IMG/VR virus record: IMGVR_UViG_3300017613_000990
Span: 1-47,099 of that record
Strand: one strand, 5' to 3'
DNA from: a virus
Length of the DNA stretch: 47,099 nucleotides
Both the position numbers and the translations under genes were made by a program. How positions within the stretch are numbered: position 1 is the stretch's first letter; each line of letters opens with the position of its first letter. The notes under the pieces were generated by a model that worked only from the letters and a program-made list of their open reading frames with translations, did not search any database and was not told the origin of the DNA. Shown in pieces: positions 1-47,099 of the stretch.

Positions 1-77
1 AGCGGTACGTCCGGCTCAGACAGGCAAAAAGAGACAGGGACCGGCGGATTGAGCGGCTCCTGGAGGGGGAAAAATGA
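1..77 (+). repeat. 77-bp direct repeat, copy 1: leader and RBS of a small gene
   Basis: Perfectly identical to 299-375. The unit carries a GC-rich leader, a GGAGGGGGAAAA ribosome-binding site and the first bases of the start codon region. It may extend left beyond the window. Both genes that follow it also end in the same TAGCCTACACC tail (284-294 and 639-649), so the constant parts flank two unrelated coding sequences. Confidence 0.95.
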
Positions 78-286
78 GACCGTATTCAGAACAAATTGAA
101 ATAATTCACACATCGCTGGTAAACGGGAACCGACAACAAATGGTAAACCAAATCGACGAATACGGGTTATATGAATTTTGGGCTGATTATCGAAGTTACT
201 TAAACGATCTATATATAGACTTAAATGCTCACCTTTCATATTTCCAGGATGCCACTATCAGCTACCATAGAATCAAAAACAGGTAG
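74..286 (+). CDS. Small hypothetical protein behind the 77-bp leader (70 aa)
   Basis: The start ATG sits 4 nt after a GGAGGGGG ribosome-binding site inside the 77-bp repeat. The product is acidic and aromatic-rich with no membrane segment or metal motif that I recognise. It shares no obvious similarity with the 89-aa protein behind the second copy of the same leader, although the stop codon lies in the same TAGCCTACACC context. Probably an early phage accessory protein; function unknown. Confidence 0.7.
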   Translation: MRPYSEQIEIIHTSLVNGNRQQMVNQIDEYGLYEFWADYRSYLNDLYIDLNAHLSYFQDATISYHRIKNR

Positions 287-294
287 CCTACACC
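284..294 (+). repeat. Shared 3' tail of the leader cassette, copy 1
   Basis: The stop codon and next 8 bases, TAGCCTACACC, recur exactly at 639-649 after the second gene. With the 77-bp leader this makes a leader-variable gene-tail cassette. Confidence 0.8.
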
Positions 295-298
295 CTTG

Positions 299-375
299 AG
301 CGGTACGTCCGGCTCAGACAGGCAAAAAGAGACAGGGACCGGCGGATTGAGCGGCTCCTGGAGGGGGAAAAATGA
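299..375 (+). repeat. 77-bp direct repeat, copy 2
   Basis: Identical over 77 nt to 1-77, offset 298 nt. It supplies the leader and ribosome-binding site of the gene starting at 372. Confidence 0.95.
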
Positions 376-641
376 TTAACAGATACGCGATACAAGATAA
401 AATGGTTTTGCAATGGGCGGGAACACAAGACACAGGGCCAGCTAAATATGCTTTAAATGCGGCTCAAACCGGCATGGGCTCAGATACGGTTGACCAAAAT
501 TGGAGGTGGTTGACTGAAGACTTTACGGATTTGTATGACATTAATGAACTTGAAGCTGCGACATGTCTGTCTTGGTGCCACGGATGGATAACGGGAGCAA
601 CATCAATACTCAACAAATCTGTGCTTGGTTATTTTAAATAG
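372..641 (+). CDS. Small hypothetical protein behind the 77-bp leader (89 aa)
   Basis: ATG follows GGAGGGGGAAAA at the end of the second leader copy. The protein is rich in Trp, Asp and Thr and includes a stretch ending in SWCHGWITG. It has no transmembrane segment and no family I recognise. It sits between the first leader gene and two further small plus-strand genes, all probably early, non-essential phage functions. Confidence 0.7.
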   Translation: MINRYAIQDKMVLQWAGTQDTGPAKYALNAAQTGMGSDTVDQNWRWLTEDFTDLYDINELEAATCLSWCHGWITGATSILNKSVLGYFK

Positions 642-702
642 CCTACACCGCCCTGAAGACCTCCGGCGCTTTGGGGCATACCTTACCATACAGAAACAAT
701 CG

Positions 703-723
703 GAGAGGCTTGACGGGCCTCTC
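703..723 (+). other. Hairpin between small early genes
   Basis: A perfect 7-bp stem GAGAGGC/GCCTCTC with a 7-nt loop lies in the 113-bp gap 642-754. It is not followed by a T-run, so it is more likely an mRNA-processing or stability element than an intrinsic terminator. The rest of the gap shows no gene. Confidence 0.5.
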
Positions 724-754
724 AGCTAACCAGAAAACATGATAAGGGGGAATT

Positions 755-898
755 ATGAAAACTGAAGGAATCTTAACAAAAGAGGAATCAAACGCCAAAG
801 TAAAGGCGGCATTTGACGAATGCGATAAGGCATTGACCAAAAATGATAAACGTTTATTAAATAAAATCTTAGCTGATATTAAAAAGAAAACAATGTAA
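755..898 (+). CDS. Small charged hypothetical protein (47 aa)
   Basis: ATG is preceded by AAGGGGGAATT. The product is Lys/Asp/Glu-rich and predicted mostly helical (MKTEGILTKEE at the start, DIKKKTM at the end). There is no recognisable domain. The next gene begins 12 nt downstream behind the same style of ribosome-binding site. Confidence 0.6.
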   Translation: MKTEGILTKEESNAKVKAAFDECDKALTKNDKRLLNKILADIKKKTM

Positions 899-909
899 AG
901 GGGGATGAA

Positions 910-1164
910 ATGGAACCAAAGGATATTATGAGAAAACAATGCGATTATAGACAAGGGTATATTCCGTTAATGGTGGTGGTAAGTCGATTTAAAGAAAAGG
1001 ATTTATTTATTCTCCGAAAACTAAAATCTATCCCTCACAAAATAACTGCCTATTTCGACCGGAAAAAAATAGTGGCAGTTCATAAGTCCGACTGTTTCGC
1101 CAAACAAGAAAATTATTACCTGATTCTTGCGACCGATGGTACAGTGTTTCATGTTGATTATTAG
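910..1164 (+). CDS. Hypothetical protein (84 aa)
   Basis: The start at 910 follows AAAGGGGG; the ATG at 905 is in another frame. The protein is basic with a beta-rich C-terminus (YYLILATDGTVFHVDY). No family is recognised. It is the last gene of the left plus-strand run and is followed 20 nt later by a strong terminator hairpin. Confidence 0.65.
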   Translation: MEPKDIMRKQCDYRQGYIPLMVVVSRFKEKDLFILRKLKSIPHKITAYFDRKKIVAVHKSDCFAKQENYYLILATDGTVFHVDY

Positions 1165-1184
1165 CTTAGAGATAGCTGTCTTAT

Positions 1185-1225
1185 TGACCCGTTGTTCCAC
1201 ACACAGAACGGCGGGTCATTGTTTT
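1185..1225 (+). terminator. Intrinsic terminator between convergent operons
   Basis: A 13-bp stem (1185-1197 with 1206-1218, including two G-T wobbles), an 8-nt CACACACA loop and then TTGTTTT. It ends the plus-strand early genes and overlaps the end of the convergent minus-strand operon, so it may act in both directions. Confidence 0.8.
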
Positions 1226-1358
1226 ACATCCAACCCCGCGCAAACCAACCCCAAGCAGCACCGATTACCAGACACACACAGCACAGCGCGATTACCGGCC
1301 AGGTCATGTCAAGCCGTGGATGGTCGCCCTTGTGGGCTTCGAAGTATGGATCAAACAT
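1224..1358 (-). CDS. Small single-pass membrane protein (44 aa)
   Basis: The start ATG at 1358 overlaps the stop of the nuclease-like gene (1351-1353), indicating translational coupling. Residues about 19-38 form a hydrophobic segment (WPVIALCCVCLVIGAAW), after an acidic/basic N-terminus and before a short basic tail. It is the last gene of the leftward early operon and its stop lies in the terminator. Function unknown; small membrane proteins at operon ends are common in phages. Confidence 0.65.
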   Translation of the reverse strand: MFDPYFEAHKGDHPRLDMTWPVIALCCVCLVIGAAWGWFARGWM

Positions 1359-1731
1359 CGGCAAAATCCTCAACCTGGTATTCTTTTATTCTTGGTTTCC
1401 AAACCATTGCTTTCCCCCCACGTTTCTTTTTAACCTTGCGCCAACCGATTAATATCACACGATTATCGGTCCATAGCCACCGGGCCGGGGCTTCCAAGGA
1501 CAGGATTTTACGATCATGTGCTGCGAAGTCCTGCCCGCAGCTTTGTATGGCTCCTATGCAATCCGGGTAAATCACAAGAATATCAATAAAATCAAAGGCG
1601 TCCTTGCGAAAACCATTGCCCATTTTACCGCGGCGCGGATCTTTAGGACCGAATTGAATCCACCGCTCCACAATATCACAAATGTGGCCCTGGTCCCGGA
1701 GGTACTTTAGTGTCCGTTGCGTAGGGGTCAT
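1351..1731 (-). CDS. Restriction-endonuclease-fold/VRR-NUC-like phage protein (126 aa)
   Basis: The start overlaps the upstream stop as ATGA. The pattern TPTQRTLKYLRDQG followed by GFRKDAFDFIDILVIYP and AIQSC resembles small phage proteins with a PD-(D/E)xK-like core: Asp in FIDILVI, then a beta strand ending in Gln, then basic residues. In such families the fold cuts or binds DNA. The canonical E-x-K is replaced by Q-S-C, so activity is uncertain. It may be a nuclease or an inactive DNA-binding relative. Confidence 0.5.
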   Translation of the reverse strand: MTPTQRTLKYLRDQGHICDIVERWIQFGPKDPRRGKMGNGFRKDAFDFIDILVIYPDCIGAIQSCGQDFAAHDRKILSLEAPARWLWTDNRVILIGWRKVKKKRGGKAMVWKPRIKEYQVEDFADV

Positions 1732-2561
1732 TGCGTGTAAACCTCGTATGCTTTTTCAATTGTCGGATATTTTCTCCACATAAATGTGTCTATAAACCGC
1801 TTGAATCGCTTCTCTTTTTTTGTCTGGTTATACGGCATGATATAAGGGGTTTGCCCTGCATCTATTATTTTCTGGCATCGGTATAAATCCTGCTTTTCAG
1901 TCGTGCTGTATCCCACTAAAACATATATTGAGCTATTGATTTTATGCCGTTTCAGTATCTTTAGGCCGTGCAAAATTATAGCTTCATCCTGCATCCTGTC
2001 CCATGCAAAATGGATTTTCCCGTGCCATTTGGTTTGTTTCAGCGCATCTGCTTTTTCATCATCCAACAACCGTAAATCATACCCGTTTTCATCAATCACG
2101 GTTAAGTTGGCATCCCATATCTCTTGAAACGTTTCCAGCCATTTAGGGTCTTGAAATGTATTGTTATTCAACAGGCAAATTTTACTGAACCGAGTGTCGT
2201 GAAATTCCCAGATTGAATGATGTTTCGTGTCCGGGTGTTCCATTGTAGGCACCTTGCAAAAATCACAAGAATTAAAACAGGGCCGGAATGTATAGCCCAA
2301 TGAATAATCAATCGGGAATAGACCGTAATCAGGACGTATGGATTCAATTTCTTCTGGTAAGCAGCTTCCAGGGATTGCAGGGCCACCGTATTCATCAGCA
2401 TCTATCTTGGTTTTCTCGTACAATATTGACGCATACCGATAATCACCGCCAAAGACAGGCAGATTGTAAAGCACTTCATCCCCTTGCATTTTATGCCATG
2501 CTGATATTTTCATCAGGGCTAAGTTGTGTTTCGGTGCATCTGTGAGTAAATTAATTTTCAT
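1728..2561 (-). CDS. Radical SAM superfamily protein (277 aa)
   Basis: Contains the radical-SAM cluster motif CFNSCDFC (Cys95, Cys99, Cys102; C-x3-C-x2-C), which binds a 4Fe-4S cluster and S-adenosylmethionine. The first 60 residues (LLTDAPKHNLALMKISAWHK) resemble a shortened cobalamin-binding-type N-terminal region. The substrate cannot be inferred. The start follows ATAGGGGCAGT. It lies between the replication genes and the nuclease-like gene in one operon. A role in nucleotide or DNA/RNA modification is plausible but is inference. Confidence 0.75.
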   Translation of the reverse strand: MKINLLTDAPKHNLALMKISAWHKMQGDEVLYNLPVFGGDYRYASILYEKTKIDADEYGGPAIPGSCLPEEIESIRPDYGLFPIDYSLGYTFRPCFNSCDFCKVPTMEHPDTKHHSIWEFHDTRFSKICLLNNNTFQDPKWLETFQEIWDANLTVIDENGYDLRLLDDEKADALKQTKWHGKIHFAWDRMQDEAIILHGLKILKRHKINSSIYVLVGYSTTEKQDLYRCQKIIDAGQTPYIMPYNQTKKEKRFKRFIDTFMWRKYPTIEKAYEVYTQ

Positions 2562-2574
2562 ACTGCCCCTATGC

Positions 2575-2781
2575 CTATCCTTTTTTTGATCTTCCTGAAA
2601 AAAACAAAAAAACTCGGTGTTTTATTATCTGAAAACGAGACGGAGGATAATGTGTTACTGACGGCTTTTTAAAAGTCAGACATCGCACAATTTGTCTAAA
2701 TAACCCTTGGCCACGGTGTATGTGCCAATTCGGACTCCCGTTCCGCACCTCCCACTCTTTACCAATCCGCCTGATTTTCAT
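2575..2781 (-). CDS. Small basic hypothetical protein (68 aa)
   Basis: I chose the ATG at 2781 because it lies just after GGGGGGCAGC, the ribosome-binding-site style of its neighbours; an in-frame ATG at 2811 overlaps the upstream stop. The product is very basic with several aromatic residues (FRQIVRCLTFKK). No domain is recognised. Confidence 0.45.
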   Translation of the reverse strand: MKIRRIGKEWEVRNGSPNWHIHRGQGLFRQIVRCLTFKKPSVTHYPPSRFQIIKHRVFLFFSGRSKKG

Positions 2782-2800
2782 GCTGCCCCCCATGCCTGTA

Positions 2801-3133
2801 TCAATTCCCAATATTAGCCAATTTCTCTTTTAAATCAGCAAGTTCTTGCTTACTTGGCGTGTATTTCACAAAATCATGCCCTATTTGTGGCTGATTCCTG
2901 CTTTTCTGATCCCATATTTGCTCAATCACAGAGATTACAGTTTTCGGAACCGGAAAAAACTCAGATTCTTTTAAGCAAATCTCAACGGCTTCGGCCATAT
3001 CTGCATCCGTTGCATGTGGCAAAGCATTTACCAGCACGTCGGCATAAATGTATAACTGATCACCACTTTTTTTCGGTATCAAGAAAAGATTCATTTTTGC
3101 CAATGCTTTGATTGTGGCTTTTTGGTTCATCAT
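2801..3133 (-). CDS. Helicase-loader-like replication protein (110 aa)
   Basis: The start at 3133 has AAAGGAG nine bases upstream, better than the longer frame from 3160. The helical core with LYIYADVLVNALPHATDADM and CLKESEFFPVPKTVI resembles the G39P/loader type of phage protein, in which this region ends in a FFP motif before a disordered C-terminus. Those proteins load the replicative helicase at the phage origin. It overlaps the initiator gene by 74 nt, as O/P-type pairs often do. Confidence 0.6.
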   Translation of the reverse strand: MMNQKATIKALAKMNLFLIPKKSGDQLYIYADVLVNALPHATDADMAEAVEICLKESEFFPVPKTVISVIEQIWDQKSRNQPQIGHDFVKYTPSKQELADLKEKLANIGN

Positions 3134-3917
3134 CTGCAAATTCTCCTTTACCGAGAACAAGCCGGGCCATCTGTCTCATTTCGGCATCCTGGGCTTGTGC
3201 GTAAGTCCGGGGTTTAATATCTGGTTGCCGACCATTGGATTTCATTTTTACAAGAAGCTGGTCGTATTTTTCCCTTAGCTTGGATGTAGATAAAATGTTT
3301 TTATACCAAAAATCATCGACTTGACACCACTGGATGATTTTCTCAATTTCATAAATCGGTCGAGAATCAACCCGTAACATCAAATCAATAGATTTCGCCC
3401 ATCCTTGAAAATTTGGTTCTTTTGCTGTTGGATTGTTTTTACGAATTAAAGAAAAAAGCATGTTTGAAAGTCGGATCTCGGTAGAGTCCGACAAGAAGGT
3501 TTTTTTATTCTTTTTAGTATTAGTATTTATAGTAGTGTCCTTTAACCTGTCCTTAACCTGTCCCGAAGCTGTCCCTAAGCTGTTTGGTTTAGCAAGTAAG
3601 TCCTTGTTATCAATCAATCTAACCTGTCCCTTACCTGTCCCTAAGCTGTCCACAACCTGTCCTTTAACCTGTCCTTTTTTATTTGGGCTAAATTTGCTAT
3701 TCTGGTATGATATTTCAATACACATTTCTTTTAAAAATGCCCTAACTTTATTCCGGCTCCAATCCCATAAAGCTGAATATCCTGAAACAGAAACACCGTT
3801 GTTTTCATCGTAATCCAGTTGTATTGAGTATGCGGCTTCGACTTTAGAATATGGCCGATCAAGAGGAAGGTGTTTAGACAATGCTTTGCTGATAGGTATC
3901 CAGTTTCCATTTTTCAT
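3060..3917 (-). CDS. O-like replication initiation protein carrying origin iterons (285 aa)
   Basis: Probable origin-binding initiator. Residues about 20-75 look like a winged helix-turn-helix (YSALWDWSRNKVRAFLKEM). Residues 201-222 carry the pattern DDFWYKNILSTSKLREKYDQ seen in phage O/DnaD-like replication proteins. The linker (residues about 81-126) is encoded by a repeated DNA word and reads as scattered GQV, DSL/DRL and GTG/GTA tripeptides. As in lambda, the origin probably lies inside the initiator gene. A helicase-loader-like gene follows. The ribosome-binding site is weak (GAAAG). Confidence 0.7.
   Translation of the reverse strand: MKNGNWIPISKALSKHLPLDRPYSKVEAAYSIQLDYDENNGVSVSGYSALWDWSRNKVRAFLKEMCIEISYQNSKFSPNKKGQVKGQVVDSLGTGKGQVRLIDNKDLLAKPNSLGTASGQVKDRLKDTTINTNTKKNKKTFLSDSTEIRLSNMLFSLIRKNNPTAKEPNFQGWAKSIDLMLRVDSRPIYEIEKIIQWCQVDDFWYKNILSTSKLREKYDQLLVKMKSNGRQPDIKPRTYAQAQDAEMRQMARLVLGKGEFADDEPKSHNQSIGKNESFLDTEKKW
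3499..3680. other. Probable replication origin: iteron array with AT-rich flank
   Basis: Nine copies of AACCTGTCC/AAGCTGTCC (plus strand) start at 3544, 3555, 3566, 3577 (degenerate), 3621, 3632, 3643, 3654 and 3666. Spacing is 11 bp within groups, the 44-bp gap equals four periods, and only the last step is 12 bp. The 11-bp period is not a multiple of three, so the same word is read in all three frames of the initiator gene and selection must act on DNA. An AT-rich tract (3499-3537) flanks the array and would suit initial unwinding. Confidence 0.75.
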
Positions 3918-3920
3918 CTT

Positions 3921-4049
3921 TCATACTTTCAAAATACGAAAAGGCTTTGGAGTATGCTCAGCATTACGTTGCTGCCGGTCCCTTACGGAAACCGGACTCC
4001 AAAACCTTTTCCTGTATTGAAAAAATAATCTTATTGTAATTTTTAGCAT
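3921..4049 (-). CDS. Small basic hypothetical protein (42 aa), start of replication block
   Basis: The ATG at 4049 follows GGGGTGGC and the stop lies 3 nt before the initiator start, so this frame fills the gap neatly. The product is strongly basic (RKRFWSPVSVRDRQQR). However, the same bases form a long inverted repeat (3938-4011), so the region may act partly or wholly as RNA. No family is recognised. Confidence 0.4.
   Translation of the reverse strand: MLKITIRLFFQYRKRFWSPVSVRDRQQRNAEHTPKPFRILKV
3938..4011 (-). other. Long inverted repeat with internal hairpins (possible structured RNA)
   Basis: Arms 3938-3953 and 3996-4011 pair at 15 of 16 positions. The 42-nt interval holds two small stems: CCGGT/ACCGG (3975-3979 with 3991-3995) and AGCA/TGCT. 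As minus-strand RNA this makes a three-way junction just upstream of the initiator gene. It could be an attenuator, a translation control element or an origin-associated RNA. I recognise no known riboswitch or ribozyme core. Confidence 0.5.
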
Positions 4050-4080
4050 GCCACCCCAATATCACACCGGCTCTGGTTTG

Positions 4081-4281
4081 TCAATCCAATACATTCTGGC
4101 AATGTGGTGGATTGGTTTCATAAATATCTTGCGGTGTTATGAACACTATCTCCCGGCCACATTTGCCGCAATAATTATCTGCCTCGGTGATCCATACATA
4201 TTTGCAATTGGGGCAGGTATGCCAAAATTTAAACACCTGCAAACCAACCGCCTCTGAAGTTTTTAGATAGATTTTGTCCAT
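4081..4281 (-). CDS. Zinc-ribbon protein (66 aa)
   Basis: Two CxxC knuckles (CPNC and CGKC), separated by about 14 residues, form a zinc ribbon in the middle of the protein. The start follows GGGGGGCGGT. Small zinc ribbons of this kind bind nucleic acid or act as adaptors in phage early operons; the specific role is unknown. Confidence 0.7.
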   Translation of the reverse strand: MDKIYLKTSEAVGLQVFKFWHTCPNCKYVWITEADNYCGKCGREIVFITPQDIYETNPPHCQNVLD

Positions 4282-4300
4282 ACCGCCCCCCTGCTTCTAA

Positions 4301-4468
4301 TTACCACCTATTCATTTCATCGTCGTATGCGCGTTGTGCCGACTCTTCAGCTTCCCGTCTCCAATCCCGTTGAAGATCACGCATTTCTTTGTTGTACTCC
4401 TTGATTGTAATTTCACCCCGTCTGTGTTGGTCTTCAATCTCTTGCTCTTCTCTGTCGTATGCGTCCAT
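4301..4468 (-). CDS. Small charged helical protein (55 aa)
   Basis: The ATG at 4468 follows the same 17-nt initiation cassette (GCAGGGGGGCGGTATGG) as the zinc-ribbon gene. The product is almost entirely Glu/Arg/Asp/Gln-rich and predicted to be one long helix or coiled coil (MDAYDREEQE to EMNRW). Function unknown. Confidence 0.65.
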   Translation of the reverse strand: MDAYDREEQEIEDQHRRGEITIKEYNKEMRDLQRDWRREAEESAQRAYDDEMNRW

Positions 4469-4493
4469 ACCGCCCCCCTGCTATGTGTCAATA

Positions 4494-5153
4494 TTAAAAC
4501 ATTCTGATTTGTCTTGGAAATTCTGCACTTGCATCGTATCGTTTTGTCTCGCCTTTTGGATATGGCAATATTGGGTATTTCAGGGCTTTTCCCATAGCTT
4601 TCTTTTCCTTTTTTGAGCCAAGAAACATTACATATCGGTGTTTTCCTTCTTGTTCGCTAACTTCAATACTGTCTGGAAGTGACTCTTGTTTTCTGCTTCC
4701 ATACATACTAACAACTGAACGTGCATGTAATTCTTTGCCATTTTGGATATATCTTTTTTCTTTTGAAGTGATTCCGCAGTATAGCCAATTAGTTGCTTGA
4801 TAAACATACCCGACATGGCCTTGGTTTGCATCTGCATATGATACAACGAATGCTGGTTTTTCTAATTGTTTTAAGGATTGGCTAATCAGAAAAGAAGCAA
4901 TATTTTTTTTATCTGTATCTATACAAAGCCGTAATAATTCAAAGCTATTGACACTTAATACCCCACCGAATATACCATACCCACGGTTAAGTGATCGGCA
5001 TGTTGGACCGTAAGCAATAACCCCACAAACTTCTTTTTCATGAATAATACCATACGCATATTGAACACACGGCATCCGGTGTGCATAATGCTTTAGTTTT
5101 ATCCACGGTTTAGCTTCAGCATATGATATGGGTTCTACTGAATAGCCTTCCAT
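4494..5153 (-). CDS. Mom-like GNAT-fold DNA-modification protein (219 aa)
   Basis: The pattern KPWIKLKHYAHRMP, then ELLRLCIDTD, then SYADANQGHVGYVYQATNW resembles phage Mom and relatives. Mu Mom is a GNAT-fold protein that modifies adenines in phage DNA and shields it from restriction; the SYAD and IYQAxNW elements are its most conserved parts. The start at 5153 follows AGGGGGCGGT and lies just after the stop of the 59-aa gene, so I prefer it to the longer frame. The methyltransferase two genes upstream suggests a DNA-protection module. Family assignment is from memory. Confidence 0.6.
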   Translation of the reverse strand: MEGYSVEPISYAEAKPWIKLKHYAHRMPCVQYAYGIIHEKEVCGVIAYGPTCRSLNRGYGIFGGVLSVNSFELLRLCIDTDKKNIASFLISQSLKQLEKPAFVVSYADANQGHVGYVYQATNWLYCGITSKEKRYIQNGKELHARSVVSMYGSRKQESLPDSIEVSEQEGKHRYVMFLGSKKEKKAMGKALKYPILPYPKGETKRYDASAEFPRQIRMF

Positions 5154-5163
5154 ACCGCCCCCT

Positions 5164-5343
5164 CTATGGTGTGTTAATTTTGAATTTCTTACACTCGCGC
5201 CGCCAAAACCCCCACTCGTCGTCAACCGGGGATCTCGGCATCCTGAATCGCATCTTGTGTCCAGCTTTGCAAACGAATGGCTTTCCTGATTTCAAGTTCA
5301 GGTAGACCGGGAACGACCTGCATGTGTTGCACCATATCCTCAT
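5164..5343 (-). CDS. Small Cys-rich, probably zinc-binding protein (59 aa)
   Basis: ATG at 5343 overlaps the methyltransferase stop region (TGATATG) and TAG lies 11 nt before the Mom-like start. The protein has CNTC near the N-terminus, CKAGH in the middle and a late Cys (WRREC), suggesting one metal site. It ends in a basic tail. It is probably co-translated with the two DNA-modification genes. Confidence 0.65.
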   Translation of the reverse strand: MRIWCNTCRSFPVYLNLKSGKPFVCKAGHKMRFRMPRSPVDDEWGFWRRECKKFKINTP

Positions 5344-5344
5344 A

Positions 5345-7690
5345 TCAACCCCACAATTTCAACTGCCGGGCCTCGCCCTCGATTCTTGGCACCGAAATGT
5401 CCATATACCCTAAATCAATCCCAACCCACCGCCGCCCGTATTTCTCACACTGCAAGGCCACTGTGCCACTTCCGAGAAAGCAATCGAGTACGGTGCAGGG
5501 TACGGGCTTTCCCCCGCATTTGCAGGTTGGCTCCCAGCCGGTTGTTTTGGCAGGATTATCGTTTATCCAATTTTGTACCGCTTGCCCAGCCCCTCTACGG
5601 GTGCCTTGATTACCGAAAGCATGCACAAAACCATCATCCGGGTTTTTTGTTTTCGAGTAAAGGTGTTCAGGAATTTTTGGTTTCTCCACAACCCGCTCCC
5701 AAGGTGCCCCGCACTCAGGGCAGCACCCCCGCTCGCTGGTCCCGGCCAAGATGCAGGGCAGGATGAGCGCCGGAGGAAATGTCGCGAAATGTGCGCCTGG
5801 AAAACTGTGCGTGGGTACCGTCCAGACTGATCGCTTGTTTCTTGTCCCGTTCCCCCAAGTCCTTTGATTGGCCTCGTTATCAACACCCCTATCATTCCTG
5901 TCCTTAACGTCTGTAGCCCATCCTGGAGAATGTGGCTTTGTCTCTGACGGCTCCTTAATGGCCTCGGCATCGTAATAATACCGGGCCGCTTTCGTCATGA
6001 GAAATATATATTCGTGCGATTTTGTGCACCGGTCCGTCACACTTTCTGGCATTGGATTGGGCTTCGAGTTGTGGGTCAGGACACCAGAAGCAAGCGCAAA
6101 TTGATGCGGTTCATCTTCAACCCCAACATCATAGAAATACCTTGCCCTTGATTTGCGTATCTCTATGATTTCACCTTTGTCTTTCTGGTTCCAATGCAAA
6201 CGTTTTCTGGGAAACCTGATTTCACCACGGAAAGAATCATATTTCTTTGTACCGATGTAAGATTTTGATAATTTGCAAGTAAGCTCTATGCCAAGGCGGG
6301 CGCACAATGTTCTTAAATCAGATTCTAAATTATAATTTCTTGTGAAACCTACACGCCACCGCTTGTTACCTTCTTCCCAATGACCGTCACCATGCAAATA
6401 TCCTTCCAATAAATAATGAAGAAAAACATTACTTCTTTGCCAACAAGCATTGGATAAATGTTTATCTTTTGCGATTTTTCCAGCAAGATACGTGTCTATA
6501 ATAGCATTTAATATTTTGCCGTCCAAACATATCGTCATTCCGTTTTCGGATGTTATGTGCTTTCTGCATGTTCCATCATATTGTTCTGCAATTTTGCACA
6601 ACTTATCAAACCTATATGATTCTCTAATATGCGAAGCAATCTGAATTGTCTTCGAAGTGTCCCGGCTGCCTTCAGCTAAATATGTTCCGATAAACCATCC
6701 TATTTCATTGGGGACATATGTTCTTATAAATGATTTTTTTTGTGGCAAGTAACACATTTCAATAATGTCACCACATTTTAGGGCTCTTGCTTTGACGATT
6801 CCATTTTTAGTGGGCCACTTGTGATTCGGTGTGCATGAAATGCGTTCACCACTTCTGAGAACAATCTCTATTTCATCCCCTTTTCGTGGATGTTTGGACA
6901 TTCCTTTTAATTGTGTCCATTTTATGCCGTTCCAAAGTTTCACCGTTTCCGGTTTAAGCCGGTATAGGTCTTTAAGGTTTGTCGGCATATCGCCTTTTTG
7001 TGTTCTGGCATAAACCTTAGTGCCGCCCGATAGACACCATATTATGTCCTGCCGTAGCCACCACCCATCTGCCTGTAGCGCTAGGGCCACACGCCACGGT
7101 ATGCCTAATAATTGCTTTGCTTCCCCGCCGCACCTTGGAATATCTTGGGCTATTTGTGTGCCGTCGTCTATTCCCCTATCCCCCGGTTGTCTTTTTGCTT
7201 TAGTTCCCGTTCCATACGAATCACCAAGATTTAAAAACAGGCTACCGTCCGAGCGCAGCACCCGGCGCACCTCCCTGAATATCTCCACGGTATGCTCGAC
7301 GTATAGCTCCGGGGTTGGCTCAAGGCCGTAATTGCCTAACCAGGCGTTGCATTTTTGGCAGAATTGTCCGGAGGATACAGACTTGTAGTTACCATTTTCT
7401 TGTTTTTTTGCTCCAGCTGCATTTCCCCATCGTTCATTGAAGCACTCGTTATAATTTGAATATTGCTTTGTTTTTTCACCACCCCACACATGCACACAAT
7501 CCTTATCCCCGCCCCACACAATCGGCGGGTGCCCGTAATCCCTCAAGCCCCAGTACGGAGGGCTTGTAATGCAGCATTGAATGGACTCTGGTTCCATTTC
7601 CCGCAATACCTCCAGCGCGTTGCCTTGGTACAAGTCACCAAGTTTGGTTGAGTAATATGGCTTACGCAATGATTTCACCCTGGGCCTCAA
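5345..7690 (-). CDS. Beta-class DNA methyltransferase interrupted by an intein (781 aa precursor)
   Basis: Host protein: the SAM-dependent amino-methyltransferase motif TSPPYW is near residue 42 and the SAM-binding DCFLGSGT is near 736. This order is typical of beta-class N4-cytosine/N6-adenine enzymes. A zinc knuckle pair (CCPEC and CKCGG) lies between them. The fold is broken after Trp218 by a 323-residue intein (Cys219-Asn541). Splicing would join DIIW to SKPNPMPES, restoring a conserved segment of this family. The mature enzyme would be 458 aa. The start is TTG at 7690 or a later GTG/TTG, with no clear ribosome-binding site; it overlaps the upstream gene. Probable role: protecting phage DNA or epigenetic marking. 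Confidence 0.85.
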   Translation of the reverse strand: MRPRVKSLRKPYYSTKLGDLYQGNALEVLREMEPESIQCCITSPPYWGLRDYGHPPIVWGGDKDCVHVWGGEKTKQYSNYNECFNERWGNAAGAKKQENGNYKSVSSGQFCQKCNAWLGNYGLEPTPELYVEHTVEIFREVRRVLRSDGSLFLNLGDSYGTGTKAKRQPGDRGIDDGTQIAQDIPRCGGEAKQLLGIPWRVALALQADGWWLRQDIIWCLSGGTKVYARTQKGDMPTNLKDLYRLKPETVKLWNGIKWTQLKGMSKHPRKGDEIEIVLRSGERISCTPNHKWPTKNGIVKARALKCGDIIEMCYLPQKKSFIRTYVPNEIGWFIGTYLAEGSRDTSKTIQIASHIRESYRFDKLCKIAEQYDGTCRKHITSENGMTICLDGKILNAIIDTYLAGKIAKDKHLSNACWQRSNVFLHYLLEGYLHGDGHWEEGNKRWRVGFTRNYNLESDLRTLCARLGIELTCKLSKSYIGTKKYDSFRGEIRFPRKRLHWNQKDKGEIIEIRKSRARYFYDVGVEDEPHQFALASGVLTHNSKPNPMPESVTDRCTKSHEYIFLMTKAARYYYDAEAIKEPSETKPHSPGWATDVKDRNDRGVDNEANQRTWGNGTRNKRSVWTVPTHSFPGAHFATFPPALILPCILAGTSERGCCPECGAPWERVVEKPKIPEHLYSKTKNPDDGFVHAFGNQGTRRGAGQAVQNWINDNPAKTTGWEPTCKCGGKPVPCTVLDCFLGSGTVALQCEKYGRRWVGIDLGYMDISVPRIEGEARQLKLWG
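6068..7036 (-). mobile_element. LAGLIDADG intein in the DNA methyltransferase (323 aa)
   Basis: Residues 219-541 of the precursor. Splicing residues are all present: N-terminal Cys219, an N-terminal block starting CLSGGTKVYA, TPNH (block B) near 287-290, terminal His540-Asn541 in ASGVLTHN, and +1 Ser542. Two LAGLIDADG homing-endonuclease motifs are visible: IGTYLAEGS (acid Glu340) and LEGYLHGDG (acid Asp435). Both catalytic acids are kept, so the endonuclease may be active and the intein mobile. Confidence 0.9.
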
Positions 7691-7850
7691 GGTGGCCCGG
7701 TATCAGCTTGTGTAGCTTGCGTAGGTTGTCGTCTATGGCCTCGTTTTTTGCATCGACCATTTCACTAAAAAAACCGTGCTTCCAGCTTAATTGGTCCCTG
7801 GCTGTGATTAGCAAGGACGTGTTTTTAATTAATTTTTCGATGTCAGTCAT
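7662..7850 (-). CDS. Small helical hypothetical protein (62 aa)
   Basis: Starts as TAATG on the stop of the upstream gene, with GGAGG about 10 nt upstream. The start at 7850 is preferred over the longer frame. Predicted all-helical, with a HLEAQGEIIA end that overlaps the methyltransferase start. No family is recognised. Confidence 0.65.
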   Translation of the reverse strand: MTDIEKLIKNTSLLITARDQLSWKHGFFSEMVDAKNEAIDDNLRKLHKLIPGHLEAQGEIIA

Positions 7851-7869
7851 TACCACGAATCCTCCACCC
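7848..7869 (-). repeat. 22-bp gene-junction repeat, copy 1
   Basis: Identical to 8036-8057. It encodes the C-terminus VEDSW, the stop and the ribosome-binding site and start codon of the next gene. Confidence 0.9.
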
Positions 7870-8038
7870 AATCCGTTACCGTTGGTTTTAACTCAACTTC
7901 ATCTAACCCATATCCAATGATTTCATGGAGATAGGCGTCATAATCATTTCGCAAAGGTACTCGTCGCCGCAATTCTTCCAGCGCCCAGACCATGTGGGCT
8001 ATTGATTCATCATGGTGTGCTTTGTTTACGCAATACAT
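7850..8038 (-). CDS. Small acidic hypothetical protein (62 aa)
   Basis: ATG at 8038 overlaps the upstream stop (TAATG) behind GGAGG. The protein is Glu/Asp-rich and mostly helical, and ends in WVEDSW, the same C-terminus as its upstream neighbour. It is part of the translationally coupled chain from the Cro-like regulator to the methyltransferase. Confidence 0.65.
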   Translation of the reverse strand: MYCVNKAHHDESIAHMVWALEELRRRVPLRNDYDAYLHEIIGYGLDEVELKPTVTDWVEDSW

Positions 8039-8057
8039 TACCACGAATCCTCCACCC
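8036..8057 (-). repeat. 22-bp gene-junction repeat, copy 2
   Basis: Exact copy of 7848-7869, covering the end of the zinc-finger gene and the start of the next one. It suggests a past duplication or recombination at gene joints. Confidence 0.9.
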
Positions 8058-8409
8058 GGCGCGGCCTGTCCGGTGGCCGGTGTGTTAATAATTCGTTACG
8101 CCTGTCCGTTGCGTCATGCCACAGGCTGCCCCTGTTTTTTTCAGGCTTCAGTTTGATTTTCGGCTTGGTTACTTTTTGATACCGGGCCGCATTATACGCC
8201 CGTTTGTGAACAACAGCGCACAGTGGACACCGCTTACGACACGGCGCCCGTAGCTCCATTGTAACGACACGTGAGCAATCAACACATATCGTAGACCGAC
8301 TCTTGAGCCTTGACCCGCATTTGGGGCATTTTGTGGCTATGCCCTTGACCAGCTTAACGGCAGATTTCGGGAAATGGTGCCCGCAATGGAAATGGTATGT
8401 TACGCTCAT
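8038..8409 (-). CDS. Multi-zinc-knuckle protein (123 aa)
   Basis: The start at 8409 overlaps the regulator stop as ATGA. Three CxxC pairs (CPKC, CVDC and CPLC) plus an N-terminal HCGHH element suggest two zinc sites. The second half is basic and Pro-rich, as in small nucleic-acid-binding proteins. It is co-translated with the Cro-like regulator, so it may help control early transcription (inference). Confidence 0.65.
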   Translation of the reverse strand: MSVTYHFHCGHHFPKSAVKLVKGIATKCPKCGSRLKSRSTICVDCSRVVTMELRAPCRKRCPLCAVVHKRAYNAARYQKVTKPKIKLKPEKNRGSLWHDATDRRNELLTHRPPDRPRRVEDSW

Positions 8410-8606
8410 TTGCTCCACTCCGGATACATCAATTCGTCCGTTGACACCAGCCCGCCGGTTGCATCGGAGATTTTCTTTGCACCGATTCGTCCAGGGATAC
8501 GAAGTCCCGCATGGATATAGCTGATATATGACCGGCTCACATCAGCTAATTTTGCCATTTGCAGGTCATTGATCCCTTTCCAATCTTGATATTCTCTTAA
8601 TTTCAT
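8406..8606 (-). CDS. Cro-like XRE-family transcriptional regulator (66 aa)
   Basis: A compact helix-turn-helix protein: residues about 14-36 (LQMAKLADVSRSYISYIHAG) form the HTH, followed by an ATGG-VSTDEL segment typical of small Cro/YdaS-like prophage regulators. It is the first gene of the leftward replication operon. It very likely binds the divergent promoter region and represses one or both promoters. The -10 hexamer lies only 7 bp upstream of the ATG, so the mRNA appears leaderless. There is no CI-sized repressor next to it. Confidence 0.8.
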   Translation of the reverse strand: MKLREYQDWKGINDLQMAKLADVSRSYISYIHAGLRIPGRIGAKKISDATGGLVSTDELMYPEWSK

Positions 8607-8612
8607 AAATAA

Positions 8613-8641
8613 ATCATATCAAAAAGGCAACAATGTGTCAA
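8613..8641 (-). promoter_or_regulatory. Leftward early promoter of the regulator/replication operon
   Basis: On the minus strand, TTGACA (8636-8641), a 17-bp spacer and TATGAT (8613-8618) form a near-consensus sigma70 promoter. The predicted start of transcription falls at or next to the ATG at 8606, giving a leaderless message. Confidence 0.8.
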
Positions 8642-8687
8642 TCTTTTTTTTGGATACCTTATTATAAAGGGATTTTTCTTTTATTTT

Positions 8688-8699
8688 GTTGTTGACAAC
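8688..8699. promoter_or_regulatory. Candidate operator palindrome over the rightward promoter
   Basis: GTTGTTGACAAC is a 5-2-5 palindrome that overlaps the -35 hexamer of the rightward promoter. CAAC-type half sites recur near 8628-8633 and 8721-8726. This is a plausible binding site for the Cro-like protein. Confidence 0.5.
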
Positions 8700-8720
8700 C
8701 TGTTAAATAATTGATAGAGT
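8692..8720 (+). promoter_or_regulatory. Rightward early promoter of the recombination operon
   Basis: TTGACA (8692-8697), a 17-bp spacer and TAGAGT (8715-8720). The expected transcription start is at about 8727-8728, which coincides with an ATG at 8728. It drives the plus-strand genes up to the HNH gene at 13011. Confidence 0.75.
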
Positions 8721-8727
8721 AACAACC

Positions 8728-8835
8728 ATGATTAAGAAAAGCCCACAAGCGTCAGACCGGATACGCCTCGTATGTAGGGGGAATGTGGAAACTCTGACAG
8801 GGGCAAAAAGGAGCAAGGTTGAAAGAACTCATTAA
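8728..8835 (+). CDS. Possible leaderless leader peptide (35 aa)
   Basis: The ATG coincides with the predicted transcription start, so it would be translated without a ribosome-binding site. The frame overlaps the next gene by 17 nt. The peptide is basic (MIKKSPQASDRIRLVCRG). The RNA can also fold (GTCAGA with TCTGAC, and ATACG/CGTAT), so this could instead be an untranslated structured leader. Confidence 0.35.
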   Translation: MIKKSPQASDRIRLVCRGNVETLTGAKRSKVERTH

Positions 8836-9025
8836 ACGATACTCGGTTCGGCAACAAATCAGTTTGGCAAATGACACGGTTGAATGGATAGAAATATCCA
8901 CGTTTATCCGTTTAGATGATGCCATAAATGAGTATGAGCAATTTGTTGCCTTGGGTCATACTGTATGTATCGTAGAGTGGGTTGAGACCTTGTTCTATGC
9001 CACGGATCCACGGAACCGCAGCTAA
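8819..9025 (+). CDS. Small hypothetical protein (68 aa)
   Basis: TTG start with AGGAG five bases upstream. An alpha/beta composition with VEWIEISTFIRLDDAINEYE suggests a small globular protein. It is the first sizeable gene after the rightward promoter; products at this position in other phages often inhibit host defences, but nothing here proves that. Confidence 0.6.
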   Translation: MKELIKRYSVRQQISLANDTVEWIEISTFIRLDDAINEYEQFVALGHTVCIVEWVETLFYATDPRNRS

Positions 9026-9065
9026 CCGCACGGCACCGGGTTTGTGGCACGTAAAAGGAGGAACA

Positions 9066-9242
9066 ATGTACGAATTAATTAAACTTTGGCAAAGGCGGTC
9101 AGACAAATACCAGGATTTGAGCAAAAAGTGTGATGACGAAATTCGTCAAGAAGGGTTGCTTGCCCAAAGCCACGCCTATGATATTTGTGCTGATGAACTC
9201 CGACGGGAACTCAACAAGCCGGAACTGAACAAAGAAGGATAG
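9066..9242 (+). CDS. Small helical hypothetical protein (58 aa)
   Basis: ATG follows AAAGGAGGAACA, a strong ribosome-binding site. The longer in-frame extension to 8982 overlaps the previous gene and is not needed. Highly charged, predicted helical. Function unknown. Confidence 0.65.
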   Translation: MYELIKLWQRRSDKYQDLSKKCDDEIRQEGLLAQSHAYDICADELRRELNKPELNKEG

Positions 9243-9573
9243 CTCTTTTACATTTTGGCGAGTATAACGCGGGTAGAGGGATCGTTATCACAACCCTATT
9301 CGGAGGCAACAAGGGTGGGTTGGCTTGCCAAAATTTTTGCAGACAAGAGGGCGGGTGTACATTACCGGCATGTTTTAGGCGGGGCCGGTGAGTCTGCAAA
9401 ACGGGGATGCCGGGTTTACGAGATGGCAAATCGACGGTGCCGCAAGATCGGCCCGGCCCGGCTACCCTCCACAAATTTTACGGTGCTGGGATCGGCCCAG
9501 TGCCAGGCCAGCCGCCGGCAGACGGTTCGGAGGTGTTCCCATCACCGGCGGTTGGTTTTTCAAAGGGGGATTT
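9243..9573 (+). other. GC-rich 331-bp stretch of unclear content
   Basis: The long frame running through here (9255 to 9923) does not look like protein. Two short readings are more protein-like. One runs without a clear start codon and ends at TGA 9389-9391 (reading GEYNAGRGIVITTLFGGNKG, then Cys-rich). The other is a 56-aa frame from ATG 9407. A possible terminator-like hairpin (9512-9551) lies near the right end. The region could be a decayed gene, two small genes or a structured leader. Confidence 0.5.
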
Positions 9574-9577
9574 ATGA
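9407..9577 (+). CDS. Possible Pro/Gly-rich protein (56 aa)
   Basis: The stop overlaps the next start as ATGA, a coupling mark seen throughout this phage. The product is rich in Pro and Gly (GIGPVPGQPPADGSEVFPSP). The GGGG upstream abuts the ATG with no spacer, so initiation would need coupling to something upstream. Confidence 0.35.
   Translation: MPGLRDGKSTVPQDRPGPATLHKFYGAGIGPVPGQPPADGSEVFPSPAVGFSKGDL
9512..9560 (+). terminator. Possible terminator or attenuator hairpin
   Basis: CCGCCGG (9512-9518) pairs with CCGGCGG (9545-9551) and is followed by TTGGTTTTT. The 26-nt loop is long. It may modulate transcription into the recombination genes. Confidence 0.35.
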
Positions 9578-9663
9578 AAATCACAGATATTTTACTCGAA
9601 ATAATCAGCATGGTAGCCATCGTCATCGCCTTGGTTGCGCTGATGTTGGTTGCGGCTCGGTGA
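9574..9663 (+). CDS. Very small membrane peptide (29 aa)
   Basis: ATG follows AAAGGGGGATTT. After a short acidic N-terminus, residues about 9-27 (EIISMVAIVIALVALMLVA) form one transmembrane helix. It resembles other phage single-pass micropeptides in size; function unknown. Confidence 0.6.
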   Translation: MKITDILLEIISMVAIVIALVALMLVAAR

Positions 9664-9674
9664 AAGGGGGAATT

Positions 9675-9923
9675 ATGGTATACGGAGATGGCAAATTGGC
9701 CTTGCTCGGACACATAGAAATGGGAAAACGGTTCGGGACAGTATCAACCTATATTGAGTTATACGGCAAAAGGAATCCAGCAATACACGCAATCTGGCAT
9801 TCAAATGAAATTCAGCGCAGCAAGCACTTTGCTTCAGGGGCAGAGTATTTAAAATGGGCCAAGGGCAATTACCGCAATCCGATCCTGTACCGGAAATTCA
9901 AGGGGGTTCTGGATGAACGGTGA
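9675..9923 (+). CDS. Hypothetical protein (82 aa)
   Basis: ATG follows GAAAGGGGGAATT, clearly better than the longer in-frame extension. An alpha/beta protein with basic and aromatic residues (YIELYGKRNPAIHAIWHSNE). No family is recognised. It overlaps the next gene by 11 nt. Confidence 0.6.
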   Translation: MVYGDGKLALLGHIEMGKRFGTVSTYIELYGKRNPAIHAIWHSNEIQRSKHFASGAEYLKWAKGNYRNPILYRKFKGVLDER

Positions 9924-10104
9924 AATAGAATTTTGGGTAGAGGTGCCGGTGCGTATCCGGTACTCACACACCAAGGTAGATGGATGGGTAGGTCATGGGT
10001 GTAATTACCCAACCCATGCCGAGATATTTGACATCCTACAAGCTAAAAAGACCGACATAGAAAACGCGATAAAGGAGGATATAGATGAACAGTCTGATTT
10101 GTGA
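9913..10104 (+). CDS. Hypothetical protein (63 aa)
   Basis: Starts inside the previous gene behind AAGGGGG. A beta-rich N-terminal half (IEFWVEVPVRIRYSH) and an acidic helical C-terminus. It overlaps the next start by 20 nt. Unknown function. Confidence 0.6.
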   Translation: MNGEIEFWVEVPVRIRYSHTKVDGWVGHGCNYPTHAEIFDILQAKKTDIENAIKEDIDEQSDL

Positions 10105-10297
10105 TCTTTGTAAATTCTGTAAACACCATTCCGCCGGTAGTTGGGTACAAGTAGCCGAGGGGCGTGACGACCCATACGATTATAATTATTGCGAACGTGG
10201 TCACTGGGAAAACGATCACCCCGACGGGCGGAGTGTTTGTGAAGACGATCCTTATCAGGATTGCAAAGACTATATCAGCGGAGACGACAATATATAA
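10085..10297 (+). CDS. Cys-rich acidic protein, probably metal-binding (70 aa)
   Basis: The ribosome-binding site AAAGGAGG is 6 nt upstream. CDLCKFC near the N-terminus plus CERGH, C and DCKDY further on could bind one or two metal ions. Strongly acidic. It is immediately upstream of the Erf gene. Confidence 0.65.
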   Translation: MNSLICDLCKFCKHHSAGSWVQVAEGRDDPYDYNYCERGHWENDHPDGRSVCEDDPYQDCKDYISGDDNI

Positions 10298-10306
10298 GGA
10301 GGCACC

Positions 10307-11071
10307 ATGACCGAAGCAAAACCGATACCAAGCACCGTTGAAATAGTGGAAGCCAAGACCGCCGAAGTGCCGGCCACGAATGAGAGACAGGAAACAATGC
10401 TGGAAATTTTGGTTCGCCGGAATGTCACCATTGAAATGATGGAAGCGGCAATGGCGTTGCAAGAAAGAATTGAAGCCACCGAAGCGCGAAAAGAATATTC
10501 TCGGTGCCTTGCGGCCTTTCATGCTGATGGGACATTTGCGACAAAAGACTTGGATAACATCCAGTATAAATCAAAATATTCATCAAAAGGAAATATTATT
10601 AACACACTATCCCCGGCACTTGCAAAACATGGATTTACTCATCGTTGGGTGCCCGAACAGGGGAAAGATGGTATGTTGAAAGTAACTTGCATTTTGACAC
10701 ACGAAATGGGCCATAGCGAATCTGCTACCTTGGAGGGACCGCCCGATAAATCCGGGTCAAAGAACGCATTACAACAAATCAAATCCACGAATACCTATCT
10801 TCAGATTGCAACATTTGAATCGGTCACCGGGACAGCTTCGGGTAACGCCGATGTTGATGATGATGGAAACTCCGCTGTTGAGTTGATCACACCTGAACAG
10901 GTGGCCGAATTAATCATGCTCGGTGACAAGGCCGGTGCGGACCTGAACAAGTTCAATGCGCTTTTCGGTATTACTGAGTTTGACAAACTTAAAGCAAAAG
11001 ATTTGCCGAAAGCCCGGACCCTGCTTAAAAAACAGATAGCAATCAAGGCTAAGGCGGGAAAAGATGCCTGA
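10307..11071 (+). CDS. erf: ERF-family single-strand annealing recombinase (254 aa)
   Basis: Anneals complementary single strands during phage recombination. The core contains the SKYSS/INTLSPALAKHGF segment and KNALQQIKSTNTYLQIATF with a following VTGTASG, the family hallmark. The C-terminal third is Ala/Lys-rich and helical. The start follows TAAGGAGGCACC. The stop overlaps the start of the exonuclease gene, as expected for an exonuclease-annealase pair. Confidence 0.85.
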   Translation: MTEAKPIPSTVEIVEAKTAEVPATNERQETMLEILVRRNVTIEMMEAAMALQERIEATEARKEYSRCLAAFHADGTFATKDLDNIQYKSKYSSKGNIINTLSPALAKHGFTHRWVPEQGKDGMLKVTCILTHEMGHSESATLEGPPDKSGSKNALQQIKSTNTYLQIATFESVTGTASGNADVDDDGNSAVELITPEQVAELIMLGDKAGADLNKFNALFGITEFDKLKAKDLPKARTLLKKQIAIKAKAGKDA

Positions 11072-11669
11072 ATACATCTATGATTACGCTCAAGGTGACG
11101 ACCGTTGGTTCGCTGCGCGACTCGGTTCAATCGGTGGTTCGTCAATTACCCACGTTTTGGCAAAAGGCCAAGGAAAAACCCGAAAGGGTTTGATGTATAA
11201 ACTTGCTGCCGAAATTCTGTCCTGTCAAAAAACCGAATCATACACCAACAAATACATGGACCGTGGGACAGCCTTTGAACCTGAAGCAAGAGCCTGTTAT
11301 GAGTTCATTACAGGCTCAGATGTTGTTGAATGCGCTTTGGTTCGGTCTGCGCCAAGAATCCATGTATCCCCGGATGGACTTGTTGGTGAGGACGGTGGCG
11401 TCGAGATCAAAGTTTTACTAAACCATGTTTTCGTTGAGTATGTAGACACCAAAAAAGTGCCAGTAGCATATTATCGACAATGCCAGCACTTTTTATTTGT
11501 GACAGGACGCCAATGGGTTGATTTTGTCGTTTACTCCCCCGAAATGCCTAACCCAATGTTTATACAGCGACAACTCCGTGATGAAACGTTGATTAGGACA
11601 ATTAAAACAGAGACAAATATATTTTTAGTTGAGGTTGACGAGCTTGTTGAAAGGATGCAAAGTATATGA
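11064..11669 (+). CDS. YqaJ/lambda-exonuclease-type recombination nuclease (201 aa)
   Basis: A 5'-3' exonuclease-type PD-(D/E)xK fold: SPDGLVGED (Asp104), then VEIKV (Glu114, Lys116), preceded by the GSIGGSSITHVLAKG substrate-binding loop and MDRGTAFEPEAR. In the family this resects double-strand ends and hands the 3' strand to the annealase. It overlaps the erf gene by 8 nt. Length is typical. Confidence 0.85.
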   Translation: MPEYIYDYAQGDDRWFAARLGSIGGSSITHVLAKGQGKTRKGLMYKLAAEILSCQKTESYTNKYMDRGTAFEPEARACYEFITGSDVVECALVRSAPRIHVSPDGLVGEDGGVEIKVLLNHVFVEYVDTKKVPVAYYRQCQHFLFVTGRQWVDFVVYSPEMPNPMFIQRQLRDETLIRTIKTETNIFLVEVDELVERMQSI

Positions 11670-11695
11670 TTTCTACTAATTTAGGGGTGTAGCTA

Positions 11696-11806
11696 ATGGA
11701 GATGAATCCAGATAAAATAATTAACGGGAAGGTTGCTAAAAAGCTGCTGCCCGAAGATAATTTTAATGCAGAAATGGATGCTTACATTGCATCTGCGGGG
11801 GATTAA
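11696..11806 (+). CDS. Short paralogue/remnant of the gene at 12389 (36 aa)
   Basis: Begins MEMNPDKIINGKVAKKLL, closely matching the first 18 residues of the 116-aa protein at 12389 (MEMNPQKIINGMAAKNRLL). It then diverges and stops after IASAGD. It is either a truncated duplicate or a functional short version. The next gene starts 3 nt after its stop. Confidence 0.55.
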   Translation: MEMNPDKIINGKVAKKLLPEDNFNAEMDAYIASAGD

Positions 11807-11808
11807 TT

Positions 11809-12153
11809 ATGAGGATGTACGATGACATAGACAATACAAATAAAGATGAAGTGATGCGAGAAGTTCACTCTGCTGCCGTAGACGATCTCTACAGAATTCT
11901 AAGATTGTCAATGCCGCAGGTTAAAGCATTAGCTATGATGGCTGAAACCGGTGAAAAGTTTGAGCATGGGTATTTCGGTACTGACCCTGGGATAAAAATG
12001 GTAAACACCCGGACTGCTGCTGCATTGCATCGAAAAGGGTTTATTAATATGGTATCGGAAAAGCACCTTGTCATTAATAAATCAGGCCGTGATAGGTTAG
12101 CGTTTGCAATGGATTGTCTCACGCATTTGCGAGTTGGAATCCTGGGAGATTGA
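11809..12153 (+). CDS. Hypothetical protein, possibly winged-helix-like (114 aa)
   Basis: ATG follows GCGGGGGATTAATT. The segment RTAAALHRKGFINMVSEKHLVINKSGRD has the look of a winged helix (helix, then beta wing). No specific family is recognised. Confidence 0.6.
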   Translation: MRMYDDIDNTNKDEVMREVHSAAVDDLYRILRLSMPQVKALAMMAETGEKFEHGYFGTDPGIKMVNTRTAAALHRKGFINMVSEKHLVINKSGRDRLAFAMDCLTHLRVGILGD

Positions 12154-12155
12154 TC

Positions 12156-12386
12156 ATGGATAAGTATTTAATGGCTGAACAGATTTATGAAAATTCATTA
12201 ACGGCAAGAATAAGTTTAAAGAAACGCAATTTTGCTATCTGCCCACTGTTAAAAGGCCCATGTAACCCTGATTGTGAATGTTTTAACCCAGGAAGAATCG
12301 CAGAAATTACAGTAAATGATATCAAACATTATAAAGTAGTTCAGCCAGCATGCGAGAATGCAATGTTCCACAAGTGGAGTGATTAA
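12156..12386 (+). CDS. Cys-rich protein, possible metal or Fe-S binder (76 aa)
   Basis: ATG at 12156 follows GGGAGATTGATC. The cluster CPLLKGPCNPDCECF (four Cys) plus a later Cys (QPACENA) could hold zinc or an iron-sulfur cluster. Unknown role. Confidence 0.6.
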   Translation: MDKYLMAEQIYENSLTARISLKKRNFAICPLLKGPCNPDCECFNPGRIAEITVNDIKHYKVVQPACENAMFHKWSD

Positions 12387-12388
12387 TT

Positions 12389-12739
12389 ATGGAAATGAAC
12401 CCGCAGAAAATCATTAACGGGATGGCCGCAAAAAACAGGCTGCTGTCCGACAAGAACGATGAATACGTGAGTTTAGTTGAAAGCTATGCCGGTGCCGAAA
12501 AGGATTACAAAACTGCACTGGCTACAGCTATTTTGCGCCTGAAGGCAGACGGGCATCCAGTGACATTAATCGTCAAGCTCGCTGAAGGTGATAAGAACGT
12601 TGCCGATTTGCGGCTAAAAATGATTATCGCTGAAGGCGTGAAAAAAGCATGCAGAGAATCTATGCGCAATGCTGCCGGCGCAATTGATACATATCGGAGT
12701 ATGCTCACTTGGTTGCGGTCTGAAAAGGAAAATCCATGA
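12389..12739 (+). CDS. Helical phage protein of recombination/replication region (116 aa)
   Basis: A long charged helical protein with ADGHPVTLIVKLAEGDKN in the middle and AIDTYRSMLTWLRSEKE at the end. This pattern is widespread in small phage proteins next to recombinases. No biochemical role is known to me. Its N-terminus is duplicated in the 36-aa frame at 11696. Confidence 0.65.
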   Translation: MEMNPQKIINGMAAKNRLLSDKNDEYVSLVESYAGAEKDYKTALATAILRLKADGHPVTLIVKLAEGDKNVADLRLKMIIAEGVKKACRESMRNAAGAIDTYRSMLTWLRSEKENP

Positions 12740-13011
12740 CCCACGGCCCGAAAAAACCTAAGATCCGGCTTCGCAAGGGCAGTCCTGCATACATCGCCCT
12801 TCAAGAGGCTGTTTGGCTTCGTGACAGAAACCGGTGTTATTGTTGCGGAACATGGAACAAAGCACCACCGCACCACGACCCGCATGTGGGCCAAGGTGGC
12901 CAGGATAGGATGGAAGACATGCACACTGTGTGCTTCCATTGCCACACCCTGATACATGATAAGTACGGTTCGATGGAGAAAACTAAAGAGGCTATGCAAA
13001 AAAAAGTTTGA
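12736..13011 (+). CDS. HNH nuclease-type protein (91 aa)
   Basis: A compact HNH/zinc-finger fold: CYCC near residue 34, PHHDPH at 45-50, and CFHCHTLIHD at 66-75. The histidine and second CxxC pair are placed as in HNH endonucleases that nick DNA or assist packaging or recombination. It overlaps the preceding stop by 4 nt and ends 2 nt from the convergent lipoprotein gene. Confidence 0.75.
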   Translation: MTHGPKKPKIRLRKGSPAYIALQEAVWLRDRNRCYCCGTWNKAPPHHDPHVGQGGQDRMEDMHTVCFHCHTLIHDKYGSMEKTKEAMQKKV

Positions 13012-13013
13012 TT

Positions 13014-13259
13014 TCAATCGTCGCGGAATAATCTGTTTTCATCATCAACGCCCATAGTTTGATCTGTTTTCACGGATACTTTAGCCTCAGATTGGCTCGT
13101 TGACAATTCATCAATTCCCTTGTCGCCTATACCCTTGACAGATAAAGACGGCTTTGCTTCGGCATTTGCCTCGGCTGCCTGGGTAACATAAACGTTCGTC
13201 GTGCTCTTGCCATCACAACACAGGATCCCCAGGCTCAATAACAGGATCACCAGTCTCAT
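13014..13259 (-). CDS. Small lipoprotein, spanin-like candidate (81 aa)
   Basis: A hydrophobic signal segment ends in a lipobox-like LSLGILC (or ILCC), so the mature protein would be lipidated in the outer membrane. The rest is polar and Ser/Asp-rich. It overlaps the next gene in another frame and follows membrane-protein genes, as an outer-membrane spanin subunit (Rz1-type) would. That role is inference. Confidence 0.55.
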   Translation of the reverse strand: MRLVILLLSLGILCCDGKSTTNVYVTQAAEANAEAKPSLSVKGIGDKGIDELSTSQSEAKVSVKTDQTMGVDDENRLFRDD

Positions 13260-13422
13260 CGTTCACCGCCTCTCTCTCTTTGCTTTCGAGATACTCCCAC
13301 AACGGTCTGTCTATATTACGGCACAGCACAGGCGTATTGTCTAAATACCGGATGGCCTGATCACAAACTGTATGATGCAGCCGGTAACTACTTTTCGTTC
13401 TTTTGTAGATGTGAACGTTCAT
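13213..13422 (-). CDS. Hypothetical protein in membrane cassette (69 aa)
   Basis: Overlaps both neighbours (35 and 47 nt). Basic N-terminus, two Cys, an acidic end (VIEPGDPVL). No membrane segment. The ribosome-binding site is weak, so the start is uncertain. Confidence 0.45.
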   Translation of the reverse strand: MNVHIYKRTKSSYRLHHTVCDQAIRYLDNTPVLCRNIDRPLWEYLESKEREAVNDETGDPVIEPGDPVL

Positions 13423-13741
13423 TTTGATGCCGAGTAACTGCTCTATATGTCATGTGAGCGCATATTGCAAATTTCCCAATTAGAATCACATAACTTTTTG
13501 CCGACCAAATCCAAGTACTGAGAAATTCCCGGCCCGCCGCAGGGTCAACATTCCACAAATATCGAGCATACAGCGCCGGGATTTCTCTGCATATCCCACC
13601 ATAGAATAGAATCATAATATAAATAAAGACATAGTTTCTATATTTTTTAGACCGTACCAATTCCCATGTGAAAATAGTTGCGCCAAAAACACTAACACAA
13701 AGCAGAGCCAAATACGTAAGAAAAGTATTGTCATTCCACAT
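13388..13741 (-). CDS. Multi-pass membrane protein, holin-like candidate (117 aa)
   Basis: Three hydrophobic segments at about residues 7-28 (FLTYLALLCVSVFGATIF), 36-52 and 80-100, with a basic C-terminal tail. Size and topology suit a holin, but no endolysin is seen nearby. The start follows AAGGTGAACC. Confidence 0.55.
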   Translation of the reverse strand: MWNDNTFLTYLALLCVSVFGATIFTWELVRSKKYRNYVFIYIMILFYGGICREIPALYARYLWNVDPAAGREFLSTWIWSAKSYVILIGKFAICAHMTYRAVTRHQNERSHLQKNEK

Positions 13742-13934
13742 GGTTCACCTTTTTGCAAACACATTCAAGTTTGATTTCTTCTTCATCATTCTTCGCGTCC
13801 AGGAACCATTGATTCTCTCCGTTCAAGATCGACTTTGTTTCCTCTATGACACGTTTGGTTTCTTTTGCTTGTGCATCAATTTTCTTTTCCGCATCTACAA
13901 GGAATTTAAAATATTTTAAGGGATTAAGAATCAT
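13731..13934 (-). CDS. Small coiled-coil protein (67 aa)
   Basis: Heptad-like charged region (EKKIDAQAKETKRVIEETKS) and a Cys pair near the end (CVCKK). It lies between two membrane-protein genes and overlaps both. Possibly part of a lysis or membrane complex. Confidence 0.5.
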   Translation of the reverse strand: MILNPLKYFKFLVDAEKKIDAQAKETKRVIEETKSILNGENQWFLDAKNDEEEIKLECVCKKVNHVE

Positions 13935-14175
13935 TGCTCTTTCTCCCTGAAATTATTGAATGAGTTGCCGTTACGATCCTTGATATACTTTTTACACTGG
14001 CAGATATGTCATAGATCAGTTCGCCGTGATCAACCTTTTTCGAGATAACGTCATGTTGCTTCAACGCGATTTTAATAACTCCCCAAATCACAACCCCACA
14101 AAACATCAATATCAAAGCGATGGGTATCCACTGCTCAGGTATCGCGTCAAGGGCTTTTGGGATGTCCTCAGTCAT
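13924..14175 (-). CDS. Single-pass membrane protein (83 aa)
   Basis: One transmembrane helix at residues about 17-37 (IPIALILMFCGVVIWGVIKIA), followed by an amphipathic helical tail. The start overlaps the upstream stop (ATGA). The N-out/C-in architecture is compatible with a small holin or an inner-membrane spanin; the evidence does not separate them. Confidence 0.5.
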   Translation of the reverse strand: MTEDIPKALDAIPEQWIPIALILMFCGVVIWGVIKIALKQHDVISKKVDHGELIYDISASVKSISRIVTATHSIISGRKSNDS

Positions 14176-14519
14176 TCTAAAATTCCAGAAGTTACGATAA
14201 TTTCAATTAGCTCAAGTAAATCTTCATCGTCCCGTAAAATATCTTTAATGTACGATGGCTTTTTTGGGTGCCATTCCGGTTCTGTCCAGCCACCGCCGCC
14301 TGTCCTGGTGACAACCGGTGTTACTTTCCCTCCTTTGAACCAAGGCAAAGCAGTCTGAAAGCCTACCGTGCCGTGCTGTACGCCTATCCTCAAGGGTAAC
14401 GGCGCATGCCCCTTGGACACGATATGGGGTACGCTGATACCAAGTATCGGGTGCCCTCGTTGGACACGGTGCGGTACGTTTAACCTGAATACCGGATGTA
14501 CTGATGAATGACCTATCAT
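14172..14519 (-). CDS. Hypothetical virion-region protein (115 aa)
   Basis: The first half repeats a VPH/SKGH-type motif, possibly short beta strands; the middle has TRTGGGGWTEPEWHP and the end is an acidic helix. No clear ribosome-binding site. It follows the 166-aa structural-type gene and is probably part of it functionally. Unknown. Confidence 0.5.
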   Translation of the reverse strand: MIGHSSVHPVFRLNVPHRVQRGHPILGISVPHIVSKGHAPLPLRIGVQHGTVGFQTALPWFKGGKVTPVVTRTGGGGWTEPEWHPKKPSYIKDILRDDEDLLELIEIIVTSGILE

Positions 14520-14522
14520 TTA

Positions 14523-15023
14523 TCATGTCGGATCTGAGCTTATAATTGGGTCCGCGTTTGAGTCGCCGGCCACCACCGCTGTCCATGCCGATGTTGCATC
14601 GTCTTCCTCTGTGACCGTCAACGTTGTGCCTGCCACGCTCCATTTATTTCTCAAGAAACGTAAGGCGTTAAGAACCGATCTTGCAGCTTCCCCGGTTACG
14701 CTGGTCCAGTCTCGGGTTAGCAGGGCATCGGCCCAATCGGATAAATCGTAAGCGGTAAATGAATACGGGATACCACCTGTGTCCGAATTAACCGTTGCAG
14801 ATATCCACACGGTATAGGATTTCCCATTCTCAAAACCATTAGCCGCGGTACAAGCTATCTTTTTACGGTAAGCGCCTGTTGTATTGGCATCATCTATCTT
14901 TTCCATGTTCCCGGTCAGAATAGCAGTGTCGGAATCGTCCTCATAAACCCTGTATGTGGGCCACTCAGCGGCATCTGTTGAGACACCAGTATCGGGGTCA
15001 TGAGTAGCTATGCTGAACGTCAA
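14523..15023 (-). CDS. Phage structural-type protein with Ig-like N-terminus (166 aa)
   Basis: Beta-rich N-terminal part (SIATHDPDTG, then TYRVYEDDSDT and YTVWISATVN), then SVLNALRFLRNKWS and TTLTVTEEDDATSAWTA, a combination I associate with phage-encoded virion or host-attachment proteins. The annotated start is TTG without a good ribosome-binding site; the frame is open upstream (see finding), so the true N-terminus is uncertain. Confidence 0.55.
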   Translation of the reverse strand: MTFSIATHDPDTGVSTDAAEWPTYRVYEDDSDTAILTGNMEKIDDANTTGAYRKKIACTAANGFENGKSYTVWISATVNSDTGGIPYSFTAYDLSDWADALLTRDWTSVTGEAARSVLNALRFLRNKWSVAGTTLTVTEEDDATSAWTAVVAGDSNADPIISSDPT

Positions 15024-15122
15024 ATTATTTCCAATTATTACAAAGTCTGGGCAACCGATGACGCACCTCCCTCTACATCCCTGTAGACAATTATTTTTGC
15101 ATGTTTTCTGGCATTACAAGAC

Positions 15123-15308
15123 CTACACTACACAATCTTTATTATTAGTTGGCATATCTTCCCACGGTCTATGACCAACACTCGGCAAGTTATCCCTCAA
15201 AATTGACTCAACATACATACTCGAAGACATATTCGCCTTCAATGCTACCCATTTAACTGTATTCCATATATTCTCATCAAGATAAATTGTTGTTCTTTTT
15301 TTCGCCAT
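15123..15308 (-). CDS. Ribbon-helix-helix (CopG/Arc-type) regulator (61 aa)
   Basis: A basic beta-strand start (KKRTTIYLDENIW) followed by two helices and the turn MSSSMYVES is the classical RHH DNA-binding fold, acting as a dimer. It has its own promoter, with ATCA/TGAT and GTAAC/GTTAC repeats between -10 and ATG, so it is probably autoregulated. It lies inside the late block and may tune the flanking glycan or membrane genes. Confidence 0.75.
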   Translation of the reverse strand: MAKKRTTIYLDENIWNTVKWVALKANMSSSMYVESILRDNLPSVGHRPWEDMPTNNKDCVV

Positions 15309-15347
15309 AGTAACACCTCCATATTTTATTAGTTTATCATTATGGTG

Positions 15348-15376
15348 ATGTTACTACCGTTATGTTGTTATGTCAA
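15348..15376 (-). promoter_or_regulatory. Promoter of the ribbon-helix-helix regulator
   Basis: Minus-strand TTGACA (15371-15376), a 17-bp spacer and TAACAT (15348-15353). Just downstream, ATCATTATGGTGAT (plus strand, 15336-15349) is an inverted repeat suitable as operator. A GGAGG ribosome-binding site precedes the ATG at 15308. Confidence 0.65.
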
Positions 15377-15582
15377 CCAGATTCCTCGTTAAATTCACCG
15401 CAAAATTCGTCGGCGTCTGTTACTGGTTGAACTGCAAAATAAAATTTGTCTATCTTATGCACACCGGGCCGTCTACGTCTGCAATAGCCTGGATTATTTT
15501 TCTCTAACTCAATCGGTATTATCTTGACCGATGGGTGTACGGTATCCCACCAGGTGCATCTATGACATCTATGCTTTATCAC
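15373..15582 (-). CDS. Cys-rich zinc-binding-type protein (69 aa)
   Basis: CHRC near the N-terminus, a middle Cys (GYCRRRRPG) and a late FCGEF resemble a small phage family with C-x2-C, YCRR and WCGEF motifs; such proteins probably bind one zinc. It overlaps the next gene by 14 nt. Confidence 0.6.
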   Translation of the reverse strand: MIKHRCHRCTWWDTVHPSVKIIPIELEKNNPGYCRRRRPGVHKIDKFYFAVQPVTDADEFCGEFNEESG

Positions 15583-15769
15583 GATAATTCTTTAGCTTTT
15601 CCTGCATCGCCTTTGCCATTGCCATTGCCAATCTGCATTTTTCCTTAATCCCTGTGTCTTCTGTCATGCCATATATATCCCTCAAGGTTTGGCAAATTGT
15701 ATGGTGCCTTGCCCACCTTGTTTTGAGCATCTCATTTTCGCTTACGGGCTGTCTTCTTTTATATGACAT
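15569..15769 (-). CDS. Small helical hypothetical protein (66 aa)
   Basis: Basic, Ala/Met/Lys-rich, predicted all-helical (CRLAMAMAKAMQEKL). Translationally overlapped with the large glycosyltransferase upstream (28 nt). Unknown. Confidence 0.55.
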   Translation of the reverse strand: MSYKRRQPVSENEMLKTRWARHHTICQTLRDIYGMTEDTGIKEKCRLAMAMAKAMQEKLKNYRDKA

Positions 15770-17352
15770 AGAATATCCTGAACTCTGTTTTCAGTGACAC
15801 CCCATCCTGGCACTTCGTTAGCTTCCGTCCACCCCTTTGTGTATCGTTTATTCCTGAATTGTTTTTGTTTCCACCGGCTCGGAGTTAAATTTGTGTCATG
15901 CCTGATATCAACATTCGGATTTTTTGATTCCCATTTTTTAGATTTGTAATCGTCAACCCGTTCAGCCCGGCTGTGTGTTCCAGGTTCAAATCCCATTTTT
16001 CGTGAAAACCCGTTCTCTTCAACTAACCTTACCCGCTTTTTGTAGTGTTTTAACAACAGCTTGCGGTACGCACACAACCCGCTCGTTTGTCTGCAATCGT
16101 CCACTTTCAAGGCATGGCCGTCTTTAGCCCGGACCTTCCAGACATTGACATTATAGTAAAAGGTATCTTCTCTGTCTGGAATAAATTCATAATGTGATGG
16201 ATGATATAAAACATCATGTTCTGCAAAAAAAACGATATCGGTATCTATTGACTTTAGCCCCTCAAGGATTTGTTTGAACATGGACAATGCTGATGATTCT
16301 AAGTCTAAACAGATATTTTCCCCAAATGATATTGGTTTTTGAGATACGGAAACAATTTTATGCCCATTTGAGGCGTTCTTAATCTGTTGTTGAACAGCCC
16401 CGGTTATTAGATCATCACATTTGTTATTGGTGTAATACAAGATGCCCCTTGTCGGCTCATCCCATGTGGGCACTGGCGCAAATTTATCTAACAACCACTG
16501 GAGGTTATGTTTTGCTTTCGGCCATGTGTTACCCACCCATAGTTTCTTGGAATGCTCTCTTGCTCGTTTTACCTGTTGCCCTGACATTGGATACGGAAAC
16601 CCAAAGCCTTTCCCGGTTCTGAACATATGAGCAAACCATGTTTTCCTGTTTGTAACCTGGCGGCCATCGGAAAGCCATGTTTTGCAGGCAATCTCCGTTC
16701 CTACTTGGCCCCAGCTTCCATGCCTTTCGTCCAGCCCATCTATATCCCAATATCTTTCACGGTGCATAAAAAAACAGGCACCAAGGCTTGACATGGTATC
16801 TACAATATCGCCTTTAGCTTCAGGCCGTTTTTTAAATGCTCGCCAATATTGGAACTTCAGGTCTTTGTCAAAATAATAAAATTCAGACCTTGGATTTTTC
16901 TTTGCCTCCCAGATAATGACCTGTTTTATGTACCGGCTTCCACAATTAGCGCACCGCTCCGGTTTTATTCCCTGGTAAACACGCTTTTTACATCTCCGAC
17001 ATACCCAATCAAACGCATGGAGATTATACATGGTTGGAATAACGGTCCAATCATATTCACAATCCGCCATTAATTTAACGTCAAATCCATCATCAACGGC
17101 GCAGTGTGCGTCTAACTTCATAATATATTTAGCTTGAGATAACTTTACGCCTTCATTCACTGCCGCCCGTTGGCCTATGGACTCTTCATGATGGATAATC
17201 GAAATTCTTTTGTCCTTGGGTATATCGGCATGATACCCATCAAGGATAACAATAATTTCCGTATTACCCTTGATGTTCGACAAAACATTATCAATGGTGG
17301 TTTGCAGAAATTCTTCTTCTCTTGATGCTATGATAATATCGAGATCCGGCAT
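15742..17352 (-). CDS. Two-domain GT2-type glycosyltransferase (536 aa)
   Basis: The N-terminal half is a GT-A fold: DIIIASREEEF start, and MKLDAHCAVDDGF (Asp81-Cys84), the nucleotide-sugar/metal DxD-like region. A zinc ribbon is inserted at residues 118-137 (CRRC and CANC). The C-terminal half, from about residue 290, has a second nucleotide-sugar-like region ending VFFAEHDVLYH. The closest relative here is the 315-aa gene at 19200, which shares DAHC and KTWxAH elements. It overlaps the GT29-like gene by 25 nt, in the same coupled chain. Confidence 0.75.
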   Translation of the reverse strand: MPDLDIIIASREEEFLQTTIDNVLSNIKGNTEIIVILDGYHADIPKDKRISIIHHEESIGQRAAVNEGVKLSQAKYIMKLDAHCAVDDGFDVKLMADCEYDWTVIPTMYNLHAFDWVCRRCKKRVYQGIKPERCANCGSRYIKQVIIWEAKKNPRSEFYYFDKDLKFQYWRAFKKRPEAKGDIVDTMSSLGACFFMHRERYWDIDGLDERHGSWGQVGTEIACKTWLSDGRQVTNRKTWFAHMFRTGKGFGFPYPMSGQQVKRAREHSKKLWVGNTWPKAKHNLQWLLDKFAPVPTWDEPTRGILYYTNNKCDDLITGAVQQQIKNASNGHKIVSVSQKPISFGENICLDLESSALSMFKQILEGLKSIDTDIVFFAEHDVLYHPSHYEFIPDREDTFYYNVNVWKVRAKDGHALKVDDCRQTSGLCAYRKLLLKHYKKRVRLVEENGFSRKMGFEPGTHSRAERVDDYKSKKWESKNPNVDIRHDTNLTPSRWKQKQFRNKRYTKGWTEANEVPGWGVTENRVQDILCHIKEDSP

Positions 17353-17855
17353 TTGTGCGTCTCTGCTGCTTCGTTTATCACTTGTTTTTCAGCCCGGTGA
17401 TCGTGGCAATGATACGTTCTTTTTCCCAACATGACCTTGTCCATCCCGGCTAAATACAATTCGGTTAGTTTGAAAGTTTCCAAAGCCATAAAGATTGCTG
17501 CTGTTCCTTTTGTGGGAAAGTCCACATTTGGATGTGGTCTTAACGGCTTCGCTATTTCTCTGTATTTGTTGAGCCATTTTTCAATGCAGCCGTTTATAAA
17601 AATTTTATGTGTTTTGATATCTGCAATGCCTTTCCACTTCCCATTTGTTTCATATAACCATAATTCTTTCGTGTTTGTTAAATCGTATTCTTTCAAGCAA
17701 TCGGTTTCCAACGCAATTGCCAGTACATAATCCATCCTGAACCCAAAGTCTTTATCTATCCGCCCATTTGTCAGTCTTATAACCGGATAATGACTGTCAA
17801 TTTTCTCCCCAAGCCCTCGCCCCCCATAACTTCCGCCTTTACCAACAACTATCAT
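17328..17855 (-). CDS. GT29-like sialyltransferase-type protein (175 aa)
   Basis: The N-terminus VVGKGGSYGGRGLGEKIDSH followed by VIRLTNG matches the L-motif logic of GT29 sialyltransferases (VVGNG.S, then ID.H, then ViR.N). This binds CMP-sialic acid. Later elements are FPTKGTAAIFMALE and ELYLAGMDKVM. It is only 175 aa, shorter than classical enzymes, and similar folds also occur in DUF115-type proteins. NeuA and NeuB are encoded in the same block, which supports a CMP-nonulosonate donor. Starts by ATGA overlap. Confidence 0.55.
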   Translation of the reverse strand: MIVVGKGGSYGGRGLGEKIDSHYPVIRLTNGRIDKDFGFRMDYVLAIALETDCLKEYDLTNTKELWLYETNGKWKGIADIKTHKIFINGCIEKWLNKYREIAKPLRPHPNVDFPTKGTAAIFMALETFKLTELYLAGMDKVMLGKRTYHCHDHRAEKQVINEAAETHKCRISILS

Positions 17856-18637
17856 TCCAAAACCTTATATTGTTCTGCGATATGGTCTATATGGTATCTT
17901 TCGGACTGAGCCAATGCCTTGCTTGCCATTGTGTTGTAATATACATTGTCTTTCAACCGGCTACAATTTTCAACAATTTCTTGTGTTGACTTAACTGGCA
18001 CAAAACACCCGCTGAACTCTCTAACATAACTTTTTTCTGGATACGCTACGGTCGGTATCCCAAAAGACCCGGCATTACATAACTTTAACGGGGTTTTTAA
18101 AGACGATAAGTAATATTCCGGCCTGAATGCAACCTGAATATCAATGGATTTATAAAAAGCAATTACGTCCCCCCGGCCAATGAATTTTGTCTTTGCTTTA
18201 AATTTTAAACCTTTCCCAGTAAGTGCTGTTTTTAACTTTATCGGTTGTAACTCTTTAAGTCCGTTCTTTGAACCAATATATCCTACTGTTGTTATTTCCC
18301 GTTCCGGCCTTTGTCCTTGCTCGTAATTGCAATGGTGCTGCTGTACCAATTTTATGTCTGTTCGTTTCAATTCTTCAGATAAATATTCTTGAGCGACTTT
18401 AGACGCTGCGATAACCCCTATTTTGGGATGTCTTTTTACCCAAGAGACAAGCCCGTACCCATCAAGAACGTCTATATATGATTGTTTGGGGAAATTCTCT
18501 GGTGGTTGTGTTTTTACATAAATGCACACATTGTTTTCATGCCCATTGACAGGGTTTTTTCCAGCACCGATGTAGTCAGCAACTTGCATTCCCCGAATTA
18601 TCCCAGACCCCACTTTTTTAGAATAAAAGAAAATCAT
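17852..18637 (-). CDS. GT-B type glycosyltransferase (261 aa)
   Basis: Contains TVGYIGSKNGLKEL in the middle and YYLSSLKTPLKLCNAGSFGI further on, the pattern of the C-terminal nucleotide-sugar domain of GT4-like enzymes (KxxE-type loop replaced by LKTPLKL.NA.SFGIP). The N-terminal acceptor domain is short. Starts right after the upstream stop (TAAATG), so it is coupled. Confidence 0.7.
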   Translation of the reverse strand: MIFFYSKKVGSGIIRGMQVADYIGAGKNPVNGHENNVCIYVKTQPPENFPKQSYIDVLDGYGLVSWVKRHPKIGVIAASKVAQEYLSEELKRTDIKLVQQHHCNYEQGQRPEREITTVGYIGSKNGLKELQPIKLKTALTGKGLKFKAKTKFIGRGDVIAFYKSIDIQVAFRPEYYLSSLKTPLKLCNAGSFGIPTVAYPEKSYVREFSGCFVPVKSTQEIVENCSRLKDNVYYNTMASKALAQSERYHIDHIAEQYKVLE

Positions 18638-19222
18638 TTATTTCTTTACCCACAAGAAACTTGGATCTTTGTCCCTTGTTATATACCATAACGTTATGTA
18701 GTGAGCATAGGTATAGGCGTCCACCGCATTGACAACACCCTGCTGGTAAGCATGGGCATAGTCGTGCCCTGAAACTATCCCTCCATGACGAACCTTACGC
18801 GACCAGCATATGATATCCATCATTACATCGTCAAAACTGTGCATTGCATCAATATACACAAAGTCTAATGAGTTGTCCTCAACATCATTCAATGCCTCCA
18901 TGCTGGTCTTGTGTATAATGGTTGCATTATATGGTTTTAGTTTTTTAATTGCTATCACATGCCTTTTGTTTGCTATTTCTTGAGTTGTGCCTTTTCTGTA
19001 TGGACCCCAATAATCAATAGACAATAATTTAAGATTAGGATTTGCCTTGCATAAAATCTCTGAAAATACCCCCTCTCTAACTCCGACTTCAGCACCGTAA
19101 TTATACCCTATTTCTCCAAGAAACTCCGCCAGGGTATTCCGAGAACCTCTCCACGCTCTAAATGGCAAGTGATCACCTCGGTGGATATGGAACTTTTTTC
19201 TAATTGCTCTGTTTACGTCCAT
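18638..19222 (-). CDS. Class I SAM methyltransferase of glycan cassette (194 aa)
   Basis: Motif I GAEVGVREG (residues 43-51), an acidic strand end SIDYWGPY, and DFVYIDAMHSFDDVMMD (motif for the Methyltransf_24 type). In glycan clusters this family O-methylates sugars. Embedded between two glycosyltransferases with overlapping starts, so sugar capping is the likely job. Confidence 0.7.
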   Translation of the reverse strand: MDVNRAIRKKFHIHRGDHLPFRAWRGSRNTLAEFLGEIGYNYGAEVGVREGVFSEILCKANPNLKLLSIDYWGPYRKGTTQEIANKRHVIAIKKLKPYNATIIHKTSMEALNDVEDNSLDFVYIDAMHSFDDVMMDIICWSRKVRHGGIVSGHDYAHAYQQGVVNAVDAYTYAHYITLWYITRDKDPSFLWVKK

Positions 19223-20147
19223 GTAGCCTCTTTTTCTTTACCCAAGGGTGTTCATAATTTTCAAAGTATTTCGGATTATCCCAATCTTTCGGCCAACCTT
19301 CCAGTGGGCCGAATTTTTTAATCAGCCATTTTAAGTCTTTTGTTTGCTTGTACCATTTGTTGTGCATCCACATATCCATGCAAAACAATTCTCCCTCTGC
19401 CTTCAACCTTGCAGATAAACCATAATCTATTTTATGTTTCGGTCCTTTATGCAGATGAGCGTACCATGTTTTTTTGTTCCGTATTACCCGGCCCCCGGAA
19501 AGCCATGTTTTAAATCCTATTTCCTGGGCTTCCTGAAAAAACTCATTGTATTTATCCGACTCTAACCCATCTATTGAATAATAATGATCTTTGTGCATAA
19601 ACCAGCATGAACCTTGAAAGGACAATAAATCATCTATGAGAATTTTTTTTCTTTCCCTCTCTTTGTGCCAAAAACTTCCGGTTAATCCATGTTCTCCCCG
19701 CCACTTTATACCATGAAAACCAGTTCCATATATCTTGTTGTTATCATATGGATATGTGAGATATAGATAATCTACCGGCCCTCTAAACCGTTCCCATTTT
19801 TCTACGTCTAAGCTATATCGGCTAGGTATAGACACCCAATGCTTGTCACAATCGGCCTTAAGAATTTCATCAAACCCTTTGCCTACCATACAGTGAGCAT
19901 CTATTTTCATTAGATACTTACCAGAAGATATTCTCACCCCTGCATTTATCAGACTTCTCATGCCAACAACAGAACCCATTCGGACGGCAATTAAATCTTT
20001 GTGGTTTCTTAGTTCCGGGTCTTCCTTGTAATCAGCCATCACTGCAATGACTTCTATCTCACCAGTAGCATTTTTAATCAAACTGTCCACGGTTTTTGAT
20101 AAAAACGGTTCGTTTCTCGCCGGAATTATAATCGAAACCTTATCCAT
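19200..20147 (-). CDS. GT2 (GT-A) glycosyltransferase (315 aa)
   Basis: SIIIPARNEPFL start, then MKIDAHCMVGKGF (Asp83-Cys86) as the DxD-like element and FQGSCWFMHKDHYY and KTWYAHLHKG in the acceptor half. The start overlaps the last 8 nt of the Ser-Pro-repeat gene, so the enzyme is made by ribosomes finishing that protein. This is the strongest link between the repeat protein and the glycan cassette. Confidence 0.8.
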   Translation of the reverse strand: MDKVSIIIPARNEPFLSKTVDSLIKNATGEIEVIAVMADYKEDPELRNHKDLIAVRMGSVVGMRSLINAGVRISSGKYLMKIDAHCMVGKGFDEILKADCDKHWVSIPSRYSLDVEKWERFRGPVDYLYLTYPYDNNKIYGTGFHGIKWRGEHGLTGSFWHKERERKKILIDDLLSFQGSCWFMHKDHYYSIDGLESDKYNEFFQEAQEIGFKTWLSGGRVIRNKKTWYAHLHKGPKHKIDYGLSARLKAEGELFCMDMWMHNKWYKQTKDLKWLIKKFGPLEGWPKDWDNPKYFENYEHPWVKKKRLHGRKQSN

Positions 20148-22251
20148 TTATCACCGCCCCGCCCATTACAAGGCTGTGTATTCCGTTTGCTGTAATAATC
20201 GGCATGGCAAAGGTAGGGGCTGCACTGGGAGACGCTGACGGTGATTCAGACGGACTCTCAGACGGGGACTCAGATGCAGACGGCGACAAAGAAGGTGACT
20301 CTGAAGGACTCTCTGAGGGAGAACCAGATGGTGATTCCGACGGGCTTTCGCTTGCAGACGGACTAAGGCTCGGAGACTCAGATGGACTCTCTGACGGGCT
20401 TCCTGACGGAGATGCACTCGGGCTCTCCGACGCCGATGGACTTAATGATGGAGATTCGCTTGGAGACTCGGATGGACTTTCGCTTGCAGATGGACTTAGG
20501 CTTGGAGATTCCGATGGACTCTCTGAAGCTGAAGGCGACAAAGAAGGTGACTCTGATGGTGATTCGCTCGGTGATTCCGAAGCTGACGGGCTTAAGCTCG
20601 GACTTTCTGATGGACTTTCAGACGCCGACGGACTCAATGACGGTGATTCACTCGGGCTCTCACTCGGTGATGCTGATGGTGATTCTGACGGACTCTCACT
20701 TGGAGAACCTGGATCTGAAGGGCTTGGTGATGGAGATTCGCTTGGAGACTCGGATGGACTTTCACTTGCCGATGGACTTAATGACGGGCTTTCAGAAGGT
20801 GACTCACTTGGACTTGCGCTTGGTGATTCTGACGCTGAAGGGCTTAATGATGGAGATTCCGACGGAGATTCCGACGCTGAAGGACTTAAACTTGGAGACT
20901 CGCTCGGACTTTCGCTTGGGGATGCCGAGGGACTTTCGGACGCTGAAGGGCTTAATGATGGAGATTCCGATGGGGACTCGGATGGCGATTCGGATGGAGA
21001 TTCACTTGCCGATGGTGACAAGCTCGGTGATTCGGATGGACTTTCACTTGGTGATTCTGAAGCTGACGGGCTTAATGAAGGGCTTTCCGAAGGACTCTCA
21101 CTGGGTGAAGCCGAAGGCGATTCAGACGCCGACGGACTCAATGACGGTGATTCTGACGGAGATTCCGACGGGCTTTCACTCGGAGATTCCGACGGGCTTT
21201 CGCTTGGGCTGCCGCCAGCCGCCACATACTCAAACGCCCCGATATCCGGCGTAGACCCATCTCTGGCATTTCCAAGGATATCTGTTGTAACTGCCCCTAT
21301 AGCCGTTCCTTGTTCAATTACACATGGACTTGTTGTGTAGTCTTTTAACGAATAATCCTGATTAGCATAATCGTTGAAAACTTTTGCCCAATCGGTAGCC
21401 TCTGCTGTGAAATCAACAGCATTAGTTCCGGTCCCTTCATCAGATGCACAATAATCAACCGTTGCATTTGACTCATTTTGAAAATCATCTGTCGAGTTAA
21501 TAACAACAGTATTTTTCACAGTGCAATTGCTTAGGGTTGATAAATCAATTCCATTTTTATTTGCACCGCCATCAACAGTACAATGATAGATATATGTGTG
21601 AGAATTTTCATTTGTTTTCTTGATTGCATCGTCACCGCCAGCTCCATAAACCACACAATTTATCAGATACAACACCTCATTGGTCGAGTCGTTACCAAAT
21701 AATTGCACCGATGCATAGTTCTGTGCTGAGGAAAACATACAATTCCTGAACACTAATTCTTTATGATAGGCGTTAGCAGCTACATTTAAACTTGAATTTG
21801 TAGTCGCAGCAACCACCTGCAACCCATCAAACTCTATATCTAAAAACTCTGTTGCTGTTGCATCATTGTCAATGATTAGCGTGGGCGCACCACCCCCCGC
21901 ACTTAGGTAGTGAGCATCTGTAGTGTCGGGCTTACCATCTGTAAACCTCGCACTGCCGTATGTTTTTACATACACCCGTGAGTCATCAACAGCTTTAGCC
22001 GTTTCCCATCCGTCGAAAGTAGTCCGCCCGTCCGCTGAAGACCACGTACCATCTGACGGAATAATCTCAACCATCAGCTCGGTATGACTACCGGTTGCTA
22101 ACGTCAAATCACCGTTTTGGTCTGACTCCATTGCAGACAATGAAGTATAAGTGTCTGAATAGCTCGCGCCTGCATCTCCTTGTGGATCGTCGCCACTCGG
22201 ATCAGTTGCACCACTTGGATACACCGCTACATATTTTGTTGTAAGTGCCAT
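20140..22251 (-). CDS. Beta-helix protein with long Ser-Pro repeat domain (703 aa)
   Basis: Residues 1-345 form a right-handed beta-helix with a choice-of-anchor-Q-type end (DILGNARDGSTPDIGAFEY). Residues 348-675 consist of SPSE/SPSL/SPSA units, an extended, Ser-rich stalk typical of glycosylated surface proteins. The last 28 residues (NGIHSLVMGGAVING) are a separate conserved tail. Probably a virion appendage or fibre. It starts by TAATG overlap with the preceding gene and is followed by coupled glycosyltransferases. The repeats may be O-glycosylated (inference). Confidence 0.75.
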   Translation of the reverse strand: MALTTKYVAVYPSGATDPSGDDPQGDAGASYSDTYTSLSAMESDQNGDLTLATGSHTELMVEIIPSDGTWSSADGRTTFDGWETAKAVDDSRVYVKTYGSARFTDGKPDTTDAHYLSAGGGAPTLIIDNDATATEFLDIEFDGLQVVAATTNSSLNVAANAYHKELVFRNCMFSSAQNYASVQLFGNDSTNEVLYLINCVVYGAGGDDAIKKTNENSHTYIYHCTVDGGANKNGIDLSTLSNCTVKNTVVINSTDDFQNESNATVDYCASDEGTGTNAVDFTAEATDWAKVFNDYANQDYSLKDYTTSPCVIEQGTAIGAVTTDILGNARDGSTPDIGAFEYVAAGGSPSESPSESPSESPSESPSESPSLSPSASESPSASPSESPSESPSLSPSASESPSESPSESPSLSPSASESPSESPSESPSESPSLSPSASESPSASPSESPSESPSLSPSASESPSESPSLSPSASESPSASPSESPSESPSLSPSASESPSESPSESPSPSPSDPGSPSESPSESPSASPSESPSESPSLSPSASESPSESPSLSPSASESPSESPSESPSLSPSASESPSESPSLSPSASESPSESPSESPSLSPSASESPSASPSGSPSESPSESPSLSPSASESPSESPSGSPSESPSESPSLSPSASESPSESPSESPSASPSAAPTFAMPIITANGIHSLVMGGAVING
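20226..21210 (-). repeat. Ser-Pro repeat array (985 bp)
   Basis: Degenerate 12-bp units encoding SPSx (x mostly E, L, A), arranged in higher-order units such as SPSESPSLSPSASESPSA. About 328 codons. Synonymous codons vary, so protein sequence, not DNA, is conserved. Opposite-strand open frames here are by-products of the repeat. Confidence 0.95.
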
Positions 22252-22742
22252 TATGGATGAGTGTTCTTCAGTTCTTTAATTTCTAAACTATTTGCAGGGT
22301 CACTCGTTACGTCTTTTGCCAATTTCCGAATAAAGCTATCAACAGATGGATGTGTAATGTCATAGGTTTCGACTAACTGTTTTTCCTCAGCAATCAATTC
22401 CCCAACATTGACCGGAAACTTAAAATCATTTACCAGCTTGTACCATTTGTTTGAGCGTTCAATTTGATAAACATCCGTCGTGCCGGTAATGGTTTCACCA
22501 ACACCATCGGTCCAATGGTATTTCCCATCCGAAGCCCATTGATATGCTATTTGGATATCAGGCGTTATTTGGAATAGCCTCAATTCAACATTTGCTTTTG
22601 TGCCGCCGATTGTAAGAAAATTAAACTTTTCCAACTCTGTTTTTGAAAACTGATGGCTGTCCTCAAATACTCCAACGACATCGTCTAGATATTGCAAACC
22701 ATCTCGCACTGTTTCTGCATTTATCAGCATTACAATTGCCAT
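22251..22742 (-). CDS. Hypothetical virion-associated protein (163 aa)
   Basis: Beta-rich with IQIAYQWASDGKYHWTDGVG and an acidic C-terminal helix region. Coupled (TAATG) to the repeat protein, so it may be a partner or assembly factor. No family is recognised. Confidence 0.5.
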   Translation of the reverse strand: MAIVMLINAETVRDGLQYLDDVVGVFEDSHQFSKTELEKFNFLTIGGTKANVELRLFQITPDIQIAYQWASDGKYHWTDGVGETITGTTDVYQIERSNKWYKLVNDFKFPVNVGELIAEEKQLVETYDITHPSVDSFIRKLAKDVTSDPANSLEIKELKNTHP

Positions 22743-22752
22743 TATTTTCCTC

Positions 22753-23106
22753 CTAATTTATTGGTTCTACGGTTATGGTTATAGAAATATTCCTCACATC
22801 GACGAAAATCACTTGCTCGCTGAAATCAGATTCGTTATACGGTGCCGCTGCATCTGGATTAACTGCTTTTGCTGCGAAATAAAGGATTGTCTTTTTCGGG
22901 AGATTGTTTAGTCGAAGTTCATTGACACCTGGTGCCGCCTCAACTGTATAGCAAGTCGCCCCCTCAACCACACAGCTTGACTCCCCATAGTAAACCCTGA
23001 CGAATATATCTGGCAACTCCGGTCCTGGCTCATCCCATAGCACCGTGACATCAGCACCCCAAGCAGGCACCGTAATAAGCATCAGGAATAGAGTTAGCTT
23101 TTTCAT
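22753..23106 (-). CDS. Secreted fibronectin-III-like protein (117 aa)
   Basis: A clear signal peptide (KKLTLFLMLITVPAWG, cleavage near AWG-AD) precedes a small beta-sandwich resembling FN3 (VTVLWDEPGP start, AVNPDAAAPYNESDFS). Two Cys (SSCVV, ATCYTV) may form a disulfide, fitting export. Exported phage proteins may act in superinfection exclusion or surface modification (inference). Confidence 0.65.
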   Translation of the reverse strand: MKKLTLFLMLITVPAWGADVTVLWDEPGPELPDIFVRVYYGESSCVVEGATCYTVEAAPGVNELRLNNLPKKTILYFAAKAVNPDAAAPYNESDFSEQVIFVDVRNISITITVEPIN

Positions 23107-23303
23107 TTTGCCCCCTGTTTTACTTGGTTTGTAATTGACTCGTATTCATCGTCCAAATCCTGTATAACGTCAAGTACGGCCTGCCGCTTGGCTTCCTTGC
23201 CGCTCAACCCTTCCGCTAAATGGTTTTTGACATAGCCCTGAATTAACTCTATTTCGCCTTGAGATGCCCCTTTTTTCTTCAGTAAATACGTTAGCCCTGC
23301 CAT
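23103..23303 (-). CDS. Small helical hypothetical protein (66 aa)
   Basis: All-helical, charged, with GASQGEIELIQGYVKNHLAE. Starts inside the next gene's stop; overlaps the signal-peptide gene by 4 nt. Unknown. Confidence 0.55.
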   Translation of the reverse strand: MAGLTYLLKKKGASQGEIELIQGYVKNHLAEGLSGKEAKRQAVLDVIQDLDDEYESITNQVKQGAK

Positions 23304-23539
23304 TATCGCATCCCTGTTGCTTCAACCGTGTCAATATGCCCGTTTTTATCTCTGGACAATACCTTAAATTTCCATTTGGTAATTGGTGCTTTTTCCGGTG
23401 CCTGTTTATTTCTGATGGTGGTGGCTATAAGTCTTTGTACCGCTTCATGTGTGGTTAAACTCGCAGCAGAGAGGGATATCACCCTCTTGGTTAAATCTAT
23501 TTTGGGCTTTTGAGGCTTTACCTCTCTAAGTACCTTCAT
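23303..23539 (-). CDS. Small basic hypothetical protein (78 aa)
   Basis: Basic N-terminus (KPQKPKIDLTKR) and a beta-rich end (KWKFKVLSRDKNGHID). It overlaps neighbours by 1-4 nt. Unknown, perhaps a virion-associated subunit. Confidence 0.5.
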   Translation of the reverse strand: MKVLREVKPQKPKIDLTKRVISLSAASLTTHEAVQRLIATTIRNKQAPEKAPITKWKFKVLSRDKNGHIDTVEATGMR

Positions 23540-26500
23540 CCAAGCTCCTTAAATATCGTCCGGTACATTGCTGATTGTCTTTCGTTTTCACTCATGGATT
23601 CAGCCGCATTGCGCCTTATGGTCTTCCTGTCGCCAGCAGTGTTGAATGCGTAAATGTCTACGTCCATGTTGCGTGCTGCGTCTTTTAGCTTCTTGGCTTT
23701 TTCTCCAGGCGTAATATCCCTTTTCCGTTGCTCTTTGATTGCTTTTTTCCTATGCGTTGACCTAATGCTTTCGATCTTTGTTTTAATCTGTGACTTGTGA
23801 CTGCTGTCTCTTTCGGGGCCAGCAGCTTTATACACGGGGTTTGCAATCTTATTTTTAATATGTTGATACGCTTCTTTCCCCACGTTAATTACAAATTTCC
23901 GGTAAATGTCATCATCAAGTTTTATCTCTTTTTCATTTACAGTTACAACCTGGTTCGGCAATGCAGGATAATACCCAAACTTTTTAAGTTCATCTTCAAC
24001 AGGATCTTTCTTTTCTGTAGACCATTTGTACGGTAGCCACTGTCTGAATATTCCACCAGGTATTACCGCTTCTTCACCCCAAACATCTAATTTAGGTGGT
24101 GGCTTATTTATAAGCCAAGGCATAACTTGGCTAAACGCTTTCTGAAATTCACCGCCTTCTCTTGGCTTTGCTTCACCTTCTGTTAAGATTTCATACCCTC
24201 TTGACAAGGATCTAAATAAAGATGAATACGGTATCAAACTTGCCGACCATCTTGCAGCAGCACTTTCCAATTTGCCATGTCTATCCATTGCTGATTGTAA
24301 GCCTTGAAAATATGACCCGTCTATAATGTTTTCCATTAATCCTTTTGATGCCTCAAAAAATACCTGTGTTGCTGCCTCTACTTGATCTTCATAACTCATA
24401 CTCGGATTTTCAAATGCTATTTTTGCAGCCGCAAAGGATGAGCCTGCTGCTGCAATTGGGGTATTAAACGGCTCTGCTCTACGGTATGAAAACCAAGTGT
24501 CTCCGAATTTCATAGCATGCGGTTTTACATCACGCCTATACCAAGAATCTCTTTCGGCTTTTCCTTCAGGAAGTGCACCCGTCATTTCCCCTTTGGCAAA
24601 TTTATTCCATACATAAAAAGCTAAAAAAGCCCCTTCTATTTGTTTCGCTATTACATCAGGTGTGTTGTGCTGTCTGTTTTCTGCCCATGTTGAACCTCTC
24701 CCACCTTTCTCTACAAACCCTTTTTTCATTCCCCTTGATACAGCTTCTTTCCCAACACCTACAACCGGAGTTATTTCAAGACCGCGTTTTAGCAAATTGC
24801 TGATTGTATTTACAAAAGGCAATATAGTTGCTTTTAGTAAAGGACCAATTACGGGGGCAGTCCTTGCGTCTGTTATTATTAATTCTGAAACTGGGTCCGG
24901 TTTGTCCATAAACACTGAATAATCTGCTTGCTGCATGGCTTCTTTGTGGGCTTGTTCAGGCATATTCTCTACAAAATCCCTCTCATATTTTTCTCTTGCT
25001 TTTCCTTTCAACCCTTTTCCATTTGAAGATCGTCTAGCTAAAGCTGCTGCATGGCCGTCATATGCCACTGATCTTGCCCATACGTCCATCATCCTTAATA
25101 ACCGTGTTGGTGGGTCTATAGCTTTTCCTACCTTTCTTACCAAAGCATTTGGACTCCTTTCAAACGCACCCAAGGCAGTATGCATTTCCTGTGCCCATTT
25201 ACTTTCGAAATCTTTTATTTCCCCGTCTCGCCATATTTGTATTGCCTGCCTACGGCCTTTTGGAAACCCTCGTTTATACCCTGCCATCATTGGTATCATT
25301 TCATTCAGATACCGTGTTCGTTGTTTTCCTGTTAGCTTTGCATACGGAATGTCGATAAGTCCCGATAAACCTCTGTGTGGTACTTGGAATAACGTCCATG
25401 CCGTATTGCCAACAGCATTTACAAAATGGGTTGGCGGCCCCGAAAGAATAGAATTATACCAATATTCAAGAAAATAATCAGACAACTTAGGATCACCGAG
25501 CCTCTTCATGAATCGTTTTATTTCAAGCGGATTCTCCCAATTGATTTCTTTAAATTCCTGAAATTCCCTTTGGTTTAGATCCCGTTTCATTTTGTTGAAC
25601 GCTATTCCTAATCTTGTTACAGCAATATCCCTTTTATGCATGTTTAAAGCCCCACCCGCCGTTGAGCTTGCTTTGGTCAGTGCATTAAAAACATCTGCCT
25701 TATAGGTGTTCACCCTTCCAATAAATGTGTCCAACTCTACAGTTTTTGCTATTTCTCCCAATCTATGTATGGCATTGACATTTATCTGCCTGACAGCATC
25801 CATTTCCTGCCGATTTAACCCACTGCCTTTTTTTGCTTTTTCTAATACCTTAGACGCCTTCTTATAATCCCCGACAATTTCAGCACTCAACTTGCCGGTT
25901 TCATCCCAAGTCTGTACTCGTTTTGGTTGAGCAATATCAGTTTCAAATTGTTTGAACTGTTCAGGAATATCTTGTTTTTTTAGATTAACCGACCCTGCAT
26001 ATTTCTTTAAATCCCCACCTGTCCTTGCAAGTAATGCTGCAACCTTTGGGTCCATTTTCATGTCAAGCAAATACTGTTCAAGCGTTTTCCCAACCTTCTT
26101 TGCACTCTTGGCAAACACTTCAACATCGCCCCTTAATCTGTGGTATGCCGCTTCTTGCTCAGGTGTTCTTGTTTTTCCACCAATACTGCCTCGCTCCCCC
26201 AATGCTGTATTTACATCTTTGGCTATATCGGAAACAGTTCTTGATTCTTCTGCCTTTAATCTTTTTGCAAGTTCAACCTTGCCCTTTAATGTTGCGTTTT
26301 TACTCAGAAAATCATCAAATATAATTGCTGCTTCTTCGGCTGTCTTCCCTTTTTTCTCTGCAATCCTTACAATTCTTTCCGCTTGTTTCTTCATTGATTC
26401 AGGAATGGGTTTGCGGCTGTGCGATGATTTTAAATATTCCCTATCGAGAAATTTTAACCCGTACTCCCTTATTGGCTCAATACTGATTGGTGTAAACCCT

Positions 26501-27402
26501 TTCATATTGGGTTCTACTTTACCGCCCAATCTTTCTGTGGCAACATCAAGAAAACTTGGTTTCGGCTCAACAATCATCCCATCTTCTCTTGGGATGGGTT
26601 TACCTTCAATATTTACTGGTGGTTTTTCATGTTTCTTGTATGCCCTTCGCATTGCGTCAGGTGCAAATGTAGCATCAACTTCCGCTTGTTTTGCTGCTTG
26701 TTCGCTTTCAGCCTTTAGCATTGCCTCTTTGTTTTTTAAAGTAAGCAATGGCCTACCACCCGCTTTTTCTTTTGCCCTTCGTTTATTTACCTCGTTTTTT
26801 GCAAATGTGCTATCTAACTTGGGTGCTTCTTTCAGGGGCTTATCCCAAGGCATTTTCTTTGTAAGCGCACCCTTGGCCCCTCCAACCGTTTTAGCCCCCA
26901 AAGCAAACGTTAATAATTCACCACCTAATTTAGCTAAATACGCTGTCCGTGGACTGTATTGTTCAATTTCCTGTTCAAGTATTTCCGTTGGATGCAAAAC
27001 AAACTCAAAACCTTTGGCAACTATCTCGTTGACTTCTTTGGCCGCTTTTGTATAAGGCTGATAACCTAAAGATAATATTTCTGCTTCTGCAACATCCGCA
27101 GCTTCTTTCCCAAGCGGTAAAGCCATCACCCCATATGCTTTAGCAAACGGCCATAACAACATACCGGACGCCATTGACATTGTTGTTTCTGCCGTAGATA
27201 CCAGTTGACCACCAATATCCTTCCCTGTTTTCGATACAACATCCTGCATAAATGAAGGCTTTTCAGGCTGAACGAATACCGGTGGTAGTTTTTCCTCAAA
27301 TGGAGATTTTATCTCTATCGGAACAAATCCAGGCAAGCTATTGGTTATGCTTTCTTCTCGACCGAAAGGATCTTTAATTTCTATTTGCGTGAATGCTCCC
27401 AT
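23536..27402 (-). CDS. Large internal virion (ejection) protein (1288 aa)
   Basis: Very long, mostly helical and basic, without signal peptide. The central region with YWYNSILSGPPTHFVNAV resembles the large polyvalent-protein-associated LPD38-type region found in podovirus internal virion proteins, which are injected with the DNA. Two other ejection-type proteins follow upstream in the operon, supporting the role. Amphipathic stretches (FVNTISNLLKRGLE) suit membrane passage. Confidence 0.7.
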   Translation of the reverse strand: MGAFTQIEIKDPFGREESITNSLPGFVPIEIKSPFEEKLPPVFVQPEKPSFMQDVVSKTGKDIGGQLVSTAETTMSMASGMLLWPFAKAYGVMALPLGKEAADVAEAEILSLGYQPYTKAAKEVNEIVAKGFEFVLHPTEILEQEIEQYSPRTAYLAKLGGELLTFALGAKTVGGAKGALTKKMPWDKPLKEAPKLDSTFAKNEVNKRRAKEKAGGRPLLTLKNKEAMLKAESEQAAKQAEVDATFAPDAMRRAYKKHEKPPVNIEGKPIPREDGMIVEPKPSFLDVATERLGGKVEPNMKGFTPISIEPIREYGLKFLDREYLKSSHSRKPIPESMKKQAERIVRIAEKKGKTAEEAAIIFDDFLSKNATLKGKVELAKRLKAEESRTVSDIAKDVNTALGERGSIGGKTRTPEQEAAYHRLRGDVEVFAKSAKKVGKTLEQYLLDMKMDPKVAALLARTGGDLKKYAGSVNLKKQDIPEQFKQFETDIAQPKRVQTWDETGKLSAEIVGDYKKASKVLEKAKKGSGLNRQEMDAVRQINVNAIHRLGEIAKTVELDTFIGRVNTYKADVFNALTKASSTAGGALNMHKRDIAVTRLGIAFNKMKRDLNQREFQEFKEINWENPLEIKRFMKRLGDPKLSDYFLEYWYNSILSGPPTHFVNAVGNTAWTLFQVPHRGLSGLIDIPYAKLTGKQRTRYLNEMIPMMAGYKRGFPKGRRQAIQIWRDGEIKDFESKWAQEMHTALGAFERSPNALVRKVGKAIDPPTRLLRMMDVWARSVAYDGHAAALARRSSNGKGLKGKAREKYERDFVENMPEQAHKEAMQQADYSVFMDKPDPVSELIITDARTAPVIGPLLKATILPFVNTISNLLKRGLEITPVVGVGKEAVSRGMKKGFVEKGGRGSTWAENRQHNTPDVIAKQIEGAFLAFYVWNKFAKGEMTGALPEGKAERDSWYRRDVKPHAMKFGDTWFSYRRAEPFNTPIAAAGSSFAAAKIAFENPSMSYEDQVEAATQVFFEASKGLMENIIDGSYFQGLQSAMDRHGKLESAAARWSASLIPYSSLFRSLSRGYEILTEGEAKPREGGEFQKAFSQVMPWLINKPPPKLDVWGEEAVIPGGIFRQWLPYKWSTEKKDPVEDELKKFGYYPALPNQVVTVNEKEIKLDDDIYRKFVINVGKEAYQHIKNKIANPVYKAAGPERDSSHKSQIKTKIESIRSTHRKKAIKEQRKRDITPGEKAKKLKDAARNMDVDIYAFNTAGDRKTIRRNAAESMSENERQSAMYRTIFKELG

Positions 27403-28383
27403 TTAATGTTTCCATTCCCTGAATAGTTCTAACTCACCGTCTTCCTTTGGAATCCACCACCCTTTCTTACCATTCTTTTCTCCAAACTTAGCGTCTGGAT
27501 ACTCTCTAGTAATCATACTGTTAAGTTCAAACTTCGTTGCTTCTAGTTTTTCCTTTGGTGGTAAATCATTCCAAACGTCAATCCCAAATGTATTCCGCAT
27601 AGTTTTTGCAGCGTCATTTTTGGCATCTATCGACTTGCTTAAATATTTGCGTTGATTTACTTCGTTCCTTGTTTCTGTTATTGCTTTTGTTTTCGCTACA
27701 GTTGCATCAATTTTTATTGCCCCGGCTTCCTTCAACTTTATTTGAGTTTCCATTAAGTCAGGGTTGGCCGCCAAGTCCCGCAAGGTTTTTGATGATTCAG
27801 TTAATTGCCCTTCTCTGTAATCTATAAGCTGCTTTGCTCTTTCATGGTCTGCTCCCGCCTTTGCTTGCGTTTGACTTGCCTTTTGTTTATTCTGCTCAGT
27901 CTTAGACATATGATCAAAAATGCCCTGAATGCTTTCTGCCGTTACCTGTGTAGTGGCCTTTGATGCCCCCTCTCTCATTGCATCTGTAATAAGCCCTTGA
28001 GATATAAACATTTTTTCTTCAAGTGTCTTTGTTTCATCCGGAAGAAGTTTAGCAAGGTCTTTCTGCAATTTATCAAAAATCTTAGGGTCATCCTTAAATT
28101 GAGATATTGTTTCAAAAGTCTCCATTAATTTAGGGTTATGCTTGCCTAAAGATCCTTTAAGCATTTTTAGACCAGAATTTTTAACATTCGACGGCATATC
28201 AGATGCCATAAGGCCGATTCCAATTTGTGCTATCTTGAAATCATTCTGAATTTCCTGCTGCTTTTGCTGTTGCTGCATGCGCTGTTGTTCCATCTTTACC
28301 CGCGCAAGCCCCATCATGGAGTTAAAGCCGGTGGCTAAACTATTCCCGAATGCTGCGTATGGTGACTGATATTGGTAAGGCAT
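27403..28383 (-). CDS. Internal virion/core protein (326 aa)
   Basis: Helical, Gln/Lys-rich, with a low-complexity MEQQRMQQQQKQQ segment near the start. Canonical AGGAG ribosome-binding site. It lies between the large ejection protein and a Gln-rich core protein; order and composition match podovirus inner-core gene runs. Confidence 0.6.
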   Translation of the reverse strand: MPYQYQSPYAAFGNSLATGFNSMMGLARVKMEQQRMQQQQKQQEIQNDFKIAQIGIGLMASDMPSNVKNSGLKMLKGSLGKHNPKLMETFETISQFKDDPKIFDKLQKDLAKLLPDETKTLEEKMFISQGLITDAMREGASKATTQVTAESIQGIFDHMSKTEQNKQKASQTQAKAGADHERAKQLIDYREGQLTESSKTLRDLAANPDLMETQIKLKEAGAIKIDATVAKTKAITETRNEVNQRKYLSKSIDAKNDAAKTMRNTFGIDVWNDLPPKEKLEATKFELNSMITREYPDAKFGEKNGKKGWWIPKEDGELELFREWKH

Positions 28384-28392
28384 GATTTACTC

Positions 28393-29238
28393 CTATGCAA
28401 ATGCAGAATAAGCCCCAAGACCCATCCCAAGAACGTTTCCAAACATCCCAAATAGCCCTGCTTGGTTTGCCGATTGATTAGCCGCTGTCTGAGCGTTAGC
28501 CTGATAAGCCATATTGTTATAATATTGGTATGGTTGCATGGCGTTTGAATAGCCCTGCTGCAATTGCCCCAATCCTGCTAACCCTTCTCCATACCCGAAC
28601 TGGTTAGCTACCCCCGATTGATTAAACAGGTTGCCAAATAAATCAGCTTCAAGACCCCGGCCCTGCATGTATTGGTTCCACGCTTGGCCCTGTTCCTGGC
28701 CGGCTAATCCAGCCCTCGATAAAGCCGTCTGAGCGCCTAACTGAAGATACCCATGCTGCTCTGCTGATTTAGCGGCATCCCACCGTTTCTCAAAAGCCGC
28801 TAATGACTGAATGCCTGAAGTGGAATTACGCCAATTTTTACCTAACCTACGGGACAAAGACGACTCCATAGTTCCCCTTGCTTCAGCTTCAGCTTGCCTG
28901 GTGCCTTCCGAAATCGGCAATTGACCGGACAGGGCTTTCTCGTATCGTTCCAACTCAAGATCGTAAACCTCTTGCTGCTTGGCGTACATTTCCTTTTGAG
29001 CCGCAACTTCCGGGCCTTGCATATATTGATCCCAAGCGTCAGCTAAACCACGTTGCCGGCGTTGCTGTTCGTGCAATTGCCGGCTATACTGCTCTCTTTG
29101 CATTGCCGCAGCTTCTTGCTGCTGCTGCAATAGCTGGTTTTGTAGCTGTAAGGATTGCGCTTGCTGTGCCTGTAAAGCTCTTTCTTCAGCCGATGGTTGT
29201 GGTGCCTCTACCGTTGTGTTGCCGCCGCCAAAACACAT
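28393..29238 (-). CDS. Gln-rich internal virion protein (281 aa)
   Basis: Begins MCFGGGNTT, a short Cys-Gly start seen in podovirus internal virion proteins; then a long Gln/Ala coiled-coil (LQLQNQLLQQQQEAAAMQRE) and a Gly/Gln/Asn-rich C-terminus. Strong ribosome-binding site GGAGGGAG. Probable core or pilot protein. Confidence 0.6.
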   Translation of the reverse strand: MCFGGGNTTVEAPQPSAEERALQAQQAQSLQLQNQLLQQQQEAAAMQREQYSRQLHEQQRRQRGLADAWDQYMQGPEVAAQKEMYAKQQEVYDLELERYEKALSGQLPISEGTRQAEAEARGTMESSLSRRLGKNWRNSTSGIQSLAAFEKRWDAAKSAEQHGYLQLGAQTALSRAGLAGQEQGQAWNQYMQGRGLEADLFGNLFNQSGVANQFGYGEGLAGLGQLQQGYSNAMQPYQYYNNMAYQANAQTAANQSANQAGLFGMFGNVLGMGLGAYSAFA

Positions 29239-29510
29239 AACTCCCTCCTAAACCACAGGTTGTCGTCTTTTAGATTAATCTTGTACGGAACCGCCCCTAA
29301 TTTTGCGTACATTCGCATGATATGAGCATTCTTTAATTTCGTGTACCCAATCCATCCCCGCACTGTATTGGATGCCTTTATTCCCGCCTCAATTCCTTTT
29401 AGCTCTTTGTAAATTTCCCTCAAGGTTTTAAAATCCTTGATATCTTCGTCCATTATCGGGCACCAAATCCACAACCATTCATTATTTATAAACTGTGATT
29501 TCCAATGCAC
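29208..29510 (-). CDS. Hypothetical virion-region protein (100 aa)
   Basis: GTG start behind GGGGGGAAT. Compact alpha/beta protein with YTKLKNAHIMRMYAKLGAVPY, reminiscent of a fragment of a GNAT acetyltransferase and of small proteins next to podovirus core genes. It overlaps the next gene by 31 nt. Low-confidence assignment. Confidence 0.45.
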   Translation of the reverse strand: MHWKSQFINNEWLWIWCPIMDEDIKDFKTLREIYKELKGIEAGIKASNTVRGWIGYTKLKNAHIMRMYAKLGAVPYKINLKDDNLWFRRELCVLAAATQR

Positions 29511-29518
29511 ATTCCCCC

Positions 29519-29935
29519 CTAATTATGCCAGAAAAAACACGTTATCTGATAGCTGCTCCCAAGTCTGTTTTTAATTGTTAATGGTTCCTGTGCTGCCGCT
29601 GTGCCAAGACAAAGGTATGCGTCTGTGTCCTGGTTGACCACCACATCCCCCGAATTGAAAATAATCGCAACATCCCCGTCATTGTCCACCACAAACTCGG
29701 CATACACAGCCCCATTGTTCGCAAGGATTTTGCCCCAACCGTGATTCGTGACAGCCTCAAGGGTAAACGTTCCTTCGTCAACTACCGTTTCATCGTAAAA
29801 CTGAAAGTCTGTGCCTGTAGGGACTTTGTTTTCAAGCGTATTAGCCGCACCCAAAACGGCATCAAATTCTGCGTTTAAATCCGTATGCGTTAGGACATCT
29901 TGATCGGCCCATGTTTTTACCCTTGATGTTGCCAT
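29519..29935 (-). CDS. Tail-associated structural protein (138 aa)
   Basis: The start (SRVKTWADQDVLTHTDLNAEF) is a common N-terminal motif of phage tail-fibre or tail-tip proteins; a beta-rich body follows. It lies directly downstream of the tail hub gene, so it is probably a tail or fibre component. Confidence 0.6.
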   Translation of the reverse strand: MATSRVKTWADQDVLTHTDLNAEFDAVLGAANTLENKVPTGTDFQFYDETVVDEGTFTLEAVTNHGWGKILANNGAVYAEFVVDNDGDVAIIFNSGDVVVNQDTDAYLCLGTAAAQEPLTIKNRLGSSYQITCFFWHN

Positions 29936-29938
29936 AAA

Positions 29939-32056
29939 TTACCTCGGCTCGTTTCCTAATTCTCGATAATCAATCATCATCTGGTTTACAAAAAAGCTCT
30001 CATCCGCTGTTTCGTTGTAACACTCAAATTGTACCCGGCGCCCATTCTGGTTCAAATCAATCTGCCCATCCAACACACCAATCCCGCCAAGTTGGTCAGT
30101 GCCAAGGACAAATGTTCCCAAAACCGGGCCGCCCGTAAGTGACATTGTTGTTGCTGTCTGTGGGGAACCGTCCACCCACCACCTAATGTCTAAATCCCAA
30201 GATCCTACCGGTCTAATAGACAGCCAAAGACGCTTGAAATTCTTGGTTGCCCTTGGGTTTTCACAATCCACCATAGGTGTTTTAAATCCAGCGTAATACC
30301 CGTTGTCGTCGTCGTTTTTAGCTACGTTCTCAAGCGCCCAGATACGCCCTGAATAGTCTCCGGTGTATATCCTATAGTCACCTACAGCCTTTCTTACCAA
30401 GGCAGAACTAGCGGCCTTATAGCCACTGTCATAGGATAAATTATCGTGTCTTATCCATGCTTCACGGGGATCTCGGTCAATAAAATAACACAGGGCTATG
30501 TCAACCGTGGTGTACCCATTTCGCACCATGAAAAACTTAATGCACCGCAGTTTCGGGTCATAAACAGAGTGAAACTTATCTATCTGTGATAAATCAATAT
30601 TATCATTTATCCAAGTGTGCATATGAGAGGGCCGGGTTATAGATGCCGCTTTATAATCACCGTAATTTTCTGCTGCGGTAACGGAATAAATCTCCCCGTC
30701 TTCCATCATATTTACAATATCATTAGGGGTTTTCACCAACAGCCGCCAATGAGCAACACCACCTTCCCACTGTGCCGCCTCGTATCCCCAATTGTCTTCA
30801 TCGGTATCGTCATCGTCTATAATATACGCCTTTCTTTTCCCTATACAGACAATCCGATCACCAAATTCCGCTCCTGCCACAATTCCAAACCCGTCATTAG
30901 TCTGAATCTCAAACTTGACAACACCAGTTACAAATTGCTTGCCATTTCCATCATTTGAAGCATAAACACAGTTATTGTAATCTGAAGTCCCGGCCATTAT
31001 TGCCCAAAGCCGTTCTGATTGTTTCCGTCCATGAACAACAAACTGACTTGGTTGCGTCGTACCTGACCAATCCGATGCTGATTGTGTAATGTCTGAGGTT
31101 GAAGCTGCTGCTCCATCCCATGTCTGAGGGGTTGTGTACCCGTCTGCTATAAATAAGGTGTTGTCAAAAGTAGCAAAGGAATAAAACGTAGTTTTAGACA
31201 TATTGGTGGCAATTGCGTCTTCTGCCTTCTTATAAACTTCCCCGTTATCGACTGCCGTAATAATATGTTGTGTCCCGCTTTTCAGCGTAAAATCGTACAC
31301 TCCGAGTATGGTGTCTAACGGGTTAGATGCAACAACATTGTCGAAATACGCACTCGATATAGCACCTGATAAATAAGTATTTCCAGCATTATAACATCCT
31401 ATTGTAACATCTCCTGTTCCAATAGCCATTGAATTTAACAGTGTCCAAGACTCCCCATCAGTTCCATAATACACATAAAAAACAGCAGCAGTACGTACAG
31501 TCCGAACATATATTGATGTTACGCCCGCACCAAGGTCAAAAGAATCAGAACCCGAAGCCTCTATAAAAGTGTGTGCTACGCCCCCAGGCGTATTAAGAGG
31601 ATACATTCTAAACCCGCCCCCTATATACAGCATACTTCCACCGCTTGGCGTGAACCGAAGCTGTGATTGAAGATAGGTAAGCCCCGTTGCTGTGTCGGTC
31701 GGTAGATTATTTGTGGCGATAATACATTGAATGTCAAAATCCCCTGAAATGATATTGTTCCACTCTATAGACCCTGCTGAAGTGTTATTCGCCCCAGTCT
31801 TTACATAACCACCTGTAAGTGATGGTGTGCCTGAAATGGTTGTCCAATTGTCTAAATTATCAAAAAGTTCAGAATCCGATTCCGTCATTGTAGTAATTAC
31901 ACTGGTCCCGCCCCTTGGAGTCCGGCCCATTTCCTGCAAGTTCAAGTTTTTTGTGGGGTCTATCATCTGCACCGCAGAAGTGGTGTCAACATTCGGGTTT
32001 GCCGTAAGACCGCCCCTGTCACATGGTATGATAAAGTTTTTACCTTGATAGCTCAT
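29939..32056 (-). CDS. Tail hub/nozzle protein with inserted sugar-binding-like domain (705 aa)
   Basis: Long beta-rich protein with FHSVYDPKLRCIKFFMVRNG and WALENVAKN patterns of short-tail hub (P22 gp10/T7 gp12-type) proteins. A concanavalin-like (LamG/DUF1349-like) insertion at about residues 65-245 (FDNLDNWTTISG to FDNVVAS) may bind glycans. It follows the tail adaptor gene. There is no clear ribosome-binding site; a hairpin sits just upstream of the start. Confidence 0.65.
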   Translation of the reverse strand: MSYQGKNFIIPCDRGGLTANPNVDTTSAVQMIDPTKNLNLQEMGRTPRGGTSVITTMTESDSELFDNLDNWTTISGTPSLTGGYVKTGANNTSAGSIEWNNIISGDFDIQCIIATNNLPTDTATGLTYLQSQLRFTPSGGSMLYIGGGFRMYPLNTPGGVAHTFIEASGSDSFDLGAGVTSIYVRTVRTAAVFYVYYGTDGESWTLLNSMAIGTGDVTIGCYNAGNTYLSGAISSAYFDNVVASNPLDTILGVYDFTLKSGTQHIITAVDNGEVYKKAEDAIATNMSKTTFYSFATFDNTLFIADGYTTPQTWDGAAASTSDITQSASDWSGTTQPSQFVVHGRKQSERLWAIMAGTSDYNNCVYASNDGNGKQFVTGVVKFEIQTNDGFGIVAGAEFGDRIVCIGKRKAYIIDDDDTDEDNWGYEAAQWEGGVAHWRLLVKTPNDIVNMMEDGEIYSVTAAENYGDYKAASITRPSHMHTWINDNIDLSQIDKFHSVYDPKLRCIKFFMVRNGYTTVDIALCYFIDRDPREAWIRHDNLSYDSGYKAASSALVRKAVGDYRIYTGDYSGRIWALENVAKNDDDNGYYAGFKTPMVDCENPRATKNFKRLWLSIRPVGSWDLDIRWWVDGSPQTATTMSLTGGPVLGTFVLGTDQLGGIGVLDGQIDLNQNGRRVQFECYNETADESFFVNQMMIDYRELGNEPR

Positions 32057-32068
32057 AATTTTATGGAG

Positions 32069-32130
32069 CTTTGGGGTACTACAGGTGTGGGTGAGGGGGA
32101 AAGTTCATCCAACACCGATAGCCCCCAAAG
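32069..32130 (-). other. Long hairpin between tail adaptor and tail hub genes
   Basis: CTTTGGGG (32069-32076) pairs with CCCCAAAG (32123-32130). Inside, GGTGT (32084-32088) pairs with ACACC (32112-32116) and the stem continues imperfectly. No T-run follows, so it is more likely a translation or RNA-stability element than a terminator. Confidence 0.55.
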
Positions 32131-32132
32131 AC

Positions 32133-33023
32133 TTAGATACTAAATCCCTGAAATTCCCCACCATAGGGTAATTCCTTAATAAACAACGTTTTCAAAGCCG
32201 CTTCATACCTCTGTGTGGCAGCAGCAAACTTGTCATCATCCTCGTTCTCAGCTACTTTTGCCGCCACCCCATATGTTAAAACAGTACGCCAATTGGTTAG
32301 CAACTTGGTATAATGATCGGAAGACAGGTCTATCTTGTGTATATTCAAGTAGTATCGCAGCAACAACCCGTAAGTTGAGGCGTCTGAAGGTTTATCAAGC
32401 ATGAGATATTCAGACCCGTCTTCCGAAAACTTACAAAATCCTGAAGGTGTACCCTTGTCAAATATAGACCCTACTCCACCAAACGCCTCAATGTTTTCTT
32501 CGTCAAGTTCTGTTGTATGATCAATAATGCGATATGTTGACGTATTGTCTGGATTGGTCCCCCAAGCAGTAAGGACTGTAGCAACCATTGTTGTCGAATT
32601 GTAATCCGTGACTTGCCTAAATTCATTTTCTCCAGTACCCCCCGTGATAAGAATGAATTTTCCCTCGACAGCCGCCACCGCCGCATCTTCATCAGCAGCT
32701 AATGTAACGGTTTTTGCCGCCCCTGCCGTTGCAGTACCAGTGTGAGTCCCGTTTAAAAACGTCAATGTCATTTCAGAATCAAAGTCGGAAGGGACGGCAT
32801 ATTTGCTAATTCCAATAGTGGTGCTCTGCACATCCCAACTTTGCAGGGTTTTCATCTGAACATGGCCGTCTTGCTCTGCCCTGTTGTAAATATCGTCCTT
32901 GACCTCTTCCAGAAAATAATCCGTGGCTCTGGTTATCTGTGTTGCTGTTGGATCACCAATCCCTGTTTTTTTAAAAGCCTCGGTTACGATATTCGATGCT
33001 GTTGGTGCTGTCGGTGCTGCCAT
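32133..33023 (-). CDS. Tail adaptor/head-tail connector protein (296 aa)
   Basis: Helical N-terminus (NIVTEAFKKTGIGDPTATQI) and C-terminus typical of gp4/gp11-like adaptors that bind the portal; the middle holds a beta domain (TLAADEDAAVAAVEGKFILI). Position between head genes and tail hub fits. Confidence 0.65.
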   Translation of the reverse strand: MAAPTAPTASNIVTEAFKKTGIGDPTATQITRATDYFLEEVKDDIYNRAEQDGHVQMKTLQSWDVQSTTIGISKYAVPSDFDSEMTLTFLNGTHTGTATAGAAKTVTLAADEDAAVAAVEGKFILITGGTGENEFRQVTDYNSTTMVATVLTAWGTNPDNTSTYRIIDHTTELDEENIEAFGGVGSIFDKGTPSGFCKFSEDGSEYLMLDKPSDASTYGLLLRYYLNIHKIDLSSDHYTKLLTNWRTVLTYGVAAKVAENEDDDKFAAATQRYEAALKTLFIKELPYGGEFQGFSI

Positions 33024-33031
33024 AATTTATC

Positions 33032-33238
33032 CTATGGGAAATCTATCGGGCCTTTAGACACTTGCCCTTCTTTTTTTGTTGGCAGTTTCCATTTTTCGTT
33101 TGGGTGCCAGTAATCATAACAATCAGGACAGACGTAAAGCCCCTTTTGCTTTGGCATTATCCCCTTTTTCATTAAAGAATGCCTGCACCCAAAACCGCAT
33201 ACCTCACACGTTACCCACCTGTTGCCTGGGATATACAT
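33032..33238 (-). CDS. Zinc-ribbon protein (68 aa)
   Basis: CEVCGFGC near the start and CPDCYDYW later form a zinc ribbon; the rest is basic. Small Zn-ribbons within phage structural runs are common, usually of unknown use. Confidence 0.6.
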   Translation of the reverse strand: MYIPGNRWVTCEVCGFGCRHSLMKKGIMPKQKGLYVCPDCYDYWHPNEKWKLPTKKEGQVSKGPIDFP

Positions 33239-33240
33239 TA

Positions 33241-33792
33241 CTAAAAGCCCCCCCTCTCAAAGTCTTTCAACCATTCTTGCTGCTTAGCATATGCCTCCAT
33301 TTGTTCCTCAGACTGAAACCTGTCGTTCCATTGCCCACTTAGAATTTTCTCTGTTGCCGGGGTTACAATTCCATCTCTTAGCAACGTTTCTAATCTTGAC
33401 TGCGGCATACCGTATGGATTCGGTAGAGCGTGATACGGAACATCTCGCCAACTTGGTGAATAAACATACGGGTCACTTGCAGGCACAGGGGCAGGCGCAG
33501 CCCTATGTGCTATTGACGGCTCAGAGTATGAAGGTATCTCAGGGAATAAAACCTCTGTGGGAATCGTCCAGATTGGCGCACCCCCTTGAAACTGTGGCAT
33601 CTGCACAGGTTGCATCCCCGATAACCCCTGAGAGAATTGTGGCATTTGCTGCATTTGTGGCATTTCAGCCTTTGTTGTATTATTGCCGCCTGACTGCACC
33701 CCACGTTGCCCTAACGGCACTCCTGCCAACCCTGATGGCGGTAATACACCGGATAAACCACGTTGCACACCACCCATAAAATAATCAGACAT
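33241..33792 (-). CDS. Pro/Gln/Met-rich hypothetical protein (183 aa)
   Basis: Low-complexity first half (MPQMQQMPQFSQGLSGMQP) and a more globular C-terminus with MPQSRLETLLRDGIV. Possibly a disordered virion or assembly protein. Unknown. Confidence 0.5.
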   Translation of the reverse strand: MSDYFMGGVQRGLSGVLPPSGLAGVPLGQRGVQSGGNNTTKAEMPQMQQMPQFSQGLSGMQPVQMPQFQGGAPIWTIPTEVLFPEIPSYSEPSIAHRAAPAPVPASDPYVYSPSWRDVPYHALPNPYGMPQSRLETLLRDGIVTPATEKILSGQWNDRFQSEEQMEAYAKQQEWLKDFERGGF

Positions 33793-33793
33793 T

Positions 33794-34153
33794 TTAATGC
33801 ACCTGGAATGAGTTGTGTCCCTTTATGGTAACGGACAAAGATGCCTGAGTCGTTACCGCACTATGGAGAATAACCTCTAAATGTTCCCCATAACCATATT
33901 CGCCAAAATCATATCCGAAATTATTCACGGCGTCGGCGTCCACCTTGACTTGAAAATTCTCGCCACCGGTGTCCATGTCCCTGATTTCAATAATTCCAGA
34001 TCCACCAGCAGCAGCTTTGTGAACGTCAATTCGTATGTGCTCGATATACAGATGCATACCGGTGGTTTGTGCATCGTCTAAATCAGCAGATGCCGTCTCA
34101 TTGTCAATTTGCCACGCATAGGCTACTTGGGGGTACTCCCACGGTTTACTCAT
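33794..34153 (-). CDS. Hypothetical structural protein, beta-rich (119 aa)
   Basis: Start at 34153 follows AGGAGATCGTG and overlaps the neuA stop as TGATG. Beta-rich with MHLYIEHIRIDVHKA and HLEVILHSAVTTQASLSV; looks like a small decoration or fibre subunit. Confidence 0.5.
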   Translation of the reverse strand: MSKPWEYPQVAYAWQIDNETASADLDDAQTTGMHLYIEHIRIDVHKAAAGGSGIIEIRDMDTGGENFQVKVDADAVNNFGYDFGEYGYGEHLEVILHSAVTTQASLSVTIKGHNSFQVH

Positions 34154-34803
34154 CACGATCTCCTTTTTTTTAACAAACCTTCCATAATCCCCCAATCAGC
34201 CGGGGTATCTATTTCAAAATATGTGTCCGGGTCCATCTCAAACACGCCTATATCCCCCGATATCCTGCATTTGGACTCCAGCAGCAGCTTTTTAGGGGTA
34301 ATGAAAAACGCCCCGTTTTCTATGAGTACACCGCCCCATTCCTGTCTACGCAGCCTTGCTGACGGGGTGTAATTCAAAGGAATCCCATCGTTAGACCAAA
34401 AGAATTTATGCTGTCTACAAACACTCACAATGCTGCCATAGTTAGAATGCTTTATCAGGGCCAATTGTAAATCCTTAGACGTTGTTAGCGGTTGTGTGGC
34501 TTGCAGCAATACGATGGTGTCAAAATCAACATAGTTTGCTAATTCAAGCATCGGTGTTTCCTGCATACAGTAATCGTCCATATGCTTTGTTCTGAAAAGA
34601 TCCACCTTATCCGATACGTATTCGCTTGCAATATCCCAAATATAGTCGCTGTCTATGCCGAGATAAACAGTGTCTATCAGGTTGCATTGTGCCGCAGCTT
34701 CCATTGCCCACACAAACAATCGTTTCCCACATATTTCTTTAACATTTTTGTGCGGGATTGATTTAGACCCCCCACGTATGGGTAAAAACGCTACTGTGCG
34801 CAA
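34153..34803 (-). CDS. neuA: CMP-sialic acid synthetase-like cytidylyltransferase (216 aa)
   Basis: Activates a nonulosonic acid with CTP. The nucleotide-binding start PIRGGSKSIPHKNVKEICGK matches the family signature, followed by LLQATQPLTTSKDL, ENGAFFI and EIDTPADWG. Full-length for the catalytic domain. It overlaps neuB by 13 nt; the pair would make CMP-activated sugar for the GT29-like gene of the tail-proximal cassette. The sugar could be Neu5Ac, legionaminic or pseudaminic acid. Confidence 0.85.
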   Translation of the reverse strand: MRTVAFLPIRGGSKSIPHKNVKEICGKRLFVWAMEAAAQCNLIDTVYLGIDSDYIWDIASEYVSDKVDLFRTKHMDDYCMQETPMLELANYVDFDTIVLLQATQPLTTSKDLQLALIKHSNYGSIVSVCRQHKFFWSNDGIPLNYTPSARLRRQEWGGVLIENGAFFITPKKLLLESKCRISGDIGVFEMDPDTYFEIDTPADWGIMEGLLKKRRS

Positions 34804-35612
34804 CTTAATTTCTCCCTGATAGGACGTTCAGAATCGTATATTTTCTTCACCCCATCACCCAAGGCTGCTTCCACATCCCGCATATACTTACATGCCTTTA
34901 TCGTGCCTTCTGGGTTGAATGACGCCGCTTGGTCACTGCCGTACATCAATTTATCCATCGTAATATGGAACTCCACCATTTCGGCACCGAGCGCCACCGC
35001 AGCCGGCATAAATATAATCCCAGGGTGATGATTGGAAAACCCTATGCGATACCCTGGATATCTTTCTTTAAGTGTCGTTATGCACCGCAGATTCATTTCT
35101 TCTGTTTTCGTCGGGTATGTTGACGTACAGTGCATAATGCAATGAACCCTGTCTTTCCTGAAAAACTTTACCGCTTTGTCAATCTCGCCCAAGCTGCACA
35201 TGCCGGTTGATAGAATAACGGGAACGTCATAATACTTTACAGCAGCAAGGACTTTCTCGTTTGTCATCATGGCAGATGCGATTTTAATAAACGGTGGCTC
35301 AAACCCCATTAAAAGATTTACCGCCAATTCATCCCATGCAGAGGCAAACCACGGAATGCGGGTTTTGCAATAATCGTTAATCGCCTGGTAGTCTGTAAAC
35401 TCAAGCTCAATCCCTTCTTTTTGCTCCTTGGTCGTATTGCCCCACGGTGACACCCTTGGTTTTGCAAGGTCCTCTTTGCTATACACCCGGCTTACCGTGC
35501 GTTTTTGAAACTTCACATAGTCGCACCCTGCAATATACGCCGTGTCGATTAGCTTTCTCGCAAGGTCAATATCGCCATTGTGATTAATCCCAACTTCAGC
35601 TATGATTTTCAT
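34791..35612 (-). CDS. neuB: N-acetylneuraminate synthase-like protein without SAF domain (273 aa)
   Basis: Condenses phosphoenolpyruvate with an N-acyl-mannosamine-type sugar. Family motifs in order: AEVGINHNG (residues 4-12), VKFQKR, VILSTGM, HCTSTYP, GFSNHH, and FHITMDKLMYGSDQAASF. It ends at EKLSCAQ, just where the usual C-terminal antifreeze-like SAF domain would start, so it is shorter than the usual 330-350 aa. Start at 35612 follows GGGGGGAAA. Confidence 0.85.
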   Translation of the reverse strand: MKIIAEVGINHNGDIDLARKLIDTAYIAGCDYVKFQKRTVSRVYSKEDLAKPRVSPWGNTTKEQKEGIELEFTDYQAINDYCKTRIPWFASAWDELAVNLLMGFEPPFIKIASAMMTNEKVLAAVKYYDVPVILSTGMCSLGEIDKAVKFFRKDRVHCIMHCTSTYPTKTEEMNLRCITTLKERYPGYRIGFSNHHPGIIFMPAAVALGAEMVEFHITMDKLMYGSDQAASFNPEGTIKACKYMRDVEAALGDGVKKIYDSERPIREKLSCAQ

Positions 35613-36369
35613 TTTCCCCCCTAATAATTTTGTAAACCATGTTTGCGCCCGTTTTGTCACTCTGTGTAAAGGACTGATTGGCAACACGAAACCAAGATAA
35701 AAATCGCTCTATACCCTCGTCAGTTACGGAGATTTTGCTTTTAAACAAACCACTTTTAAACCGCCTTCTATAATCTATCGTGGCTTTATCTCCACTCCCC
35801 CAATTTTGGTCACAGGTTTTCATTATCAACCCATACCCGTAATCTTTGCAAAAATCCTGAAAATCCCAAGGTGCCAGAAAATGTTTATCGGCAAGACTCA
35901 TTTCCACATCCAAAAGATATTGGAGGGTCATCCAAACATACCCTCTTGGGTTAAGGAAATTCGGACTTGATGTAATAACGTACCCACCTTTTTTTAAAAG
36001 GGTGTTCATAATATACCGCAAATCAATAAATGGGCTATCAAAATGCTCAAGCACACCCTGCATAACAACCACATCGTATTTCCTGTCCATGTTGATATAA
36101 TGCAAATTGCTAAACTGTACCGTATGATCACTGTTCTTGTGTGTCCTGTTGCTAATGGCGTTTCTAATTGCAACCGCACTAATATCAATTGCGTCAACGT
36201 TTGCATTTCTTTCTGCTATTTCAATGGCTAACTTGCCCTCGCCGCATCCTATTTCCAACACTTCCAAACCATCCCACTTGGACATTGAAAGAATGGTGTC
36301 CTGTTCGTCCTGCTTTTCCCCCCAGGTGCCGTTTTCGTACAACTCATCGTATAATTCGTTTAGTCTCAT
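35596..36369 (-). CDS. Class I SAM methyltransferase (257 aa)
   Basis: Motif I LEIGCGEGK (38-46) and MQGVLEHF after the acidic strand; the C-terminal region is typical of sugar or small-molecule methyltransferases. It is next to neuB (17-nt overlap) and to a second methyltransferase, so it is probably part of the glycan programme. Confidence 0.75.
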   Translation of the reverse strand: MRLNELYDELYENGTWGEKQDEQDTILSMSKWDGLEVLEIGCGEGKLAIEIAERNANVDAIDISAVAIRNAISNRTHKNSDHTVQFSNLHYINMDRKYDVVVMQGVLEHFDSPFIDLRYIMNTLLKKGGYVITSSPNFLNPRGYVWMTLQYLLDVEMSLADKHFLAPWDFQDFCKDYGYGLIMKTCDQNWGSGDKATIDYRRRFKSGLFKSKISVTDEGIERFLSWFRVANQSFTQSDKTGANMVYKIIRGENENHS

Positions 36370-36818
36370 CCTTTTCGCGCCTCTACGACAAGATGCCCAT
36401 CTGTGGATACGTTCATTACCTCAAGCCGAAACCCAACTTCCGCTAAAACTTTGGCCCAAAATCCCATGTTCCTTTTTGTGTCAAGTTTCAGATAATAGTT
36501 TCTGCTGCCAACCCGATACAGTTCCTTAAAAACCTTTTTGCTCGGCTTAAATGCTTTCGGGTATGATACAAAATCAAACATTTCATCTTTGTATGGCAAT
36601 GAATGAAGGTTTACCTTTCTTACATACGGGTCTATCCCCTGAATCGCCCATGCGTTTTTAAAATCCTTAATATCACAACCGTAGAGATTCAGCCCCCTGC
36701 CCCTGCCGACTCTTATTCTTTGCCCGTCACCGCACCCAACTTCAAGCCCACGATAAAAAACCGGGTATTGTGTGAATACTTTTCTGAGCAACTCGTCTCT
36801 GAAATTTTCTTCCCCCAT
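36366..36818 (-). CDS. Small SAM methyltransferase-like protein (150 aa)
   Basis: GLEVGCGDGQ (24-33) as motif I and FVSYPKAFKP at the motif IV region, but the protein is short and lacks the C-terminal sheet. Overlaps the 257-aa gene by 4 nt. Possibly a regulatory or degenerate partner. Confidence 0.6.
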   Translation of the reverse strand: MGEENFRDELLRKVFTQYPVFYRGLEVGCGDGQRIRVGRGRGLNLYGCDIKDFKNAWAIQGIDPYVRKVNLHSLPYKDEMFDFVSYPKAFKPSKKVFKELYRVGSRNYYLKLDTKRNMGFWAKVLAEVGFRLEVMNVSTDGHLVVEARKG

Positions 36819-37507
36819 TAGTCTATAAGCTCCGGTTTGTCGTGAATTAACCTCGTTGTTACGGAATATTCTTTTAAATCGTTTCCATCCCTGTCAAGCG
36901 GGGTAAGCCTAAAAGAATGATGGTCCCGCCTGATGTTCTCTGGAATCAGGTAAAGCAACCCGTTTGGTTCCTGCCTTGGTGTGTACCCGTAAAAATTCCC
37001 GGTCATGGTTCTCTTTAAAAGATAACTTTCTTCAGGGAGTGCCACCGCAATGTCCCTGCCAATCGCAACCCCTAACCAAAACTCAACCGACCCCTTTTCG
37101 TTCATGCGGTATTCGTGCCCAGCTTCCGATCTCATGTCAGACCCGAACATGGTGATTTTCTTCGCACCCTCTTTTATCGCAAGCGCAATCATGTAGCACA
37201 TGACATTCAGGAAAAACGCAACGTTAAATTCCTTGATTACTTCCTCAATTGGATACTCAACGTTGTTTTTAAACGCCGGGTAATCGCCTGCCGTATAAAC
37301 GGGTACGTCCAATTGGTTGACATTGTGGATAAAATCCTTGTCCATTAGTAAAATATCGTGTCTCAAGTCGTGCATGATGAATATTCTATCAGCAGGACGA
37401 TTGCGGTACATCGTATTGACACACCATATTTCCTCGTTTTCCCCCACCTTTTCAGGACACTTGTACCAACTCGGACCCAACGCTAAAATAATTACATTGT
37501 CTAACAT
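36818..37507 (-). CDS. DUF115/sialyltransferase-fold-like protein (229 aa)
   Basis: Start at 37507 follows GGGGGGGAAA. The N-terminus VIILALGPSWYKCPE and later IFIMHDLRHD and ITMFGSDM recall DUF115 and GT29/42-related folds that handle CMP-sugars. Its place in the NeuA/NeuB cluster suggests a transfer or processing step for nonulosonate (inference). Confidence 0.5.
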   Translation of the reverse strand: MLDNVIILALGPSWYKCPEKVGENEEIWCVNTMYRNRPADRIFIMHDLRHDILLMDKDFIHNVNQLDVPVYTAGDYPAFKNNVEYPIEEVIKEFNVAFFLNVMCYMIALAIKEGAKKITMFGSDMRSEAGHEYRMNEKGSVEFWLGVAIGRDIAVALPEESYLLKRTMTGNFYGYTPRQEPNGLLYLIPENIRRDHHSFRLTPLDRDGNDLKEYSVTTRLIHDKPELID

Positions 37508-38091
37508 TTTCCCCCCCTGTTTAATTCCGGCCATTTGGTTTGTATTTGCTCTATGATTTCTTCGTCGGTTCTACGTCGCTCATTAAAGTAAATCTTCAAA
37601 TGATCCCTGTTCTTCAACAAACGCCCAATTGAAATCATCTTCCCCTTTATTGCTGTTTTAGCAAGTTCCCTACCCTTATCTCCTGAATACGCTACCCACC
37701 AGGTACAAAACGAATTAACAACAAGCGGAAATTTCCTGATTGGCCATATAATATTAATCTTTGGGCAAAAGGTATCATACATGCCCAATAAATATGTTAG
37801 TCCGTTTACCTTCAATCCCCAAGGCTTTTCAGTGGCGTATCTTGCCGCTATCTCTTTTTGGGTATAATAAAACCAATCTGGAAAACTTCCCATACCTCTT
37901 GTGAGTTTCCTGTTTTCATAATGTACGGAAACATCTTCGTAATACCCCTTTGGATTGGCATCGTCTGCCGGGACCAACGTGCCGCCCATTGAAACCTTGA
38001 AATGCTCGTGCATTATCCTGGCAACTGTTGATGTGCCGGACCTTCCAACCCCAACTATAAACCACGGTGCGTTTTTAATCCTATTTCGCAA
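37501..38091 (-). CDS. Sulfotransferase-type protein (196 aa)
   Basis: FIVGVGRSGTS (11-21) is the PAPS-binding P-loop of the sulfotransferase family, here at the extreme N-terminus as usual. The rest is alpha/beta with KINIIWPIRKFPLVVNS, where an Arg and Ser are placed like the 3'-phosphate-binding pair. It probably sulfates a glycan. Confidence 0.7.
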   Translation of the reverse strand: MRNRIKNAPWFIVGVGRSGTSTVARIMHEHFKVSMGGTLVPADDANPKGYYEDVSVHYENRKLTRGMGSFPDWFYYTQKEIAARYATEKPWGLKVNGLTYLLGMYDTFCPKINIIWPIRKFPLVVNSFCTWWVAYSGDKGRELAKTAIKGKMISIGRLLKNRDHLKIYFNERRRTDEEIIEQIQTKWPELNRGGKC

Positions 38092-38749
38092 CGAACATTA
38101 TCCCCCTTGCGAAAAACGGCATGGGCGTGTCAACCCAATAAAACTTTTCCACTTCGAAACCATGCCGTATTAGCAATGTTTTCAAGGTGTTATAGCTATA
38201 TATCGCTACATGCTGCTCGTTATCGTACTCGATTCCTTTCCGCATTATGGCGTGCCTTGAATGGCAATAAGCGTTTGGAACCGTCACGATTATCGGGCAT
38301 CCGAACTTTCGGCAATTGTCAAAGAACAATCCTGCATTACTAAGGTGTTCAAGGATTTCGCTTGCTATTATTAAATCAAACTCATGTTCTGTTAATAGCA
38401 AGGGCCAATCTTCTTTGTCTAAATCGGCTTGAATAAAGTCCGATGCGGTATCGGTCGATTCTTTATCAATGCCGAAAACAAAGGAACACACTTCTTCAAG
38501 CTTTGTGTGCAATACGCTAGGTGCTTTCGAATGTCCCTTGCATCCCAGGTGCAGCACTTTCTTGTCTTTACACAGAGATGTTATTGCCGGTATCCGATTA
38601 ACACACTCTGCGTCAGGAACCCTGTGGATCATAAAGTCAATAAATGACTGTGTGCGCCAAACCCCTGAAAACTCTACGAAATTCTCTGGATTTTTCTGGA
38701 TTTCCTTTAACGCATCTTCATCAATAACCTGAAGCCCACAATCGTCCAT
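38081..38749 (-). CDS. Class I SAM methyltransferase (222 aa)
   Basis: Start at 38749 follows CAGGGGGAAAA; the longer frame runs over an intergenic hairpin. VLHLGCKGH (65-73) is motif I and IIASEILEHLSNAG follows the acidic strand. First gene of the glycan cargo block after the head genes. Substrate unknown. Confidence 0.75.
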   Translation of the reverse strand: MDDCGLQVIDEDALKEIQKNPENFVEFSGVWRTQSFIDFMIHRVPDAECVNRIPAITSLCKDKKVLHLGCKGHSKAPSVLHTKLEEVCSFVFGIDKESTDTASDFIQADLDKEDWPLLLTEHEFDLIIASEILEHLSNAGLFFDNCRKFGCPIIVTVPNAYCHSRHAIMRKGIEYDNEQHVAIYSYNTLKTLLIRHGFEVEKFYWVDTPMPFFARGIMFVAK

Positions 38750-38763
38750 TTTTCCCCCTGTTA

Positions 38764-38781
38764 GGGCGGGTTGCCCCGCCC
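38764..38781 (-). terminator. GC-rich hairpin after the beta-helix gene
   Basis: GGGCGGG/CCCGCCC with a TTGC loop lies in the 40-bp gap between the beta-helix gene and the first cargo gene. No U-run follows, so termination would be partial at most. It could limit cargo expression relative to capsid genes. Confidence 0.5.
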
Positions 38782-38789
38782 GGTTAATA

Positions 38790-39725
38790 TTAGGTAGATA
38801 CGCCATCCTCTGCTGGCAGCAATTCACCCTGTAGCGTGGAAAGGGTGGCAATATAATTCCTGAACAGCTTTGCAGTACCGCATTTGGCCGCCATCGTTCC
38901 GGCTGCCGTACCGTTCAACCCAATCAGGTTGTTGGAAATTATGCCAGTGAGAGCAACCGTTGTTGCACCAATGGAAATACCCTCTTTCCCAGATGCAATA
39001 TTCAGCAGCTTGTTGTTGGAAATGTCTACCCGAAGCAACGCCTGTGCAGCGGAATTGGTGAGAATACCAACGGAAAAATCACCGTTAATATAATTGTCTC
39101 GGATAACGATATCGTTTGATACACCATCCGTATCACCAAGCTGAATACAATCGGTTGCGCCGGCTACATCTGCGGTCACATAGTTGTTCGTGAAGGTAAA
39201 CCCATGTGAAGATGCACCGACCTCTATTCCTATGGTAGCCTGGCCACCGGTATCTGCCATGATGATCTCACAACCGTCAATAGTGCAGTAAGCCCCATCA
39301 ACATCAATCGGAGCAGCAACGGCATCAATTCCGGTAAAATCAAACCGCATATTACGGATAAGAACGTTATCCGCACCAACATCAATGTCACACGCTTCGG
39401 TGGTTCCGAGTGTAATCGTAGGCCGGTTGTCACCATTACCAAGGCCGATAATCGAAATGCCCTCCACATCAGCGTCAATCCCTGCTGCGGCGGTAAGCGC
39501 CTCGGTGTGTGCCGGCATCACGAAAATAACATCGCCCTTATTAGCGGTGCATTTGTTGATACCGGCATCAATGGTTGCAAGTGCATTTGTGGCATCCGCG
39601 CCTGAATCTCCATCACTGCCGGTTGTGCTATCCACAAAGTACACACTTCCAGTGGTCAACACGGCACCGCCAACGATGGGTATGCCCATACTTGAAATCC
39701 CATTTGGGAATTTTGTTAAAGCCAT
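38790..39725 (-). CDS. Beta-helix virion protein (311 aa)
   Basis: A right-handed parallel beta-helix: repeated short strands with V/I and N/D/G turns (NVLIRNMRFDFTG, ISNNKLLNIASG). The N-terminus MALTKFPNGISSMGIPIVGG is a separate motif likely for docking on the capsid. Strong AAGGAG ribosome-binding site. Located next to the major capsid gene; probably a head appendage or decoration. Confidence 0.65.
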   Translation of the reverse strand: MALTKFPNGISSMGIPIVGGAVLTTGSVYFVDSTTGSDGDSGADATNALATIDAGINKCTANKGDVIFVMPAHTEALTAAAGIDADVEGISIIGLGNGDNRPTITLGTTEACDIDVGADNVLIRNMRFDFTGIDAVAAPIDVDGAYCTIDGCEIIMADTGGQATIGIEVGASSHGFTFTNNYVTADVAGATDCIQLGDTDGVSNDIVIRDNYINGDFSVGILTNSAAQALLRVDISNNKLLNIASGKEGISIGATTVALTGIISNNLIGLNGTAAGTMAAKCGTAKLFRNYIATLSTLQGELLPAEDGVST

Positions 39726-39781
39726 TTTAAATCTCCTTATTCTGGGACATGCCGGGGGGAATTACCCACACCCGGCCTGCC

Positions 39782-39800
39782 TTTAGGATTTTAACCTAAA
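39782..39800 (-). other. Small hairpin downstream of the capsid gene
   Basis: TTTAGG/CCTAAA with a 7-nt loop. Beside it, GCCGGG/CCCGGC can also pair (39747-39772 region). Both lie in the 97-bp gap after the capsid stop and may stabilise or separate the capsid message. Confidence 0.4.
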
Positions 39801-39822
39801 CTTACCCGTTTATGTAATAATA

Positions 39823-40728
39823 TCAGGCACCTGGGCTACCAAATATCCCCCAGGGGATACTCCAACCTCTTTTCCAACGTGCCCGAACCTTGAACTTCGC
39901 ATCGTCCGTGTCAAAGTCATTACCCTTATAATGATCGGGCATTACCCTCCAGAACCAATTCAGCTCATGCTCATCACATATAATGAACCAAGCATCGGGA
40001 TCAGTAAGGTACGCCCACTGGATCATTTGAAGGTTTTCACCCTTCATCGGATTTATTGCGTTGTTCGCGGAATCCCACTCAAGGTTACTTTCGAACATTT
40101 TCTTGACAGTAAAGCCAAGTTCCACCGGATACAGCAGCTTTTTAGGCATGAGATTCATAAGAATCCCCCTGTCGTCCGTGGTTTCGTAAATGTCGATTGT
40201 AGCTTGCTCGTAGGATGTTTCCGAAAGATCGGCGGCATTGGTTAGCTCGTTTTTCTGCGTGCCACCTGTAACAAGTACGTGGGTTGTGGCACAAAGTTCA
40301 ATGCTGTCACCACCACCTGTGTACGAGTCGGAAAACGCATTATTAAACATATTGGCCCCGTCAGTCTCAACCGTTGCCCTCATGCTGCGCCCTAATGCTT
40401 TCGGAAGTTTTGCCATAAGCCCGTAACGTGAATCTTCGTGCATTTCCTTTGTCACCCGATAAGCGAGTGAATAGGTGTCATGCGTATACCGCACGTCAAG
40501 GCCCTGGTAGATGTCGTCATACGATGATGCGGCACCTTCGTTTTTGGTAGGCACCAGCCCAAAACCCGTCATGTAGGAATCATCCACATATTGGGTTGCC
40601 GGTGTCTTCGGAAAATTAAACACACTGTTATTTACCGGTGGCTTTTCACCGAATTTTAAGGCATCCATAAATATCTGCCGGAATCCGGGGGCAAGCTCAT
40701 CAGCAAAATTCGTTCTTTGCAAAGTCAT
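39823..40728 (-). CDS. Major capsid protein, HK97-like fold (301 aa)
   Basis: Length and position after scaffold and decoration genes, a canonical TAGGAGGGTAAC ribosome-binding site, and the pattern GLDVRYTHDTYSLAYRVTKE then PKKLLYPVELGFTVKKMFES and KVRARWKRGW at the C-terminus suit a Mu-like/HK97-fold major head subunit. It forms the icosahedral shell. Confidence 0.75.
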   Translation of the reverse strand: MTLQRTNFADELAPGFRQIFMDALKFGEKPPVNNSVFNFPKTPATQYVDDSYMTGFGLVPTKNEGAASSYDDIYQGLDVRYTHDTYSLAYRVTKEMHEDSRYGLMAKLPKALGRSMRATVETDGANMFNNAFSDSYTGGGDSIELCATTHVLVTGGTQKNELTNAADLSETSYEQATIDIYETTDDRGILMNLMPKKLLYPVELGFTVKKMFESNLEWDSANNAINPMKGENLQMIQWAYLTDPDAWFIICDEHELNWFWRVMPDHYKGNDFDTDDAKFKVRARWKRGWSIPWGIFGSPGA

Positions 40729-40740
40729 GTTACCCTCCTA

Positions 40741-41238
40741 TTAGTCTACGGCAAGTACGGTTGCCTGTGAATCTGCTCTGACTTTAACGTACACGTTCAC
40801 ATTCGCACCCCAAGCATTGTCAGGGCTGTCAACCTTACCCAAAACTATCAAGGTGTCTTCGGCTGAAGCATCCCCATCGAGTTCTTGCTGAGATTGTAAT
40901 GTGGTGGTGTCGCCAGTCGTACACAGAGGATCATAGAAATTGCCGGTAACGGTGTCATCGGCAAGCGTGGAGTCGTCCACCTGAACTGTAAAAACCGTGT
41001 TTACCAAATCGTCATACACATAAACCGACTGACCAGCGGTTGCAGACACATAATTTACTGCAACGCCCATCGGGGTTTCTGTGGATGAGATTGAATTGAC
41101 ACGGCCTGAACCGTCCAGATGCACCAAGTCACCGGGGTAAATGGCAACTGCGGTGTTTTTATACTTTGTCATTCGGGGAGGACCACCATGTGTGGTGTAA
41201 CCGATCCTAAACCCCAAAGGTTTATCTGGATTAGCCAT
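40741..41238 (-). CDS. Capsid decoration/stabilisation protein (165 aa)
   Basis: Beta-rich, acidic, start MANPDKPLGFRIGYTTHGG; the core VAIYPGDLVHLDGSGRV resembles phage head-stabilising proteins. GGAG ribosome-binding site. It sits right beside the capsid gene, as usual. Confidence 0.6.
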   Translation of the reverse strand: MANPDKPLGFRIGYTTHGGPPRMTKYKNTAVAIYPGDLVHLDGSGRVNSISSTETPMGVAVNYVSATAGQSVYVYDDLVNTVFTVQVDDSTLADDTVTGNFYDPLCTTGDTTTLQSQQELDGDASAEDTLIVLGKVDSPDNAWGANVNVYVKVRADSQATVLAVD

Positions 41239-41285
41239 TGTTCATTCTCCATGTTAGAGTTCTTGTAATCGCTTTAGTCTCGGAG

Positions 41286-41300
41286 CATCCTTTAAGGATG
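41286..41300. promoter_or_regulatory. Palindrome upstream of the capsid operon segment
   Basis: CATCCTT-T-AAGGATG is a perfect 7+1+7 DNA palindrome in the 92-bp gap before the decoration gene. It could be an operator or a processing site. No convincing -35/-10 pair is seen around it. Confidence 0.35.
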
Positions 41301-41330
41301 AACAATAGCGTCATATTTGACGGGTGCGAG

Positions 41331-41906
41331 CTAATACCCCTGGCGTGATGTGAATTTGCTTTCCGTTAAACTCACTCCACCGTCTGATTCGGATTCCGCT
41401 CGTTTTGCTTGATCTTTTGCAATCGCCACAGCACTCCGGGTTCTCAAATCCGTTTTATGCCGTAGCCATTCTGCTCGTTTCTCCCAAAGGTCGTTAGGCA
41501 ATTCCATCAGAATTAATTCCCTACGCCTTACTAAAGTCTCTTCCCCTGATTCTTCCCCCGGCATTGCTGCCGATGCTCCCCCGTAATATCGCCTTTCGGC
41601 AATCTTCCATCCCTGGTCGATTTTCTTCTGGATTCCATCTCTTGGCACCCAGCGGCATTTAAAACCTTTCCGCTTTCTTTTGGTAGCAAGCATGTCCAAC
41701 GCCCAAGGATTGTTGTCTGCATTCCACGGTTTTGTGGGTTCGTCTTCCGGTGGCATTGCTGTCACTGTTTCTTTCAGCATGTCCAATATCTCGTCAGGTA
41801 TCAGATTCGTGTGATGGATTACATCGGAGAAACCCGCCCGTTTTGCAGCACGTAAAATAGTTGAATTATCCACCCCCATGTCCTTTGACAATTCATATAC
41901 CTTCAT
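41331..41906 (-). CDS. Hypothetical head-region protein with IF2-N-like start (191 aa)
   Basis: The N-terminal 45 residues (MKVYELSKDMGVDNSTILRA) look like the small IF2-N/HTH-like domain. The remainder is basic and helical. Coupled (TAATG) to the scaffold gene. Possibly an assembly-associated or DNA-binding head protein. Confidence 0.5.
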   Translation of the reverse strand: MKVYELSKDMGVDNSTILRAAKRAGFSDVIHHTNLIPDEILDMLKETVTAMPPEDEPTKPWNADNNPWALDMLATKRKRKGFKCRWVPRDGIQKKIDQGWKIAERRYYGGASAAMPGEESGEETLVRRRELILMELPNDLWEKRAEWLRHKTDLRTRSAVAIAKDQAKRAESESDGGVSLTESKFTSRQGY

Positions 41907-42670
41907 TAATACCCCCTCTTTTCCATGAAAATGGTCTGCTTTAACCAGTCTTCATGTGAAACATTCATCAAATCTGCCCTGTGTTTCTCTTTGTCCGTCA
42001 AAACACGTTTCACTGGATTGCCAGGTGGTGGTGTTCCCCCCTCGGCATACCCCCTGTTTATGTTGTCCGTTCTCTGTTGACCGGCCTGTTGCTGTTTGCC
42101 CTGCCAATAATTATACGCCTCAATTGCCGGATTCTTCGCACTGAATACCTGATTTACCAAGGCTGGATTTGTCTGCATATCCACCTTAACTTTTTCAATT
42201 ACCTCGTAATAATCAGGATGGATAGCAGCCATTGTTTCGTCCATTACCTGTAATTTCGGGTCCACTTGCGGTTGCGGTGGCTGAACAGGTGCCGGTGGAG
42301 GTTCCGGTGCTCTGGTCTTTTCCAGCTTCCGGTCCATCTGTGACATAATCCAATCGTCATACGCCCCTGGGTCTTCAAGCGGGTCCGGCCTTTCGGTCTT
42401 GGAAACCTGATCCTGAACACTGTCGATTGCGTCTGATAACCGCTGGTTTTGCTCTTGCAAGGCCAATATCGCTTCGTCGGCTTTTGCTAAATCCCGTTTG
42501 CCCTGCTGCATTTGCCCGTAAATCTGTGTAAACCTTGGATGGTCCGGCGCCGGTTCATGCACTACGGGCGGTTCTTCAGCCGGCGGCTCTGCCGGTGGTG
42601 GTTCTTCAGCAGGTGGTTCTGCCGGCGGTGTAAATGCGCTTGGGTCTTCTATTGCTTGTTCATCTTCCAT
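41906..42670 (-). CDS. Capsid scaffold protein (254 aa)
   Basis: Acidic, Pro-rich N-terminus (PPAEPPAEEPPPAEPPAEEP), a long Gln/Asp coiled-coil middle (ILALQEQNQRLSDAIDSVQD) and a basic C-terminal helix that would bind the shell. Highly charged with no globular fold, just upstream of decoration and capsid genes: the usual scaffold profile. Confidence 0.7.
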   Translation of the reverse strand: MEDEQAIEDPSAFTPPAEPPAEEPPPAEPPAEEPPVVHEPAPDHPRFTQIYGQMQQGKRDLAKADEAILALQEQNQRLSDAIDSVQDQVSKTERPDPLEDPGAYDDWIMSQMDRKLEKTRAPEPPPAPVQPPQPQVDPKLQVMDETMAAIHPDYYEVIEKVKVDMQTNPALVNQVFSAKNPAIEAYNYWQGKQQQAGQQRTDNINRGYAEGGTPPPGNPVKRVLTDKEKHRADLMNVSHEDWLKQTIFMEKRGY

Positions 42671-42679
42671 GTCTCCCCC

Positions 42680-43564
42680 CTATTTGGCTGCAAATTCTTT
42701 TCTCATTCTTGATAGTTTCTTGGGTAATGTTTTTATATCTCCATATTTCACAATGATGCTTGAATTGGTAACATCGTCTGTAAATAAAACCGCTTTCATA
42801 TCAGGCCAAAAATTATCGAACCGTGCGCCATGTTTTTTGCCAAATTTCGCTAACCGTCCCGCTAACGCCTTCCTGCCCCCAACGGCTGATTCTAATACTT
42901 CGTGCCGCCGGGGTCTGAATATACTTGAAACGCCCCCTTGAGATGGATGCCATGCTGCCGGTTCAGGATCTTCACTGTTCCCCGTATAGGTTAAATTGTT
43001 CCAACCATATTTTAAAAACTCTGTTGCAAGCCCCCCAATCGTCCCGGCCAAACCCCTTCGGGCTCCAGGTTCAAGACGCCTTCCCTCTCTTTTGCCAAAG
43101 TTTATATAATGCTGCCATGCATCAACACCAGCTTTCGCAACATCGGTGTTTGCTCTTAAATATGCACTTGGATTAAACCATCCCGGCATCTGGTTTTGAG
43201 ATGATTGCGCCCTTGGCCTTGCAGAAGCTCTTGGCGCAAGAAGCCTTCCCTCCCCTTTCCCAAAAGCCATATAATGCCGCCAAGCATCTATCCCGGCGTT
43301 TGCTACATCTGGGTTTGCTCTTAAATATGACGTTGGATTAAACCAATCAGGAGATAGGTTTCTTAAAGAACTAAGACCCATTCCCGTTCTGGCCGTATTA
43401 ACAGGTTCCCTGCCGCTTGCACTGCTATAGCCTTGAGCCCCCCTGCCGTAATCATATGTCGGAGATGCAAAACCCTGCCCCTTTGGGTCAAATACAGACA
43501 CCCCGCCACGGTTTAACTCTGAAACAGACCGCTTATAATCATCGTATGGGCTTGTGTATGGCAT
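42680..43564 (-). CDS. Head-region protein with two YLRANPDV repeats (294 aa)
   Basis: Start at 43564 follows AAGGAGACAC. Two 34-residue repeats (WFNPTSYLRANPDVANAGID with HYMAFGKGEGR, then again with YLRANTDVAKAGVD) are separated by a disordered spacer; this motif is common in repeat-containing surface and virion proteins. The C-terminal third is separate. Likely a virion protein. Confidence 0.55.
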   Translation of the reverse strand: MPYTSPYDDYKRSVSELNRGGVSVFDPKGQGFASPTYDYGRGAQGYSSASGREPVNTARTGMGLSSLRNLSPDWFNPTSYLRANPDVANAGIDAWRHYMAFGKGEGRLLAPRASARPRAQSSQNQMPGWFNPSAYLRANTDVAKAGVDAWQHYINFGKREGRRLEPGARRGLAGTIGGLATEFLKYGWNNLTYTGNSEDPEPAAWHPSQGGVSSIFRPRRHEVLESAVGGRKALAGRLAKFGKKHGARFDNFWPDMKAVLFTDDVTNSSIIVKYGDIKTLPKKLSRMRKEFAAK

Positions 43565-43582
43565 GTGTCTCCTTGGGCAAAT

Positions 43583-43620
43583 AAAAAAGGGCAGCATAGT
43601 GCATGGCCCATGCTGCCCTT
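43583..43620 (-). terminator. Intrinsic terminator after the co-chaperonin gene
   Basis: Perfect 11-bp stem AAGGGCAGCAT/ATGCTGCCCTT (43587-43597 with 43610-43620), then TTTTTT on the minus strand. It lies between the co-chaperonin gene and the repeat protein; strong enough to split the head operon. Confidence 0.8.
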
Positions 43621-43669
43621 AATTATTTCGCTTTAGCGTGCCCGGTGGATCAGACCGAGTTAGCCCAAA

Positions 43670-43939
43670 TTAATCTATTATTTTTGCTAAAAGATCGACC
43701 TCGTTCATTATGAAATGGTCTTTAAACGCATCCCCTCTCAGCGGTATGTCAAATTTCGCATACCGGCCAAAGAGAATCTTGTCTCCAACCTCAACCCAAA
43801 TTACGTCCGGGCCTACCGCTACCACCGTGGCCCTCAAGGAAACCTGTTTTACCGTATCAGGAACGTAGATTTCCCCAATCTTGTCATCCTCAAACTGCTT
43901 TGCGATTAATCGCTTACCCATCGGTTCAAGTTTCATCAT
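43670..43939 (-). CDS. GroES-like phage co-chaperonin (89 aa)
   Basis: Beta-barrel pattern MGKRLIAKQ, ATVVAVGPD, VGDKILFGRYA and a C-terminal NEVDLLAKI match GroES. The mobile loop is short (FEDDKIGEIYVPDTVKQ) with IYV where E. coli GroES has IVL, as in phage co-chaperonins such as T4 gp31. It probably pairs with host GroEL to fold the capsid protein. ATGA overlap with its upstream gene, GGGGG ribosome-binding site. Confidence 0.8.
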   Translation of the reverse strand: MMKLEPMGKRLIAKQFEDDKIGEIYVPDTVKQVSLRATVVAVGPDVIWVEVGDKILFGRYAKFDIPLRGDAFKDHFIMNEVDLLAKIID

Positions 43940-44130
43940 TTCCCCCAAATATTTCTGACTGTTCCTGCGAAATCATCAAATTGGTCAATAAGCCTTGATA
44001 ATTCATAATTCACTTTGCCACTCTCAATGGCCTTACCATCATCATCCCGCATATAATTTATATCGGTTGTAATCTCGTCTATCCCTTTTTCCCAAGATAG
44101 TATCATGTCATTGATTTTAGTTATTTTCAT
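43936..44130 (-). CDS. Small acidic hypothetical protein (64 aa)
   Basis: GGGGGAAA ribosome-binding site. Helical, acidic. Coupled to the co-chaperonin. Unknown. Confidence 0.6.
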   Translation of the reverse strand: MKITKINDMILSWEKGIDEITTDINYMRDDDGKAIESGKVNYELSRLIDQFDDFAGTVRNIWGK

Positions 44131-44344
44131 TTTCCCCCGCCTCCTTTACCATCTCGTCACGAAGCTCAAGCATTTCTTCACAAACGTCCAGCCTTGTGTT
44201 CCACGCCAACGCTTGGTTTAAATTGCCGTCGCCAAGCGCCAACCTAATATTAACAAACGAATCTTTAATGTGCTGATTCATTATGCGCCGGAAATCGTCA
44301 GCTACAGGGTCATCCCACCATGCTATTACCGCTTCCTTCGTCAT
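44117..44344 (-). CDS. Small helical hypothetical protein (75 aa)
   Basis: ATG at 44344 follows GTGGGGGGGAT. Helical with a DVCEEMLELRDEM C-terminus. Overlaps both neighbours. Possibly a portal- or head-associated factor; unknown. Confidence 0.55.
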   Translation of the reverse strand: MTKEAVIAWWDDPVADDFRRIMNQHIKDSFVNIRLALGDGNLNQALAWNTRLDVCEEMLELRDEMVKEAGENENN

Positions 44345-44549
44345 ATCCCCCCCACTCAAAACCAAAAGTCTCTTTTTGGGCTTTCATCTGCTCATATGTT
44401 GGCATGTCGGATAATCTGTGAATAACGCCAAATGTGTTTGTAATCCACAATACTGCACAATCCTCTTTGCCAAGTGCTGTGCCTGCTGCGTTAAACCGTA
44501 AAAATGGCGTTCCTTTTTTCCTTCCGACTAAATCTTGTATTGATTTCAT
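44310..44549 (-). CDS. Hypothetical protein (79 aa)
   Basis: GGGGGGACAAC ribosome-binding site. Contains GTPFLRFNAAGTALGKEDC and EWGGYDEGSGN; overlaps the next gene by 35 nt. Unknown. Confidence 0.55.
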   Translation of the reverse strand: MKSIQDLVGRKKGTPFLRFNAAGTALGKEDCAVLWITNTFGVIHRLSDMPTYEQMKAQKETFGFEWGGYDEGSGNSMVG

Positions 44550-44803
44550 GTTGTCCCCCCATCAAAAAACTCACGATACTCCGCACCACCGAATATTTCT
44601 GCTGGAAATGTCAAATTCATTCTAGCTGGTACGCCAACAAGCCTCTTTAATGATAGTGGCCCATTGTTAATTTTTAATTCAACAAACCCATCCATTACTT
44701 GAACCAGTTCATACAGTTCAAGGTCGCTTCTCGATCTACAATCTTGGGGGGTTTTAGCAACATAGTTCGCTATCTGCTCTGTGTCAAAATCATATTTTTG
44801 CAT
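44546..44803 (-). CDS. Hypothetical protein after the portal gene (85 aa)
   Basis: Start at 44803, one base after the portal stop; the longer frame runs into the portal. Mixed alpha/beta with SLKRLVGVPARMNLTF. Coupled by overlap. Unknown, perhaps head completion. Confidence 0.55.
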   Translation of the reverse strand: MQKYDFDTEQIANYVAKTPQDCRSRSDLELYELVQVMDGFVELKINNGPLSLKRLVGVPARMNLTFPAEIFGGAEYREFFDGGTT

Positions 44804-44804
44804 A

Positions 44805-46757
44805 TTATAAATTCTGACTTCCACCCATTCCCCCTTGTGGTGGCCCGCCCTGCTGTCCACCTTGGCTGCCAAGCTGCTGCATCTGCTGCTCTTCCATCAT
44901 AGCTATCGCTTGTGTTGCCGTAACGTGCTGTTTTACCAAGTCCTGATATTCCGGTAACATTAACCTATATGCTTCATTTTGCACAAATGCCATGTGAACC
45001 TCAAAATGCCTGGTGTGATCCTCTCCCATTTTCGGCTCTGGATAATCTCCCTGCATCATCATAGCGTTCTCATATTCAGGACTTAGCTGCTCTTCCGGTA
45101 AATCAGGCAGAATATCGTCAATATTCTTCTTGTCATACGATTCTATCAGGTCTTTTGTAATCGCATGGATTGCCTTCATATTTGGTTGCATACCTAAATC
45201 AGGATTTCCAACTATCAAGGGATTGCCCATAAGCATCTGATATAACTCCTGAGCCTCCTGCCGTCTTGTGCCCTTAGATGCATAACTCGGATCACCCGTA
45301 GGCATAATATCCTTGATAACATCAAAATCACGCCTTTTAATATCGTTGAAAGCAATCTTGTCCATGCTGCCCATTATCCGATATTCTTTCGTGTCGGGCA
45401 GGAAAATCTGGTTCAAATTCATTAAAAGACGTAATTCCTTGCGCAAACTCCTGAAAATCCTCTTGGTCATTACAGCAAACGTCACCAAGCCCTGCTCGAT
45501 AATCGCCAAAGTTCCGTGGGCCGTTGGCGTTTTCGTACCCTTGCTCTCTCTGCCCTGAATGTAATCGCTTGTGGATGTGAATTGCTCGATATACGTCTGG
45601 ATTTGGCCAAGAAACATGAATAAAACCTGGTCCACTCTTTGCATGCTCGGGAAATATATCTGTGTGGGGTCCGCAACTTCCTCAAATAGTCCCGGACGGA
45701 GCTTAATATCCTTTGCCCGAAGTCCAGCCCGGCGCCCGTAAAACCCAAACGGCATGTTCGTCATGCTGCCGGCGTCAAATATCTGATTAAAAGCGGTGTT
45801 TGCCATCTCAATCAATGGCTCAAGGAAATGACCAAACCCAAAGCTGTAAAACCCGTGTGGATTCGGCAAAAAGTGGTAATCAATGAAGTAATTTAGCTCT
45901 TTACCCTCAAATTTACGCTTCGTAACACGTAAAAGCGTCTGTGAATCATAATCGACGGTAAATATATAAGGTGTCCTACCAGATCCTGTGTCATATCGCT
46001 TATGGCACTCCAAAATCAAGTGCGGCTTTTCCTCTTTTTTGGACGATTCTTCACCAGATGTGCTGTCCGCTGTGGCTTGTAAACCCGATTCGTCTTCGGC
46101 TTCCGGCGTTTCCCGCAATTTGTCGAAGTTTTCATAAAGACCTTGATCGTTTCGCTCCTGCAACTCATCGTAATGCAACCATAACCTGTGGACTATCCGC
46201 CGTGCTGTTGGTATGCTCCGTGTTCTGTAGGGTAATACCAAGTCCGTCGCTTGAATATTGTCCGTAATCGGCCTGTCTAACTCTTTAGAATACTGACATT
46301 TCTTGAAAGCTACCCCGTTTAAAGGCAATAATTGAAGCAGATTGTCAAACGTCTCTTCGTAATCCTCCATCTCATAGAGAATCTGCCAATTCATAAACTG
46401 CTCGATGTTCTTTGCCCGCTTGATGTCGTTGGCGCTTACTGGAATTGTTTTTACCATGCCCGGTGGGGAAAAAATGCTCTGGTAGGATCTGCCATGGAAT
46501 TGATTGCATGCCGAAGCTAACAAGGGAATGCAGACATTTGACGCGCCTTCCCACGGATTGGATTTCTTTTCACGTTCACATGCCCATAACTTGTACCACC
46601 TGTCCCGCTTTTCTTCCCACTCGCTGCGGCTTTCTAAATCCGTGTCGTAATGCTCACAAATCTCCTTCGCAATCTGCTCCTGTTTGTCTTCAGGAATCTC
46701 ACTTACGATGTTGATAAGCGATTTCTCTTCTTGTGGTATGTCGTCACTTTTTGGCAC
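44805..46757 (-). CDS. Portal protein (650 aa)
   Basis: Forms the dodecameric DNA entry/exit ring. Recognised by a family-like start region with NPWEGASNVCIPL (67-79), then FGHFLEPLIEMANTAFNQIF and FTSTSDYIQG, and by its place at the head of the structural run. The C-terminus is Gln/Gly-rich (QQMQQLGSQGGQQGG), like a barrel/tail extension. Length fits podovirus-type portals. The terminase would lie upstream outside the window. Confidence 0.75.
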   Translation of the reverse strand: MPKSDDIPQEEKSLINIVSEIPEDKQEQIAKEICEHYDTDLESRSEWEEKRDRWYKLWACEREKKSNPWEGASNVCIPLLASACNQFHGRSYQSIFSPPGMVKTIPVSANDIKRAKNIEQFMNWQILYEMEDYEETFDNLLQLLPLNGVAFKKCQYSKELDRPITDNIQATDLVLPYRTRSIPTARRIVHRLWLHYDELQERNDQGLYENFDKLRETPEAEDESGLQATADSTSGEESSKKEEKPHLILECHKRYDTGSGRTPYIFTVDYDSQTLLRVTKRKFEGKELNYFIDYHFLPNPHGFYSFGFGHFLEPLIEMANTAFNQIFDAGSMTNMPFGFYGRRAGLRAKDIKLRPGLFEEVADPTQIYFPSMQRVDQVLFMFLGQIQTYIEQFTSTSDYIQGRESKGTKTPTAHGTLAIIEQGLVTFAVMTKRIFRSLRKELRLLMNLNQIFLPDTKEYRIMGSMDKIAFNDIKRRDFDVIKDIMPTGDPSYASKGTRRQEAQELYQMLMGNPLIVGNPDLGMQPNMKAIHAITKDLIESYDKKNIDDILPDLPEEQLSPEYENAMMMQGDYPEPKMGEDHTRHFEVHMAFVQNEAYRLMLPEYQDLVKQHVTATQAIAMMEEQQMQQLGSQGGQQGGPPQGGMGGSQNL

Positions 46758-46896
46758 GTTTTTTCCCCTTCGTCCAACCCCCCCCTTTTTTCCGCTTTAT
46801 CCCCGTGGACTTCGTACAAATAGCCCACGCACTGCTCTTGCTCTTGCCCTTCTTGCGGACTTTTTTTACGCATTTTTCAAGTCTTGCGGGAGACAT
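46744..46896 (-). CDS. Small basic protein upstream of the portal (50 aa)
   Basis: The start MSPARLEKCVKKVRKKGKSK and AWAICTKSTG match a short basic protein family common in phages next to portal/terminase genes. Strongly cationic, likely DNA- or virion-binding. Overlaps the portal start by 14 nt. Confidence 0.65.
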   Translation of the reverse strand: MSPARLEKCVKKVRKKGKSKSSAWAICTKSTGIKRKKGGGWTKGKKRAKK

Positions 46897-46982
46897 TTTT
46901 TAAAACCCCTCAAACGGCAACCTATATATAAGGATTGCATAAATCATGCCACAACTCCACTTATCACACTTATTGAGATATG

Positions 46983-47099
46983 TCAATACCCCGTCCATGC
47001 ATTCGCCACCGCCGGCTCCTGATATCCCTCCCCCTCTTCTTCCGGTGGATACCAGTACGTGTTGAGCAATAAAATCCTATAAAGGTTTTCCATGAAGTC
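46983..47099 (-). CDS. C-terminus of a protein cut by the window edge
   Basis: An open frame enters from the right edge and stops at 46983; an ATG at 47093 could also start a 36-aa peptide. Ends PAVANAWTGY. It could be the end of a terminase-region gene, but too little is present to assign it. The 86-bp stretch 46897-46982 shows no convincing gene. Confidence 0.4.
   Translation of the reverse strand, partial: DFMENLYRILLLNTYWYPPEEEGEGYQEPAVANAWTGY

Follow-up and report, generated by a model that had tools for sequence, protein, structure and literature searches.

In animals and some bacteria, sialic acids and similar sugars serve both as surface masks and as receptors, and the locus described here raises the question of whether a phage could make and activate such a sugar by itself and where it would be placed. 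The window, by which we mean the whole stretch analysed (47,099 nucleotides, positions 1 to 47,099 of IMG/VR record IMGVR_UViG_3300017613_000990), comes from an uncultivated podovirus with an SU10-type portal. Seven overlapping minus-strand genes form a cassette inside its head-to-tail operon, with capsid genes on one side and head-to-tail genes on the other, and both this placement and the gene positions and strand given by the initial annotation proved correct. The upstream insertion edge is a gene for a beta-helix-like protein (38790..39725, minus strand), which follows the major capsid protein gene (39823..40728, minus strand; PF25209, E 3e-10) and is kept in the related viruses L002 (46%) and L168 (50%). 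The downstream edge is a gene for a small protein, possibly a head fibre (33794..34195, minus strand), with 26.6% identity to an L002 protein (E 4e-5) and a PF11133 match of only E 0.06.

The enzyme families, retained catalytic residues and linked gene order are evident from the sequence. The 273-aa product of 34791..35612 (minus strand, ATG at 35612) covers positions 1-241 of the 241 of PF03102 (E 5e-63), placing it in the NeuB family of PEP-condensing synthases and bearing out the NeuB signature first reported. It had also been claimed that the protein ends where its SAF domain would begin; indeed SAF is absent, and homology to the Neisseria enzyme (349 residues) stops at about residue 291. 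The SAF domain is thought to complete the NeuB active site, and how an enzyme works without it is the question that this subfamily poses. The catalytic-residue alignment proposed earlier used a Neisseria NeuB reference in which residues 21-286 match the PDB alignment except at position 111 (P versus L). In this alignment, E25, K53, Q55, K129, S132, Y186, H215, H236 and D247 are retained, and K53, K129, S132, H215, H236 and D247 supply the PEP and metal ligands expected of the TIM-barrel domain; R314 is lacking, and Met stands in place of E134. We take R314 to be a SAF-domain residue, and R314 and E134 presumably both contact the acceptor. The best family match is the NeuB_NnaB equivalog TIGR03569 (228.1 bits, below the cut-off of 399.65), ahead of pseudaminic acid synthase PseI (TIGR03586, 160.3 bits, below the cut-off of 340.25); part of the TIGR03569 shortfall arises because the C-terminus is missing.

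The neighbouring gene (34153..34803, minus strand, TTG start), which overlaps the NeuB gene by 13 nt as had been noted, encodes a 216-aa NeuA-type CMP-acylneuraminate (ulosonate) cytidylyltransferase (PF02348, E 1e-13). It matches PpNeuA (PDB 9t4z, 8e-38, residues 2-210) and animal CMAS (1qwj, 7e-29), and the motifs RGGSKSIPHKN, QATQP, RRQEW...ENGAF and EIDT are retained across its full length, as in CMP-sialate synthetases (NeuA/CMAS). The two proteins thus belong to the same families as NeuB (SiaC) and NeuA (SiaB/CMAS) of the bacterial and animal sialic acid pathway, with the same catalytic motifs and with linked, overlapping genes. Unlike in that pathway, the pair is phage-borne within a head-to-tail operon, its NeuB lacks SAF and R314 and has Met for E134, and no NeuC-type (UDP-GlcNAc 2-epimerase) gene was found in the window. 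The earlier proposal that a nonulosonic-type acid is made and activated here is well supported for the predicted NeuB/NeuA pair, both enzymes keeping their catalytic residues and 47 of the 50 viral NeuB records containing the pair. The exact sugar may be a sialic acid; however, one acceptor-contacting residue is lost and another changed, and neither a ManNAc source nor a phosphatase is encoded, a profile search of the window having found no HAD phosphatase.

A homologue search for SAF-less NeuB, which the initial annotation had suggested, recovered a whole subfamily from viruses and cells. None of the 50 viral NeuB records, window included, has a SAF domain, and a NeuA-type gene occurs in 47 of them compared with one of 25 control records (p 3e-15). 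Cellular members from Chloroflexi, Omnitrophota, cyanobacteria and archaea MAGs have the same length and also lack SAF (43-56% identity to the window query), and PDB 6ncs (290 aa) is likewise short and without SAF. Two ideas were discarded: that loss of SAF arose in viruses, as 80 cellular relatives are also without the domain, and that all viral NeuBs lack it, as a SAF-containing query found 11 full-length NeuBs in viral contigs. Viruses acquired SAF-less NeuB at least twice. R314 is absent in 64/64 viral and 80/80 cellular alignment rows, and position 134, Met in the window, is Leu in most viruses and Ser in most cellular relatives. The three cellular SAF-less NeuB partners checked were all NeuA proteins fused to a HAD phosphatase, and a small HAD lies near NeuB in 69 of 80 viral loci; in contrast to the fused partners, the window has no HAD, nor do L002 and L004.

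These features give real weight, short of making it probable, to a reading in which the PEP-condensing reaction of SAF-less NeuB is that of a different synthase, using another aldose or an aldose phosphate and yielding another ulosonic acid or its phosphate, nearer to KdsA-KdsC-KdsB logic. The loss of R314, the varied residue at position 134, the HAD phosphatases fused to cellular NeuA or near viral NeuB, and scores under both the NeuB_NnaB and PseI equivalog cut-offs would all fit. Against it, NeuB_NnaB is still the top family match over PseI, the window, L002 and L004 are without HAD, and 6ncs is annotated as N-acetylneuraminate synthetase, so that short NeuB-type proteins are so named. This reading overlaps the one we favour, and only the sugar differs.

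A candidate transferase that the initial annotation missed lies within the cassette itself, closer than the GT29-like gene. The product of 36818..37534 (minus strand) had been called DUF115-like, a label without Pfam support: PF01973 (DUF115/Maf) gave no match at E 0.1, and profile comparison with an MptE-like set reached a probability of only 8.6%. GT42-sialyltransferase-like describes it better, since its only matches in a PDB profile search were CstII (E 0.02) and the top six Foldseek hits to its model were GT42 sialyltransferases (best E 6e-5, prob 1.00, TM ~0.42, pLDDT 60.6), so that with modest confidence the protein models like this family. The predicted fold may resemble both CstII and DUF115/Maf (MptE-like) proteins, with a profile match over residues 4-139 and aligned GPS and G-x-D segments, whereas identity is ~15%. 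The His of GHEYR, a candidate for the catalytic His188 of CstII, is present in the window and in L002 copy 1 and is not 90%-conserved in the family. Relatives also occur in 24 other contigs, most of them short, none with NeuA/NeuB nearby, which weakens the notion of a dedicated NeuA/NeuB partner.

The GT29-like gene expected ~17 kb away in the same block was found at 17328..17855 (minus strand), 16.6 kb from NeuA. Its 175-aa product scores 26.5 bits against PF00777 (cut-off 23), with clear L, S and VS sialyl motifs and a partial motif III, as in the GT29 family. Its Foldseek matches were mammalian GT29 enzymes (best E 2e-5, TMq ~0.6); ST6GALNAC2 and ST8SIA3 share the predicted fold and the L-, S- and VS-like motifs, whereas the phage protein is only 175 aa long and has 13-18% structure-based identity to the best hits. 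A search for close relatives found none. GT29 genes occur in 16 of 50 viral NeuB records, 5 of 11 full-length-NeuB viruses and none of 18 NeuB-free records (p 0.002; not significant when size-matched, p 0.15), and they lie <1 kb from NeuA in 10 of the 15 other NeuB viruses with GT29. The motifs, predicted fold and this tight linkage elsewhere support the proposal that the GT29-like protein uses the donor; the transfer itself is inferred. The gene sits in a minus-strand glycosyltransferase (GT) cassette with two GT2 genes (15742..17352, PF00535, E 1e-12; 19200..20147, PF00535, E 4e-9), a GT4-like gene (17852..18637; PF13692, E 6e-4, below cut-off) and a methyltransferase gene (18638..19222; Methyltransf_24, E 7e-15).

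The remaining genes of the NeuA/NeuB cassette, all on the minus strand, could encode modifying enzymes. Pfam matches agree with the two overlapping methyltransferases and the third one described before, namely the short MT2 (36366..36818; PF08241, E 2e-7), MT3 (35596..36369; PF13847/PF13489, E 1e-15), with relatives in L002 (41%) and L005 (40%), and MT1 (38081..38851, ATG at 38749; PF13489, E 1.8e-7). The predicted P-loop sulfotransferase (37501..38091, with a GVGRSGTS loop) falls just short of the PF13469 cut-off of 27 bits in the window copy (26.7 bits), and its L002 homologue exceeds it (38.7 bits). That these SAM methyltransferases and the sulfotransferase-like protein modify the sugar is a guess.

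Taken as a pathway, these genes make it somewhat probable that the phage produces a CMP-activated ulosonic acid for its own sialyltransferase-fold enzymes, with a virion protein as the most likely target of decoration. In this scheme, NeuB would condense PEP with a host-supplied aldose (ManNAc or a related sugar), NeuA would activate the resulting nonulosonic-type acid with CTP, the GT42-like protein and/or the GT29-like enzyme would transfer it, and the methyltransferases and sulfotransferase-like protein may cap or tune the glycan. A plausible acceptor is the 703-aa product of 20140..22251 (minus strand), whose 332-residue Ser/Pro/Glu stalk (20215-21210) contains 164 Ser (49%) written with all six Ser codons. 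The stalk is proposed as the best acceptor candidate; the 3' end of the gene runs into the opening gene of the GT cassette. This protein, which heads the GT cassette and escaped the initial annotation, is unique to the window, a search for relatives having found none. Several observations count against this reading of virion decoration: the lack of an epimerase and a phosphatase, the altered acceptor-site residues, the GT42-like relatives without NeuA/NeuB nearby, the low-confidence GT42-like model, its poorly conserved GHEYR His, the uniqueness of the Ser-rich protein and the non-significant size-matched GT29 comparison. We know of no glycosylated mycobacteriophage that synthesizes its own ulosonic acid donor. 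Virion glycosylation has precedent in mycobacteriophages (Freeman et al. 2023, as cited in PMC10955285). More tentatively, environmental phages may have acquired, on two or more occasions, a complete sialylation module of their own that combines SAF-less NeuB and NeuA with sialyltransferases of the GT29 or GT42-like kind and, in most instances, a small HAD phosphatase; with it, this phage would build a mucin-like, sialic-acid-capped particle stalk.

The same synthesis could instead serve host surface glycans (capsule, LPS, S-layer) late in infection, blocking superinfection or stopping progeny from re-adsorbing to debris, which we regard as rather unlikely. Phage-encoded glycosyltransferases that modify host surface glycans are established (PMC10955285), and several NeuB viruses carry DegT, SDR and epimerases, as in surface polysaccharide loci. 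However, the cassette lies among head/tail genes rather than early or lysogeny genes, the GT cassette overlaps the Ser-rich protein gene, and the window proteins scanned showed neither a flippase nor a polymerase.

Comparison with related genomes bears on whether the cassette matters to the phage. It is absent in one near relative, whose major capsid protein is 63% identical, and present, reshuffled, in another (72% identical). In L168, a close relative, three things are missing together, namely the cassette with NeuA/NeuB, that of the GT genes and the Ser-rich protein. Judged from these genomes, the NeuA/NeuB cassette is a lineage-specific insertion. It is very unlikely to be chance cargo passing in or out with little function, a view suited by the variable site, at which L168 carries other genes, but opposed by seven open, tightly overlapped frames, intact catalytic residues, and the retention of NeuB (62% identity) and NeuA (50% identity) in L002.

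If the favoured reading of virion decoration is true, a phage making and attaching its own sialic-acid-like sugar would give microbial viruses a new means of changing their coat or host. The window exemplifies a widespread and scarcely described gene set that looks common in environmental viruses, and many phages may sugar-coat particles or hosts. Yet a search of 50,697 phage records turned up a NeuB relative in just two viral ones, both from uncultivated viruses, and PHROGs has no family matched by NeuB or by NeuA. The literature searched yielded no paper on the SAF-less NeuB subfamily, and a search run mostly outside subscription papers yielded none on nonulosonic acid synthesis by phages. 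A Moritella record labelled 'phage' that contains NeuA/NeuB was excluded as a bacterial capsule locus, and one contig, L193, carries a lone NeuA-type gene with no adjoining NeuB. A T4-type capsid gene was present in 17 of 49 NeuB contigs, which are therefore phages.

The 47-kb window is part of the genome of an uncultivated tailed phage and encodes a portal of the SU10 type (PF23899). The relatives of this portal and of the capsid, at 23–39% identity, include Roseobacter phages CRP-901/902, Pelagibacter phages HTVC023P/027P and Caulobacter phage RW. The initial annotation had described a NeuB/NeuA set with methyltransferases and a sulfotransferase-like gene in the head-to-tail region, and seven overlapping minus-strand genes were indeed found there, encoding a methyltransferase, a sulfotransferase-like protein, a protein then labelled 'DUF115-like', two methyltransferases, NeuB and NeuA, with capsid/beta-helix genes on one side and head-to-tail genes on the other. 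This cassette was not present in four annotated relatives, in which capsid and adaptor genes appear with one for a small or cement-type protein. The same place is occupied by three unrelated genes in contig L168 (capsid, portal and adaptor 63%, 53% and 51% identical to those of the window), while contig L002 (capsid 72% identical) carries the cassette in a different gene order, extended by a radical-SAM/SPASM protein and by one extra sulfotransferase-like and one extra GT42-like protein; the place is therefore considered a variable sugar-gene site. L002 and L004 hold two of the three viral NeuBs nearest to that of the window. Radical-SAM/SPASM proteins lie in the NeuA/NeuB cassettes of both (L002, 5790–6671; L004, 7149–7973) and are absent from the window cassette.

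The window NeuB has a complete PF03102 domain and scores under the equivalog cut-offs of both NeuB_NnaB and PseI. Loss of catalytic residues, the refutation foreseen initially, was not seen upon alignment with Neisseria NeuB: E25, K53, Q55, K129, S132, Y186, S213, H215, E234, H236 and D247 are kept; N184 and T110 are replaced by Ser and E134 by Met, and R314 is gone together with the SAF domain. R314 is supplied by the partner subunit's SAF domain and touches the acceptor sugar, to which E134 is close as well; with the former missing and the latter changed to Met, a different acceptor pocket is expected. The proposed search for SAF-less homologues returned 80 relatives from viral contigs, nearly all in frames of 273–308 aa (163 aa in L013), and 80 from the genome collection, including Chloroflexi, Omnitrophota, cyanobacteria, Gastranaerophilales and archaea, all of which stop 2–14 residues from the end of the match. 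No SAF domain was found in the 50 viral NeuB records searched, with 8/14 control genomes positive. Most viral rows carry Leu at position 134 and most cellular rows Ser. When a SAF-containing NeuB served as control query, 11 full-length NeuBs were recovered among viral contigs, thus both kinds occur in viruses. L166 (FPLJ01000048.1), a NeuA/NeuB record listed in the phage collection, was rejected as a Moritella viscosa capsule locus with bacterial genes.

In a tree of 145 viral and cellular rows, which forces at least three changes of label, 58 viral NeuBs form a single clade with full support. The window, L002, L003 and L004, together with L070 on its long branch, fall elsewhere, in a small viral group of their own within a supported set of 12, whose cellular rows are Thermoplasmatales, Lachnospiraceae, Ratteibacteria, an actinobacterial MAG and Chloroflexi. 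Placed outside the main clade and among cellular rows, the window NeuB was taken up separately from the NeuBs of that clade.

NeuA-type genes accompany NeuB in 47/50 viral records versus 1/25 controls (p = 3e-15), a contrast favoured by the mostly short control records. A T4-type capsid gene occurs in 17/49 NeuB contigs versus 0/14 controls, so that at least those 17 are phages. A small HAD-type protein lies near NeuB in 69/80 viral versus 2/80 cellular loci, and three of the four cellular NeuA proteins examined carry a fused HAD domain; no HAD was found in the window, L002 or L004. UDP-GlcNAc 2-epimerase, encoded in 8/50 viral NeuB records, was not found in the window, and the acceptor sugar must therefore be host-supplied. 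The phage likely makes and activates a CMP-ulosonic acid. This overall kind of system is already known; our literature search found no description of the phage setting, the SAF-less NeuB form or the GT29 pairing.

Transfer of the sugar by an enzyme of the phage itself is somewhat favoured, and two candidates were considered. The distant GT29-like gene, initially put at 17 kb, is present 16.6 kb from NeuA; its short product (175 aa) carries L-, S- and VS-like motifs, and its predicted model (pLDDT 71) first matches mammalian GT29 enzymes. GT29 occurs in 16/50 SAF-less-NeuB records, 5/11 full-length-NeuB records and 0/18 NeuB-free records (p = 0.002), though the contrast is 11/32 versus 0/6 when restricted to records of at least 40 kb (p = 0.15). 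GT29 lies within 1 kb of NeuA in 10/15 GT29-bearing SAF-less-NeuB records, the window left out. The other candidate is the cassette protein whose 'DUF115-like' label was dropped, no PF01973 match being found. CstII was the sole PDB match of its profile (E = 0.02), and the top six matches of its model (pLDDT 60.6) were all GT42-type sialyltransferases, although these are not two independent lines because sequence and fold searches share information. A dedicated NeuA/NeuB role is disfavoured, since the family occurs without NeuA/NeuB nearby in 24 other phage contigs (L173–L196), often as a tandem pair. One of these, L182, also encodes a 922-aa protein resembling a tape measure.

The target is probably the virion rather than the host. 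By position and composition only, the best acceptor candidate, if a tentative one, is the stalk (20215–21210) of a 703-aa Ser-rich protein (20140–22251, minus strand), whose gene end overlaps the separate glycosyltransferase (GT) cassette (15742–20147). Its 332 residues comprise 164 Ser (49%), 78 Pro and 50 Glu, and every one of the six Ser codons occurs (TCA 44, AGT 33, TCT 30, AGC 27, TCG 21, TCC 9); this mixture of both codon boxes points to protein-level selection and not recent DNA slippage. A search for relatives of the protein found none, and L168 lacks the Ser-rich protein, the GT cassette and NeuA/NeuB all together.

Elsewhere in the window, a radical-SAM domain protein (1728–2561, minus strand) without a Pfam match belongs to phage family phrog_9298 (E = 2e-43). 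A protein resembling the DNA modification protein Mom (4494–5225, minus strand; phrog_1384, E = 8e-53) adjoins a DNA methyltransferase match (phrog_67; 5345–7690, minus strand), which suggests modification of the phage DNA.
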